Source of the DNA: Auricularia sp. M13
Taxonomy: Eukaryota > Basidiomycota > Agaricomycetes > Auriculariales > Auriculariaceae
DNA: 64,000 nucleotides
Reading direction: 5' to 3'
NCBI GenBank assembly: GCA_037042915.1
Contig: CM073196.1
Coordinates: 1,116,001-1,180,000 of the forward strand
The translations under genes were made by a program, and so were the position numbers. The notes below the pieces were generated by a model. That model searched no databases. It was given only the letters and a program-made list of their open reading frames with translations, and was not told where the DNA came from. Below, piece after piece: positions 1 through 64,000 of this stretch (within the stretch, counting starts at the first letter, position 1; each line of letters starts with the position of its first letter).

Positions 1-836
1 CCTCGACGTGCAGCCAGACGAGCGAGTTGAACCACGGCGAGTTGTCCTCGGGCTTGACGCTCATGACGACCGTCTCCGAGGCGCCCTCCGGCGAGTCCAA
101 GAAGGCGTACGTGTCGGCCAGGATCTCGCTGAACGTCGCCTTCTCGGGCCAGATGCCGTGGTAGGCTGCGGGGGGCGCACGTGTCAGTCAGTACTGGATA
201 CCGGCATGTATGCTGCACGGACCGTGCAGCTCTCCGTCGACCAGCGCGAGCCGGACGTCCAGCACACGCACGCCCTGGCGGAACTGCGTTGCCAGAGACG
301 TCTGCTGGCATTTGGAGTGCGGCCAGCCGTAGAGCGCCATCCTGCAACCGTGCCGAGCTTAGCAATTTCATCGCGTATGCCAAGTATAACCTGGACGAAC
401 GTCTGGTGCGTCCCGGGCAGCATGAGCGACGACAGCGGCAGGTCGTCGTCCAGCTCGCGCAGGAAGCTGGCCATGTTGCGCTTGGGCAGCACCAGGATGC
501 GCTCCTCGCTCTCGCACTGCGCCGCAGAATCCGTAAGCGCCCGTCTGTGACCATTGAGCACTGAGAGCGCACCTGGACCCAGTACACGTTCCACGGCCAG
601 TCAAGCTGCGTGCCCAGCGCCTTCCACGTGCCGCCGCCGCGCGGACGCTTGAAGCCGACGTCGAGCAGCCACCGGCCACCGGCGAGCGCCAGCGTCTGAC
701 GCTGCCGGCGCTGGCGCTTCTTCCCGGCTGCTTCGGGCAGCTTGCAGGCGTCGTGGGCGTCGACGACGGCGCGCCAGGAGCCGTCGCGCAGGGCGAGCTC
801 GATGGGCGCGTCGGTGCTGTTTCGGATGACCAGCAT
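1..836 (-). CDS. PI-PLC X-domain phosphodiesterase, 3' end beyond window
   Basis: This is a member of the phosphatidylinositol-specific phospholipase C X-domain family, which cleaves the inositol-lipid phosphodiester bond. Spliced reading on the minus strand gives MLVIRNSTDAP near the start, then LPLSSLMLPGTHQT (first catalytic His region), MALYGWPHSKCQ, VRVLDVRLALVDGEL, and after a further intron AYHGIWPEKATF (second catalytic His) and VVMSVKPED. This order matches fungal single-domain PI-PLC proteins. At least three introns are needed, at about 178-229, 346-400 and 525-575. The start is taken at 836 because an ATG there opens MLVIRNSTDAP. An overlapping open frame continues upstream without an ATG, so the true start is uncertain. 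The gene runs off the left edge. Family assignment is secure, the substrate is not. Confidence 0.8.
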   Translation of the reverse strand, partial: MLVIRNSTDAPIELALRDGSWRAVVDAHDACKLPEAAGKKRQRRQRQTLALAGGRWLLDVGFKRPRGGGTWKALGTQLDWPWNVYWVQVRSQCSMVTDGRLRILRRSARARSASWCCPSATWPASCASWTTTCRCRRSCCPGRTRRSSRLYLAYAMKLLSSARLQDGALRLAALQMPADVSGNAVPPGRACAGRPARAGRRRAARSVQHTCRYPVLTDTCAPRSLPRHLAREGDVQRDPGRHVRLLGLAGGRLGDGRHERQARGQLAVVQLARLAARR

Positions 837-869
837 GAGAGAGCCAGAGGGACGTGTTGCGGAGCGTGA

Positions 870-3613
870 AGTCGGCATCGGTCTTGCGCCCAAACTTGTC
901 ACTCAACTGCGCCCATTCTGGATTCAGACCCGCTGGAGCCGAACTCGGAGGTCCAGGGCCTCTTAGCAGGCAGCGGCGTGCACCAGTTCAGCCAAGACGG
1001 CAGCGGCGACGACTCGGAGCGGGTTGCGCTCGAGGCGAAGCTCGTTAGACGGCTCGACGTGCGCCTGCTGCCCATGATAGTCTGTATATTCATTATGAAT
1101 TACATCGACGTGCGTGTGCTCCGATACTCTAAGATTCAACTTCACTTTGGTTGAAATTGGCCAGCGCACTGCTATAACCTCTGCGCGGTTGCGCGGCCTC
1201 GAGGACGACCTCCACCTATCGCGTACGTCTCCCACTGCACCCGGCCCTCTCATTCTGTATCAATATTGCTCTCTTTTTGTATTTCAGATATCCAATATGA
1301 GACGGTCATTGCTATCCTATACGCAAGTTACTGCCCAATGCAAATACCATCCAATCTCGTACGTTGTCTACTCACGCTCACTGGAAGCTCTTGATTATGA
1401 TGCGCCTCGTCCCAGCTCCTGAACAAAGCACCGTCGTGAGTCTCTTCCGGTTCATATACATACATAACGAACTTACGTGTCTAGTCCAGCCTTATACATC
1501 GGCGGCTGCGTGATCATATGGGGCGCAATCTCAGCATTGACCGGCGTACGCACTCACCCTCCCTTTTCCCTCCTTCCTCTTCCTCTGACACGGTTTAGGC
1601 AACGCGTGGCTTCACAGAAATCTTCCTCTGCAGATTCCTCATCGGCATCCCCGGTATCCCACCCTCCTCCCCTCGTAGCCAGCGTTTTCTGACTCTGAGG
1701 CATCACGGTCCTATAGAAGCTGCATTTTACCCTGGCGCGATCTACCTGCTCTCACGATGGTACACGCGCAAGGTGCGATCACCTGCCTGGCGCGGGGAGT
1801 CACGTGACCGATGTCCTGTGTGTGATATGTAGGAACTCGCGTTTCGATCTGCGATCCTCTACACGGGGCTGTTGGTATCGAATGCATTTGGCAGCGTATG
1901 CCTTCTTTTTTTGATAATGCATAGGTCCAGCACGCTCACTATCCTCGATAGCTGATTGCCGCTGGTGTTCTTTCGAGTCTCGAGGGTATCGAGGGCATCC
2001 GAGCCTGGCGCTGGTAAGTCCCTTTACGCAATAACCGCGGAAATTCTGAGCGTTCTCCAGGCTATTCTTCGTCGAGGCAAGTTCTCCATATCGACTGCAA
2101 TGCAGTTCCTCACACTGCGCATGCGGCAGGGCGCAATCACCATAGTAGTGGGGACTGCAGCGATGTGAGTGGCCTTCCCAGCTCCAAGCCCCGCACGCCG
2201 CTAATTGAAAATTCTCCGCGTAGCTTTGTCCTCCCGGACTACGTGGGCACTCCTTCGCTCAACAACCTGACACCTTTGAACGCATCGCCCAGCCGGAGAA
2301 CACAAAATGGCTCACCGCAGCCGAACGCCGTCTAGCACAAGGGCGCCTCGCAGAAGATGCGGGTTCCGCAGACCGCGACAGCGCCCCGAGCGACGCACCG
2401 TGCGTCCCTCTAACTCTATGCATTATAATTAGCCGAGCTTTTCGCTAGGTGGTGGGCCGGCCTCGACATGGCGATCCGCGACCCGAAAGTCGTGCTGTTC
2501 ATGTTCATCACGTTCTTCGGCCTGCTCGGGCTGAGTTTCTCCAACTTCTTCCCGTCGTGCGTCCTCTTGCCTTCCCTATACAACCCGAAGCACTCCTCAA
2601 TAGAAATTGAATGCTACAAATACTCTTCAGCATCACCGCCACTCTGGGATACGACACGACGACCACGCTCCTCCTCGCGACGTACGTAATCCCCTCTGAG
2701 CGGAAATCTCTCCCTGCACGCGCCACCGGCAGCGCTTTCCTGACTGACGATGATGATTTTGGTGTCTTTGCAGCCCACCGTGGCTAGTCGCCTCGGCCCT
2801 CTGCCTCCTCAACGCGCGCCACGCGGACGCCAGCGGCGAGCGCTTCTTCCACATCAGCCTCTGGCTCTGGGCCGTCATGGCCGGCTTCGCGCTCGCGCTC
2901 GCCAGCATGCGCACCGTGACGCGGTATGTCGCGCTGTTCTTCCTCGCCAGCGGATATGCGGGTGAGCCGTCGAGTTCTCCTGCAAGTGGTAGGTGGTCCA
3001 TGCCGAATGCTGATCGATTATTTGTGAACCGCGCTGGTCGTAAATAGGCTTCGCGCTGATCCTCGTGTGGGTGTCCAACACCGTCCCGCGCCCGCCCGCC
3101 AAGCGTGCGGCGGCCATCGCGCTGGTGAATGGATGTACGTCGCGCCATCCTCTTTCCCCCCTGTCAATTGAGTCAGAGCTCATCTCTCACACTTGACTGC
3201 GCAGTCGGAAACTTGGGCAACGCGTACGTACCCTGCCACCTTGAGATCCCTCGCAGAAATCATGACGCATGGGCAGGTTGGGCTCATACACCTGGAAAGC
3301 GGGCTGGGGCCCAGCATACCACGAGTCGATGTGGATCGGTATGGCAGCGTTGGCGTGCAGTACGGGTCTGGCATGGGGTCAGTCCGTTCACAGTTGCCTT
3401 TGATTCAAGCTCTCCGCCAGAGTAGACTGATTATAACCAATTCCCGCAGTGCTGCGAGGCTCGCTGAAGCGCCTGAATGCGGAGCTCGACGAGGATGGCG
3501 CGCGCGTGGGGGAAGAGGAAGACTCGGAGAGCGTGCTGCTAGCCGCGCGGTTGGAGGGCATTAGCGTCGAGGAGGCGCTGAGGAAGAAGAAGGGGTTTAG
3601 GTACTTGTATTAG
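870..3613 (+). CDS. MFS transporter, allantoate permease (Dal5/Tna1) type
   Basis: This is a plasma-membrane anion:cation symporter of the major facilitator superfamily. Relatives import allantoate, nicotinate or other organic acids; the substrate here is unknown. Spliced exons read RLDVRLLPMIVCIFIMNYID, then ARLRGLEDDLHL, QYETVIAILYASYCPMQIPS, a run with SRWYTRKELAFRSAILYTG, FVLPDY, DPKVVLFMFITFFGLLG, and SYTWKAGWGPAYHESMWIG near the end. The NYID, WYTRKE and FVLPDY positions are family signatures. The gene has more than a dozen introns of about 50-60 nt; one, at 2077-2129, has a GC donor. The coding frame opens at about 870 but contains no ATG before the first recognisable residues, so the first exon may lie upstream or overlap the PI-PLC start. 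The protein ends in KKGFRYLY at 3613. Confidence 0.85.
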
Positions 3614-4787
3614 ATCAGCGCGTACGCGGTGGAGGACACAGGAATCCGGTCAGAACCCGGAGATGATTCTTCCTGAAGCTGACTTCAAGACTGTAGGCAA
3701 AGTCATCCGTACAGCAACGTGTACCGGTGAGCACTGAACGGGTTTCCGGCGCTCTGCCCCTTCGGCCGGGTAACTGGCGGAGCGCGGACTCTCCCGGGAC
3801 AACGCTTGCGACGACGATCTGCGCGGCTGGACGCTTCCAGCGTGTTTGCAAATCGAACGATACATGCGTGAGCGCATTGCTGGCAAGCTGGTGCGGTCGT
3901 ACGTGCTCTGATTGGCTGGTTCTTTCCCGGATGGTCAGCTTTTCCGCCAGCTGGAACAGCGCGCAAGCCCCGGGCCCCCCAGTGGATTCAGTTGACCTGG
4001 CCGGCAACGTGGTCAACACGACTGACTCCCCTGGGGCAGCGTGCCTGCTGCGTGACGTCAGGCGATTATGCCATGTGGAAGCTGCGCGCAAGGAAAACGG
4101 TCGCCCGTGGTCCTCTCGACTCATCTGCGGTGGGACGTTCCACGGACATGCGCTTTACATGCGCGTACAATTCCGCCACTTAGACAGAGTACAACGACCG
4201 GAGACACCGGCGCCGCTTTCCTCAGACTACCACGGCCGCCAAAACGGGCGACTAGGGTTCTCATTACTCATAACTTGCGTTGGAATCTCGAGTGATTACT
4301 GTATGCTTAGACATTTTGAAGGTATGCTTAGGCCCCTGGCGCTTCTCCGCGGGATACTGGATTAACGCATTTTCGCTCGTCTTGGTGACTGCGTCACTAT
4401 CTGCTGCTTCGGCCGGCTGCTGCGGACGTCGCGTGAACAGGTTGACCATGATGTGCTCTACCAGCAGTTGGCGCGCCGGTCTACGGTTGCCCTCATACTC
4501 GATCAGCACACTGGACGCCTCGCACGGGATGCCAACCTCGGAGCCAGCATTTCAGCCTCGTGCTTCGCGTCCGCCTACCCAACGCGGACATCCGGCGGGC
4601 ACGAGTTCCGTTCTCACTTGCTATGTGCGAAGGAGAAGTCCGAAACGGTCGATTATACAACATGCGTGTCTGGTTGTTGCGGCTTCGAAGCGGCTCACTG
4701 TGCGCTCACGGCGATGAGCTACCGGCTCGTGTCTGCTCTCCACTGCACCGACCAGGAATTGCTACGGGTACCCAGACTTCATGTGGG
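3614..4787. other. intergenic region, no supported gene
   Basis: Long reading frames exist on both strands here (for example 3727-4365 plus and 3615-4124 minus). None shows a recognisable domain, signal peptide or intron pattern, and they overlap each other, so I do not call a gene. The right end holds the promoter of the dsRNA-binding gene. Confidence 0.5.
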
Positions 4788-4793
4788 TATAAA
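4788..4793 (+). promoter_or_regulatory. TATA box of the dsRNA-binding protein gene
   Basis: TATAAA lies 89 bp upstream of the ATG at 4877 in otherwise GC-rich sequence, a usual distance for a fungal TATA promoter with a short 5' leader. Confidence 0.5.
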
Positions 4794-4876
4794 GTCTCGC
4801 TATGCAGTCCCTCGACAAGCAGACTACCAAGCACTCTCAGTATTCTTAACCATCCGACCAAGACTCATCTCTCGAT

Positions 4877-5268
4877 ATGGCTACTTCAAGCTTGCACCGG
4901 GCCCAGCCTCAGATTAGCCAGAGTACGAGAATGCATTTCTAGTCAAAATCATGGAGTGAACGCAGCTGATGCGTTGCCGCAGATGATGGCTTTGTCATGG
5001 GCCTCAACAACTACTACCAGAATACCCTCAGGACCAACGCCGCGGTCTATGTCACCTACTCCTTCGTGGGTCCAAGGCCCGGTGACATTTACACGGCTAC
5101 CGTGACCCGTGAGTTTCTGCGCCACGCACTCGAAAGTAAGGGACTTATCTCTGAGTCCCTCCAGTTGTTGACCGCAATGCATCTTACACTGCGACTGGCG
5201 TGGGGAAGAGAGCTGCAAAGGAGGCCGCGGCGAGGGAGGCAATGCGGGCCCTTGGTCTGACGCGGTAG
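4877..5268 (+). CDS. minimal stand-alone dsRNA-binding-motif protein
   Basis: This is a single double-stranded-RNA-binding domain with almost nothing else, about 83 residues. After two short introns (GT donors near 4928 and 5111) it reads ISQNDGFVMGLNNYYQNT, then AVYVTYSFVGPRPGDIYTAT, then ATGVGKRAAKEAAAREAM and ends ALGLTR. This is the canonical DRBM layout: an alpha helix with LNNYYQ, a beta strand followed by GP, and a C-terminal helix with the G-x-GKRAAKEAAA lysine cluster that contacts the RNA backbone. The start was chosen because a TATA box lies 89 bp upstream and the ATG is in phase through both introns. Such proteins may act as partners or competitors of Dicer, and a Dicer gene lies 34 kb away, but that link is inference. 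Confidence 0.75.
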
Positions 5269-5699
5269 CAGCAGCCATCTCTTCCACAACCTCTGAGATT
5301 CTCAGTGCCGGATTCCTACTAGTAATAGATGCCTCAGAGTGGTTCTTCTATCCCAAGTTATTTCCAATGCACATTGAACGGATTCAACGCTGTCCGCACG
5401 GAGATAACGGTCATCACAGTAAGCAATCTGGCCGAATTGTGCAAGCCGAATGCGGGTGCGCAGTTTGAATCACTCCTCGTCGCTTTCTTCCTTGTGGCTT
5501 GACTGCCGGGTAGCCGTACCTGGGTTAATTGACCCGAACCTATCCCCTACCAGCGTGTTGACTCATGTACTGAAAGACGGAGCCAGCCCTACATTTCGAA
5601 CTTCGTAAGAGTCACTCTGAGCTGCGGAGCCGCCGCGGCAGACAACCCATTATAAGCAACACGGTCGCACACCGTACCCAACATTCACACATCACCTCC
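5269..5699. promoter_or_regulatory. intergenic region with phosphotransferase promoter
   Basis: There is no gene in this 431-bp gap. TTATAAGC at about 5650-5657, 43 bp before the next ATG, is a plausible TATA element. Confidence 0.35.
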
Positions 5700-7072
5700 A
5701 TGGCGCCCTTGCCCAGCGATACCTGGCAGACCGTGGAAGAGCTCGCTACTGAACCGCGCGGCTCCTTCGAAGCGTGGAAGAAACTCGACTTTGAGGCTAT
5801 CGAGGCAGTCGCTAGTTCTTTACGCTCGCCGCCGATCCCCTGCAAGGCCAATCGCTCTAAGTATTCTACTGGAGCGTTCGCAATTGCCGTCGGTTAGCTC
5901 TCACTTTGATAGTGTCTGATTTGTGATCTAATCGCCTACAATTTCGCAGAACTTGTCTTCGAGGACGGCAATGTATGGATCGCGAAGCTCGCGACGAACC
6001 ACTTCGCGCAATGGGCTGTATCTAAGGACATTCTGCTCCGAAGATTGCGCTGCGAAGCCTCAACGCTCAAGATCATCGGGGAGCGCACCTCCATCCCCGT
6101 CCCGACAGTCTTCGGCTTCGCAGCGGATTACAGCAACCCCATCGGCCTACCATACATTCTCATGTCGCCCATCATCGGTTTCAGACCTGAGAAATCCGGC
6201 CTGCGTGTGCACACGCAGATCGTCCCGTTCCCGCACGAGCGCTTCGACACGTTTTGCAAGTCCTTCGCCAGCGTCCACCTCGAGCTCAGGAAGATTGCGT
6301 TCGATCGCATAGGCTCGATCTATCTGGACGAGAACGACCCTTCTGGCTACAGCATCGGCCCCGACGCCGAGACGGGCATCCCGCCCTGCTCGACGGCGTC
6401 TGAGTTCTACGCTGCATATGGCCGTCTCATCCTGCGCGACGCGCTGAGAGATGAACCTGCTAAGGACCATGAAGACCGACTCTTCGGTGTCTGGCTCTGC
6501 CAACTCGTTCTCTCCGCTGCCTCCATCGGTCTCGATAACTCCGGCCCATTCATGCTCGCGCACCAGGACCTGCATGTCGACAACACCCTCATCAACGAGG
6601 TATGTGATCTCTCAGGATCTCCTTGATTCCCTTATGCTCATATGCATTCGTCCACTCACAGGACGGCACCATAGCCGGCGTGATCGACTGGGACAACGCC
6701 GCCTGCCTCCCGGTCGAGATGTTTGCCGGACAGATGCTCCAAATGACGAAAGACCTCGTCAACCACCTCCCCGAACGCCTGAAGTGGTTCAACATCTACA
6801 ACCGCACTCTCCATGCCGCGGAGGCCTCGGGCGAGCACGATCCCTCGCCACTACCATCCGGCCGCACCCTCGCACGAATCCACGCGTCGAACATCGTCCA
6901 GGTACTGCGTACCATCGCCGACCATGTTGGCATGGGAAATCCAGACTTCTACGGTAAGCCCTGGTTCTGGCAGCTCATCTGCTACCACATGTTCGATACG
7001 GGCGAGTATGAGACCATCAAGCGCTCGCCCATCTTCCAAGACTGGCTTTCTGACATGAAAGCGTCGCTGTGA
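5700..7072 (+). CDS. APH-fold phosphotransferase (aminoglycoside phosphotransferase / choline kinase-like)
   Basis: The protein has 417 residues from three exons: 5700-5892, 5950-6599 and 6662-7072. The introns have clean GT-AG ends and keep the frame. The catalytic motifs of the APH superfamily are present: an N-lobe Lys in GNVWIAKLATNHF, the catalytic loop FMLAHQDLHVDNTLIN (HxDxxxxN), and after the second intron the metal-binding Asp in GVIDWDNAACLP. Many fungi carry expanded families of such proteins with unknown small-molecule or protein substrates; nothing here suggests drug resistance as the native role. No signal peptide or membrane segment is seen, so it is probably cytosolic. Confidence 0.85.
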
Positions 7073-7193
7073 AGCTTACTATGTATAAGTCCTTTCAAAG
7101 CCTCAGGGATTGACGTCTCCAGTCCAACGGGCCCGGGGAATGCTTGGTCAAATGTACTCACTGTAATGCACATGTCATATACAATGTCAAAAT

Positions 7194-8747
7194 CTACGCA
7201 GACGGCGCCGCTGCGGGCGGCGTGTACGGGTTCAGGTATGCCGGGTCGATTTTCCGTGTGGGGTCCATGAACCGCGCGAGCTCCTCGTCCGTCACCTTCG
7301 CTTTTCGCTGAAGGCCAAGTCAGCAATAGCGCATAGCGATGAACCAGACACGCACCTCTTGGAAATCCTTGACGACACCCTGCAGCAACTGGATCGCCTT
7401 CTGCTTTAGCTGGCCCGTCAGGAGCTTGCCCGCGCGGTAATCCTACAAAGATTTCAGAAGCCACGTTCAAGAAACGAGCTGCTGGGGCTTACGTCGGCGA
7501 TCTGCTTGAGCTCGTCGTCGTCTTCGAGGAAGAACGAGAGATACTGGTACGACACGTCGACGTCCGGGTTCCCGCCCAGCCGGCGGTGCTCCTCCTCGGT
7601 CTCCTGGCCGCCGCTGAAGCCGTGCTTGTTGATCTTGTTCTTGATCTGGTTGGGCGTGTCGCTCATGTAGATGCTGGAGTTGGGGTCGCTCGCGCTCATC
7701 TTGGTCTGCGGGCCCTGCAGCGCGGGGAAGAACTTGGAGTGGATGAGCGTGGGCTTGGGGTACTTGAGCTTCTGCGCGACGTCGCGCGTGAGGCGGAAGT
7801 ACGGGTCCTGGTCGATCGCGCAGGGGATGAGGCACGGCACGTCCGCCTTCTCGCCGAATATCTGCGGGAACGAGTTGGAGAAGCTCGGGCTCGCCTGGAC
7901 GGCGACGAAGTGGATCTTGCCGATGTTGTCCGAGTCCGTGAAGCCGAACGTCGCGCGCGACTGCGAGATGGTGATCGCGCGCGCAACCTTGACGATGTTG
8001 TGGTAGAACGCGCCGCCCACGTAGTCGAAGTTGCTGAAGATGAACGTCCGCTCGAGCGGGAAGCCTACCGCGATGATGTCCTTGGCGTTCGCGCGCGCGA
8101 ACTTGCGCGTCTGCTCGACCTTGAGCTCGGGCTTGAACAGGAACTTTTCGTCGTCGGTGAGCTGCACCACGAGCGGGACGCCGAACACGTCCTGTAACCA
8201 TCTTATCGGTGCAACGTTGAGCACGGGATCATGCAGGATATGAGGACACGGAATCTCGTACTTTGTGAACATGAACGGGATGAGATGGCCGAGATGCATG
8301 CTGTCGCTGGACGGCCCCCGCCCCGTGTAGAGGAAGAACGGCTTGCCCTGCTCATACCGATCGAGTATCCTATCGAACTCACTATCCAAGCCATAAGCAT
8401 AATCCCAGGATAGTAACGATATCGCGCTCACCGATGCGAGAAGAACGTCCCCCGGCGCAACAGCGGATGTGGCCTGCGACCCGTAAGTCGCTCAAAGCGC
8501 GCCAGCAGCTCGTCGTCGATGCGGCGCGTGCCAAACTGCTGCACGAGCTTGTCGTAGTTGATCGCTTGTTGCTGCCCGTCCTCGCCGACGCTGCCTTGCA
8601 CGTCCCACGGAGTCACAACCTGCTCGTGCGCGCCGCTGTCGACCGGCTTAACCGCTGGCCTGTGTCCATCAATGTCGCGCCTATATCTGTAGATAGCAAT
8701 GCATACGCTTGGCCTTCTACGGGAGGAGCAGTCGGTTCAGATGCCAT
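7194..8747 (-). CDS. WRS1: cytosolic tryptophanyl-tRNA synthetase
   Basis: This class Ic aminoacyl-tRNA synthetase charges tRNA-Trp. The N-terminal exon ([14 protein letters not shown], then [20 protein letters not shown]) precedes the eukaryote-type extension [20 protein letters not shown]. The nucleotide-binding motif appears as [18 protein letters not shown] (HxGH), followed by [12 protein letters not shown]-type sequence and the second signature [14 protein letters not shown] (KMSAS). The C terminus ends [17 protein letters not shown]. There are several short introns; one interrupts FMFTK/WLQDVF. No mitochondrial presequence is seen, which fits the cytosolic enzyme. The stop is at 7194-7196 and the ATG at 8747. 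It is a housekeeping gene present in single copy here. Confidence 0.93.
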
Positions 8748-8942
8748 GTAAACGGGAGGAGCAGAAGAGAGATCTGGCGTGAGTCACCGGCACGCTGGCG
8801 CTCAAGATTAGGCGATTATCAGGGAATCAATCCTCAGCAATAATTTATCGCAATTCGATATGTATATTTTTCATGACGTTCATACACAGAGACAGGAAGG
8901 AGCGTGGTGGGCCGGATCAAGTACAAGAAAACATGTTTCGTT

Positions 8943-10379
8943 TCAGAAATCTCCAATAACGGTGCTCACTCGCCTCCAATGCTCGGAGCTGAATCCGACG
9001 CCAGAGGACGCAGAGTGCACGCTGTCGGCAGCCCACACAGAGGCCAGCGACTCTGAGCCCTCGCCGTCGCTGAGCGACAGCACATCATCCTCGTCCGACT
9101 CGCTCCAGCGCTCGGTGGGCTCAGACATCGGTGCAGGGGACGCATGGTCCGCCCAGCTCGCCTCAGACGAGCGCGAGCTGGCGAAGCTGGCGGACGCCGT
9201 GGTGTCGACGAAGCCCGACTCCGAGGAACGCGACGTGACGAAGTTGGCCGAGAAGTCAAGGGTGGGCATGACGAACGAAGATGCGGCCATGTCCGCCTCG
9301 GTGATGCAGTCGCTCATCTGCATGAGCGGGCGTTCATCGCGCTGCCACGGCGAGGCAGGGTCGGACGACAGGATGGAGTCAGCGTCGACCGAGCGGTAGA
9401 CTTCGTCCGCCCACGACGTGACCGCCGGAGACGCCTGCATAAGCGTGCACCAGCCACGGCCTCCGTCCCCGATAAGGTCCTGCACCTCTTTCTTCGTCCA
9501 TCCAGAAAACTTGACGCGGAGCACGGTGCATAGGCCCGTGCGGTCGCCGAATGCCTCCATCGCGGCGCCCTTCTCCCATACCTTCGCAGCGTCGAGACGC
9601 CGGAAGAGGGATGCCACTCTAATGGCATGCTTGCTATGCGTTGCGTGTGCTTCCGCGAGTTGCAGGAGCGGCGCCATCGGTGGGCCGGGCAGGGGGTGCT
9701 CAGCGAGAGGCATGCGTCCCGAAGGCGTGGGCGCGAGCGGGATATCGAGGTAGCTGACGACGCTGGCTACCGGCGCGGCCTTGAAGTACTGCGCGAGGGC
9801 CTCGGCATCGAGCTTCTCCTCCTCGACAATGGGGGTAGCAGTGCGGGGCTTCGCCTTGCTCTTGCTCGACTTCTTCTGCGACTTCTTCTGCTCCTTAGCA
9901 ATGCGCAGGCGCTGTCCCGGCGCAGTCTTGAAGTCAAAGTCGGCCTCGAGCAGGGCGCGTCCCGCGATGGGCACATTCTCTACGATATTTGAGAAGATCG
10001 GGCGAGTCGTCGCGAACGTGCGCGCCGTGCCCAAGCCGACCTGCTGCATGCTGCGCTGAACAGCAATGGGCTTCGGCATAAACGGAGTGCCCCCCAGCGG
10101 CCTGGAGAGCGCAACGCGCGCCGGGAGCGAGAGCGACGAGCCGATCGACGACCGCGGGACCTGGCGGCTGGCGGTCCTCGCGACGAGCGGCACGCCGCGT
10201 GCGTAGGTGTTAAAGCCTCTAAGGGCACTATTGAGCAGGAATTGCACTCGACTGAATAAGGTGTGGCCCGCCAGCCCCGGTCGAGGCAGCGGCGGCGGGA
10301 GGTGTATCGAGCGCGCGCCCGGGACGCGCGATGCGAGCCCCCGCTGGAGGGGCCGCACCACGGCTCGTGCGGCTAGCAT
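8943..10379 (-). CDS. uncharacterised protein with probable mitochondrial presequence
   Basis: This uninterrupted 478-residue frame starts at the ATG at 10379. The first 30 residues (MLAARAVVRPLQRGLASRVP) are rich in Arg, Ala and Leu without acids, a typical mitochondrial targeting presequence. A basic stretch, KEQKKSQKKSSKSKAKPR, lies before residue 200. The middle part holds the most protein-like segment: SVVSYLDIPLAPTPSGRMPL, then HAIRVASLFRRLDAAKVWEK and FSGWTKKEVQDLIGDGGRGW. The last 130 residues are acidic and Ser-rich (SESDEDDVLSLSDGEGSES) and look disordered. I do not recognise the family. The frame stays open upstream of 10379 but without an ATG in good context, so the internal ATG is preferred. 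Confidence 0.6.
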   Translation of the reverse strand: MLAARAVVRPLQRGLASRVPGARSIHLPPPLPRPGLAGHTLFSRVQFLLNSALRGFNTYARGVPLVARTASRQVPRSSIGSSLSLPARVALSRPLGGTPFMPKPIAVQRSMQQVGLGTARTFATTRPIFSNIVENVPIAGRALLEADFDFKTAPGQRLRIAKEQKKSQKKSSKSKAKPRTATPIVEEEKLDAEALAQYFKAAPVASVVSYLDIPLAPTPSGRMPLAEHPLPGPPMAPLLQLAEAHATHSKHAIRVASLFRRLDAAKVWEKGAAMEAFGDRTGLCTVLRVKFSGWTKKEVQDLIGDGGRGWCTLMQASPAVTSWADEVYRSVDADSILSSDPASPWQRDERPLMQMSDCITEADMAASSFVMPTLDFSANFVTSRSSESGFVDTTASASFASSRSSEASWADHASPAPMSEPTERWSESDEDDVLSLSDGEGSESLASVWAADSVHSASSGVGFSSEHWRRVSTVIGDF

Positions 10380-10651
10380 GCTCGTCAACAACCTCGATGC
10401 AGCAAGTGTCGGTGCTCGCTGCTGGTGGTGGTATGCGGTCAAGAGTGGAGTCGGTCGGAGCTGTCGCGGCTCTGCTGGAGCCAGGCCGTGTGGCTGTGCG
10501 GGACGCGCGTAAGCGCCGGCCGCTGTCGGCACGCCGACTCAACGCGTACGTGATTCGGATTCAAGAAATGCACATTGTATGTACATCCCCGAGAGCAGAA
10601 AGCAGGTAAGAAAGCAAAAAAGCAAGGAGCTGGGATATCGTACAAGGACCG

Positions 10652-12037
10652 TCATTCCACAACAATCACATCGTCCGAGTTGGCCTGTTCGCTTTCGTTC
10701 GTCTGACTTTGCGAAGGAGGGGTGTCGCTATTCAGCGCGGGCAATGCTTTATTCTTCGCTTGACTCGCCCTCGCCTGTGCGATCAACTTCGCAAAGTCGT
10801 CGGCATGAGCTTCCTGCGCGACGAGTCAAGGAGAGCAACGAAATCATGGAAGGAAATGCATACTGCATACGCCTTCGGATCCTCAGACAGCTCTTGAGGC
10901 GCCTTTCCCTTCAGATGTGCCTGTGCCTCCTCCCACTGTCGTAGCTTCGCACGTAGCGCACTATCCGACAACCGTAGCGACTCGTGCCGGTCCAGATTCG
11001 CGTTATACAGCGTCACCCATTGCTGTAGTCGCGGTATCATGGCCTCACGCGTGCCGGTGTCCCATAGACCGTGGGAAGTCAGTGCAGCCTTTATGTGCGA
11101 CACCTTCATTAAATCGTATGAATATTTCGCGATGGGCTGGCCTGACAGAAATTCAAGATGAACCCTTCAGGCCAAAGGCGCGCCACTCACGTTCGGCAGG
11201 AGCATTCTTCTTCCCCTTGGACTTGGAGGAGCTAGCTCCAGCAGTTGGTTTGGCCTTGAAGAAGCTGCCGAGGTCCCCTCCAGGCTCAAGACGCGCCGTA
11301 GGCGGGTCCTTGCAATTCCGGTCCAAATGAGTATTCAACAGCTTGAATTGCATGCGTTTGTTACACGCAGGGCACGCAACCGTATCATCTGGGGACATGC
11401 GATTCAACCATCGAGTCTGTGCTGAAGAATTTGCTGAACAAACCTGGTCCTGACGGCGCGGTCTCCGGTGGCGGCGACGATTCAATCTCAATGGGCTGAC
11501 TGGATTTCCCTTGCGCTCGGGTAGAGCTTCTTGGGGTGCTGCTGCTGCTACTCTGCGCGGCGGAGGACGAGGAAAGCTTGCGTTTCTTGCTCGGGCGCTC
11601 TGCTTCTGACTCATGCTCGTCGCGCCGGGTCGCACTCAGTATAATGGGCCTGGTGGAATGAGGCTATCAGTTAAATATTCGCAGTTCAAAACAGTAAGGC
11701 AACTCACCTGGCAGCCTTCCAGGCTATCACGCCCTCCTCGAGCGCGAGAGCCTTCCTCAAGTGTCCTTCGACCGCAGTCGCGCGACAAGAAGGGCATTCT
11801 TGCTTCCCCGGCAGCGCGCCGCGTATGCACTATGAACATGTCAACAACATAAAATCCAAGCAGCATGTCGCACCAGCCCCGCACCAGTGAACAAAACGAG
11901 TGGCCGCAGTGCAGACTGACAGGCCCGTCCAGAAATTCCTTGCAAATCGGGCAACGATATGACGCGTCCAGCTTGGCCAGCTTGGGATCTTCAAAGTCTG
12001 TGGGGTCCGTTACATCCTGCTGCGAGAATATATTCAT
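10652..12037 (-). CDS. rad18: RAD18, E3 ubiquitin ligase of post-replication repair
   Basis: With RAD6, RAD18 monoubiquitinates PCNA at stalled forks. Domains in order: a C3HC4 RING near the N terminus (YRCPICKEFLDGPVSLHCGH, then after an intron CIRG and ECPSCRATAVEG), a Ser-rich linker with basic patches, a RAD18-type UBZ zinc finger (CPACNKRMQFKLLNTHLDRNC), and a SAP DNA-binding domain (KVSHIKAALTSHGLWDTG followed by RLQQWVTLYNANLD). The C terminus, NSDDVIVVE, is acidic. This RING-UBZ-SAP order is diagnostic for RAD18. Introns split the RING, the linker, the region before SAP and the tail. The start at 12037 gives MNIFSQQDVTDPTDFEDP. Confidence 0.92.
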
Positions 12038-12365
12038 CGCAGGGAAACAGGAAGAGAGCCAATGGAACGGTTCGAACGCGAGTTCAACTCCGCTCTCCCC
12101 GGTCCTTGTCTCGTCCAAGTACATCAGCACTTCTCAGAGTCAAGGTCACAGGATCTCAAAATTGAATTTCTTCATATTTATGCTAATACAGGTAATGACA
12201 GCGACGTACACGGTAGTACAGGCGATTGTTCCAGACATAACGCTGAACGATCTCATCCTCCCCTTCTACAAAGACACGAGAGGCGCTCCCCGAGCCCCAA
12301 CCACATCCTGCGGGGGCGCCTATAATTTTACACGCATAAAATAGCGCAGTGGCGCGCGTCGCCAT

Positions 12366-13911
12366 TCACGATCGTCCGAGCGCAGCGTCTATGAGCGGCG
12401 TGTCCGAATCATACCGCGGCCGATGCTGATAGTCGCGCTGCAAGTCGGGCGCGGAGCGCATCGAGCGCACGAACTCCGGTCCTCGTTCCGCGGCGCGCAC
12501 GGGGAGGTGATACGCGGCCGGTGAAAGCGCGCGGGCGGGCGGCTGGACCATCTCGAACATCTCGCTTGCGTTGCGCACAGTGTGCAGCTGCGCGGCCTCG
12601 AACTCCGCCTCCTGCTTCCGCTGCAGGTCGCGCATCGAGTCCCGGTGCTGCCCCGGCTGCATCTGCGGCTGGAACATCGTCGACATGGGCCGCGAGGGCG
12701 ACCAGAAGTCTAGCCCGGACGGCTCCGGACGCGCGGCGGAGGGCTGGAAGCCGCGCCCGAAGGCGGCGCGCAGGAGGATGAGCATGGAGACAATCCACTA
12801 AGTGGGCATGAGCAATGAGGATAGAAGGTCTTTGTGGATGTCACTACATACCATGACGCCCCCAAGCATGGGCACGGCGAACGCACTGGCGTAGTTGATG
12901 TACGTCCCCTTCGCGGTGATGGTCGCGATGACCAGCACGCTCACAAGCGTATAGGGCAGCGCAGAGTCGACCACCACTGCCGCAAGGGACGTATACACCC
13001 GCGCGTGTTGTTTTCCCAACCCACGGAGTTCACGACGCAGGAAGAGCAGCCGCGAGACGATGAGCGCCGTCATCACGATGTTCAGACCTAGGCATGTGCA
13101 GAAGTACGGTGTCTAGGGATAGTTAGACAATTAGACGGCTACATGTCGCCGGGTGGCTGATGCGCACCGCAAACTCCAGCGCGAGCCACGGCGGTGACCC
13201 TGGCTCCGTTGACTGTATGATGGACAGGACACCGAGTACTGCAGTCAAAAGATGAGCTCTTGCGGACCGAGTCAGGTACGGAGGGTCTCCTACCGGCGCT
13301 CGCCAACAGCGCACAAAACGGAATGAAAGCAATCGTTTTGTTATAATTCCATATCACAAAACAGCGCCATAACTGGACAGAAACCAAGTTCAACGCCAAG
13401 CGAGGCGCGGCAGAAGCCAATGACGCACCACAAGAGAATCCACGAGGAAGTTGTTGATCATGAGCGCAGAATTCGAGACGGTGTTGATCCATATGCCGAA
13501 CTGCTGCGAGAAGAACGCCGGCGGGCCGCCGGGGTAGCCTCGGGCGTCGATGAACAGTACTTGGGACCACATGTAGTTCGTGACCATGAACACCGTGGCG
13601 CCGAAGAATAGCAAACTTGTGGGCATTGTCAGCAGACATGTTCGTGCGGACAGTAGAGACGCACAGAATGAAGGCAATGAGACCCCAGCGTCTGCGACCG
13701 TTCAAGGGATGCCACAGCATGAGGTAGAGACATCCCAGTGTGATAGTCAGGTAGACACCTGCGATGATCAGACAAAGCTAGCTGCGGGACTGACTAACTG
13801 CATACCAAAGGTGAGCATGACGATGCAGAGACCCGCAAACAGCGAGCGCTCCAGGAAGAGCTCTGGAGGCGCCTCTCCCTCTGGAGGATACGAGGGAAAG
13901 AGCGCGGGCAT
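12366..13911 (-). CDS. multi-pass membrane protein, Agaricomycete GGP family, copy A
   Basis: This belongs to a membrane protein family that is expanded in mushroom-forming fungi and has no assigned function. Seven hydrophobic segments can be followed across exons: RSLFAGLCIVMLTFG, YLTITLGCLYLMLW, LLFFGATVFMVTNY, a loop with FIDARGYPGGPPAFFS, INTVSNSALMINNFLVDSLV, CFVIWNYNKTIAFIPFCALL, and NIVMTALIVSRLLFLRREL with more downstream. The RGYPGGP loop and the LWRCFVIW segment are the family marks. The cytosolic tail of about 130 residues is polar (MRDLQRKQEAEFEAAQLHTV). Most introns fall at helix ends. A second copy lies at 23022-24530 with the same loop and tail organisation. Confidence 0.7.
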
Positions 13912-15387
13912 GGGTGCTCAGCAGTATCTGCTAGTGGAGCTACAGCGAGTGGAACGTGCAATTCAACGCACGGCGCCGCACAGGCCTTTCCTCAGGCAAA
14001 GAGGAAAGTGGCTGGTGGAGGAAGGAAAGAGAAAGCCGTGGGAAGTCGACAGAACAACCAGGCTTGTACCTTTTCGGCCATGAACGCAGGGTCTCGGGGC
14101 CGGTCAATTTCAGTGATGCGTGCGCACGGTGCCCACCGTGGCCGGGGGTTCTGGACAGGGACCTGCCCGCATGGACACGCTCCAAGGACCCAATTCAACC
14201 ATTCCGATTGTCCGCAGGCCCTGGATACAGACAACTGATTACGAAGATGCCCATTCAGGAGTCGGTGCAAGAATCCCGTCAGAAGCGTCGGACGTGTCGA
14301 GCTCAGGGCGGCGAGACCGACGTTGTCATCCAGTCAAGGCTTTGCTACAAAATCGAGCCCTGGCCGAACACTGGAGTTGCACGACAAGGGCCGAGCCCGT
14401 TGCGGTGCGAGGGAGCAAGATCCAGACAAGGAAGTCCCAACGAGGTGATGGACTAGAACCCAGCCGCGTGTGCGACAGGCACGCCATGTGACGAGCACCT
14501 GACGGACTTGACAACCTCTGAACACACTCTGGTCAACGCATCCTGTTACTGTACCAGCCTGTGTACATTTGCGCAGCAATTATCGACCCGAAGCGCAAGA
14601 ACGCAGTTGGTACCGCTGGTTATGAAGCAAAGGACAGATCGGAGTTGCGGCTCCGGACACGGCTTGCTCTCATCTTCGAACGTGAATCTTGCACGTATTC
14701 CCTCTCGAGTGTCCCCGCAACCGCACGCGGGCTTCTTGCAGGTGGCTATTAACAGGAGCACTATCGTGAACCTCTTCTTACACTGCCGACTTGTATCTGC
14801 ACGTCTGCATTCCTGTGCTGTGCCTGGCCGCGCTGTACAGTCTCTCCGTCTCGCCAGTGCAGCCTGCTACTCCCGTCTTAATTGTTGTGCTGTCTTCTCG
14901 ACTGCGCTATGCACAGTAGCAAGCTGGATCCTCGCCATTGGTCCCTATCGCGTCCAGTTGTTGAATTACCTTCGCGGCCCCGCCTCTCTTCAGCAGCCGC
15001 GCTGGCACGAACTCGGTATTCTCGATCATTGCGCTCCCGCCACACCTGGAAATACTACGGTTTACCCTTATATGATCTCTGCCCCTCTTGACGGCACCGT
15101 GCATTCGGAGTGGCATGGGTTGCAAAGAGCCATAGCCGCCCTCGCCTGCAATCTACTCATATCATCAGGCCACAGCCCCTTGCAGCTGGTACCATGCTGC
15201 ATAAAGCTACTCATAACTCTGCCCACTCGGGTATTAGCGTGTGCTGATCGGGAGTGGGATTACTCATACCTCATGGTGCAATATGATATGAAATGTCCAG
15301 GGCAGCGCCCGTAGCTTCTTCCATCCCGCCGACTGCGCTACCTTCAAGGGCCGACAAGTCGGGAGTCGATTGTTCACTAGATATACT
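13912..15387. other. intergenic region, no supported gene
   Basis: There are 1.5 kb without a gene I can support. A plus-strand frame at 14508-15314 is open for 268 codons but its composition (Cys, Ser, Leu, Arg) and lack of any domain point to chance. No tRNA or inverted-repeat element is seen. Confidence 0.5.
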
Positions 15388-16704
15388 CTAATTCGCAACC
15401 TCACTGGTAAAACTATACAACTTGTTCGCAGCATCTCCCAGAGTGTCGCGTACAGTGGCAGCCAATGACTTGAACTCCCACCCAAGCACGGCTTCGGAGG
15501 TCTCATACGTGTAGCTGCGGTCGCGGATCGGATCCCGAGTGCGTTCAGGCTCTCCTTTGGTGACCTCGAACGGCAGTTTGGGCCTCTCGGAGTCCGGCAG
15601 GGACCAGTAAGCATCATCTGAACACGTCTCAGCCCGTACAAGAAAGTGACACTGGCAGAGAGTAAGAGCACGTACAGTAATCCTGGAATACGATGTCTGA
15701 CTTGCACGACAGGATGAGCCGGCTTCCCGTCGCACCCAGCTCCTCACGGGTGTGCGCGTCGACGTGGGCGCGGGCTACGTCGTGGACGTGGATGAAACCG
15801 CCGTGGCTCGTGCTCAGCTCCGCGCCGCTCTTGGGCTGCTGAAAGATGCTGAGCAGAAGCCTAGGAGTGGCGAACATCGCGTCGATAGACGAATACTACA
15901 GTGCGATCAGTCCGAGTCCGCGCCCCATCAATGTTGAAAGCTGCGTACGTTCTCGAGGATGGGGCCGTACACCCAGTACGGCAGGATGTGGCTAACCTCG
16001 AATGCAGGTTTGTTCTCCTCGACCCAGGCGTTGGCCGCCCGCTCTGCGAGCGTCTTGGACGCCTGGTATTTGTGGTGGTGCTGCGCCTCTCCGCCGAGTT
16101 TCTTGACTTGCTCGACAGCGTAGTCGTTCCAGTCGCGGGCAGAATACATGTAGGGAGGCTCATGCGGCTGGACGATAGACGCTGTGGATCCCGTGATCAC
16201 AACGCGCTTCACAGTGCTAGACTCGGAGCACCAGATCAACAAAATCCAAGTTAAAATTGTAGCGGGTCCCACTCACCCAGCCTTCGCAGCGCTCTTCAGC
16301 ACGTTCAGCGTCCCATTCACCGCAGGCCTGATGAGCTCCTGCGGATCTCCGCCGGACGGAAGGATGGTGATGGGCGAGGCGACATGCGCAATGCCGTCGA
16401 CTCCACGGGCGGCGGCGTCCAGCTCCTCAGGCTTCTCGATATCCGCAACGACAAGCTCGAACATTCCGGGAAACTCCCTGTCGAAGATCGCGCGGATTCC
16501 CGCGCCCTTCGCCGCCGAGCGCACCGTCCCGCGCACGCTGAAACCGCGCTGGAGGTAGGCGTACGCGACGTGCTGTCCGACGAACCCTGAGACACCTGCA
16601 GTTGTGGGCAGCGTTAGCCGTCACGGTGTTGTGCGCGGTGAACTGAGGGGTGAGGTTTTCGAACCGGTGACGAGGATAGTTGCTGGTGCGGAAACAGCAG
16701 GCAT
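15388..16704 (-). CDS. NAD(P)-dependent extended SDR, dihydroflavonol-reductase-like, copy 1
   Basis: This is an extended short-chain dehydrogenase that reduces or oxidises a carbonyl or hydroxyl group with NADPH; relatives include dihydroflavonol 4-reductase, cinnamoyl-CoA reductase and yeast Gre2. The first exon MPAVSAPATILVTG joins VSGFVGQHVAYAYLQRGF to make the Rossmann TGxxGFxG motif. GIAHVASPI, VKRVVITGSTASI and the catalytic YQASK (YxxxK) follow, then FEVSHILPYWVYGP, GGFIHVHDVARAHVDAH and a C-terminal DTLGDAANKLYSF. There are five short introns. A minus-strand TATA-like GCATATAAAA lies about 75 bp upstream near 16780. It is followed 298 bp upstream by a close paralogue in the same orientation. 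Confidence 0.85.
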
Positions 16705-17001
16705 CGTTGAGAGATTCACTGGCAGAGGAGACAGAAATGCAATCGAGTGCTAAAAACTGGCTCTTCTCCCCATTGTTTTTATATGCGAAATGGCTGGGGG
16801 GAGCATGGTGACGCTTACAAAAGGCTCTCCAGCGGGTTGGGGACACTGCTCCGATGACCTGCGGATCCGCAGCGGCTGTGTCAGCTTATCCCACCTGCTC
16901 TCACAGTCCGCGTCCCCGCATCCCGCTGTCACTTGTCAATAGGATGATCTACTAACTGTAAATTTCAGAACCATCTCATCATTCATATGATTAAAGGAAT
17001 C

Positions 17002-18412
17002 TCAGGCACTATAGAGCTTCTTCACAATATCCCCCAGAGTATCGCGGACGGTAACGTCCAGCGGCGTGAACGCCCAGCCCAACTGGGCCTCGGCGCCCTC
17101 AAACGCGTATATGCGGTCGCGCACCGGATCGGCGACGCGCCCCGGCTCGCCCTTGGTCACCTCGAACGGCAGCTTGGGCCGCTCCGCGTCCGGCAGCGAC
17201 CAGTAGGCGTCGTCTGAGAGTGTCTCAGTACTCAGATACGCATTATGCCAGTACTCGAGTACGCAATGATTATGCCAGTACTAAGGGGGAAATCGCTGGA
17301 AGGGGGGAGGGACGCACAGTATTCCTGGAACGTGACGTCCGTCTTGGACGACAGGATGAGCCGGCTTCCGCCCAGCTCGTCGCGGGTGTGCGCGTCGACG
17401 TGGGCGCGGGCGACGTCGTGGACGTGGACGAAGCCACCCTGGGTCGTCGTCAGCGCCGCGCCGCTCCTGGGCTGCTTGTAGATGTCGAGCAGCGCCCTCG
17501 GGGTGGTGAACATCGTCTCGAGAGACGCATACTGCCAGTCACGTGCAGCAAGCAGCAATGATCAATCAGCTCCAAGTCCAGCCCTGCACCAGAGACCATG
17601 CAATACACTGTAGTACTGACGTTCTCGAGGATCGGGCCAAACACCCACGACGGCAGCACGTGCGCGACATCGAACGCGGGGCTGTGCTCGCGCACCCAGC
17701 CGTTGGCCGCGCGCTCCGCGAGCACTTTGGACGCGGGGTACTTGAGCGGCGTGGGCGCCGCGCGGCCGCGCTGCGCGACCTGCGCGACGGCGTGGTCGTT
17801 CCAGTCCCCGGCGGAGTAGGTGTAGGGCAGCGCGTGCGGCTGCCGCAGCGTCTCGACGGAGCCCGTGATCACCACGCGCTTCACAGTACTGTGACCAAAC
17901 CGACTCAGAAAATCAACGAAGTCCCAGTTGAACTTGACGTCGAGGAGTCCCCCACTCACCCGGCCTTCGCAGCGCTCCGCAGCACATTCAGCGTGCCCTC
18001 CACCGCAGGCCGGATGAGCTCCTGCGGGTCCGCGCCAGGCGGCAGAGTCGTGATGGGCGAGGCGACATGCGCGATCCCGGCGACTCCGGCGGCTGCGGCG
18101 TCCAGCTCCCCGGGGTGCAGGATGTCCACAACGGCAAGCTCGAACTTCCCGGGGAACTCGCTGTCGAAGAGCGCGCGGATGCCCGCGCCCTTGGCGAGCG
18201 AGCCCCGCACGGTCCCGCGCACGAAGAACCCGCGCTGGAGGTAGGCGCGCGCGACGTGCTGCCCGACGAAGCCTGAGACGCCTGTGTTGTGCGATTTGAA
18301 GTACAGAAATGAGCGATGAGCGATGTCGTGCCCCTTGAACTTGAGCGGACAATGACTCTCAGGCTGACTTACCGGTGACGAGGACAGTCGCGGGTGCGGA
18401 GATGGCGGGCAT
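17002..18412 (-). CDS. NAD(P)-dependent extended SDR, dihydroflavonol-reductase-like, copy 2
   Basis: This is a tandem paralogue of the neighbouring reductase. It begins MPAISAPATVLVTG, splices to VSGFVGQHVARAYLQRGF, and keeps GIAHVASPI, VKRVVITGSVETL, the catalytic YPASK, FDVAHVLPSWVFGP and GGFVHVHDVARAHVDAH, ending DTLGDIVKKLYSA. Intron positions match copy 1. It differs around YTYSAGDWNDHAVAQVAQ, before the active site, which could alter substrate choice. The promoter has CATAAAAGC on the minus strand near 18470. One intron (about 17220-17320) holds a short local repeat, GCCAGTACT. The two genes arose by tandem duplication; which is ancestral cannot be told. Confidence 0.85.
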
Positions 18413-19215
18413 CTCAATCTGAATCGTTGAGACGATCACTGGGACAGCTCAGGACGTCGGGACGCGCTTTTATGCATTCCACAAGAGACATGCTTACAAA
18501 GACAGATCTTGCATACATCGGGCCCGGCACCATGACTCCCTCGTCACGTCGGCGAAGGGCGGGCTCGTCAAGGCCGGCAACCGGGAGGCGGGCGCCTCGA
18601 GAGGACGAGGGGCCTTCATCCACCTTCTCAATCCGAGCATCATCATGCTTATCCTTCGGATATCCGGCCCTCTTACTCTAAGTACAGAAAGTTGAGTAGC
18701 ATCATGTATCGCACACTGCTGAAAGCGAATGTCTCCGTCATGCAATGAGCGTATGCAGACGGCCGTCCCGCGCTCGGCCCAATGAGCTGTTCACGAGGGT
18801 CTCAATGAAGTCTACAGTATCTGTACAGGTCGTTTACCTGTCGCACGCAACATACATTATGCAGTTCCGGTGCGCTCAAGCAAGAGTCTTCATCAGTGAG
18901 GCACAAGACAGATTCTTTGCGATCCCTCGCATAGATTTGAGAAGAGATTTATCTAAGCGGCTGTATTAGGCTTTGACTGATAAACGTGCCATTGCCAGCA
19001 TACATAGTAACTTCGGCGGTATTCCACAGCACCAGAGAGTCACAGCCTCACGGATTCCGATCGATGAAGCTGAAGGGCAGCATGGGCGTTCTATACGAGG
19101 GGGCGGGGCAAGGGTACAAGGTAGATATTGATTGATTGTTTCGGAGTAGAAGTAAACCTAAAAGTAAAGAGGACGCGGGACAGGGAAGACAAGAAAGCCA
19201 GGCGACGCGGACAGG
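18413..19215. other. intergenic region, no supported gene
   Basis: Apart from the promoter of the second reductase (left end) and the probable NTF2 3' untranslated region (right end), I see no coding signal or repeat in this stretch. Confidence 0.5.
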
Positions 19216-19821
19216 TCAGCCGTAGTTGAGGCGGAAGATGTCGTTCTGGCTGTTCGCGGGCGATCGGGCGGGATCAGGAGCGGAGGAGGAGAGGGAGGGA
19301 GGACGGGCGTACACGTAGTAGGTGCCGCCCTCGGGGTACAGCTGGAACGTCTGCGAGAAGTTGAGCGGGTTCGGGCTGTCGTCCACCTGAACGGAAGTGG
19401 CAGTCAGCGCGAATGGGACTATGGACTATGAGTGAGCAATGGGGCGCACGATGAGCAGACCTGTGACGAGGACGATGAGCGAGGCCTGGGTGGGCGAGGA
19501 CGGCTGGGCGTCGAGGGTTGTGATTCGGTGCGCGACCTTGGTGAATGGCAGCGACTGGAGTCATTTGCGTGAGTTGAGCTGGGCAACGCGATCTGGATGC
19601 GCACGGAGAGCTTCTCGATGATGGGGCCGACGCCCTGGATGGGAGCGCCCTCCCAGGTCATCATCGATGTGTCGCGCTGCAGAGTGAAACACGGTCAGCA
19701 ACGGCGCGGACGGCGAGCGCGGACGACGGACATAGAGCACAGAGAGGCCGGGCCTGTTGGAGGCGAAAGTGGCATAGTAGTAGTCGACGAACTGCTTCCC
19801 GATCGCGTTCACGTCTGCCAT
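19216..19821 (-). CDS. NTF2: nuclear transport factor 2
   Basis: NTF2 carries RanGDP into the nucleus and binds FxFG nucleoporins. The spliced protein has about 125 residues, the usual length: MADVNAIGKQFVDYYYATF, RPGLSVLYRDTSMMTWEG, IIEKLSSLPFTKVAHRITTL, DDSPNPLNFSQTFQLYPEGG, and TYYVQNDIFRLNYG at the C terminus. The last intron, 19250-19312, is 63 nt long and free of stops, so unspliced RNA would simply add 21 residues before NDIFRLNYG. The conserved ending shows it is an intron. The start codon is only 54 bp from the start of the divergent gene at 19876. Confidence 0.93.
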
Positions 19822-19875
19822 CGTCAGAGTTGAGAAGGTCCGCCGGATCGTGCCGAGCCGTTCCCGCCGTCGGCC

Positions 19876-21052
19876 ATGTCGTCCCAGACGAGCTCCCAGG
19901 GCGAGGCCCGCCCCAACATGCGCCGCAAGTCGAGCGCCTCCAACCTGCTCATGCGCGCCGGCCCCGGCGGAGGCATGATGGGCCCCGTCGGCGTCGGCGT
20001 CGGCGGCCCCCCGCCCATCGCCATCCCCGCCAGCATCCTCTACAACGCCAAGGACTCGGACGCCCTCAGCACCTTCTCCGACGGCTCCACCGCCGTCAAC
20101 CCCGGCCAGACCAACTTGGACTATCTCCAGACCGAGATTGTCAAGAAACGGCTTACCGCCCTGACTTATTTGCGCAATGTGCACGAGGGGTGAGCACCTG
20201 TCATCATCCTCAACATATCCTAGTATTGACACTGGCAGCAGCAAGGCGCACTGGATAGGCACCATCCATCTCTCGCGCCAGGACCTCGAGCGCGCCTTCA
20301 GCAACGCGGCGATGAAGAAGCGGACGACGCGGTTCGCCGTGCTGGCCATGTCGCTGAGCCCGCCGATCGAGTCGCCGACGCTGCTCGACATGCTGCGCAC
20401 CGTCTCGAGCATCCTGGCCGAGTACGAGCAGTTCCAGGACGACAACTACTCCACCACCAGCCGCCAGCCGCGCATGCGCATCCCGGGCCTCGCCTTCCGC
20501 TCCTCGCGCCTCCAGCACACCGCCGACGGCGCCTCGGCCTACCTCGTCGTGCCCAACCTGCCCTTCGCGCTCGATTACCGCCAGGTCCTGCTCTCCTTCG
20601 TCGACGTCCTCTCCGAGCTCTACCACCGCCTCGGCACCCTCCTCTCCCAGCTCCAACAACAACAACAATCGCAAAACAGCAACCCGATGTCCCCGCCGGC
20701 AACCTGGACGCTGCCCGGCCCGCCGCTCGTCCCGCAGCACGGCGTCGAGTACATCGCCGACGACGACCTGCTCAAGCTCGCAGAGAGCGCCCACGGCACC
20801 GTCGCCACCCGCCTCACCGCGCTCGAGGTCGGCTCGCCCACCGGCCCCGCGGCCAACGCCACCGTCGCAGAGCTCGTGCTCAAGGTCGACGCCAAGTTCA
20901 GGAAGATCCTCGCCACCCTCTTCAAGGAGCTCGACGACCTCGCCCGTCAGGGCATCCGCGACGAGCTCGCCTCCCTCGACCCGCTCCTCCGCAACGTCGC
21001 CGCTGTGCTGCCTGCGGCCGGAGACGACCCTTACGACTCGTACGACATTTAA
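19876..21052 (+). CDS. conserved fungal protein of unknown function
   Basis: Two exons are joined over an intron that begins near 20190 (HEG, then SKAHWIGTIHLSRQDLERAF). The N terminus MSSQTSSQGEARPNMRRKSS is a well-kept start that I recall from basidiomycete proteins of this type, followed by a Gly/Pro-rich disordered stretch. The core has RLTALTYLRNVHEG, AMKKRTTRFAVLAMSLSP, YLVVPNLPFALDYRQVLLSF and the C-terminal helix KVDAKFRKILATLFKELDDL, ending LASLDPLLRNVAAVL. A short Gln run encoded by CAA repeats lies at about 20655. No membrane segment or enzyme motif is seen. It is divergent from NTF2 and probably shares its promoter. Confidence 0.75.
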
Positions 21053-21211
21053 ATTGACTTCATAGCGGACTTGCATTGTGTTATTACAGTAGGTATCTAG
21101 TAGACGGTGTATTATAATTGTCGCTGCAACTCCAGCCACGCGGGCCGTGCAGACCCGTGAGTTAAATTCACGCGAGCGCAGCGAGCATAAATCGTTTTCT
21201 TGCAAAGCTAA
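21053..21211. other. 3' flank of the conserved fungal gene
   Basis: This is AT-richer DNA after the stop at 21052, with no features beyond a likely polyadenylation region. Confidence 0.3.
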
Positions 21212-21490
21212 CACTGGGCCCGGCATCGAGTAGTGGTCGAGAGTTGTTAGAGATTATCAGCATGATTTTCTGCAAGAATCCATGAGTATCCATTGAAGGT
21301 GGCACAATACAAATCTTGGTGGCACTCTCTCACGCATTACAAACGATATTCCTTCAATAGGTGAATAGTCTGAATGGTGGTGCTGAGATTTGTTGACAAC
21401 CACCCTCAAATTATTGCCGTGCATTCTTGCAGAAACTCATGCTAATAATCTCTTACAAATGACAACCACTTCACTATCCCGGGTCCAGTG
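21212..21490. mobile_element. MITE with 68-bp terminal inverted repeats and TAA target duplication
   Basis: The left end starts CACTGGGCCCGG and the right end finishes CCGGGTCCAGTG. The outer 68 bp of each side are inverted copies at about 80 percent identity, strongest in GAGATTATCAGCATGA and TTTCTGCAAGAAT. TAA lies directly outside both ends (21209-21211 and 21491-21493). A 3-bp TWA duplication, long inverted repeats, a length of 279 bp and no coding capacity fit a PIF/Harbinger-type miniature element. Divergence between the two arms suggests it is not very recent. No matching transposase is in the window. Confidence 0.8.
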
Positions 21491-21493
21491 TAA

Positions 21494-23021
21494 GCGCGAA
21501 CTCCGATTCTCTTCCTCTCAGATTCTCGCGTAGTCTCCCGCGCTGCTGCTTTCTTCATCACGATATATTGCCTATTGTAGCTGAAGGCACTTTGTGCTCC
21601 GGGCCGCTTCTCAGCCAGAGGTCACCATCCGCATGAGTGCGTGAGGCCTGCATCCGGTACGCGGTTACCGGCCGAGCGCTGTAGGTCGACAAGACCTGCG
21701 CTATCCACCTGGCGCTTGCTGGGATCCAGGCGTGGCTTACAGCCGAAGAGGGTCGTCACGCGTCACGGCTCGGCTGCGCCATCCTTGCTTCAAGAGGCGT
21801 AAGGCGCGTGCTCTCGGTCTGGCGTCGCGCGTCGGGGCGGCATGCAGACGATTCTGGCGTTGCGCGCTGGGGCTGGCAACAGCATATTTTATCGGGTGCG
21901 ATAGCAACGCGCGCTGAGGGCGTCTGGCTCTTATTCTGTTCATGGTGCGGGCTCAGGGTGCACGTTGGTGGCATACCGAGCGTGTTTACTGTAAATGGCG
22001 TATGGCGAGCGCGCTTGAACGCTATCCGCGGTCGTGACTTGCTAGAGTATTCTCACGGGGCCAGTTGTCGTCGGGGTCTCGTACGCCCGACTCGGCGTAC
22101 AACTCGTGCGCATGATGTGTGGCTCTTGTTGGTGCGCGCGGGGGCGGCATTGCTGCTGCAGAATGTTGCGCGCATTTTGCTTTCTGCGGCAACAACCTCG
22201 TGGCGGGCAACGTGCACTGGCGCCATACAGTATCCATGGACACGTTCGACGACAGCTCCACGTCTTGCTCTGAATCCAAACCCCGGGCGTCGTGGAGCTC
22301 CCGCGCGGCGTGACGAGCTCGCGCACAACTCGTCTGGCCGGCCGCCGATGTCGATGTCGATGTGCGCACCGTTAGCACGTGCGAACGACCCTCATGATCA
22401 ACGCCCTGCCGAGATTATCGGGTATTCTTCTCACTCTGGCTTGTCGGATGTCGTCTTTGATTGCTAGTTGCGGCCCACCTGGGATGGGATGGGAGGTTGT
22501 ATCTGGATCGGACGGTTGCCAGTGGTGGTGGGCCGCTATGGGTTGTCGGATCCCGATGCCGCCTCACGCTCGAGGGCGCTCTCCAGCACCGCGCAGGCAG
22601 GGCTCATCGTTCTGCCACGAACTCAGGTGCTTGCTGCGGGCTTCCACGGCAAGCGGAGCCCCTATCGGCGGCGGCGCGAGGCCTTCTACCCATGTGGACC
22701 CATCGTTGTGAAGCGTTGCGAAACTTGAAGGGGAGCCCCGGGCAAGAGCGAGGACCCGGAGGCCGCACAGGGACGCAATGGCGAGCTCTAGTGATACTTC
22801 TGAAAACAGGACCAATCTACTAATACATGCATGACACGCAGTGTCCCTGGCAATCGTATGCAACGAACAGCAGCAAACAACAGTCCGATATGCTGTAAGT
22901 GAAAGCGAAAATGAAGGAGCGTAGTGATTAATCGGAAATGACTGTAATTGTAGGATACCCATGTCCGGCCGGGAGACTCGCAGGGGGCGAGGGAGAGAGG
23001 GCGGGCGGTCGGCGGTCAACG
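21494..23021. other. intergenic region, no supported gene
   Basis: A 1.5-kb GC-rich stretch. A 219-codon plus-strand frame at 21808-22467 shows no domain and is Arg/Trp/Ala-rich by base composition, so it is not called. No repeats or RNA genes were recognised. Confidence 0.45.
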
Positions 23022-24530
23022 TTACCGCATCGCGCGAGATGCCAGTGTGGACTCGCTCGGAGTCCTGCCGCGGCCGTTCGTCCTGTTCGGGAACCTGTAG
23101 CCCGCGTGCGCCGCTGCGGCGCGGAGGTTCTGCTGGCTCTCGCTTCTGTGCATTGGGAGCGGGAGGGACGTCGCCGAGCTCTCGTCGCGGTGGCGCGCGT
23201 AGGCCGCGGCGGGCGGGCGCGGTCCGTGCACACTTGCAGACACCGAGCCCATGGCCATCATGGGCTGCGAGTTCGAGTGCTCGCCGACGGAGGAGACGTA
23301 GGCCGCGGCGGACGTCGATGCCCAGCGCACCTTGGACTTGGTGTACCCGCGCCCGAAGCCGACGCGGAAGAGGATGAGCATCGGCGCTATGCACTGCGCG
23401 TCGTGGCAAAGTTCAAGTCCGGATCGCGGTATGCAGCAAAATTCGATAGTCAATGGCACAAATCAAGCTTAGCCAAGACGGACTCGGCTGGTGAGACGGG
23501 CTGGGTGGACGCACCATGACCTCGCCGAGGAGGGGCACCATGAAGACCGCGACGTTGGACCCGGTGGCGAACGCGACGATCGTGACGATGCCCGCCGCGG
23601 AGTACAGCGCGGAGCTCTCGACGAGCATCGCGGCCATCGAGAGGTACGGGCTGCCCAGCGCCATGCTCGCGCCCATGCGCCGCCGGATGTACAGCAGCCG
23701 GCCCGCGATGAGCAGCGTCATCGTCAGGTTCAGCGCGACGCTGCCAATGCCCGCCGATCGGTCAGTCTCAGTTTGGCGGATGAGATGCGCGAGGGGGGGG
23801 GGCTAAACTTGAATTTGGACTTGAGAGCGCACCTGCTGACAAAGTACGGCACGACGAACTGCACGGCCTGCCATGGGTTCGTGTTGGGCGTCGCCGTTTG
23901 GATGAGCGTGAGGATGGAGAGGACTGCCAGTGAGACGGCGTCAATTCGGGATGAGATGAGACGCAACGCCCCGGGGGAGAGGAGGGCGCACCGGTAGTGG
24001 CGATGAGCCAGAGGACGGGGACGACAACGACGCGCTTGCGGTAGTCGTAGATCAGGTACGTCCTCCACAGCTACGGCGCCGCATCATTGACACACAATGA
24101 ATCTTGATCAGCCCTCGCTGCTCTCCGGGATCCAAAGCATATTACATACCACGAGCGCGTCCACAAGGATGCTATTGGCAAACAACACGGCGTTGGAGAA
24201 CGTGTTGACCCAGTCGTCGAACACCTCCAAGAAATATTTGCCGGGCCCCCCGGGGTACCCGCGGAACTCGACGAACATGTTGAGCGCCCACTGCCAGTTC
24301 GTCGCAGTGAACAGCGTCGCGCCGACGGAGAGCACCGCGATGTACGCGAGGATCGGCCAGCCCGGCTTTCGCGCGCCGCTGGGGGAGAAGAGCATCATGT
24401 ACACCGTCGCGCCCGTTATCGAGACGTAGACGCCGTAGCCGAGCATCACGAGCATGCCGCCCGCGAACAGCTGGCGCTCGAGCGCGAGGTCCGACGCCGA
24501 CTCTCCGGGAGGGGCGTACGGCGACGGCAT
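23022..24530 (-). CDS. multi-pass membrane protein, Agaricomycete GGP family, copy B
   Basis: This is a paralogue of the gene at 12366-13911. It starts MPSPYAPPGESASDLALERQ and continues LFAGGMLVMLGYGVYVSITG, PILAYIAVLSVGATLFTATN, the family loop FVEFRGYPGGPGKYFLEVFD, NTFSNAVLFANSILVDALVV, LWRTYLIYDYRKRVVVVPVL, an exon with NPWQAVQFVVPYFV, and LNLTMTLLIAGRLLYIRRRM, VESSALYSAAGIVTIVAF and AVFMVPLLGEVM. The cytosolic tail is Ser/Arg-rich (RSESQQNLRAAAAHAGYR). The exon order and the GGP loop match copy A, so the two share ancestry, but they lie 9 kb apart with unrelated genes between. The function of the family is unknown. Confidence 0.7.
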
Positions 24531-25829
24531 GGCGGGGAAGGGCGGGGCGCGGGGGAGGGGGTGAGACGAGGAGGGGGTCCCGAAAGCAAGCAAGCAAAGC
24601 AGATGACTGGAAAAAAGAAATTGCCACGTGCCCGGCCCCTGTCTCTGTTTTTCTGCAGCCTAACCTTCTCAGCTGCTTGGCCGGGGCAGGCGCATAGAAA
24701 CGCGAGGGCAATCTGAAGATCTGGGCGGGCTTCTCCGTGGGAATGATCGGCGAGCGCGACGCGTTTGTTTGCGCGGTCGGCATGCATTGCTTGCTTTTGT
24801 CCATTGACTGCACACACTGTCCGCGCTGCTGAACGAATCGTCACTTTCGCCACGGCGCTCAGGGCGCGTCAAGGTGCCTGAGGGGCATCTGCATCAGCCC
24901 CCTCCTGCTACCAGCTAGAGGATTCGTCCGGACGACCGGCAAAACGATACGGGAGCCCTTCGGCGCAATACAAATCCCGCCCAGCGGCAGCAGTTGGAGA
25001 GCGTCCAGATAGTAGCGAAGACGGCGCCACCATGACTGACGGGCGCCGTTGCGCGACGGCATCCGAGTCGTCGCATGCGCCGTCAATCGAGGGATACGTT
25101 GCGAAGGTCAACGCCACTGGCGGAAACTGCGTACCAATTGGGCCCTCGCGCTTGGGAAAGTTCGTGAGGACCCTGCACGACAGTCGGCTTCCCGAGCAGA
25201 ACGTTAAGTTTTACCGCTCTGCATGCTCGGGGCCGCGCGATAGGCAACCTCTGTAACCGGGTTTTGCCAGCGTGCATTGCGCACTGTCGACGTTAGAATC
25301 CGAACGACTGCGCGCTGATTCTAGGCACAGCAAAGACCGAGAAGGTCAAGCGCTACCATAGGCAGACGGTGCACTGATATAGTAACGCGCGGGCCATTCC
25401 TCAGCCCGACCGGGTCCCGCAGAAAACATCGCGAGGATCTCGTCAGCCTACGTCCCTCGACTCGAGCCGGAGCCTGTTCGCGGTTTACGAGTCCTTCGAC
25501 AGGGCCAGGATGCACTTCAACCTGGCCTTTGGAGGCAGCGTCCGCGTGGGCCCGTCCACGAATAGACTCTAGCTGTACCATATTAGCAATGCTGGCGGAA
25601 CGTGGGAGGTATGAATCTGTGTCGGCATTTAGGTACAAGATACGGGGTACGAGATATGGTGCACGAAAGTGTGGTCATGTCACGTGAGGCTTCAGTCGGA
25701 GTTATGAGCGTGTAATGGAGAGAATTTGATCTTATTAGAGAGAGTGCGATATTGAAAATGATACATGGAGGCCAGAATTGCCAATGAATAGTCCGCGGAA
25801 CCCGATTGTTAAGGAATATAAATGCAAAT
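24531..25829. other. intergenic region, no supported gene
   Basis: No coding signal is seen. The last 250 bp are AT-rich and precede the first of three tandem secreted-protein genes (3' side). Confidence 0.5.
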
Positions 25830-26855
25830 CTAGTTGTCCGAAAAATCATCCTCGTCTGCATCATCGGGTGAGCCATCGCTGCCATCATCGACGTCGCCCT
25901 CGCCATCGTCAGCACCGTCAGGCGCATCTTCTGAGCTGTCGTCAGCGCCGTCGTCAGCGCCATCGTCAGCGCCATCGTCAGCGCCATCGTCTGAACCAGC
26001 GTCGCCAGAATCGGCGCCATTTTCGCCGTCGTCTGATCCATCATCTGCGCCGTCGTCCCCGTCATCCTCTCCATCGTCGCCATCGGAACCGTCCTCGCCG
26101 TTGTCGTCCTCTCCATCGTCCTCACCATCGTCCTCGCCGTCGTCTTCGCCGTCATCATCACCCTCGTCGTCGTCGTCAGTGGATGTCGGGGTCGGCTTCG
26201 CGCTGGACGTGGTCTTGCGAGTAGTGGTGGAGACAGCTGTGGACTTCGGCGTCGTCTTTACTGTGGTGGTAGACGTAGACTTGATGGTCGAGGTAGACTT
26301 CGTAGAAGTCGCAGCCTTGGTCGACGTGCTGGAGGTCTTCTTGGTCGACGTAGACGTACTCGTAGTCTTCTTAGTCGACGTAGGCTTTGCGGAGGTAGTA
26401 GACGCGTGCTTGGTGGTGCTCGACATCTTCTTGGTGGTCGACGTGGGCTTAGCAGTGGACTTGGTGGTGCTCATCGCCTTGTGCGTCGTCGACGAGGCCT
26501 TGACGGATGTCGAAGTCGGCTTCTTCGTCGAAGACGAAGTGCTCGTCGACTTTTTTGTCGACGTCGACTTGACGGTGGATGCTGCGAAGAGCGTCAGGTT
26601 CATAATAAGAGAAGGTGAAGTTTCACGTACTGGACTTTACGACAGTCGGCGTGGCAGTCGTTTTGTGCGTCGTCGTGCCAGGTTTGGTTGACATAGCTTT
26701 CGAGGAAGCGGCTTTGTCTATGAGGAGATCATGAGCCACCGTAGAAGACTATAATGGCTCGCAAAACACATACTTCCATCAAGCGGCGCGGCGAGAGCAC
26801 CAATATCAGTCGCAGCGAGGGCGAGAGCAAGGACAACGGAGGTGATGAAGCGCAT
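25830..26855 (-). CDS. secreted diblock polyampholyte protein, copy 1 of 3
   Basis: The signal peptide MRFITSVVLALALAATDIGA is cleaved near ALAAPLDG. Two introns follow (near 26718-26770 and 26589-26633), then KAASSKAMSTKPGTTTHKTT. The body of about 240 residues has two opposite halves. The first is built of Lys, Ser and Thr (KSTSTKKSTSTSSSTKKPTS and similar) with no acids. The second, starting PTPTSTDDDDEGDDDGEDDG, is almost only Asp, Gly, Glu, Ala and Ser, ending DADEDDFSDN. There are no Cys and no membrane anchor. Dense Ser/Thr suggests heavy O-mannosylation. I do not recognise a family. The promoter has TATATA on the minus strand near 26923. Two paralogues with the same exon plan follow upstream. 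Confidence 0.75.
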
Positions 26856-27775
26856 GGTTGAGTGCTGAAGACAAGGGCTGAAGGCTGCTAGTCGATGCTG
26901 TCTACCTTTGCAGTCCGCAATGCTTATATACGGCGAGCCCAGGGAATCGATCGCCGTTGAGACTCGGGATGTGCGGAAACGCAGTAGCAATCGTGGCCCT
27001 GCGCTCAGACATCCACCCAACGCCAGCCGCGACTTGAATTATGTCTCGGAGGAGAACGAACGGTGTGCGCAGAGTTTCGTGAGCTCAGAAGCATGCATAG
27101 CATCGGCTCTGAAGCTCGATTGTGGAAAGCCGTCTGCGGATGGCACGGCCGTGCTTCCTGCCGAATCCTGCGCGACGAGGGAGACACAATCGTTCGTGAT
27201 CTTCTCGAGCAGCCAATCTAGCCAGTAGGAATCAGGGTTTCAAGCGCACTATACGCAGCAAAGATCCAATACGCACTGCAAGGCATTGTAGCAGATCTCC
27301 AGATCGTTCAAGTCGGCAATGTTCAAGGTGCGGAACAGCGGAGTGTGAAGCGTGTTCAACAGAAAATTTCCGGCGACTTTTTCTTGCCCAGCTTTCCCCA
27401 GCATTCCACTGGCATTCCACCCCTACAGCGCCAAGATCTTCTCCGCACCTTCATTCAATTTCTACCAGATGTTCTAGCATGCACTGCTCTTTCAACGCGG
27501 TTGGTGGACCAGCCGTTTCGGTCCTTATTTGCGTCATAACAACTCAGCGCATGGGAATATTAAAGGCAGTGTAGAAAACCTTTACAGTGCAGAAAACCTT
27601 CATGTCACGTGGGCATTCAAAGCAATCGGAGCTTGAAGCGCGTCAGCGAGAGCAGTTGAGACAGATGTGGTATATTATTAATCTAAATGAGAGTGATAGA
27701 TGATATCACCACCAAAAAGTGATAGATGATATACAAAACATGATGATAAGGAGATTAGGTTATATGGATTGCAGT
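26856..27775. other. spacer between paralogues 1 and 2, part of the duplicated unit
   Basis: The sequence upstream of copy 1 (CTTATATACGGCGAG, GAGACTCGGGATGTGCGG, TGTCTCGGAGGAGAACGAAC, GCAGCAAAGATCC) reappears with small changes upstream of copy 2 and in part upstream of copy 3, so promoters were duplicated with the genes. No other gene is seen. Confidence 0.6.
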
Positions 27776-28802
27776 TCAGTCGTCGGATTCCTCATCATCG
27801 TCAGCATCATCGGGCGAAGAGTCGTCGCCGCCATCATCGACATCGCCCTCACCATCGTCAGACCCGTCTGGCGCATCGTCTGTGCCATCGTCGGCGCCAT
27901 CGTCAGCACCATCATCGGAGCCATCGTCAGCACCGGCGTCGCCAGAGTCGTCGCCATTATCGCCGTCGTCTGCGCTATCATCCGATCCATCGTCCCCGAC
28001 ATCCTCCCCGTCATCACCATCATCGCCGCCATCTTCACCGTCATCGCTGCCGTCGTCCTCGCCGTCGTCATCTTCGCCGTCATCGTCACCACCATCGTCA
28101 TCCTCATCGTCGTCGGTAGAGGTCGGGCTTGGTTTGGCGCTGGACGTGGTCTTGCGAGTCGTCGTGGAGACGGCGGTAGACTTAGGCGTCGTCTTTGCTG
28201 TGGAAGTAGACGTAATCTTCGCAGTTGAAGTCGACTTTGTAGAAGTCGCAGCCTTGGTAGACGTGCTGGAGGATTTCTTGGTCGACGTAGACTTCACGGA
28301 CGTACTCGTAGACTTCTTAGTCCAAGTTGGCTTTGCGGTGGTGGTAGACGCGTGCTTAGTAGTGCTAGATGCCTTCTTTGAGGTCGACGTGGGCTTGCCA
28401 GTGGCCTTAGTAGTGCTGGTAGCCTTGTGCGTCGTCGACGAGGCCTTGACCGAAGTCGACTTCTTTGTCGAGGTGGACTTGACGGAAGACGAGGTGCTCG
28501 TGGGCTTCTTCGTCGAGGTCGACTTGACTGTAGACGCTGCAAACAAGGTCAGATTCTTGACAAAAGATGTTAATATTTCACGTACTGGTCTTGACAACGG
28601 TCTCAATTGCAGTGGTCTTGTGCGTCGTCATGCCCGGCTTGGTCGACACGGCCTTCGACGAACTTTTGTCTACGGAGTGATAATAAGCCCCCGTAGGATA
28701 CTGGCACACAAAAGACATACTGCCGTCAAGCGGTGCGGCGCTGGCACCAAACTCAGTCGCAGCAAGGGCGAGAGCAAGGACAACGGATGTGATGAAGCGC
28801 AT
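27776..28802 (-). CDS. secreted diblock polyampholyte protein, copy 2 of 3
   Basis: This has the same plan as copy 1: a signal peptide (MRFITSVVLALALAATEFGA), DKSSSKAVSTKPGMTTHKTT, an intron, then a Lys/Ser/Thr block (TKKPTSTSSSVKSTSTKKST through TSAKPSPTSTDDDED) and an acidic block rich in DDG and EDD ending SPDDADDDEESDD. The proximal exon after the signal peptide is longer than in copy 1 (contains FVCQYPTGAYYHSV if read through), suggesting a moved or weak splice site. The minus-strand TATA element is CTTATACAC near 28884. Copy number differences in the K/S/T and DDG repeats distinguish it from its neighbours. Confidence 0.75.
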
Positions 28803-29895
28803 ATTTGACGGCTGAAGACTGCTAGTCGATGAGGAGGGCTGAAGGCTGCTGGTCGATATTATCCAGCTCTGCAGTCCACAATACTTATACACGGCGAGAC
28901 CAGCGCGACGATCACAGTTGAGACTCGGGATGTGCGGGTACGCAGTTACAATCGTGGCCGTGCACTCAGACATCCGCGAAATGCCAGTCGTAGCTGGATC
29001 ATGTCTCGGAGGAGAACGAACGGCGCAGTCAGAGTATCGTGAGCTCAGAAGCATGCATGGCATCCGCTCTGCACCTGGATTCTGGAAAACTGTCCGCTGA
29101 CGGCACGGCAGTGCTTCCTGCGCGACAAGGGCCGACGGAATCGTTCGTAATCTGCTCGAGTAGACAATTTAGCCAATAGATAACGGGGCTCCAAGCGAGT
29201 CATAGGCAGCAAAGATCCCACGAGCACTGTAAGGCATTGTAGAAAGTAGATCTTCAAATCGTCCCGAGTCGGCGGCGTTCAACTTGAAGCTGCGGAACGG
29301 CGGAGTGTGAAGCGCGTTTAGGAGAAAGCTTCCGGCGATTTTTCCTCGTTTCCCTCATCAGCATTTCGCCCCCGAGAGCAGTAATATCTTCTATGCGCTT
29401 TTCTTCCACTTCTACCACTTATTCTACTTGTTCAGCGCGGTTTTCCGGTCAGCCACTCCGCTGTCATTGCTTGCTAGGCAACTCAGCGGTACATGACAAC
29501 GCTTGGCGAGCTCATGATATGCTCAGCCAAACCAACACAAAGCTGAAGTTGGTATGTGATGTATGCAACTGCACAGGCGACAAAATAACTCAAGGCTAGG
29601 CGATGAATGTCTGGGTGCATCGAATAGGTGTGTTCATCACTGTGACGAACAGACGTAATGGGAGATCTTGAAACGTTGGCCGCGTAGACCGCAGCGACCT
29701 GGCTCATGTCGCACTGCAGAAAACACGCCATGTCACGTGAAGAAGCAGCCGGAGTTCACAGCGCGTCGGCGAGAGGTGTTTGGAGCACGGCAGATGAAGG
29801 AGCATATCTGATATATTATATGAATGAGCGCGGTACATAGACGGTGTATAAAATATGTTGATAAAATTAGGATATCAAGTTCTACGGATTGCGGT
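28803..29895. other. spacer between paralogues 2 and 3, part of the duplicated unit
   Basis: It is homologous to the spacer upstream of copy 1 over at least 400 bp, then unique AT-richer sequence up to the stop of copy 3. No gene is called. Confidence 0.6.
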
Positions 29896-30948
29896 TCAAT
29901 CATCAGACACATCCTCATCGTCGGCATCATCATCCGGCGAGGAATCGTCGTCGCCGTCATCAGCATCACCCTCGCCATCGTCCGAGCCGTCAGGCGCATC
30001 GTTTGAACCATCGTCGGCACCATCGTCAACACCATCATCGGAGCCATCGTCATTGCCAGCGTCGCCGGAGTCGTCGCCATTATCGCCGTTGTCTGCATCA
30101 TCATCCTCGCCGTCGTCCCCGGCTTCCGACCCATCGTCCCCGTCGGCACCGTCATCGCCAGTGTCATCGTCGCCATCGTCCTCACCATCGTCCTCACCAT
30201 CGTCCTCGCCGTCATCATCACCCTCATCATCGTCATCATCGGTTGACGTCGGGGTCGGCTTCGCGCTGGACGTGGTCTTGCGCGTAGTAGTGGAGACCGC
30301 AGTAGACTTCGGCGTCGTCTTCGCAGTGGTAGTTGAGGTAGACTTCACAGTTGAGGCGGACTTCGTAGAAGTCGCAGCCTTGGTCGACGTGCTGGACGAT
30401 TTCTTCGTCGACGTAGACTTGAAGGACGTGCTCGTGGTCTTCTTAGTCGACGTCGGCTTGGCGGAGGTAGTAGACGCATGCTTAGTCGTGCTGGACGCCT
30501 TCTTAGAGGTCGACGTAGGCTTGGCGGTGCTCGTAGTCTTGTGCGACGTCAACGAGGTCTTGACGGACGTCGAGCTCGACTTCTTCGTCGAGGTGGAGGT
30601 GGACTTGACGGACGACGAGGTGCTCGTGGGCTTCTTCGTCGAAGTAGATTTGACCGTCGAAGCTGCAAAGTGGAAGAAACTGTCAGATTCAACAGCCAAA
30701 GCGACTAGGGCAACTGAGAACACGCACTCGACTTGACAGCAGTCGGCGTTGCAGTCGTCTTGTGCGTCGTCATGCCGGGCTTGGTCGACACGGCCTTCGA
30801 CGAGCTTTTATCTGCACCAGAAACATAAGCCTCCGAAATCTGTCGCAATTCAGAGAAAGTACGCACTGCCATCAAGCGGCGCAGCGCGGGCACCAAACTC
30901 AGTCGCAGCGAGTGCGAGCGCAAGGACGACGGAGGTGATGAAGCGCAT
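29896..30948 (-). CDS. secreted diblock polyampholyte protein, copy 3 of 3
   Basis: This is the third tandem copy. It starts MRFITSVVLALALAATEFGA-like at 30948, then ADKSSSKAVSTKPGMTTHKT, an intron, and the Lys/Ser/Thr block beginning ASTVKSTSTKKPTSTSSSVK. The switch to acid occurs at PTPTSTDDDDDEGDDDGEDD, and the protein ends SPDDDADDEDVSDD. The charge switch falls at the same point (SSAKPTPTSTD) in all three copies. The minus-strand TATA is CTTATATAC near 31033. The function is unknown; possible roles are cell-wall matrix, cation binding or coacervation, all inferred from composition only. Confidence 0.75.
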
Positions 30949-32239
30949 GGTTGAGAGCTGAGTGCGGAAAAATGCTACTGGCTGTCGATGAGGAGTGTTA
31001 AGCGATACTGTCCACTTCTGCAGTCCTCAACGCTTATATACCTCCTGCTCAACGCGTCGATCAGAGAGTCTCAATTCGGAACGCCCGCGCAGGTGCAATC
31101 GAGAACGGTACCGGAGCCCGCCCAATGCCAAATCATGTCTCGGAAGCCGGAAGTCGAACGAAGAACGCTACAGTCAGAGTAAGTCAAGAGCACAATTACG
31201 CGCGCGCAGAATCCTGGCAGCAGATGACTGTAACAGTGCGACGCCGCCGAGTCGTTCGCAGCCCGAGCAGTGACAGACTCGGAATCCAGCCCGAGCAAGC
31301 CTCCAGTGAGCAAACTATCGCGTCCATTCACTCTGCAAGAGTCGGCGGTACACGTTCGAGCAGGCAAAGTCCCCCCGTTCAAGTTCAAGGTGCGGAACAA
31401 CGGTGACGGCTGAGTCCGAAGCGTGTCTCCCTCCTCCCCGCGGTCGCCGTTCTGCGATAAGATCAGCCTTTGTGCGTCTGAGAATGCACAGGCTGTGAGG
31501 GACAAGCGGTGCATTGGCCAATGGAGTGGCAAATCAGACTGTCACTGTACAGCGCTGCAAGATCTCCCTGCACGCATAGGCCGCATCACATACTGTACCG
31601 CCTTTGCATTCCCTGACGCACCTCCACGCCTCGCCACGTTCGCACGGAAACAATACCTCGCACAGCCTCGCTCAGACTCAGATTCAGAAGGCAAGCGAAC
31701 GAACAAAGAAAAGAAAAGATGCGAAGTAACAATGGCATTTCAGCCTGCATTGGAAGCTACGCATTACAGATTCGTCTACCTACAAGACCGAACCCAGCCA
31801 TATACACATCCCCATCCCCACACCCCAGCCTCCCCATACAATCCCACCAGCCCAGGAGCATACAGACGCGCGCCTTCATCGTCGAAGGGGGTACGCAGCC
31901 GGGCGCAGCAGGAAAGGGAAGCCAAGTGACGACGAGGGAGGAAAGCGCGACGGCGAAATCAGAACCCCGGTGGGGGCTACCCTACTATGATACTCGAAAG
32001 CGCGGCGAGGACAGATAGACAGACAGAACGAGGAAGGGGGACAATATAACAAAGTACAAAGAAAACACGATGACGATGGATGCGATGCGACGACGGCGGA
32101 GACCTTGATTGCGTTGTGTAGATAAAAGTTGCTTGGTTGGTTGGTTGTGCGAGACGACGGGGAGAGTGCGAACGAGGAGAGGCGAGAGAAAGCGACGAGC
32201 GACGTGGGGCGAGGGTCCATGGATGCGGCCCGTCTACGT
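30949..32239. other. intergenic region, no supported gene
   Basis: The left 400 bp belong to the duplicated promoter unit of the secreted-protein trio. The rest, with many CCCCATCC-type runs and the likely TBP 3' untranslated region, shows no coding signal. Confidence 0.5.
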
Positions 32240-33370
32240 CTAGGGCTTGCGGAATTCGCAAAGCACGGTGTATATCGTGTTGAAAGCAGCGTAGATCTCC
32301 TCCCGAACCTGCAAAGCAGTTAGCAACGAGGGTTGAGCATTGGCAATGCAAGCCAGCTGACCTTGGCGCCGGTGAGGACGATCTTGCCCGAGACGAAGAT
32401 GAGGAGCACGACCTTGGGCTTGAGCATGCGATAGATAAGACCCGGGAACAACTGCACACAAACAATGCATGAGCACAAGGCACAACAGGAAACAAAGCAA
32501 AGCGTACCTCGGGCTCGTAGCTCGAGAACTGTCCGTGGGAGTAGGCGAGGCCCTCCAAGCGGATGGGGAACTTGACGTCGCACGAGCCGACAATGTTCTG
32601 GATCTTGAACTCGGAGAACTTGGCGTCGAAGCCGAGCTTCTGGACGATGCGCGCGTACTTGCGCGAGGCGAGGCGCGAGTCGTCCTCGGACTTGGCGCCG
32701 CCGGTGACGACCATCTTGCCCGACGCGAAGATCAGCGCCGTCGTCTTCGGCTCGCGGATGCGCATGATGACGGCGGCGAAACGCTGCGAGTCAAGGCAAA
32801 GCGTGAACATGCACAACGACCCGTGCGAGGGGTCAAGTACCAACCTTGGGGTTGTACTCTGCGTTGCGCGCGTGCAGCGCGATGGTCTTTAGGTCGAGCC
32901 GGCAGTCGAGGTTGACCGTGGCGACGATGTTTCTTGGGGGGCAGCATAAGCGACTGACAACTCGGTGGCACAAAGAAAAAAAATATGTACTGGAGGGTGG
33001 GCACGATGCCGTCGACGGCAGTGATGTGCTGCTGCTCGAGCGTAAGCGGCACAGCCTGCTGGACGTCCACCGCGTCGCCCGCGGGCGCGGGCTGGGAGGA
33101 GGTCGACGCGACGGGCTGCGCTTGCTGGGCGCCTTTGATCTGGACAGCGCCGAAGGATGGGCCAGCTTGGGGCTGGGAGCCAGGCAGAGCGAGGAAGGAG
33201 CTACCAGGTAGCGCGAGGCCGCCGGCAGCCTGCTGCTGGGCCTGCTGTTGCTGCTGCTGCTGGGCCTGCGCTTGGGCCTGGGCGGCGGCGGCAGCCTGAG
33301 CCTGTGCTTGGGCCTGCAGCATGAACTGCGGGCGGCGGTTGTTGAGGGTGATTTGCTTGTTCTGGAGCAT
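32240..33370 (-). CDS. SPT15: TATA-binding protein (TBP)
   Basis: TBP is the DNA-binding core of TFIID and is used by all three RNA polymerases. The N-terminal tail [20 protein letters not shown] is followed by Gln/Ala-rich repeats ([20 protein letters not shown]). The conserved saddle has two imperfect repeats: [80 protein letters not shown], then [55 protein letters not shown] and [18 protein letters not shown]. These are near-invariant across eukaryotes. Several introns split the core. Its own promoter has a minus-strand TATATA at 33502-33509. The Gln/Ala tail is likely polymorphic in length. Confidence 0.95.
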
Positions 33371-33727
33371 GATGACGGGGATATTGGATTGCAGCGGGTG
33401 ACGCGGAAAAAAACTCGGGCGACGAGGACGCGACGGAGGCTAAAATCTGTATGGGTCCTCGGGGGAAGCCGGCGGGGCGTGGACGGCCGGTGCACCTCGC
33501 CCTTATATACCCTCCCGTGTTTGCCTCTGTTTGGCCTGATCGATCAAGTCATCCTCTTCGGGGCCGCCACGCTCATCAAGCGCCAGTGCCCACCACCCGC
33601 GCCCCCGCCACGCAGAATATGGGCCCGACGTTGTCGCTGACGGTCTGGCGACGAGGACGGCGAGAGCAGAGAGCCCAGTAATTTAATGACAATTTTTTAT
33701 CGCAATCACGGACCAATCCCGGGCGCA

Positions 33728-35041
33728 TCACTCGAACTTGAACCAATCAAACGACCCCGTGCCCGTCTCCGTCTCCAGTGTCCCGTCGCTGCCAACGGCC
33801 CCGCCGCTCGTCCTGGCGACCCAGCGCCCGTAAGGCACGCCCGCGCCGTTGACGACCGTCGCCGCGCTACGAGCAGCGGAGCCAAAATGAGTCTAGAACA
33901 TTCCACGGCGACAACTGAGACAGGAGCGCACCTCGCGACGGCGAACGCCCATCGCTTCTTGCCTGCGCTGAACTCGACGCGCAGCCCCAGCGCGCCCGCG
34001 ACGCCGCGGATGCCGGCCGGCTTCTCGGGCCAGGGTCCGGTCGGCGTGACCGCGACGCGCTGCCCCGCGGCCCACGCCCTGCCGCCCGTCCAGCTGTCCA
34101 CCAACGCAGCGGGCTCGCGCGCGTCCCAGAGCGCGGCGGACGTGTGGAACCCACTGGCGCCCTTCGGCCGGAAGTGGTACACGACGAAGGTGTACGGCCC
34201 CGCCTGCCCGCGCGTCCAGTACCACACGTCGATGATGCTCGACCATACGCCCTTCACGAAATTCTGCAGCAGCCGTCAGGAGCGATGTATCGGGCAGGCA
34301 AGGGAGCGAGGCGCGCACGGTGTCGTGGAAGCCTTATTTTCGCGCGCGTCAGTCCTAGGCCCCTAATCCCTGCAGAAAATGCCAGCGCGTACCCGTCCCC
34401 TCGAACTTCAGCTCCTTTCCACCGATCGTGCCGTCGACTTGGACCGTCGCGCCCTGCGCCGCGTCAGCATGCAGCGAGTCTCAAGACACGGCCAAGACGC
34501 ACCGGCACAGTCGTCGACCAGCCAATGCCGCTAAACAGTCGCGGCACCCCGAGCTGGCCAGGAGGCACGACCTGGTCCTCGCTGCCCAGCGCATCAGCAA
34601 ACGGCATCTCTTCAAAACAGCGCATACAACGCACTCAGCGACGGGCGTATGCCCGCCCGGCACGCTCGCCGTCAACTTCAGCGTAGCGCTTCCCTGCGGC
34701 CCAGCATAACTAACAATCCAAGTATCCCCCTCCCTCTTCCACCCGCCCGCGCCGGCCCAGTCGCCCTCGCCGTCCTCGACGCTGCCCGCGGTGGCGGGGA
34801 CGAACTGGCCGGGCAGCGTGCTGCCGTCCGCGCGCGTCCCGGACACCGTGACGAAGAGCGGCACGGGCGCGCCGGGGAAGAGCAGGCCGGCCATGAAGAC
34901 GATCTGGATGGATGCGAGCGAGCCCGGCTCCGATGCGCCGCCCTCGAAGTACCACCACTGTACGGGCTGCGAGGCGTCTGCCACCGTCGGGAGCGGCCAG
35001 ACTGGTGCGTCGGGCGTGTAGCTAGTTAGATTCAAGGCCAT
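33728..35041 (-). CDS. CrtC / Diels-Alderase-like lipocalin-fold protein
   Basis: This belongs to the hydroxyneurosporene-synthase (CrtC/AttH) superfamily, two linked lipocalin-like domains. Fungal members include pericyclases that catalyse Diels-Alder steps in polyketide pathways. Key segments: SQPVQWWYFEGGASEPGS in the N-terminal domain, IVFMAGLLFPGAPVPLFVTV, GDTWIVSYAGPQGSATLKLT, then after introns FEGTGTRWH, the family hallmark VWSSIIDVWYWTRGQAGPYT, and in the C-terminal domain GPWPEKPAGIRGVAGALGL and GTGSFDWFKFE. There are four or five short introns. No signal peptide is seen. It is divergent from a methyltransferase gene 422 bp away. No polyketide synthase is in the window, so a pathway role is only a suggestion. 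Confidence 0.7.
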
Positions 35042-35463
35042 CGTTGTGAATGCGAGCGGGGGTTGTGGCTGAGACTGAGACTGCGGGGAAGATGCTATTG
35101 TTCGTGCGGGCTTTTGTCTGACAGCTTGCGTATCACGCAAGTCTCTGCGCAATGGTGATGACTGGCGCTGGCCAGTGTTCACGTTACAGATGAGGCCTCC
35201 GTAACAGCGTTCACGCTTGAAAGCTGTCGGCGCGTCGATGCAGGCGTCCAACTTGAAGGAATTCCAACCTTCGACCCGGCCCGATGCCGATGGCGTGCAC
35301 GGAGATAGCGGAGCCCAATCTACGTGCTATTGTCCTCAGCATTTCCCAGTTCCGTGCATGCCCTGCGGCTTCTGAGACGCAGACAGTCACCGGGCAGCGC
35401 ATGCTCAGGTTGTCGCGCGATTCCGGAGCGGGGAGACGCCGCCTTCTGACCGACTCCGATGCC
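35042..35463. promoter_or_regulatory. divergent promoter region of lipocalin-like and methyltransferase genes
   Basis: This 422-bp region lies between two divergent start codons. No strong TATA element or binding motif can be singled out. Confidence 0.4.
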
Positions 35464-36328
35464 ATGAACGCCGCACCGACTTGGAGCGGGTGCGGCGCCG
35501 GCGAGCGCGTGATGCCGCTCGCGCGCGTCATCGCGGAGAAAGTGGGCAGGGCCATCGTCGCCGCGTTCGCCTTTGACGAAGACGCGACGCGCGTGCTGGA
35601 CTACGGCTGCGGCACCGGTCAGTACTCAGTCCTGGACGCCAGCGTACACTGACAAGGATTACTCTATCGATTAGGACTGCTCGCCCGCGCGCTGGCGCCG
35701 CACAGCAGGACGGTCGTCGGCGCGGACGTCAACGCCGCCGCCGTGGCGCGCTTCAACGCGCGCTGCGGCCAGCAGGGCATCGCGCCCAGCGAGATGCGCG
35801 CCGTCGTCGTCGACGCGCTCGGCGCCGAAGAGTCTGACGCGTTTGACGTCGTCGCGGTGCGTGCCCTCCGACGGCGAATGCTCGCCTGCCCCAGTCTAAC
35901 ACGGAGACTGCGCACAGTGCTCCATGGCCTACCACCATTTCGCCGACATCGCACAGACGACGCGCGCGCTCGCCGCGTATCTCAAACCTGGCGGCGCGCT
36001 CTTCGTGGCCGACGCGCTCCGGCCCGCGTCTTCATCTTCATCTTCGACGTCGAAGTTGCTGCATGTCGGCGGGCCGCTGCACCTGCACGGCGGGCAGGTC
36101 GAGCACCCGGACGGATTCTCCAAAGAGGAGATTGAGAGCGCTTTCGTCGCTGCGGGCTTGGAGGACGTCCAGGTGCGAGTTGTTCATCGCGTCGAGGGCG
36201 GCCGGGGAGTGTGGGAGGTCTTCCTGGCCTGCGGGTGGAAGCCCGATCCTGACGGTGCCGACTCGGACTCGGATGAAAATGCGACTACGGAGGAGCTCGA
36301 GGAAGACGGTGCTGAAAGTGTCGTCTGA
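35464..36328 (+). CDS. class I SAM-dependent methyltransferase
   Basis: Three exons (35464-35617, 35675-35856, 35918-36328) with clean GT-AG junctions. Motif I of the Rossmann fold is RVLDYGCGTGLLARALAPH, with the acidic residue of motif II in TVVGADVNAAAVARF. CSMAYHHFADIAQTTRALAA and YLKPGGALFVADALRP follow, as in methyltransferase family 11/25 proteins acting on small molecules. A Ser run encoded by TC-rich codons interrupts the region after ADALRPA. The C terminus has an acidic tail (DSDSDENATTEELEED). The substrate is unknown. The ATG at 35464 is preferred; the frame is open further upstream. Confidence 0.8.
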
Positions 36329-36527
36329 CTGCCACTGTTTTGCACAAACGAGATCGACGTGACTCTCAGGAGAGCGCGCTCTCAGCCTTCACTGCCTACG
36401 GATCCCCGCTCGACCAAGCTTCTCCGCGCGAGTGACAGCTTGACATGTCACATGATGAACATCCCGCGCGCGCGGGTACAGTACAGAGCGCCGCAACCCG
36501 CACGGCTTGCCTCTCCCTACACCGGAC

Positions 36528-37724
36528 ATGCACATCGCGCTCGCCCTGCTGGCAGCGCTAGCGCGTCTGGTGAACTACACGATTGACGACACGCGCGCCG
36601 CAGTACACCTCCGTGCACCTCTGGAACGCGCGATCAGTGCTCGAGCTGCGGCGCGCGGCCGGACGGGACGCAGGCTTTTGACGAGACGTGGTGCGTCGTC
36701 TTCCGCGATGCGTACTACCGGCGTTCTCACCGTCGTGACACTGACAGGCACGACGAAACGACCTTCCCCGGCGGACAACTCCCGTCCAACGTCTCCTTCA
36801 CATTCAACGGTGCGCCCGCAATGCCTCACACATATCTCCGAGTCGGAATCTCATGAATTATATACTGTACATAGGAACCGTCCTGTACATATTCTGCATC
36901 CTCGCGAACAACATCAACATCGCGCACAAAGATACGCGCCTCGCATTCTAGCTGGACGGGTCGCCCGCGCCCATCGGCCAATTTCTCCACGTGCCCGACC
37001 CGGATGTGGATGGCTTCATATACGACCAGCTGGTCTTCAAGAATGACGCGGCGCTGGCGCACGGCGAGCACACGATGCTGGTTTCGAACTGGGCGGACGG
37101 CGAGAGCGGCTCGCTTGTGCTGTTTGACTATGCCGTCTACTCGTGAGCGCAGCTAAGCGCGAATCGTTTCAGTGCTTATTGCTAATACTGCACTGTCACG
37201 GTGCAGAACGGAAGAAGCAGACCCCGTCTCACGCCCTGCCAGTGTAAGCACAAGCACAAGCACCAGTATACAGTCTCGATCGTGTCCTGACATCGGCGCA
37301 ACCGTTAGAGGACGCAAACCATCCATCGCCTTCGCCCACGCCCACACAGGAAGCCGCCCGGAGAGCAAACGCCGGCGGGGGGCGTCGTGGCCGTGGCCCT
37401 CCTCACGCTCGCACTCTTCTTTTCCCGCCGGCGGAGGCGCCGACAAATAGCTCGGGCCAGCGACGCGTCCGACGTCGTCGACCCGTTCGAGTCGCACGTC
37501 GGAACCGGCACGGGCGCATGGAACTCGCCTCAGCATGAAAAGGGGCTGTTAATAAGATTCGACACGGGCAACTGACGGCGACTGCGAGCCATCCTGTGGC
37601 GCCACAGTCGACCCGCAGTACCGGGGGAGAAAGCGCTGAATTCCGCGGCGAGCTGGAGCGGATACGGCAGGAGCTTGAGAGGGTGCGGCAGTTGGCTGAG
37701 CCGCCCGAGTACCCGCGCTGGTGA
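36528..37724 (+). CDS. single-pass membrane protein with beta-rich ectodomain
   Basis: This belongs to a large basidiomycete family of cell-surface proteins of unknown function. It has a signal peptide (MHIALALLAALARL), directly followed by VNYTIDDT, a family hallmark. Later exons give DGTQAFDETW, TTFPGGQLPSNVSFTFNG, TVLYIFCILANN, then DGSPAPIGQFLHVPDP, FIYDQLVFKNDAALAHGEHT and SGSLVLFDYAVYS, which closes the ectodomain. A Ser/Thr-rich stalk leads to one transmembrane helix, GGVVAVALLTLALFF, with the stop-transfer run SRRRRRRQ. The cytosolic tail ends in a short coiled coil, ELERIRQELERVRQL. About six introns are required, and I have not fixed each boundary. Confidence 0.7.
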
Positions 37725-38162
37725 TGCTGTGGTCTGAGGGCTCTGTTTTTTGTGCTTAAAGTTATGTAAGTGGTGAGTCGGAGGGATTCGTTGTTATACA
37801 GCACTAGGTTTAATTGTATTTTGTGATGCCCATCTTGAGCGAGCGCAGAGTAGACTTTCGATATTGAACATTGATGGTGAGACTCTGGATTTATTCAGTG
37901 TTCTGTAAACACTGAGGAGACGGCGGCCGACATGAGAAAGACTTCGCGAAGGCGCATTCGACTCCGCGCGGCGGCGCGACCTGGACGACTCACGAGCACA
38001 AACGCGTCGGATTCCACCGACGTTGCGCCGAAATTCTACGCTCAAGAGTCAACAGCACTGCTGCATGACCCTCTGCGATGTTCTGAGGCGGCCCGCGGCC
38101 CGGCAGGTGCTGGCTGAGAGCATAAATTCGCGGACTTGCCAACTCGTGAGACGTGGATCGTG
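37725..38162. other. intergenic region
   Basis: There is no gene in this 438-bp gap. GCATAAATTC near 38120 may serve as the TATA element of the following gene. Confidence 0.4.
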
Positions 38163-39080
38163 ATGTTGCTGTCCCTCTCAGTTCTCGCCTTCACGGCCTC
38201 TGTGCTTGGCCATGGCGCCGTTACGTCGCCCACCCCTCGTGCTGTGCGGCTCTCCAATCGATCTCATATGAGATTTTACTGACAGGGTGTCAACAGCTTG
38301 GAGCGGCCGCCCAAGCAGCCTGCGGAGATGCCGTGTACAAGGTCCTGAAGTCCGGTACGCAAACGCGATGCTGTGCCCTATTTGCGCAAGATTGACAACT
38401 ACCGCTGCTGTAGACAAATACGGACCCGTGAGCGTTCCATTCAATTACCACCAAAGACCCTTAGCTGAACCTCCCGATTCAGATCGAGAATGCCGCGAAG
38501 AAGATAGATGCCACCTACAACGCGACCGCATGCCATCTGTTCTTCTGCCGCGGCAACCAGGTGCGCCCACAGCTGCCGCGCCGCCTGAGGTGTGCGGACG
38601 ATTGACTCGGAAGCCACGTCGTAGTTCGAGGATAACGAGTCGAATGTCAAGTCGTACCCTGCGGGCACGCAGGTGGCGTTCCACGTCGACCTGGAGGCGC
38701 ACCATACCGGCTATGCAGTGTGTTACTCGACCGACCGATCGTCGTGCCGCTGAGCACAGGTCTAATCCCATGAACACGCTCATAGAATGTCTCCATCGTC
38801 GACCTCGTCACCCAGAAGGCCATCGGAGAGCCGCTCAAGACCTGGCCGGTCTACGCGAACGAGTCGCTAGGTCCGCAGGACTGGCCGCCTGATGAAAGTG
38901 AGTTCCTGAGTGTTCACGGTTTCAGACGTTAACGTTTGCGACGCAGCGGACTTCACTGTGACTATCCCGTCTACGCTGAACGGCGCATGCACGACCGCCG
39001 GGAAGTGCGCCATCATGTGGTGGTGGTACGGGTATAATGGCCAGACGTACGAAAGCTGTGTCGACTTCACGTCCTCGTGA
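38163..39080 (+). CDS. secreted LPMO-like protein (chitin-binding type-4 / AA-type fold)
   Basis: The signal peptide MLLSLSVLAFTASVLG is followed at once by HGAVTSPTPRA, so cleavage would expose an N-terminal His, the first ligand of a copper histidine brace. Six exons continue LGAAAQAACGDAVYKVLKS, DKYGP, ENAAKKIDATYNATACHLFF, FEDNESNVKSYPAGTQVAFH with VDLEAHHTGYA (candidate second His), VSIVDLVTQKAIGEPLKTWP and AIMWWWYGYNGQTYESCVDF. Paired Cys are conserved along the chain. The family resembles lytic polysaccharide monooxygenases acting on cell-wall polysaccharides; I cannot assign an AA class. The 3' end lies tail-to-tail with Dicer, within 100 bp. Confidence 0.75.
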
Positions 39081-39165
39081 GCTACTCGAATGTCAGCCAT
39101 TACTTTGATGTCTATTCCGCAAAGAATACAGGTGGTTACATTCTCGTCGCACTGATACAATCCAT

Positions 39166-42100
39166 TTAGTCTACAACCGGGTCCTCGGAGTCGTTGATAT
39201 CTGGCCCGGGGCTCACCCTCGACCGAAAGCTTTTGCTGAGCAGACTTATCGAATCCATCCTCTGTCTCGTCATTGACCTGTTCCACGTCGACCTTGTCGA
39301 CGTCGTCTCTTGTCCTACCCTTCTTGCGGTCAATGTGCATGCAGGTGCACAGATGAAGCATGTGGAACGGCGACTCCTCGTCCGATAGGACCTGGAGTGC
39401 CGCCTCTGATGCGTAGGCTTTTGCAAGAATGAGCGACTGAGCTTGGACGGGACGTATGACTTCGATGTCGTGTACCACGACCGTCGCGCTGTCGTTCTTG
39501 CCTCCATCCGGGTTGCTTGCCGATTTCCTACATACTGTTAATCAACTACGACAGCAAAGTTTCGCCCACCCAACGCACCTGAACCTAACTTTACAACATC
39601 CATAGCACCCCACGTACAGCATGAGCTGCGTCGTCGGGTCGCGTGGCATATCCGGGCTGAGCAGCACAAGGACGTCTTGGATCACCGCGCATATTCTGCT
39701 GGCAGCCCGCTCAAAGTCGTGGCCCATGTCGATGAACAAGGCTGCGAAGACGGCCTCGACGAGGTCGCCGAGCACCTTCGGAGTGTCCATCTTCCATCCA
39801 TCTCGTACGACTTGCTCCGCGGTCATCTCGATCAGGCTCCGACGGGCGGCGTCGATGTCCTTCGCGAGCTCGATGTTGTTCTGCAAGAGGCACTCGTGCA
39901 CCCGCAGCCGCGTCACAGCGATCCACGACAGTGTTGCATTGCAGACGGTGCGTTGACGGGCCCAGGATAGCTGGCCGCACGTCGCCTTTGGGTACTTCTT
40001 GAAGAGATATTGCGTGACGGCCATGTCGAGCAGAGCTGGGATACTGTTAGCCAAGACAGTCAGGCGAATACAGTGAACCACGCACCATCCCCCAGGAACT
40101 CCAAGCGTTCATAACTTGGGGTTTCCGGAGACTGCATCGTCCTGTGGGTAACAGCCTCCAACAGCAGCGTCTCGTTGGCGAACTCATGTCCGAGCCGTTG
40201 TTGCAGCTACTTGTAATGAGCTTGCATCCAAAGGCTTAGTTGGATACGCTCACCTCGTGCAGGAGCGGTCTCCGCGAGGTGGTTGGCTCCAGCTTTTTGT
40301 ATCTTTCTTCCCACATCTTGTCCGCGGGCCCAAAGCAAAGGCCAAGCCTCCCGCCTACAGCAAGTGCACAGCTAACGCCGCCGCTGGCGAATGCAGCACC
40401 GAGCAGCGCCTCCACACATTCCTGCATACTGCGCCGGACCATATCGACCTTCCCGTCCGTGAGGCAAGGCGTCCACTTGCGTCGCGAGCCGACTTCAACA
40501 GAAAGGTAGCGTTGTAGATTGAACGCCCGCGCTCTCGCAAGCAGCGACTTGTTGGAGATAGACGGCATGCGGACGTTCGTGAGCTGGCCTTCATGCTTGT
40601 ACGGAAATGCGTGGAACGCGTAGACGCTGACGCCGAGCTTCAAGAACGCGTCGCCGTACGTTTCTAAACGCTGATTGTCGAAGCCCATCTGCGCATCCGG
40701 AAGCGTGGTCGCCTCTATGAGAGCGTTAAGCGGTATGCCCGGCAGGTCGAGGGCACTGGCGCGCGCAACGTCACACAGGCGCCGAGTGAGTTGAGGAAGG
40801 TATCGCACAGCATTCGCGGTAGAGTTAGAGAGTAGCAGACGATGGCAGAGTGACTGCGGGGCCATCCGCATGGAGGCGGCGGTCCCGCATTCACCCTGCC
40901 GATCGAGTCCAGTCACAGAAGATATATCGTACCATGAGGTCTCGAGGCGCGGTAGTTGTCGCAGACGAAGCATAGGGGAGGCTGGCTCGATGTCGAGGAA
41001 GTATTTCCTGTTTTCGAATAGGTTCTGGTAATAGGCCGAGTAGGACTCAAAGCCTGCTTCACAACACTTGCCATCCAGTTCGTCAGGTTTGCTATCCACC
41101 GTGAGCCCGGTGTGTCGATTAACCAAGACGCTGAGATAGCCCAGCCTGATGCGGTTGACAACGAGAATCTCTTCGCTATCGAAAGCCGCAGCAGAATGCC
41201 AGTCCTTGGACGTTGGATTCTGAACAAAACTGCGTGTAGCGGCGACGTCGAGCCGCCCGTCAGCACCCAGCAGAGCGATGTAGAACGCGAAGGGTGGATC
41301 AGACTTGCGCATGAAGACTGCACAGAGGCGAAGAGCAGTCTTCGTGCATTCGGCTAGCAGCGCAACAGTCTCCGGGTCAGCCGCGAGACACATAGCATTT
41401 CCGAGCGCATAGCGTCCTCTGTTGACCGAGAACTCGACGTCCGGCATGCGAGCACCAGTGACGAACGCAGCTGCAGGCACCCCGTCAACGAAATACGTGT
41501 GGACCCACATCGTGTCGCCGATCGGCCTCCAAGGCTGGATAACGTCCACGAGCATACGCTCCGGCACATCGGACACGTCCTCGGCCTTGCGTCCATACGC
41601 ATCCTCGCCGGACTTATCGCGCTTGTGGTTGACGGGGAGGAGGTGGTCGTCGTACAGGCCGAGCGCAAGGAGCTCCATGACCGCAGCAAACGCGGCCGCG
41701 CGCCGCGCCTCGCGCTTCGACTTTCTCGGCTCGCCGCCGGAGTCGAAGTGGAGAGCGGTGCGCGGCAGCGGCAGCGCAGGCGGGAGGTCCAGGCTCGCTG
41801 TGAACTTCTGCTCACCGACTTCGTTCTCCGCGTACGTCGGGCGGAGCACGCCGTACTGGTCCGACGGCGCGGACGCGCAGAGACGCTCGAGGATGCTAAT
41901 GGCTGTGTCGTATGTTAGTGTGGCACCTGTGGAAGGGATAACATATCGCTCGCGCAGCGCGAGGTCGACCTCTGAGGGCTGCTCTGCGTCTGGTGTCTCC
42001 CCGGGAGTTGGGGCAGAGGATGTGGCATACTGCTCGCGCAGCAGTGGTTCGGAGTCCCGCATCCCTTCATACTTGGTGAGCGCGATGGGGTCGTCCTGTG

Positions 42101-43866
42101 GTAAGAGCACCACATAAGTCGAGTTGGCGCGCCGAGCGCGTCCGCGCGATTGGACATAAGATATGAGATTCTGGAGGCCGTCGAAGCGCACGACCAGATG
42201 GCAAGCCTGGAAGTCAAGGCCCTCCTCCGCCACAGAAGTAGCCAAGAGCATATTGTAGACGTCGCGGCGGAACCCGTCGACGATGGCAGCCTGCTGCTTC
42301 GAGTCCATCCCAGCGAGATCCGTTTCCCCGGCAGTTGCGTGACCGATGAGGGCTGCTGGGGAGACCCAGTTCAGCTCGGGTAGTCGCGGAAGGAGCTCGG
42401 CCAGAGTCAGCGCGATGTGCTTCTGTTCGACGAAGATGACGCATTTGAAGTGATTGTCGTGGTGCTCGCAGAGGACATCGGATAGCAAATGCAATTTGGG
42501 AGAGATCAAGGACGCCGGAATCTCCGCGAGCTCAAAACCAGGCGCAAATTCCACGAGGCGGGCGTGTACATCTTCAAAACGCTTGAGGGTGGCGAGTGAT
42601 TTATTGGTCCCCGAAATGGCTGCTTTGCGTGCAGCGGCCGTGAGCTTGCTGACCAGGGCCGTGAAGTACTTATGAGCGAAGAACTCGGCAGCGTAGACAC
42701 CCAAAGAGTCAAGCAAGACGTCTCTCCGAGTTTTGAGCTTCCCGAAGTCCGGGACATCTTCCTCCAAGAGCGGAGAAAGATTGTCCCAGACTGCTGGAAC
42801 GCTGACCTCGGGCTCGACCATCATGTTGTGTGCGGCATCGATATCGTCTGCATCCGCAACGTCGAGTCCATAAGTATCGGCTTCGGTAGGAGCGTAACTC
42901 CGGTAGAGATAGACGAGCTCCTTCGGCTTGTTGACGTGCTTGGATAGCTCGACTTGGTGTTCCTTCACCGCAATGATCTTCGCGTTCATCGTGCTCTCCA
43001 GAGCACTCAGCTGCTTCTCAGCCCGTTCTCGTTTCGCGTCCCAAGTGGGCGAAGCCGTCATGCCGAATACTTTAGGCAACAATTAGCCCCAGGACGGAAA
43101 AGCCAACTGCGAGCCGAGCTCACTCTTCGGGCGCTTGCTGCTGGGCAACGTGGCGACAAATTGGTTGAGGATTTGCGCGTACGGATGTTTACCCTGCGCA
43201 TGGTGCGCCTCGTCGAAGACCAAGAGCGAGATCTGGTGCAGCATCAGCTGCCGGTGCCCGTCAGGATCCAACGCTCCCGTGCCTTCTGCATCTGCCAATG
43301 GGCGTGCGTAAGGAGGTCAAGTAGGATTTGGGCTGTCATGAGTGTGTAAGACGCCGTGCCTCCTCGTGGTGTCGGTCGACACTCACGCGTCATTACGAGG
43401 ACATCCCGCTTGCTGAATTCCTTCTGCCACTGGTCTCGATCCCAGAGCTCGAGCTTCTTATCATCAACAGTCATCTCGCCAATGTAATGTTGGGTCCTGA
43501 GAGGGACGCGAGGCTTTATGAAGGCTGCTTGCTGCACGACCAGTGGTCGTTTTGGCGCGAGGAACACCACTGTGCACATCGTTAGCATCCATCGCAGTGG
43601 TAAGCTCACCGCTGCGCACCGACTTTACGCTCCGCAGATGGCTGGGCTGCAATCCACTTGATGAGCTGAACGGCGATAAAGGTCTTGCCTGGATTCTATT
43701 TAGCCAGCACGATGTGGCCAGAGGTATGCCGGATAGCGAACACACCTGAACCTGTATCCAGTACGGCGATGACATTTCCCTGCTTGGCCGATACAAGTAT
43801 TTCCTCCTGGTATCGCCGCACCACAAGCGGCGCCGGCGGCGCGTCGTCCTGGCTCTGATGTGGCAT
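39166..43866 (-). CDS. dcl: Dicer-like ribonuclease III
   Basis: Dicer cuts long dsRNA into small interfering RNAs. The start at 43866 is in a strong CCACCATG context and gives MPHQSQDDAPPAPLVVRRYQ. The helicase has Walker A DTGSG/KTFIAVQ split by an intron, the DEAH box LLVFDEAHHAQGKH, then GMTASPTWD, and the C-terminal helicase motifs LLATSVAEEGLDFQACHLVV and YVQSRGRARR. A Dicer-dimerisation region follows (TYDTAISILERLCASAPSDQ). RNase IIIa has QRLETYGDAFLKLG and MQECVEALLGAAF. RNase IIIb has SYERLEFLGDGALLDMAVTQ and LGDLVEAVFAALF. No PAZ or C-terminal dsRBD is clear. One exon spans 40236-43082. The last 300 bp, after QVLSDEESPFHMLHLC, are uncertain, so the end is approximate. Confidence 0.9.
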
Positions 43867-44004
43867 GGTGGCGGGCGTAAAGGAGCGTACGCGGACGCGG
43901 GGCTTGCCGAAGCGCGCCTCTCCCAGGTCAGGCTGTCCCTAAAAGGGTCCCGTTAGGTGGATCCCTCCCTTTGATGCAATCCACCCAGTAGGTCTCTCTG
44001 GCAG

Positions 44005-44156
44005 TGGCATGCCATGGCGCGCCAGAGGATTGCCTCCCATAGCGAGCACCAAGCGAGCACATGGTGACTTCTGCGCTATCTCCTGTGGTGCGCCAGCGGC
44101 ATCCTGCGCTCTCAGTTTGGCGTGCCACCTCCGCTGTTCTTTCCGTTGGCGCGCCA
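44005..44156. repeat. cluster of TGGCRYGCCA palindromes upstream of Dicer
   Basis: Perfect 10-mers begin at 44005 and 44015 (directly abutting), 44118 and 44147, with a one-base variant TGGTGCGCCA at 44086. The step from 44086 to 44118 is 32 bp, the same period as in the main array. The cluster lies 140-290 bp upstream of the Dicer start codon. Confidence 0.75.
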
Positions 44157-44526
44157 TCGTGCGACCCGACTTAGAACTGCCCGGTTAGAATCAACGCCAT
44201 GTAATCGAGCATCCAGCGAGTCCGTCGGCTGCTTCAATCTCACGACGCAATTTCTGACTGGGTATACACCCGAACTCCTATCCCCCGCACTGCGTCTGCG
44301 TCGGCCACATTCAACTCAGGTTCACCATATTTGTGTCTTGCAACTGAGTCCGCGTCTCCGAATCGTCGAGCCGTACATTTATCATATTTGAGAGCTACGG
44401 CAAATGAACAGACAGAGTGGCTGACATGGCGCAGGCAAGTAGAAAACAAGGGCACACATTTTGCTGCTCAATACGCGGTCAGTGCACTGCGACACCTTCT
44501 AGCACATCTACCGGGACTTACTCGAA

Positions 44527-45018
44527 CTAGTTCTGCGCCTTGAGTTTCGCCTCAAGGCGTTCGCAGCGCCTGGTGAGGCGTTTGATGTCCTGGCGCAGCT
44601 TCTTCTCGGTTTCCACCAGGTCGTCGTGCTTGTCCAACAGCTGGGCCAACTCCTCGAGACCGCCCTCAAAATTGTCTCGAGCTTCCTCGTCCGCGTAGCC
44701 TTCAAGGAGCGCGGTGCATTCCTCGCGAAGCCACTCCAACGTCTCCTTTTTGACGTCGTCTATGATGGTCATAAGGCGACCGTCGGAGGAAGTCTTCTGC
44801 TCTTGCTCCCTCCGAGCGCGGAGCCGTTTGAACGCCGCGCGCGGCGTGATGGCTGGTGAGGCCGCGAGGCGCTTATTAGCCTTCGGCGTGGTAGCATCGG
44901 CGGGCGAGGTAGCAGCCCGCTTGAGAGTGTTCGCCGTCGAAGGCGGCGGCGTCGAGGGCGGCGCTGTCGGCTGCGTTTCGTACGACGCGTCGGTGGAGCA
45001 CGGCGAGGGAGCGTCCAT
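44527..45018 (-). CDS. small basic coiled-coil protein, unknown family
   Basis: This is an intronless 163-residue frame. The N-terminal 65 residues are Pro/Thr/Ala-rich and likely disordered, with two basic patches (TPKANKRL and AFKRLRARREQEQK) that could act as nuclear localisation signals. The C-terminal 80 residues are helical: TIIDDVKKETLEWLREECTA, EEARDNFEGGLEELAQLL, then a heptad pattern in LVETEKKLRQDIKRLTRRCE and RLEAKLKAQN. I do not recognise a family. Its 5' side, only 80 bp away, is the 32-bp palindrome array. Confidence 0.55.
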   Translation of the reverse strand: MDAPSPCSTDASYETQPTAPPSTPPPSTANTLKRAATSPADATTPKANKRLAASPAITPRAAFKRLRARREQEQKTSSDGRLMTIIDDVKKETLEWLREECTALLEGYADEEARDNFEGGLEELAQLLDKHDDLVETEKKLRQDIKRLTRRCERLEAKLKAQN

Positions 45019-45097
45019 GGTACCAGGTCAAGAGATGGGACTGCCCGACAAATTGCTCGACGGCGTGCGGATGGATGCATGGCACCGCCATCAGTGC

Positions 45098-45674
45098 TGG
45101 CACGCCAACTCGCACTCCCAAGGCAGCGTTGGCGCGCCATCTCCCAAGTCCTGTCGCAGAGATGGCGTGCCATCTCTCACTTCCACATCAGCGGTGACAC
45201 ACCAACTCGCGCTCCCGGAGTAGTGTTGGCGCGCCAACACTCTGTCCTGCATCATTGTTGGCGCGCCATCTCCCAGCTTCGCTCGCCGAGATGGCGTGCC
45301 AACTCTAACTTCCGCATCACCGCTGGCGCGCCAACGCGCTCTCCCGCATTTGTCTTGGCGCGCCATCCCTCTGTTCCGCATCACTGTTGGCGCGCCATCT
45401 GCGAAGTCCGGTCGCAGAGATGGTGCGCCAACTCTCTGTCCCGCATCAGTCTTGGCACGCCAACTCGCGCTCCCGCAGCAATGTTGGCGCGCCAACCCTC
45501 TGTCCCGCATCAGCGCTGGCACGCCAACTCGCGCTCCCACAGGAGTGTTGGCGCGCCAACTGTCTGTCCCACATCATTGCTGGCACGCCACCCTTCGCGT
45601 CTTCGTGCACCATCTCTCACACCTCGCAGAGATGGCGCGCCAACGCTGCTGGTCACCATCAATGTGGCGTGCCA
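45098..45674. repeat. 32-bp-period array of TGGCRYGCCA palindromes
   Basis: Sites begin at 45098, 45130, 45163, 45194 (degenerate), 45227, 45259, 45292, 45324, 45356, 45388, 45421, 45453, 45485, 45517, 45549, 45581, then 45633 and 45665. Steps are 31-33 bp, mostly exactly 32, with one break of 52. The 22-bp spacers fall into three types: ACTCGCGCTCCCGCAG-like (I), ACTCTCTGTCCCGCATCA-like (II) and TCTCCCAAGTCC-GTCGCAGAGA-like (III). Their order I-II-III-II repeats every 129-130 bp. The array lies between the divergent starts at 45018 (minus) and 45758 (plus). Confidence 0.92.
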
Positions 45675-45705
45675 TCTCTCGTCGCCCCCAGGATTATCCC
45701 TGCCT

Positions 45706-45712
45706 TATATAA
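45706..45712 (+). promoter_or_regulatory. TATA box right of the palindrome array
   Basis: TATATAA stands 32 bp after the last palindrome of the array and 46 bp before the ATG at 45758, so the array appears to end where a core promoter begins. Confidence 0.5.
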
Positions 45713-45757
45713 CTATCTCTTCAACCGCCTGATCGACAGCCGCATTGCCCCAGACCC

Positions 45758-46018
45758 ATGTCGTCTTCTTCCCAACCAAGGTCTACTTGCTCACTCGACC
45801 TCTGCACTTCGACGCAGCACATTGAAGCTGCATTCGCGTCCCTCCGCACATACTCGCGCACACCAACGGCCGTCTCTCGCAACGCAGGCTTTGTCTGCTC
45901 TACCTCGGTCTTGCAAGACGCTCATTTCGACCAGGGCAATATGTCGTACGTGTTGCAGAGCCGTCACGGATGCCCTCTCTCACTCAGTTGCAATGACAGG
46001 CCCATTGGTCGTCCATGA
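45758..46018 (+). CDS. possible small protein of 86 residues
   Basis: This open frame begins 46 bp downstream of a TATA box and reads MSSSSQPRSTCSLDLCTSTQ, SLRTYSRTPTAVSRNAGFVC, ending LSCNDRPIGRP. It is Ser/Thr- and Cys-containing without a signal peptide or known domain. It is kept only because of its promoter position; it could equally be the first exon of a longer transcript or non-coding. Confidence 0.3.
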   Translation: MSSSSQPRSTCSLDLCTSTQHIEAAFASLRTYSRTPTAVSRNAGFVCSTSVLQDAHFDQGNMSYVLQSRHGCPLSLSCNDRPIGRP

Positions 46019-46198
46019 GGCCAGAGCGCGGGGTCTTGCGCACTTATCTTGTAGCGTGTGATATCTGTTCGCGTCCCAATCAAGTCGTTGCCATTGTCTA
46101 TATAAATCATTATCACTGCCTCAGGGCGTCAAACGCAAAGGTGTATTAATGTCGCTCGGGCGCACACGAAGATAAAACATAAATAAAGCATATCTCGA

Positions 46199-49100
46199 TT
46201 ACCAGCCACCATACCCTGGGTTTTGTTCCTGCCACGAGTACATAGTACCATCCGCGACGCCTTCCATGTCGGCCTGATGAGATGTCGCCACGAACATGGC
46301 ATGCGCGCCCGGTTCTTGCTGCGTCTGCTGCGTGGCCAACAGAGGCTCCGCAAACGCCGTGTCGTTCTCCTCCTTAGCAACCGACATACTGCTGCTCGAA
46401 GCGCCGAATGTTGAGGCTGCGTGCTCGGCGGGGCGATGCCAGCTAGTCGGCACATAACCAAGCGCGATGAGCCGCTGCAAGTCCTCTATCGTCATTGGCT
46501 GGCCCGCCTGCACCTCCTGCTGTATCTGGGGCTGCGCGTGATGCTCCGGTGGCGGCGGCTGCGCGGGCGGCGGGCGCTGCAATTGACGTGCCGTCTGCCC
46601 TGTAGCGGCGTTCGACAGCGCCGCCGCGTTGTTAGCTCCTCCAGCGTGGAGGACCTGACGCTGGGCCGTGTGACTGGATCGAGACGTGACGCCGTGCGTG
46701 CCGCCTAACGCATTGGCCAAGCTGCTGGATGATGCGGGCGACGGCTGGCGATATGCGGCCGAGGGGATGTGCTGCGCGACGCCGAGCATGTTGCCCGATG
46801 GGGACTCAGCGCGACTTGTCCCTGCATTCAAAGGCGGTGCCAGAGGAATGGACAGCGATCCGGATAGGCTGTTGCTGGGAGTGCTGGTCAGGTGGTGATT
46901 TGAGGCGACGCCGGACTGGGCTGGCAGAGGAACATGCTGTGGAGGCGCCAGCGAAGACGCCGCGAAATCAGCATGAATTCTGTCCTCGTGGCGCCGCTGG
47001 ATGTACGCGTCGCCCATGGGCTGCTGGTCGAAGCCGTTCCGTAATACGTTAGACTGGGACGGCGGCGGCGGAGGCGGCGGCGGCGGCGGCGTGGGGTTGG
47101 CGCCAGCATCGTCGTAGTTGCGAAGGGCAGCGTCCGTGTGCAGCACGCGGACGTTTGCGCCGACCAGATGGCCGTCAGAGCTTGAGGCATCGTGGTGCGC
47201 GGTGTTGTTGTCCATCAGGAACCGCGCCTGGCCCGCGCCGTCCACGGAGTACGGCGCGTACGCGCTGTACGCGCCGTCATCGTACTCTGTCGCGCCGTCA
47301 TGCGCTACGTCGTGCACTATCGTCTGCTCGCCGGCGTCCTGCGGCTCGTAGTCGGCGGCGGGTCCATGCTGGGCGAAATGCTGAGGCGCGCCACCATCTA
47401 CTTCGCGAGGCGGCGACAGTCGCTGCACAGCGTGGACCAGCTCGTGTTGCTGCTGTTGCCCGCCCTGCACTCCGTGCATTGCCGCAGCCGGCGTCAACTG
47501 CATGTCCTGCATGTCCTGCGACACTGTGATCGTCCCCGGCCGAGTATGGTGCGAGTTGAGCGCGCGCGACACGGAGCCGTTATCAGGCGCGCTGCTGTCG
47601 GGGCACCCCGCAACGACCGGTCCCTGATTCGTTCCGTCAGTCAAGCGCCACACGTAGCATCTAGGACACTCACTTCCACCTTCATGGGCTCGTCTCTATG
47701 TGGCACCATGGATACCAGACCGCCTTGGGGTGGATCCTTCGACGACGCGCGTTAGAATATGTCAATGCGTGCGTAATGCTGCGTACCTCGTCCTCAGACT
47801 CAACGATCACGCCGCCACCGACAGCGTTCATGTCATCACCTCCCTCCGAAGGTGTCGCGCGTGCGGACTTCGCACGCTCCTGCTTGCGCGAGGCGGCAGC
47901 CGGCTTGCGCGAGCCCGATTCGATCTTCGCCTTGGTTTCGTCCTCGCTGACGTCGGAGAAGCCTTCGACCTTCCTGTGCGCCGGCTTGATCATATCCCGG
48001 GGCAACTTGCTCCTGCCGTGTTGGTTCGTGCGCTTTGCGAGGTCACCAACACGCAGGACGACGACGCCGCGGTTTGTCGTTACGACCGGCGTCTGGTACC
48101 ATTCGTCCCAGTTGTTGCCCATACGCGCAAGCTCCTCTGCGCCGCCGTCAGCGGACCGAAATCGGTATCGATGGAATACACATACCGTCTTTCAGACTCT
48201 GCACCTGCAGAACCGTCGACCTGTCGAACTGGCTGATCGGTACTGCCTTGGAGTCCCTAGCGTTCGGGTTTCGGCCAGGAACCGGTGCTGACCACATATC
48301 GACGTCTTCCTCGTCCTCGAGCGAATCCGTGTACAGGCGGTGCGACTGGAATATAGCGCGTACGAGCCTCGCCATCTCCGCGGTATGCCAGCGGCCGCGC
48401 GCTTCGCTCGGAAGCGCAAGGCCGTCCGGCCAATTGACGATGCATTTCCTCTGCTTCAGCACCATGATCTCGAACTCGGTCCATTGGACCTCGGTCAAGG
48501 CCTGGTTCTGACCACCGACGCAGTCTGTAAACGGTTCGCATGAGCCACGCGTCCAGTTGAGTCCAGCGCGCGTACATACCCTGCCAGTAAAGAAACGCGT
48601 CCTTGAGTATGCCGCGGCGCGCGGTAGGGTTCTTCACATTCTTATATTTATCAAATGCGGCGCGGCTCCAATCTTTCTTGTCGGCCTCGTTCATGAGGTG
48701 AACGCTGCGCCCCTGTCAGCCAGGTAAATCCGCATGCGCCTGCAACTCACTTGAACAAGCTCGCGAAGTCGCCTGTGAGGTTTCGTATACTGAGCTTCAT
48801 CGTGCGCATGAACGTGCGCGCCATTTCCGTGTTCGAGAAGCATCCATTCATCGCGCAGCCTGCTGCGTCGCCGGTGTTAACGCAGACCATGAAACCGAAC
48901 ACGGCAATCTTGTAATTCGTGAAGTACGGCCGGGTCTAGCAAAGAGGAAGAGTCAGTTATATGCGTGCATTGAGGTAAGCTAACTAATCACCATGCCCTC
49001 GATTTCGTGCCCGAGTCGCGCCATGACTTTGAAAGTCTCGCCGGCCTCCAGAACGTCCTTCGCGACTTCCTCCTGAAACTTCTCCGCCCAGTCCAACAGA

Positions 49101-51178
49101 AACTCCCGTTGCTTACGCTTTCCCTCCTTGTCCTTGCTGCTATACTCCTCGTCATACGCGCGCGACCGGCGCTCGCGATACTGATCGAGCGTCTCGCCTA
49201 CATGAACGTCAACAGGCTGCCAATAGTGAGGCGACGCGACGCGAACGTACCTCCGTCGATGTCGCGCTTGTTAATGTAGCTCCAATACTCCTGAAATAAA
49301 TTCCACGTTGACCGGTCGCGCTGGAGCTTCAACTTGATGCGCGTGCGTTCCCAGAGGTACTTCGGGGACTTGCCCGTCGCGGCCGCGAAGTCCATAATGA
49401 ACTTCTCGAACTCGGCGACCTTGGCGTTCAACGTCTCCGTCTCCTCCGCTGTCAGAGGACCCGGTTTCGTCTCTTTCGTAATGCGCTCGAGCTCCTCGAT
49501 GTCGTCGTCGTCGTCGTCGGTCGCGTCCTCGGGCGCTGGCGTGACCGGCTTCTTCGTGCTTCGTGCCCGTCCTTTCTTATTCGCCCGCGGTGCGGTAGGA
49601 GCGTCGGGCTCGCTGTCGCTGACCTCCTCGACCTTGGCCTTGCGCGACGCCTTCGGCTTTGCCTTGCGTTTCGGCGGCAATGCACGTTCGTCGTCGGCTA
49701 CGGAGTCGTCGTCGCTCGCGTCCTCGACGGTGGCTTTGAGAGACTTCGCTGGCGCCGTCGATATCGGAGTCTCGAGACGCGCCGCGGTCGCCGCCACAGG
49801 CAGCGAGCTGGGGCTGACGGCCTGTTGACCGCCGTGGGCGAGCGGCGCCGCGAAGTGCGCGGCGCCACCACCGGCGAGGGCAGCGGCGGCCGTCGCGGAG
49901 AGCGGCGGGTTTGGCCCGCCCGCGAGCGTGGCCGCATGAGACACGGCGAGCGCCGCGCCGTCCGTCAGAGTCACCGACGGCTGCGCAGCGGCTGCCACGC
50001 TCGTGAGCGCACGCGCCTGGGGGACCGACGGCGGCACGGCGTCCGCGGGCGTCACGTTGATGGCGGGCACGGGCGTGACGGGGTGCGGCGCGACGAGGTG
50101 CGGCGCGACGGGGTGCGGGTTGGGCGGAGGAGGCTCGCGCTGCGCAGTGGTCGTGGCCGCGGGTTGCTCAACAGGGGCGTTGAGCGGCTGCTGAGCGAGG
50201 GTGGTGGGCGCGCTCGAGGACGGTCCAGACGCAGTGATGACGCCTGTATGGTGAACCTTCGGCGCGGGCATTGCGGGCACGACCTGGTCAGGCGACGAGT
50301 ACCAGACAGTACCCGCAGGCACGAAGCCCGGCGCCCCCATTGCGCGCGGCGGCGCATGCTGCTGCGCGGCGGCCGAGCTCGCGCCGCCAGCGTCCGCCGC
50401 GCCGCTCCCAGCGGCGCTGCCTGTCAGGACCGTGAGTTGGCGTAAATCCTCGCAACGATTGACATACCGTCAGCGCCATGTTCCGCAGAAGCTGGACCGG
50501 GAGCGGCTGCCTCTGAGTCGCTTGCCATGCTGTCATCTGAGAGACGGTAAGTAATTAGACTATGACTCGAAAAAGCAGCGTATAACTGACCATTTTCGTG
50601 ATCGCCGGCGAGCATAACGTTCACGGAAGCCGCGGCTTGGCCACCGCCACGACCGCCGCGTCCACCGCGACCGCCTCGCGCGCGAGGTGGTCCAGGACGC
50701 GCGCGCGCCGCTGGCTTTCCGCGCGTACGTTTGGCCTGTGGGCCTGTGTCCTATTTGTGTAATGAGTAATGAGCGCGAGCCGCAGGCGTTGAGATAAGTA
50801 CTCACCGTGCTGTCGCCGTCCGCATTTTTCTTCCTCTTTCCACCCGCTGCCTTCTGCTTCTGCGGACGATCAGTGTCTTGGTAGCATGAAATGAGTGAAT
50901 TTACTCACGAGCGCATCGCCGTTATCACTCGCGGCATCGCCGGAAAATGACGCAATGGGTGGGCCTGGGGTGCCGGCGGGAATGACCAAGCTGTTGGAAG
51001 GAGCGCTGCTCCCAGAGGCAGCCGCGCCGCCTTGACCGCTGCCGTCGGTGGTGCCGGCGAGAGCGGCTGTGTCGACGACAGCCGCGGCAACAGCACTCTG
51101 CGTCGACCCTGGTTGCTGCTGGGGATCGGGAGTAGGCTGGGGCTGGGCTTTGGCCTGCTTGCGAGTCGTGGCCACCAT
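46199..51178 (-). CDS. long disordered RGG/HMG-like nuclear protein
   Basis: This multi-exon gene starts MVATTRKQAKAQPQPTPDPQ at 51178. In order: an RGG box (RARGGRGGRGGRGGGQ), Ala/Pro-rich disorder, acidic and Lys-rich patches (LPPKRKAKPKASRKAKVEEV, DDDDDDIEELERITKETKP), then a folded part: TGKSPKYLWERTRIKLKLQR, RSTWNLFQEYWSYINKR (HMG-box-like), DQYRERRSRAYDEEYSSKDK, RPYFTNYKIAVFGFMVCVNT, RTFMRTMKLSIRNLTGDFAS, TEFEIMVLKQRKCIVNWPDG and VSEDETKAKIESGSRK. The last 480 residues are Gln/Pro/His-rich with a run of ten Pro, ending SWQEQNPGYGGW. The HMG-like segment plus the NWP motif recalls a common Agaricomycete family of unknown role. I infer a DNA- or RNA-binding nuclear protein. That the 3' half belongs to the same gene is likely, not proven. 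Confidence 0.55.
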
Positions 51179-51209
51179 GTGTTGTGCGAGCGGGAGGGGA
51201 TTTACTTGG

Positions 51210-51683
51210 TGGTGCGCCAACATCAGGCAGCGGCGTATTTATGGCAGACCAACGCCCGCGCAGATTTGAGGGCGCGTCCAGGTGGCGTGCCATCCGCTGC
51301 GCGTCCTAATGAGATGGCGCGCCACGGCCGTTGCGCCAGGGCGGGTGCCGGCATGGTCGGGGTGAAAACGCGTTCGGGATTCCCCGCATCAACTCTCTAA
51401 TCACACCCTCATCATGGGCGCCGCATCCTCGGGCATGCGATTGCCTCGATAAACAGAAGCACCCATATGCATATCTGATCTAGCCGAGCGCGATGGCATG
51501 CCATCGCTCCACAGTCCTTACCGTGTCCTGGTCGCTGCTGCCGCCGCTCCGGGCCTCCTGCTGCTCTGAATTTTGTTCGCCGCTCTCTCCAGACTCTGGT
51601 TGTCTCACGACGGCGCTCTGCATGCTTAAAATCGCGCAGCAATGGCTCTTTATCGCTTATACTGCTCGGGCGATGGCGCGCCA
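51210..51683. repeat. TGGCRYGCCA palindromes in a divergent promoter
   Basis: Sites are at 51210 (TGGTGCGCCA), 51242 (degenerate), 51283, 51315, 51494 and 51674. Two steps are exactly 32 bp (51210 to 51242, 51283 to 51315). They fill the 708 bp between the divergent starts at 51178 and 51887. A minus-strand ATAAATAC near 51235-51242 may be the TATA of the left gene. Confidence 0.75.
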
Positions 51684-51886
51684 TCTCCCCGCCTCCCGCG
51701 CACATGACGACTTTCCATCAGTTTTCCGGTGGTGGTGTGCAATCTCGCATCTGGGCCACCTTCTCAGCAAATTTCCATGGGGTTCTCCGTGTGCCTGCCA
51801 CGTTACCGCGAGCGTGCCCACCGGGCGCGGTCTTCTGTCTTTGTCACTTAAACCCCCAGACTCGGACTGCCATCGAACTCCTCGCC

Positions 51887-53211
51887 ATGGCTGCTCCCGC
51901 ACCGAACGGAAAGTACGTGGCATCTTTGCCTCGCTGTATGCTGTCTGACGTCCTGTGTTTAGCGAGTCAGACACCGCGAACGCGCGCGATACCCAGTACG
52001 CCATTCACGTCGCATGCGCGTCGTGCACTAACGTTTCCATCCTTAGGCAGGAGGGGGCGACCTCACCGCCCGCTTCAGAGTCGGCCTGGGTGCCTTGGCC
52101 GACGGTCGATCCCAATCAAATCGCCTCGGGCTGGGGCGAGCACGAGGCGCTCGTCCGTCCGCCGAGCCCATTCGTTGGCGACTGGTCCCGCAACGCGATC
52201 GACGAGGAGAACGACCGCACAGACCTCGCGAAGATGTACGACAATCTCGTCGTAGAGGTGGAGCGCCTTCGCGCGCGCGTGGCGGCAGGCGATGACACTT
52301 CGTCCGATGGGTCGGGCAGCCTCGTCTCCAGCGACAGCCTTTCGAAGGAGATGCTCGGCGCGCAGAGCTACATGGAGTACATCCTTCGCCTGAAGGCCTG
52401 CACCGTCGAGGATTGCTCCAGGCTGCATCCTTGCAGCGGCTGTCAGCGATGGGACGGCTCGTTCATGCCGTCGGGGTTTTGGCACTTCCTCGGCGACGAC
52501 AGGATCGAGCGTCATCTCGCTCAATATCTTCGAGTTCGTGACCGTCTTCCTCCCTACCGCAACTCCCTTCCGGACCACTGGGACCCCCCTGTCCTGCGTT
52601 TCGGTCCACCCGCTGCCGCCGTCAGCTCGCAGCCCGTCCCTCCCGTTGCACCGGATTCACCGCCTGCGCCCCCGTCAGCACCCTCCGGCGGCGACTCGCA
52701 GCTTGTCGGGCCCGCGCCGACCACGCAGGATTCGTCGGCGATGCCGACCTCGCTTAACGACGCCGACGTCCGCGCGAACGTCGCGACTTGGCGCGACATT
52801 ACGGCCCGCGTCATGCATGACGGCGATCTCGTCGGCCAGTGGCCTGACGAGCCGATCCCCTCGGGCAACGTCCCCGCCGCGGGCGGCCCCCTCCCTCCCG
52901 CGACTACGCCGCGCCCGGAGTACTCCCCCGCTTTGTCTCCTGACCAGACGGCGAGGATCCACGCCGTCATCAGCGTCTTCAACCAGGAGATGGAGGATTA
53001 CGCGCGCGGGTTCTACACGGCGCCGAACGCGAGCGTTTTGTTCGCGACCGCCGGCCTCACCCTCCGCCGCCCCAATGGCATCGTCGTCAACGGCAACAAC
53101 GCGGCCGGCGATTCCTCCGGGGATGACGAGGACTTGCCAGAGCTCGCAGACGTGACGGACTCGTCGCCGGAGCCTTCGGAACGCGGTGACGATCCTGCTG
53201 GGTCGGCGTGA
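51887..53211 (+). CDS. Cys-cluster protein with Pro-rich linker, unknown family
   Basis: The ATG at 51887 gives MAAPAPNG, joined by an intron at about 51913-51961 to NESDTANARDT and by a second at about 51996-52047 to QQEGATSPPASESAWVPWP. Then comes a helical segment, AKMYDNLVVEVERLRARVAA, a Ser-rich hinge and the compact module MEYILRLKACTVEDC with RLHPCSGCQRWDGSFM, FWHFLGDDRIERHLAQYLRV. The spacing C-x4-C-x5-C-x2-C suggests a zinc site. A long Pro/Ala linker, the segment ARIHAVISVFNQEMEDYARG and an acidic C terminus follow. I do not know the family. It is divergent from the RGG/HMG-like gene and shares its palindrome-bearing promoter. Confidence 0.6.
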
Positions 53212-53325
53212 GGCACGGTAAGTTTTGTCAGATTCTCTATAATTGTCTCAATATTCATTCGCGCGAGCAGGTTCGTGGAATGGCATAGAATAGGCTGTTA
53301 CATTGTCAAGTATATGTATGAGCTG

Positions 53326-54045
53326 CTACACAGACTGCCAGAATAGACTGCCCTCCTCGTACGACGCGTGCAACACATTGTCGCCGCTCTCAAACATCAT
53401 GAGCAACTCTGTAAGACCGGTTGCGATTTGTGTAGCGCGATGGGCAACCTTGGACAAGGCCGATTGGTTACGACGCTCGTTTCTGTACCACGCCTCACGC
53501 GAACCGTTTTCCGCTTCGTCCTGCACCTTATCGACAACGTATTTCTTGTTGCGAATGAGATTGACGATGGGTTTGGAGGCTCTGTGAGTCCCTTGCGCCG
53601 CGATGAGTCGCGTAGTCAGGTCGTCCCAGAGGTCTCGCTCGGGTATGCCACCGAGCCAGGTCTCGAGGTCACTCTGCAACGATTTTGCAAAGGCCTTAAG
53701 GTCTGGGACATCTGATACTTTATAGTGAATGCCCATGAGCTAAATAAATATGTAAATGATCGCGAGAAAGAGAGAGAAATGAACGCACGGCGCTGGTGGC
53801 TGGGAGAATCGGTTGCGGCGAGCGCTCCCTGGTCTTTGCAGCGCGAGCCTGGCGAGCAGCCTGCTTGTTTTCATGATAGATCTTGAGCGAGCGTGCGCAC
53901 TCCCGTTCCTTGTTGCTGGAACAATGTTAATAACAGTGCAGAGAGCGTACGAGAGGCGAACACACCGCTGGTAGTAGTCACGGCGCGATTTCCTTTTAGC
54001 CTCGTCTCGCTCTGCTTCTGTCTTGTACTTTGCGGGGCGTCCCAT
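53326..54045 (-). CDS. basic AT-hook-like protein, unknown family
   Basis: The start at 54045 reads MGRPAKYKTEAERDEAKRKS then RRDYYQR, a basic AT-hook-like N terminus also seen in other Agaricomycete proteins near transposons. An intron leads to NKERECARSLKIYHENKQAA with RQARAAKTRERSPQP, and a second intron to LMGIHYKVSDVPDLKAFAKS, LETWLGGIPERDLWDDLTTR, PIVNLIRNKKYVVDKVQDEA and a C-terminal ATGLTELLMMFESGDNVLHA. The basic half may bind DNA; the C-terminal half looks alpha-helical. A half-palindrome, GATGGCGCGCG, lies 28 bp upstream of the ATG. It is convergent with the Cys-cluster gene. Confidence 0.55.
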
Positions 54046-54929
54046 ATTGAGGCGTACCAAAACGCGGTAACGATGGCGCGCGAAAGGACGCTACAAGAAA
54101 TATGCGCAACGAATGTGAGAGGTGAGAGGCAAGTTGCGACTGCCGCTCAATCCCGGTTTCGCGGCGTTTGTGGCAGAGAAACAAGAAAACAGACTTTAAT
54201 TCTGTGCAAGGAACTGGTTGAAGTGAGGCCTGGGCTGGTACCATAGAGGTGCTCGTTTAACAGCATTTGGATGTCGTTTGGAGAATTTAGAGACTCTCAC
54301 GGTCGCAAACGACGGGATCGTATCACTTATGGATAGAAACGCCAGTGACACCGCCGTACGTCACGACCCCTGCCAACGAGACATGAGGTTGTGGTCTCAA
54401 TCCAAGGACATGGCACGGTCTTGGATAGCTTCCAGTAGACGATACCATAGTTTTCATATAGTATTATTGAGAGTTCACGTTGCTCTGCGGTAATCGGTGA
54501 CTTATGGACCAAAACCTGATATCCTGGAATGTGCTGAGAAGGTGCTAGAACCAGAGAAATTAAAACTTAAAGACATATAGAGAGCTATTCAAAAGAATCG
54601 ACATACTTTTAACCATTGAGACGAGGGCACCAGATGAGTAGAGACGTGGTGCGCGAAGGATCGTGCTCTCTCAGGGTGTGGGACGTCTAACCGTGACTAT
54701 GTGTTAGTCTATCTGAGGGAATTAAAGCATTAACTTTAATATGTGCCCTGTGAGCACTCAAATCAGAGGTTAACGCATTGTTATGGGCATTCCTACGCGT
54801 CGGCGCGCCTACGATAGCGGCGAGACGCGCATTAAAACTCCGCCATCGGCTCTTGGCTTCGTACTTCTCGCGTCAATACGCACGCGCCGGGTGCTCTCGA
54901 ACTTCTGTTCTACTTCGCGCTGGCTTTCC
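54046..54929. other. region between basic protein gene and KDZ transposase
   Basis: There are about 700 bp of AT-richer DNA with no gene, then an open frame from 54783 that may be the start of the KDZ coding region. I looked for KDZ terminal inverted repeats here and did not find a convincing pair with the right side. Confidence 0.4.
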
Positions 54930-57900
54930 ATGAGCTTTGGACTGAACACAGGCGTGGCTCATCGCCGTAGGAAAAATCGAAACGCAGCACTACGGGCCGC
55001 GGGTCTACCCTCTAGCACCACTGCCGATGGCTCGCTCGGTACCCGCGATGACTCGCGCTTCGAGATTCTGCCGTCCTCAGAGCTTCCAAAGCATCGGAGG
55101 AAACCTGGGCAGCCCAAGTTTCCAGCAGCTGTCGGGAATAGTGTGGTTCTGAGACTTCCTGGCGGCGAAGACTACTCGCAACGTCCGAATCTCCCGCCCT
55201 CCGGCACCCCGGGGAAATCTGCTCTCCAGACCTTCTTTGCTACACGAGTCCATGGTCTTACCGCCGAGATGATCGACCTTGTGACAATGGGCGACTGGGA
55301 TGAGTCTCATGTCCTCGGGTTTGAGCTCCCGGACCCAGCTGTATCGCGGCATCATCGGCGGCGGATGGCGCAGCATAATAACTGGAGCACTGTAATGCAA
55401 TCGTCCCGCCTGTATCGCATTTACCTGGGACAGAAGCACGGTCTCGACGCGAACCCTCAGCAGCTGGCGGACTGCACGTGCGCTCGCAAGCGTGCAACTC
55501 GCATAGCACTGGTGGACATACTCGGTGAGCGTATCTCATTAAATTTATGAGCGATTTCTGAGCTCTTGACAGGCACGAAGGATGCTCTCATTGATATCTG
55601 CTCGTGCAGTTCGCCGGCAGAGCGTCTCTTGTCAATTGGGTACTTCCCATGCGCCCCGAAGTGCCCATCTATGGCGTTCAGCACTACGCTATTGGATCTC
55701 ATTTCGATACATTCGCTTAACGTCGCGCCCAACACCACCGCATGGGCGGACACGCTGGAAACTTTCTGGGCTCGACGCGGCCGTTTTCGGAGGTCTACTG
55801 TAAGCTCTCCCCGCGTTGCAGTGAGCGGATAAGGCAGTGGATGACGATGCTATCTCAGGGAAACCTGAGGAAACGCTTGGGCATGGCTATGACTTGGTAC
55901 CAAATATTGGACAACCGTGCGGAATATTTCGCGAGCGAGGAATTACAAGGTGTGCTCTGCTAACTGACGATTGGGAGCGAGGCGATTCTGAGAGACCCGC
56001 AGTAAGCAGCGCGAGGAAACATGGCGCCGGACCCGACATCAATGCGCGCCCGCGAAAGCGCGCGCGCGTGGATGTGGTCTCGGACGGCAGCAACGACGCG
56101 TCGGACCGCGTGGAACCGCGGGGTGCGATTACGCAAGATACAGAGGTACGCACATTTTGGACGATCTTCTTGATTTTGACGCTGGTCCGTAGCGCGGCGC
56201 GCAAGATCCTACCGGCGACGAGCGCGCGGAATCACGCCTCGCAGAGGAGGTGGGACACACGGATTCCAGTCTTCGCTACAAAGCTAACAATGGTAACAGT
56301 CAAGCGGAGACGTGTCTGGTGAGATCGGGCACGACCGCGAGAACACAGAGGAACAACCCGAGCGTCTAACGAGACCATCGCCTCGTCTACGGCAATTATG
56401 CCCGCTGTGTTTTGGCGGAGAACGACCTGTGCTGGAGCATAGCACGTACGTGTTGCCGCAATCCCGCGCATTGCATTGGAAGCTGACGGCATGGATGCAG
56501 TGCTGACGTTGTGGTATGCATCGACGCAAATTTTGCCCAGAAACGGCGCAAGTCGGACAAGGTGGACGCTCCAATCGAATTCCTGGGCGGTCGTTTCCTC
56601 TCGCGCGCGACAGTGGACGCCATGGAGGCCGAGGTCGCCCAGTCGCGCAAGCGTCCAGCACGGCGGCGCACGCGCGGTACATCGGCGCGGGTTGGCGACG
56701 ACGTGCTCGATGAGTGCGAAAAGTCTTTCATAGCAGCGCAGGAAAAAGTCACAAAGGCGTCGAAGAACTATTACGCCGATACGGGGCTCATGGCCCTCCT
56801 GTGTCGACACGACCGCGTGCTGCTGGTCACCAACATGACTAGCCCAGGAGAGCGCCAGCACTACGCGCTGGCCCTGATTCAGGAGTTGACGAAGGAACTG
56901 CCCCACGAGTGGAGAATTGGCCTTCTCTACGATATTGCCTGCCAAATCTCAAGGAGCATCGAGAAGGTATGTATCCCAATCATTGCACGAGATATTGACC
57001 GACGCTAATGAGGAAAAATTTAGTGGGGACTTCTTCCCGAGATAGCAGATCGTTTGACATTCGGCGTCTCAGTGTTTCACGCGTACGGTCATCAATGGGC
57101 CTGTCAGGTCGTATTCCACCCGCGAAAACGGAACGGTTTCGGCTTGAGCGATGGTGAAGGCTGCGAACGATTTTGGAGCAGCATTCGGCATCTCATTGCT
57201 GGACTCCGAGTATCAGGGGTGAGTCCTGTACGCGAAACGATCGCGAAAACCTGAACCTGTGTAAAACAGTTTCACCGTCGTCTCTTCGTTCTCGATCGAC
57301 AGATGCAAGCATTCGATTACGGCGGCATGTGGAAGCTTGCTGCCTGGTTGCGCAAGCGCTTCATGACCGCGAGGCGGCGCTGCAACGAAGCAAACGACAT
57401 CATCAAGGCGAGCGGGGAGTCCGAGGAGGAGCTGGGAAAGCAGTGGGACGCGCAGGCGTCGGATCAGCTCGAAAAAAGCCCTCGTAAGTTTGAACAATGT
57501 CTGGCCTTGTGTGATTCGCGCTATTTATCATTTCATGCGCAGGTCAACTGCAAAACGCTGCAGACAAGATTATCGACAAAATTCTATTGTCTCTCGGTGC
57601 GATCGACAGTCTCAAGCAGCAGATCAAGGACGATCGCGCCGAGCTACGAAAATCGCACAAACTGTCGGTCTCTGAGACTCACAAGACCACAGTGCGTATT
57701 GAAGAGGCCCTTTCGGAGATCTCTTCTATCCAGGCCAAGGTCGAGAGCTTGCAGGCGTCGTTGGGCACGGAGCAGTGCAGGCGGCTGGAGGAGATGCGCG
57801 GCAACGAGTACCTCCGTTTGCGCGTCAATGCGCACAGCACAGGCGTCAAGATTCGCAAGACCTTGATCGCGCACAAGTTTGACCGTCGTAAATTGGAGCG

Positions 57901-59936
57901 GGCTTACCGTCACCAGATCCTAGGTACGCCAGGTTCACTGATCTCGTCGTCGCTTGGCGTAACCTTGCAGCAGAGGCGAAGGACCACTCGCAGACGAAGG
58001 ACCATGTCCACAAACGCGAGAAAACCATCAGCGCGCAGGTGTTGCATTTCAACAAGATGGTCGACCGCATGAACCTTCTCGCGCGCCAGGGCAAGAGACC
58101 TCCGGGCCGCATTCGGCTCCCGCGCAAGCTCGTCGCCAAGAAACTGTTTAAATTGGACGTCGACGACGACATTTGGCAGGAGGATCCCGGCCTGGGACCA
58201 CAAGACGAGGCGGATTTGCCACGGTATGTGACGGACGAGAATGTGCAACGCGGGATAGCCGCTTTGCTCGAGAAACGGCGCTGTACAGAGGAGATTGAGC
58301 GTGTGGAGGCAGAGGTGGGGTCTCTTGGCCAGTGGTGGTGCGAGGAAGCCGCGACTCTGCGCGGGGTCTCAGAGGATGCATCTGGTGCGCAGCAACTTTG
58401 AGTTCGATATCGGCATTGCTCACGCACTGTAGTGCACGAAAGTGTGCGTCTCGCGGTAGCTCGCCGACTTGGCATCCACATGTGTCTGCGTGATAGCTGG
58501 ACGCATGATCTCCGTGTCAGCTTTGAGCTCTACGAGCGGTTTCTCAACAAGCTGGGCAACGACGCGCTGCGCGACGTGTCTGACGCGCCAGAACTCGTCC
58601 GCGACGCTCCTCCTGCACCCGACGCGCGTGAGGCAGATGACGCGGAAGATATGGCCTCAGACGACGCGTCAGATGCGTATTCCGACGGCGATGACGAGGA
58701 CGACCCCGTAGTGGACTGGTTGGACGAGCACAGCCTATTTGGCTCTGACGCGGACGATGATCCAGCCGCTGAGCTGGACACGGCGGGGACCACGCCGTTA
58801 GCAATTGACCCGGAACTCGGGGGTGATACCAAGGTACGCGAATCCCTCGTAAGGAGACAGTTCATTGTGAGAATAACGTAATCCTCGTTCAGGACGCTGA
58901 TGAAGTTGTGTCAGTCGCCTCGCGAACTTCGATCGCACCGCGCGATAACACGCAGCACGCCGTGAGTGTATTTAGTGTGTTTTTAAGATCATGCGGCTGT
59001 TTCTAACGTAGTCATGTTATCTCATACAGGACGCCGCGCAAGATGATATGGCTATCGCTATCGCACCGGAACCGTCGGCATCGAACGCACCGAGGAAGAA
59101 GCCCGTCATGCGCGTCGTGTACAGAGCGGGACGATTCACCTGCAAAGACGAGGACCTCGCTCGTTTCGCGCAACGAACGGCGTGGCTGAGCGGTGACGGA
59201 CTTGCTGTTCTGGCCGAGAGCGAACGACTGCGACTCGGCGTGGACGACGTTAGTATTGTGCACTCGGCTCTGCTATGGGAGGTCGGCAACTACGACCGCG
59301 CTAGATCTGAAGGTAACGCGGATGCGGAGAAGAACAACAAATCCATAATTCTCGGGAAGTTGGGGAAGGTGCGTCTGTCGTAGCGCGTCGATCTCTCTGA
59401 CTTGTCTACAAGCTACTGAACGGCCACAATTGCCGTAAATGGCTAATCTTCGGTCATGTCGAACGGGAACAGCATTGGACGCTTATTGAAGTTCGGTGGC
59501 CGACGCGCGGAATTCACTACTATGACAGTTTCGCGAAGAACGACGGCTACGCAGATGAACTGCAGAAGCGGACTCGCCTGCTTCTACAACTATATGAGGA
59601 TAATCTGGCGCCGGATTTGGACGTGGAAACCTTCACGTGGCATCGAGAACAGGTGAGCTGCACCAGGAGATGATGCCTAGACGGCTGACTGGTGTGGTTT
59701 GATGACAGCGCAGTCGGCGGCAACGGAATGGATACGATTGCGGTCCGTTTGTTGCGGCCGACGCCGTGAACCTCCTCACGTCAGATTCTCCGAACGCAGC
59801 GCAGGAGAAGGAGATGGCCCAATGGAGAAAGGTGATGGAACAGAAGGTTCGAGCGCTGAGAGTTGTTGAAGAGGTTAATACGGGCCCGGGAAACGTTTTG
59901 GCAGTCATAGAGATAAAGGACAGCGATGAGGAATAA
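54930..59936 (+). mobile_element. KDZ-family DNA transposase fused to a ULP1-type peptidase
   Basis: Kyakuja-Dileera-Zisupton transposase. The N terminus MSFGLNTGVAHRRRKNRNAA precedes a Cys-cluster region (ADCTCARKRATRIALVDILG, LIDICSCSSPAERLLSIGYF, CAPKCPSMAFSTTLLDL). After a CPLCFGG knuckle comes the core: VVVCIDANFAQKRRKSDK, GLLYDIACQISRSIEKWGLL, GVSVFHAYGHQWACQVVFHP, GFGLSDGEGCERFWSSIRHL, FHRRLFVLDRQ. Long coiled coils follow, then an acidic linker. The C terminus is a C48 peptidase: HWTLIEVRWPTRGIHYYDSF (His, Asp) and QRNGYDCGPFVAADAVNLL (Gln, Cys). About ten introns are needed. Around 55790-55860 and 56300 the frame changes and no ordinary intron is obvious, so slight decay is possible. 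The start could instead be 54783. Confidence 0.8.
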
Positions 59937-59962
59937 ATGACATGCATGATGGAACGGCACGC

Positions 59963-60110
59963 GGCTTAACATCCAATTTATCTTGCTGCTCTTGAATCGG
60001 CGCGGTTCGGCTCCCGGCTCAACATCCAATTTACCGTAAGTACTGCTCTTGGATCGGCGTGATTCGGCTGCCGGCTCAACATCCAATTATCTTGCTGCTC
60101 TTGACATTAT
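59963..60110. repeat. three tandem ~55-bp repeats after the transposase
   Basis: The core AACATCCAATTTATCTTGCT recurs at 59968, 60021 and 60078, with TCTTGAATCGG and TTCGGCTGCCGGCTC filling the unit. Periods are 53 and 57 bp. It begins 30 bp past the transposase stop, so it could be a subterminal repeat of the element. Confidence 0.75.
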
Positions 60111-60368
60111 GAATCGGCCAGGCGTTTCTTTAGAAGTTTGTCATGCACGACAGTACGGCGAACAGGATACCAGCGCAGTCACATTGCCATTCAAGCGTTC
60201 ACGCGTAGACGGATACATGAAAGACACAAGCGCGGCGGGAAACGAGTCAGGCAACGACAGCAATGGCGGCCAGGTAGTACTTGAGCTCAAGGCGGTCGGC
60301 GCGACTCTTGCCGTTCGTCGCGCGGTAGTAGTCATGTCTCCTGCGTGCGTTGTATTCGGCAAAGGTTT

Positions 60369-60740
60369 CTAGATGGAATCAGAGGTGACCAGCATTGCGA
60401 GCAATCCGGGAAACGCACCGTCATCGCGCTTGACATGCGACCGAACCCACACGACGGAGAAGAGATTATACAACGACTCGAACCGGACAAGCTGAAGGCG
60501 CTCGCGGTATTCCTGCCTCTCCTGGGTCGACATGTCCAGCGTCATGTCATCATAGGCAGTCGCTACGCGAGCGTGGTATTCGCGTAGGGTCTCTGCATGT
60601 CGTCCATTAGTGAAGCGTTGAGAATATAATTCGGGGAGCTTACCTTCGGGCTCCTTTTGGTTCAAGACGTGCCAATGCATGCGGAAAAGGTTGAACAAGT
60701 TGGGCTGTCGTTGCACCGCGACCGAAGAGAGCTGTACCAT
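60369..60740 (-). CDS. small protein of 123 residues, unknown family
   Basis: This intronless frame starts at 60740 with MVQLSSVAVQRQPNLFNLFR, continues MHWHVLNQKEPEGKLPELYS, RFTNGRHAETLREYHARVAT, MTLDMSTQERQEYRERLQLV, and ends WVRSHVKRDDGAFPGLLAML-VTSDSI. It looks globular and helical, with charged and aromatic residues in protein-like mixture. A minus-strand TTAAATAC near 60816 may be its TATA, and the first palindrome lies 136 bp upstream of the ATG. It is convergent with the KDZ transposase. The family is not recognised; it may be a partial gene. Confidence 0.45.
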   Translation of the reverse strand: MVQLSSVAVQRQPNLFNLFRMHWHVLNQKEPEGKLPELYSQRFTNGRHAETLREYHARVATAYDDMTLDMSTQERQEYRERLQLVRFESLYNLFSVVWVRSHVKRDDGAFPGLLAMLVTSDSI

Positions 60741-60875
60741 GGAGGAGGCGAGTAGAGGGACTGCGGGGGGAGAGAGTTCAGTCTTGGCGGCGGCGGAACA
60801 AGGACCGTGCTCGCTGTATTTAAGGGTTGAGCCGGCGACGTGGCAGGCACACAAACGGTGAGACCAAGGCATAGA

Positions 60876-62020
60876 TGGCGCGCCACGATATGGAAACTGA
60901 TGGGATAGCACACCATGTGAGCACGAACAGGCAGAGATGGCGCGCCATCGAAAGATCGTCACAAGCACAAAATCGCCCGGAGAGTGTGTCTTACTGACGT
61001 TACACCATGAGAACATGCGCCGAGAGAACTGCGAAGGCGATATACCGCTAGAAACTGAGACTAGGCTCGCGGACGGCGACTGAGTGCAGAACGCTGGAGC
61101 GAGATGGCGCGCCATCGCCCTCGGCTAGATGAGATAAGCATATGCCAGTTTATAGGCAATCGGAGGATGGCGCATGAAGATGACGTGATGCGGGGAATTG
61201 CGGACTTGGCGCAGCGGCTGTGGCGCACCATCTCAAGATGCGGTCTACTTGATGGCATGCCATGTTCGCCGCTTAAAGCTTGATGGCGCGCCATCTTGTC
61301 ACCAACATCAACTGCGTAGTAGTTGATGGCGCGCCAGGAAGGATTACTTATCGATGCGGGGTGGCGTGCCATGCATAATACAGCTAGATCGGGAGCACGT
61401 GGCGTGCGATTCACGAGTGCGGAGACAATGGCGTGCCAGCAGTCCTCGTCCGATGGAATGCGATCAATCCGAGGATGATGGCGTGCCACAGGTCCGAGTT
61501 CGATGGCGTTGGCCTGCCACCAGACCAAGTCCGATGGTGCGCACGCGTCCGCGATGGCGCGCACGAGTCCAAGGATGATGCTGAACTGTCCGCGTCCGAT
61601 GGCGTTGGCGTGCCACCAGTCCAAGTCCGATGGCGCGCACGCGTCCGCGATGGCGCGCACGAGTCCAAGGATGATGGCGCGCCATGCTGAACTGTCCGCG
61701 TCCGATGGCGTGCCACAGGTCCGAGTTTGTTGGCGTGCCACAAGTCCGAGTCAGATGGCAGTCCGAGGATGATGGTGCGCCATGCTGAACAGCCCGAGAA
61801 TGCGTGGCATGCCAGAGAGCAGTCGCCATCAAGCGATGATGGCACGCCATGGAAGCCCGACGGCGCAAATCCTGCGACCCATCGGCGAGTGTTCGAGAGA
61901 AAGCAGGGCAGAAGAGAAATACGGCCACCAGTGTGCGAAGCATGCGATGATGCGTGAGGACTAGGTACACAGTAGTGCAAAGGTTCGGGTGGCACGCCCA
62001 CAGACGAGATGGCATGCCAT
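60876..62020. repeat. palindrome minisatellite upstream of the 123-aa gene
   Basis: More than twenty full or near copies of TGGCRYGCCA: for example 60876, 60938, 61105, 61221 (variant), 61253, 61284, 61326, 61362, 61429, 61479, 61731 and 62011. Steps of 62, 32 and 31 bp occur. Between about 61502 and 61703 a unit of about 96-105 bp (GATGGCGTTGGC-TGCCACCAG, GCGCACGCGTCCGCGATGG, GAGTCCAAGGATGATG) is tandemly duplicated. No gene is supported in this stretch. Confidence 0.85.
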
Positions 62021-62279
62021 AAAGTGTAGATGTGTCAGCCAGTATTGCCAATTGGTCCGAAATCATCGCTGATCTCCTTTGAGCCGTTTTGGCGGTCCGC
62101 GACAGTGAGAATGAGTAAAATATAAATGGTTGTATTGTCCTGCGCTGAGAGATTGAGTGCGAGGTTTGAGTAAGTAATGGGACAGAGATGGGCAGGGAAG
62201 GAAACATTTACTTAGCCCGCGATCAGCTGCGCGCTGCCGACGGCCCTGCGGAGATGGGCGCTTAATACGGAACAAGCGT
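62021..62279. other. gap between palindrome clusters
   Basis: AT-richer sequence without the palindrome and without a supported gene. A short minus-strand frame here has no domain. Confidence 0.35.
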
Positions 62280-62734
62280 TGGCGTGCCATCTCAAACCTT
62301 GTACAGACATGGCTTGGACTTGCTGCTGCACGCTCGGACAGTCTAGTATCGCGGCCTATCGTGCTACCTTAGAGTTTTTCGTTTGCAAGACGCTGCAGCG
62401 GCTGCTGCTGCTAGGCCTGCCGAATGCTGGACCGCCCCGCTGCGGTAGCGTGCGGCATTGGGGCAAGCCAGGGTGTATTCGACGTGAGGAGCGCAAGGTA
62501 CAGGGTGGAAGTATATCACAGTTTCTAGTCAGCTTGGCTGTGGCTCGTAGACTTGGCGTGGGCTTTTATGGCGCGCCACTCGCTGCGTTTGGTGCATCGG
62601 TTGGCGCGCCAAAAGGAACGGACTGGCTTGCCAAAGCTGCGTTGGCACGCCAGAGAGTTGATGGACCGCGTGGACGATTGATGTAAGGGATTATGGGCAA
62701 TCCCGTTGGGTTGTTGGTGTGCCATGGCGCGCCA
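62280..62734. repeat. TGGCRYGCCA palindromes upstream of the phosducin-like gene
   Basis: Sites are at 62280, 62569, 62602, 62624 (TGGCTTGCCA variant), 62643, 62715 (TGGTGTGCCA variant) and 62725. The step 62569 to 62602 is 33 bp. The last two abut directly, as do the two at 44005/44015 near Dicer. Confidence 0.8.
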
Positions 62735-62869
62735 CGTTATAGGAGGCCCCTTAGGTCCATCACATCATTCGGAGATATGCACCTTAGAGGCCCATATACG
62801 GGCAGCCTGTGGTGCCTCTCCCGAGCGCTAGCAGCTGCCACAGTACTACGGCGCAGTCATCGTAGGCTC

Positions 62870-62877
62870 TATATAAA
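62870..62877 (+). promoter_or_regulatory. TATA box of the phosducin-like gene
   Basis: TATATAAA lies 39 bp upstream of the ATG at 62909, and 136 bp downstream of the last palindrome. Confidence 0.6.
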
Positions 62878-62908
62878 CCACAGCTGCGCGCACGTTAGAA
62901 CAACAACG

Positions 62909-63830
62909 ATGGCTCTGAACCCCCACGAAGATACGGAATTGTGAGCTCGCAGTCCCAGTCCGAATATACACATTGGTTCCTCACGAGCGGCCACAGCAAC
63001 GACGCCTTGCGCAAGCACGGCATTCTGCCACCCAAGACGCCGCCGCCGCGCACGCCGTCGCCGCCCGGCTCGCCAGATCTCGAAGATCTACTGGACGAGG
63101 CGTCCGACACTGAGCTCCGCGAGATCGCCGACGACGCAGCCGACTCGGACACCGAGCGCGCCGTCGAGGCCTACCGCCGCAAGCGACTTGCTGAGCTCGC
63201 GCGCGAGACGAAGCGAGGGCGATTCGGCGAGGTCTACCCCATTGGTCGCGATGATTACAAGCGCGAAGTCACGGAGGCTAGCATGGTCAGCGAGGACGGC
63301 GATGAGCTGCAATCTGGGACCGGTGTCGTCTGCCTGTTATATAAGGACGGGTACGTGCACCATATCATTCCTTCGTCTCTGCTGATCATTTACTGGTAGG
63401 CACGAGGCCTCCGACCGCATATGGCCTCAAATCCGCACGCTGGCGCGAAGACATCCCAGGACGAAATTTGTGTCCATCGTAGGAAACAAATGCATACCCG
63501 ACTACCCCGACTACCATTTACCAACGATATTCGTTTACCGTAAAGGCGAGATGTCGGGCCAGATCGCAGCATGGGGTGCGAAGGCGGAGAGGAGCATAGA
63601 TGGTACGGTGGTTGATGTTGCACTCAGACAATTGCTAACCTCGATTATGCGCGATAGATCTTGAGGAATGGTTGATCAAGAGTCTTGCTATCCCTCCTGA
63701 CGAGAAGCCTATAGCAAGCCGCGACAAGCGCGACGACTCTAGCGACGACGATGCACCTCGGAGTTCTAGGATTGGGAAGGCCAATAAACAACGTCGCTCA
63801 GCTGACTCTGACTCTGATTTTGACTTGTAA
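62909..63830 (+). CDS. PLP2: phosducin-like protein 2/3 (PLP2/VIAF) cochaperone
   Basis: Phosducin-like proteins of this subgroup help the CCT chaperonin fold actin and tubulin. Four exons (62909-62940, 62997-63350, 63400-63602, 63658-63830) give 253 residues. The 32-nt first exon MALNPHEDTEF joins NDALRKHGILPPKTPPPRTP, the family N terminus. Then come the acidic/helical region RLAELARETKRGRFGEVYPI, the signature DDYKREVTEASMVSEDG, and the thioredoxin fold GTGVVCLLYKDG, RRHPRTKFVSIVGNKCIPDY, LPTIFVYRKGEMSGQIAAWG. The C terminus is acidic (SADSDSDFDL). It is a conserved single-copy gene, and it bounds the accessory block on the right. Confidence 0.9.
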
Positions 63831-64000
63831 TGTAAGCTTTCATATCCAGTTGGCTTGTGGGGATGTTGTAACTTTACGATTCGTTGACGATGAACGAGTA
63901 ATGTGCTTACCTCATCCTCGCGATTGCTTCGGCAGTTTCGATCCTTTTCAGATGAAAAGAGCAACTGTATGACCGTTGTTTCGTATACGCGCACTGGCTC
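63831..64000. other. 3' flank to the window end
   Basis: AT-rich sequence after the phosducin-like stop; no feature seen. Confidence 0.4.

Follow-up and report, generated by a model that had tools for sequence, protein, structure and literature searches.

Why does a short stretch of the Auricularia sp. M13 genome carry eighteen sites for one palindrome, TGGCRYGCCA, at intervals of about three helical turns? We addressed this question in the 64-kb stretch of DNA that contains the array (hereafter the window), for which a sequence-only reading had proposed a silencer, partition site or iteron on which a dimeric protein binds cooperatively. The array is located as follows.

45098 to 45674, no strand: main phased array, 18 palindromes at 32-33 bp with one 52-bp break

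Sixteen of the 18 sites match TGGCRYGCCA exactly and two are degenerate, namely TGACACACCA at 45195 with two mismatches and TGGTGCGCCA at 45421 with one; the earlier count of 18 stands, but it allowed for a single degenerate copy. The 17 intervals measure 32 bp (13 intervals), 33 bp (three) or 52 bp (one), in agreement with the earlier description of spacing that is mostly 32 bp with one 52-bp break, except that its range of 31-33 bp was too wide at the lower end (no interval is 31 bp). A decayed palindrome copy, judged by eye, seems to lie near 45600 inside the 52-bp break. Tandem-repeat periods of 32, 64 and 129 bp were detected in the array, the longest being a higher-order repeat (4 x 32 + 1) with 3.1 copies and 78% matches according to TRF, and the three 33-bp steps return every 129 bp. 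The strict register of the array is thus in part a consequence of this higher-order repeat, and tandem duplication accounts for at least some of its spread. Compared pairwise, the 18 units are nonetheless on average 89% identical in the palindrome versus 51% in the spacer. The palindrome is therefore conserved over the spacers, which was the test named in advance against a plain minisatellite.

The window has 45 exact copies of TGGCRYGCCA, whereas 100 dinucleotide shuffles lead one to expect 0.55 and never gave more than 3. Of all palindromes that fit NNNNRYN'N'N'N', 256 families in total, it is the outlier with its 45 copies, the runner-up having 5, and it alone among these RY-centred families forms pairs 31-33 bp apart. 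All 45 exact sites lie inside an element at 43925-62813, which occupies 29.5% of the window, and none lies in the remaining 45 kb; positions 1-44000 hold no exact copy. When transitions are allowed at all four CpG letters (TGGYRYRCCA), 51 of 51 sites fall within the element. A further 23 sites in the window have one mismatch, 15 within the element and 8 outside. Within the element the exact sites are restricted to the left 1.75 kb (20), the centre (4) and the right 2 kb (21), with none elsewhere, and the outermost palindromes are placed almost symmetrically, at 80 bp from the end on the left side and 79 bp on the right. The stretch 45098-45674 is therefore only part of the palindrome's territory, which also includes the following clusters.

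44005 to 44156, no strand: outermost left palindromes, 4 exact and 1 with one mismatch, the first 80 bp from the left end
51210 to 51683, no strand: central cluster, 4 exact and 1 with one mismatch, at an apparent divergent promoter
60876 to 62734, no strand: right array, 21 exact palindromes, the last 79 bp from the right end

Direct reading of these clusters indicates that their spacers are largely different from one another. The palindromes have symmetric flanks, with G at -2 in 35/45 and C at +2 in 27/45, and the core is extended to GWTGGCRYGCCAWC in 16 of the 45. Transitions are concentrated at the two inner CpG letters (29, versus 6 at the two outer letters; p 1.2e-4), although our site counts treat related copies as independent and the p values are optimistic for that reason. 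A protein that reads the outer bases would be expected to leave such a bias. The observed/expected CpG ratio is 1.23 within the element versus 1.16 in positions 1-43900; CpG is not depleted in the element, so decay of the palindromes by methylation is not evident.

The element that contains the palindromes has the features of a KDZ-type DNA transposon.

43925 to 62813, no strand: KDZ-type DNA transposon, 18,889 bp, with terminal inverted similarity, a 9-bp flanking direct repeat, and KDZ and CxC1 domains
43916 to 43924, no strand: left target-site duplication GCCTCTCCC, exact 9-bp word
62814 to 62822, no strand: right target-site duplication GCCTCTCCC, exact 9-bp word
43925 to 44210, plus strand: left terminal inverted-repeat region, degenerate, 5 palindromes, inverted alignment to the right end
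62543 to 62813, minus strand: right terminal inverted-repeat region, inverted alignment to the left end

The termini read AGGTCAGGCTG...CAGCCTGTGGT, the right end reversed being ACCACAGGCTG. Alignment of 43929-44210 with the reverse complement of 62809-62543 scored 95.6, whereas the best of 200 mononucleotide shuffles reached 47.5. Stretches that carry palindromes also scored above their shuffles when compared on the direct strand, in two of three cases (119.5 vs 71.6 and 90.6 vs 60.6) and in a later comparison (57.0 vs 49.6). Palindromes raise scores on either strand, which inflates the unmasked scores, and we therefore repeated the end comparison with palindrome-free and masked controls. The palindrome-free outer 80 bp scored 41.0 in inverted orientation, a value reached by none of 500 shuffles (maximum 24.5), and 24.0 in direct orientation, which was reached by 6 of 500. 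With palindromes masked, the whole outer region again scored 41.0 inverted (0/500 shuffles). For both pairs of ends compared after masking, the outer pair and an inner pair described below, only inverted similarity clearly remains. Over their first 70 bp, the two ends are identical in just 46 of 76 alignment columns, which suggests that the element is of some age and probably not young. A flanking word of 9 bp or longer was obtained in 3.0e-4 of 200,000 shuffles and in 3.3e-4 of 100,000 random window draws, in a test (offsets 0-10, right offset within one of the left) that was designed after the repeat was seen.

Three coding pieces of the element gave matches to protein families.

55551 to 55829, plus strand: transposase piece with CxC1 cysteine cluster (PF18802, E 1.9e-7, 31.6 bits, cut-off 26.9)
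56487 to 57005, plus strand: transposase piece with KDZ domain (PF18758, E 2.7e-32, 112.7 bits, cut-off 26.6)
59401 to 59670, plus strand: weak Ulp1 (C48) peptidase-like piece (PF02902, E 0.0014, below the curated cut-off)

The KDZ superfamily features found are thus a KDZ domain, a CxC cluster before it, and terminal inverted repeats, here degenerate. On these sequence features the element is placed in the KDZ superfamily, and we name no lineage. The active KDZ transposons KDZ1-KDZ3 of Cryptococcus neoformans are about 9.2-11 kb long with TIRs of 139-241 bp, and KDZ1 has an 8-bp target-site duplication, according to the portions of the report available (PMC12810828); at 18.9 kb, with degenerate ends and a 9-bp duplication, our element differs from them. 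The fungal TET-bearing elements Kyakuja, Dileera and Zisupton are assigned to the KDZ superfamily, with duplications of 7 bp in two Kyakuja families and 8 bp in Zisupton and a Dileera family (excerpts of PMC12730594). The duplication here exceeds by one base the 8 bp of Zisupton, a Dileera family and KDZ1 as given in those sections (PMC12730594, PMC12810828); a duplication of 8 bp plus one chance match would fit the exact 9 bp seen in this single copy. Two Laccaria Kyakuja families are described in the same excerpts as having 5'-CA..TG-3' termini beside a 7-bp duplication and no TIR (PMC12730594). Our element instead has ends that read AGGTCAGGCTG and, reversed, ACCACAGGCTG, an inverted repeat is present, and CA..TG starts four bases within the 9-bp duplication on both sides, so it does not have the form of terminus given for these two families. 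No TET/JBP dioxygenase domain, the mark of the TET-bearing elements in those excerpts (PMC12730594), was matched in the ORF pieces scanned, which are a part of the element's pieces. Searches with tblastn detected no relatives of the KDZ piece, the C48-like piece or the 163-aa ORF (described below) in viral contigs, and none of the KDZ piece in plasmids.

The central cluster is joined to the right end region by an inner inverted repeat of ~500-600 bp.

51205 to 51800, plus strand: inner inverted repeat, left copy, carries 5 palindromes
60841 to 61341, minus strand: inner inverted repeat, right copy, inverted alignment to 51205-51800

Inverted alignment of 51205-51800 with 61341-60841 scored 211.2 against a shuffle maximum of 57.6, and 90.1 against 36.2 with the palindromes masked; the masked direct comparison was at chance level (reached by 127 of 500 shuffles). 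This inner repeat could represent an older end of the element, or a promoter that has been duplicated. We considered a smaller element bounded by 51205 and 61341 and rejected it: its candidate duplication is inexact by eye, and the outer ends, with their exact 9-bp repeat, include all of the sites. In the outer inverted alignment, all five left palindromes fall on right-end sites in the same order (four TGGYRYRCCA and one TGGCTTGCCA), and all five left-copy palindromes of the inner alignment are likewise aligned to right-copy sites. The combined 10/10 (one of them TGGCTTGCCA) is not independent proof of shared sites, since the aligner is itself drawn to palindrome matches.

The location of the palindromes relative to the genes of the element suggests a possible second role. 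The ORFs beside the clusters are listed below.

44527 to 45018, minus strand: 163-aa ORF, of which the main array is the upstream region, no Pfam match
49201 to 51178, minus strand: ORF pieces of a proline-rich gene (gene model inferred), start codon at 51178, 31 bases from the central cluster
53743 to 54090, minus strand: ORF piece with the short basic motif MGRPAKYKTEAERDEAKRKSRRDYYQR, no Pfam match
60369 to 60740, minus strand: 123-aa ORF adjoining the right array, no Pfam match

The main array had been said to lie between two divergent start codons, which is half right. On the minus strand, 45018 opens the 163-aa ORF; on the plus strand, 45758 opens only an 86-aa ORF with no family match, which may be a short gene or nothing. 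Both this ORF and a TATA-like box (45706) lie downstream of the main array on the plus strand (45706-46018). A single-sequence AlphaFold model of the 163-aa protein has a mean pLDDT of 66.0 and is best at residues 131-163, a long C-terminal helix; a helix is also predicted at residues 59-76 in a basic stretch, followed by longer helices. The model of the 123-aa product is of low confidence (pLDDT 46.3). The proline-rich gene had no Pfam match in three pieces and only sub-threshold, chance-level matches in a fourth. The ORF piece at 53743-54090 is, by eye only, a candidate DNA binder. The only sites in the interval that separates the central cluster from the right array are four with one mismatch (52789, 54074, 58079 and 58581), so the presumed transposase promoter is without an array.

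To return to the spacing, we used a jitter null, in which 43 sites outside the main array (exact or with one mismatch, inside the element) were each moved by 10-30 bp, in place of a null that spreads sites evenly. Outside the main array, eight pairs are 31-33 bp apart, against 1.4-2.2 expected (p 5e-5 to 3.5e-4). Without five possibly dependent sites (61221, 61510, 61606, 61675 and 61706), five such pairs remain against 1.1-1.4 (p 0.005-0.012), and exact sites alone give four pairs among 29 sites (p 0.006). A general helical period of 10.5 bp is weak outside the main array (Rayleigh, p about 0.09). The earlier idea of helical phasing therefore holds in the narrower sense that a preference for ~32 bp recurs outside the main array, but less so as general 10.5-bp phasing.

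That the palindromes lie inside a KDZ element is well supported; that they are bound by a protein we infer. We think it likely that they are subterminal recognition sites of the KDZ transposon, to which a dimer encoded by the element binds for the pairing of the ends and probably also for gene control. Each palindrome would hold a symmetric dimer, formed either by the transposase, which would make contact through its cysteine cluster, or by a small accessory protein, and the spacing of roughly three turns would let neighbouring dimers touch. Transposon ends loaded in this way would pair before excision, and the same binding could adjust transcription of the element's own genes, as suggested by the position of arrays upstream of several element ORFs. 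Candidate binders predicted from the sequence are the CxC1 part of the transposase, the 163-aa protein and the product with the basic motif at 53743-54090. Cooperative dimer binding along a phased array survives as the best mechanism, and palindromes are kept over spacers (89% versus 51%), although the sequence-only reading missed the transposon and gave the array the wrong, host setting.

Alternatively, the arrays could be operators only, with a regulator of the element controlling its genes while the transposase reads the terminal 80 bp instead. Arrays do lie upstream of the 163-aa ORF, the 123-aa ORF and the ORFs that flank the central cluster, which is itself distant from both ends, and the terminal 80 bp has no exact or one-mismatch palindrome yet has inverted similarity of its own. 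We nevertheless regard this account as unlikely. The palindromes occur in the same order at both ends over the outer 280 bp, the symmetric offset of 80 and 79 bp is more natural for end recognition, and 41 of the 45 exact sites are held by the end regions.

A plain minisatellite that expanded within a transposon end, with no bound protein, appears quite improbable. In its favour are the periodicities of the main array (32, 64 and 129 bp) and, in the right array, a 96-bp tandem duplication at 94%. Moreover, where the diverged inverted copies are aligned, conservation is not significantly higher in the palindrome columns than in the rest (57/68 vs 297/395, p 0.16; 46/57 vs 131/187, p 0.13). Against this, spacers in the main array are far less alike than the palindromes, the palindrome recurs in the other clusters between largely different spacers, and inner and outer letters differ in how often they are substituted. 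That a protein of the host (a regulator, a silencer or a partition-like protein) binds the array is very hard to credit: a phased palindromic array is plausible as a protein target and eight one-mismatch sites lie outside the element, but the array belongs to one end of a KDZ DNA transposon and not one of the 45 exact sites lies in the 45 kb beyond it.

Recognition sites near transposon ends have precedents outside the KDZ superfamily. The soybean CACTA element Tgmt is 20.5 kb long with many subterminal motifs at both ends, and in maize Spm/En the element-encoded protein TNPA binds such repeats, acting both in transposition, for which it is required, and in regulation of the element, according to the available sections of PMC2613891. 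Our element resembles Tgmt in its large size and in having motifs near both ends. However, Tgmt has 4 repeats on the left and 24 on the right that can fold into stem-loops, a 10-bp palindrome phased at 32 bp is not noted in those sections (PMC2613891), and the transposase here is of the KDZ rather than the CACTA/EnSpm type. In the hAT element Hermes, subterminal repeats are read through BED zinc fingers and include two paired palindromes (PMC10368747, in part), and the left end of piggyBat has three imperfect palindromes read by cysteine-rich domains, one extra site restricting movement (PMC11707139, in part). As far as these excerpts go, the likeness lies in repeated subterminal sites, some of them palindromic or nearly so, bound in those systems by zinc-containing transposase domains, whereas the transposases and motifs differ from ours (PMC10368747, PMC11707139).

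Binding-site arrays near transposon ends are thus known in several superfamilies, and none was found described for KDZ elements in openly licensed papers. The word "subterminal" is absent from the main text on KDZ1-KDZ3 (PMC12810828), where the sole occurrence of "palindrom" refers to a restriction site, and from the main text on TET-bearing KDZ elements (PMC12730594). In openly licensed Zisupton literature where "subterminal" co-occurs, it is used for something else. Literature searches for the motif (TGGCGCGCCA and six variants) named no fungal regulator in titles or abstract openings among the matches listed, and the looser motif GGCGCGCC combined with promoter terms gave nothing relevant among the matches listed.

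Arrays of TGGCRYGCCA were also detected in two other genome contigs, at 32 bp in a Myxococcales contig (L010) and at 30 bp in L011, both with near-identical spacers. The L010 array (1638-1839) has seven copies of TGGCGCGCCA at exactly 32 bp, with pairwise identities of 100% in the core and 95% in the spacers (compared with 89% and 51% in our main array), and is apparently a plain minisatellite that shares core and pitch by coincidence. Nine viral stretches have a motif pair at 30-34 bp, one pair each. We rejected these bacterial and viral occurrences as relatives, L010 and L011 for their near-identical spacers and the rest because, from the sequence beside the sites only, they were taken for chance or coding repeats.

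The insertion site adds a host gene to the question. To the left of the element is a leftward-reading Dicer-like gene with ribonuclease III domains, a Dicer dimerisation domain and a helicase. By reading, its probable ATG is at 43866, separated from the element by 58 bases including the duplication, and the gene on the right probably starts at 62909, 86 bases beyond the right duplication. Pieces of this rightward gene had no Pfam match; we take it to resemble phosducin-like proteins. If the element were taken out, ~144 bp would separate the two starts, leaving a very short divergent intergenic region (43866-43924 and 62823-62909), and the best explanation is that the element inserted between the Dicer-like gene and its divergent neighbour. 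Transcription of Dicer may now depend on a transposon end. A bolder extension, which we consider doubtful, is that one dimer reads one palindromic code at three-turn pitch at both ends and at the internal divergent promoter, so that pairing and control form one switch, and that it also governs the Dicer-like gene. The idea of such control over an RNA-silencing gene of the host comes from the position of the element 58 bp upstream of the Dicer-like start codon, a position that makes a link between transposon and silencing gene testable. If the palindromes are subterminal recognition sites, large KDZ elements could be searched for by this short motif as a mark of their ends, and work on the protein that recognises KDZ ends would have a concrete target.

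Scans of the window gave no Rfam match at the gathering score and no tRNA genes under bacterial search settings. Elsewhere in the window, two neighbouring coding stretches at 15391-18435 are related (translated pieces 45-81% identical), and three related neighbouring stretches at 26179-31270 contain low-complexity tandem repeats. The translated pieces of 13126-13917 and 23733-24840 are 32-48% identical and are possibly a further related gene pair. A conserved TATA-binding protein gene is located at 31977-32843.
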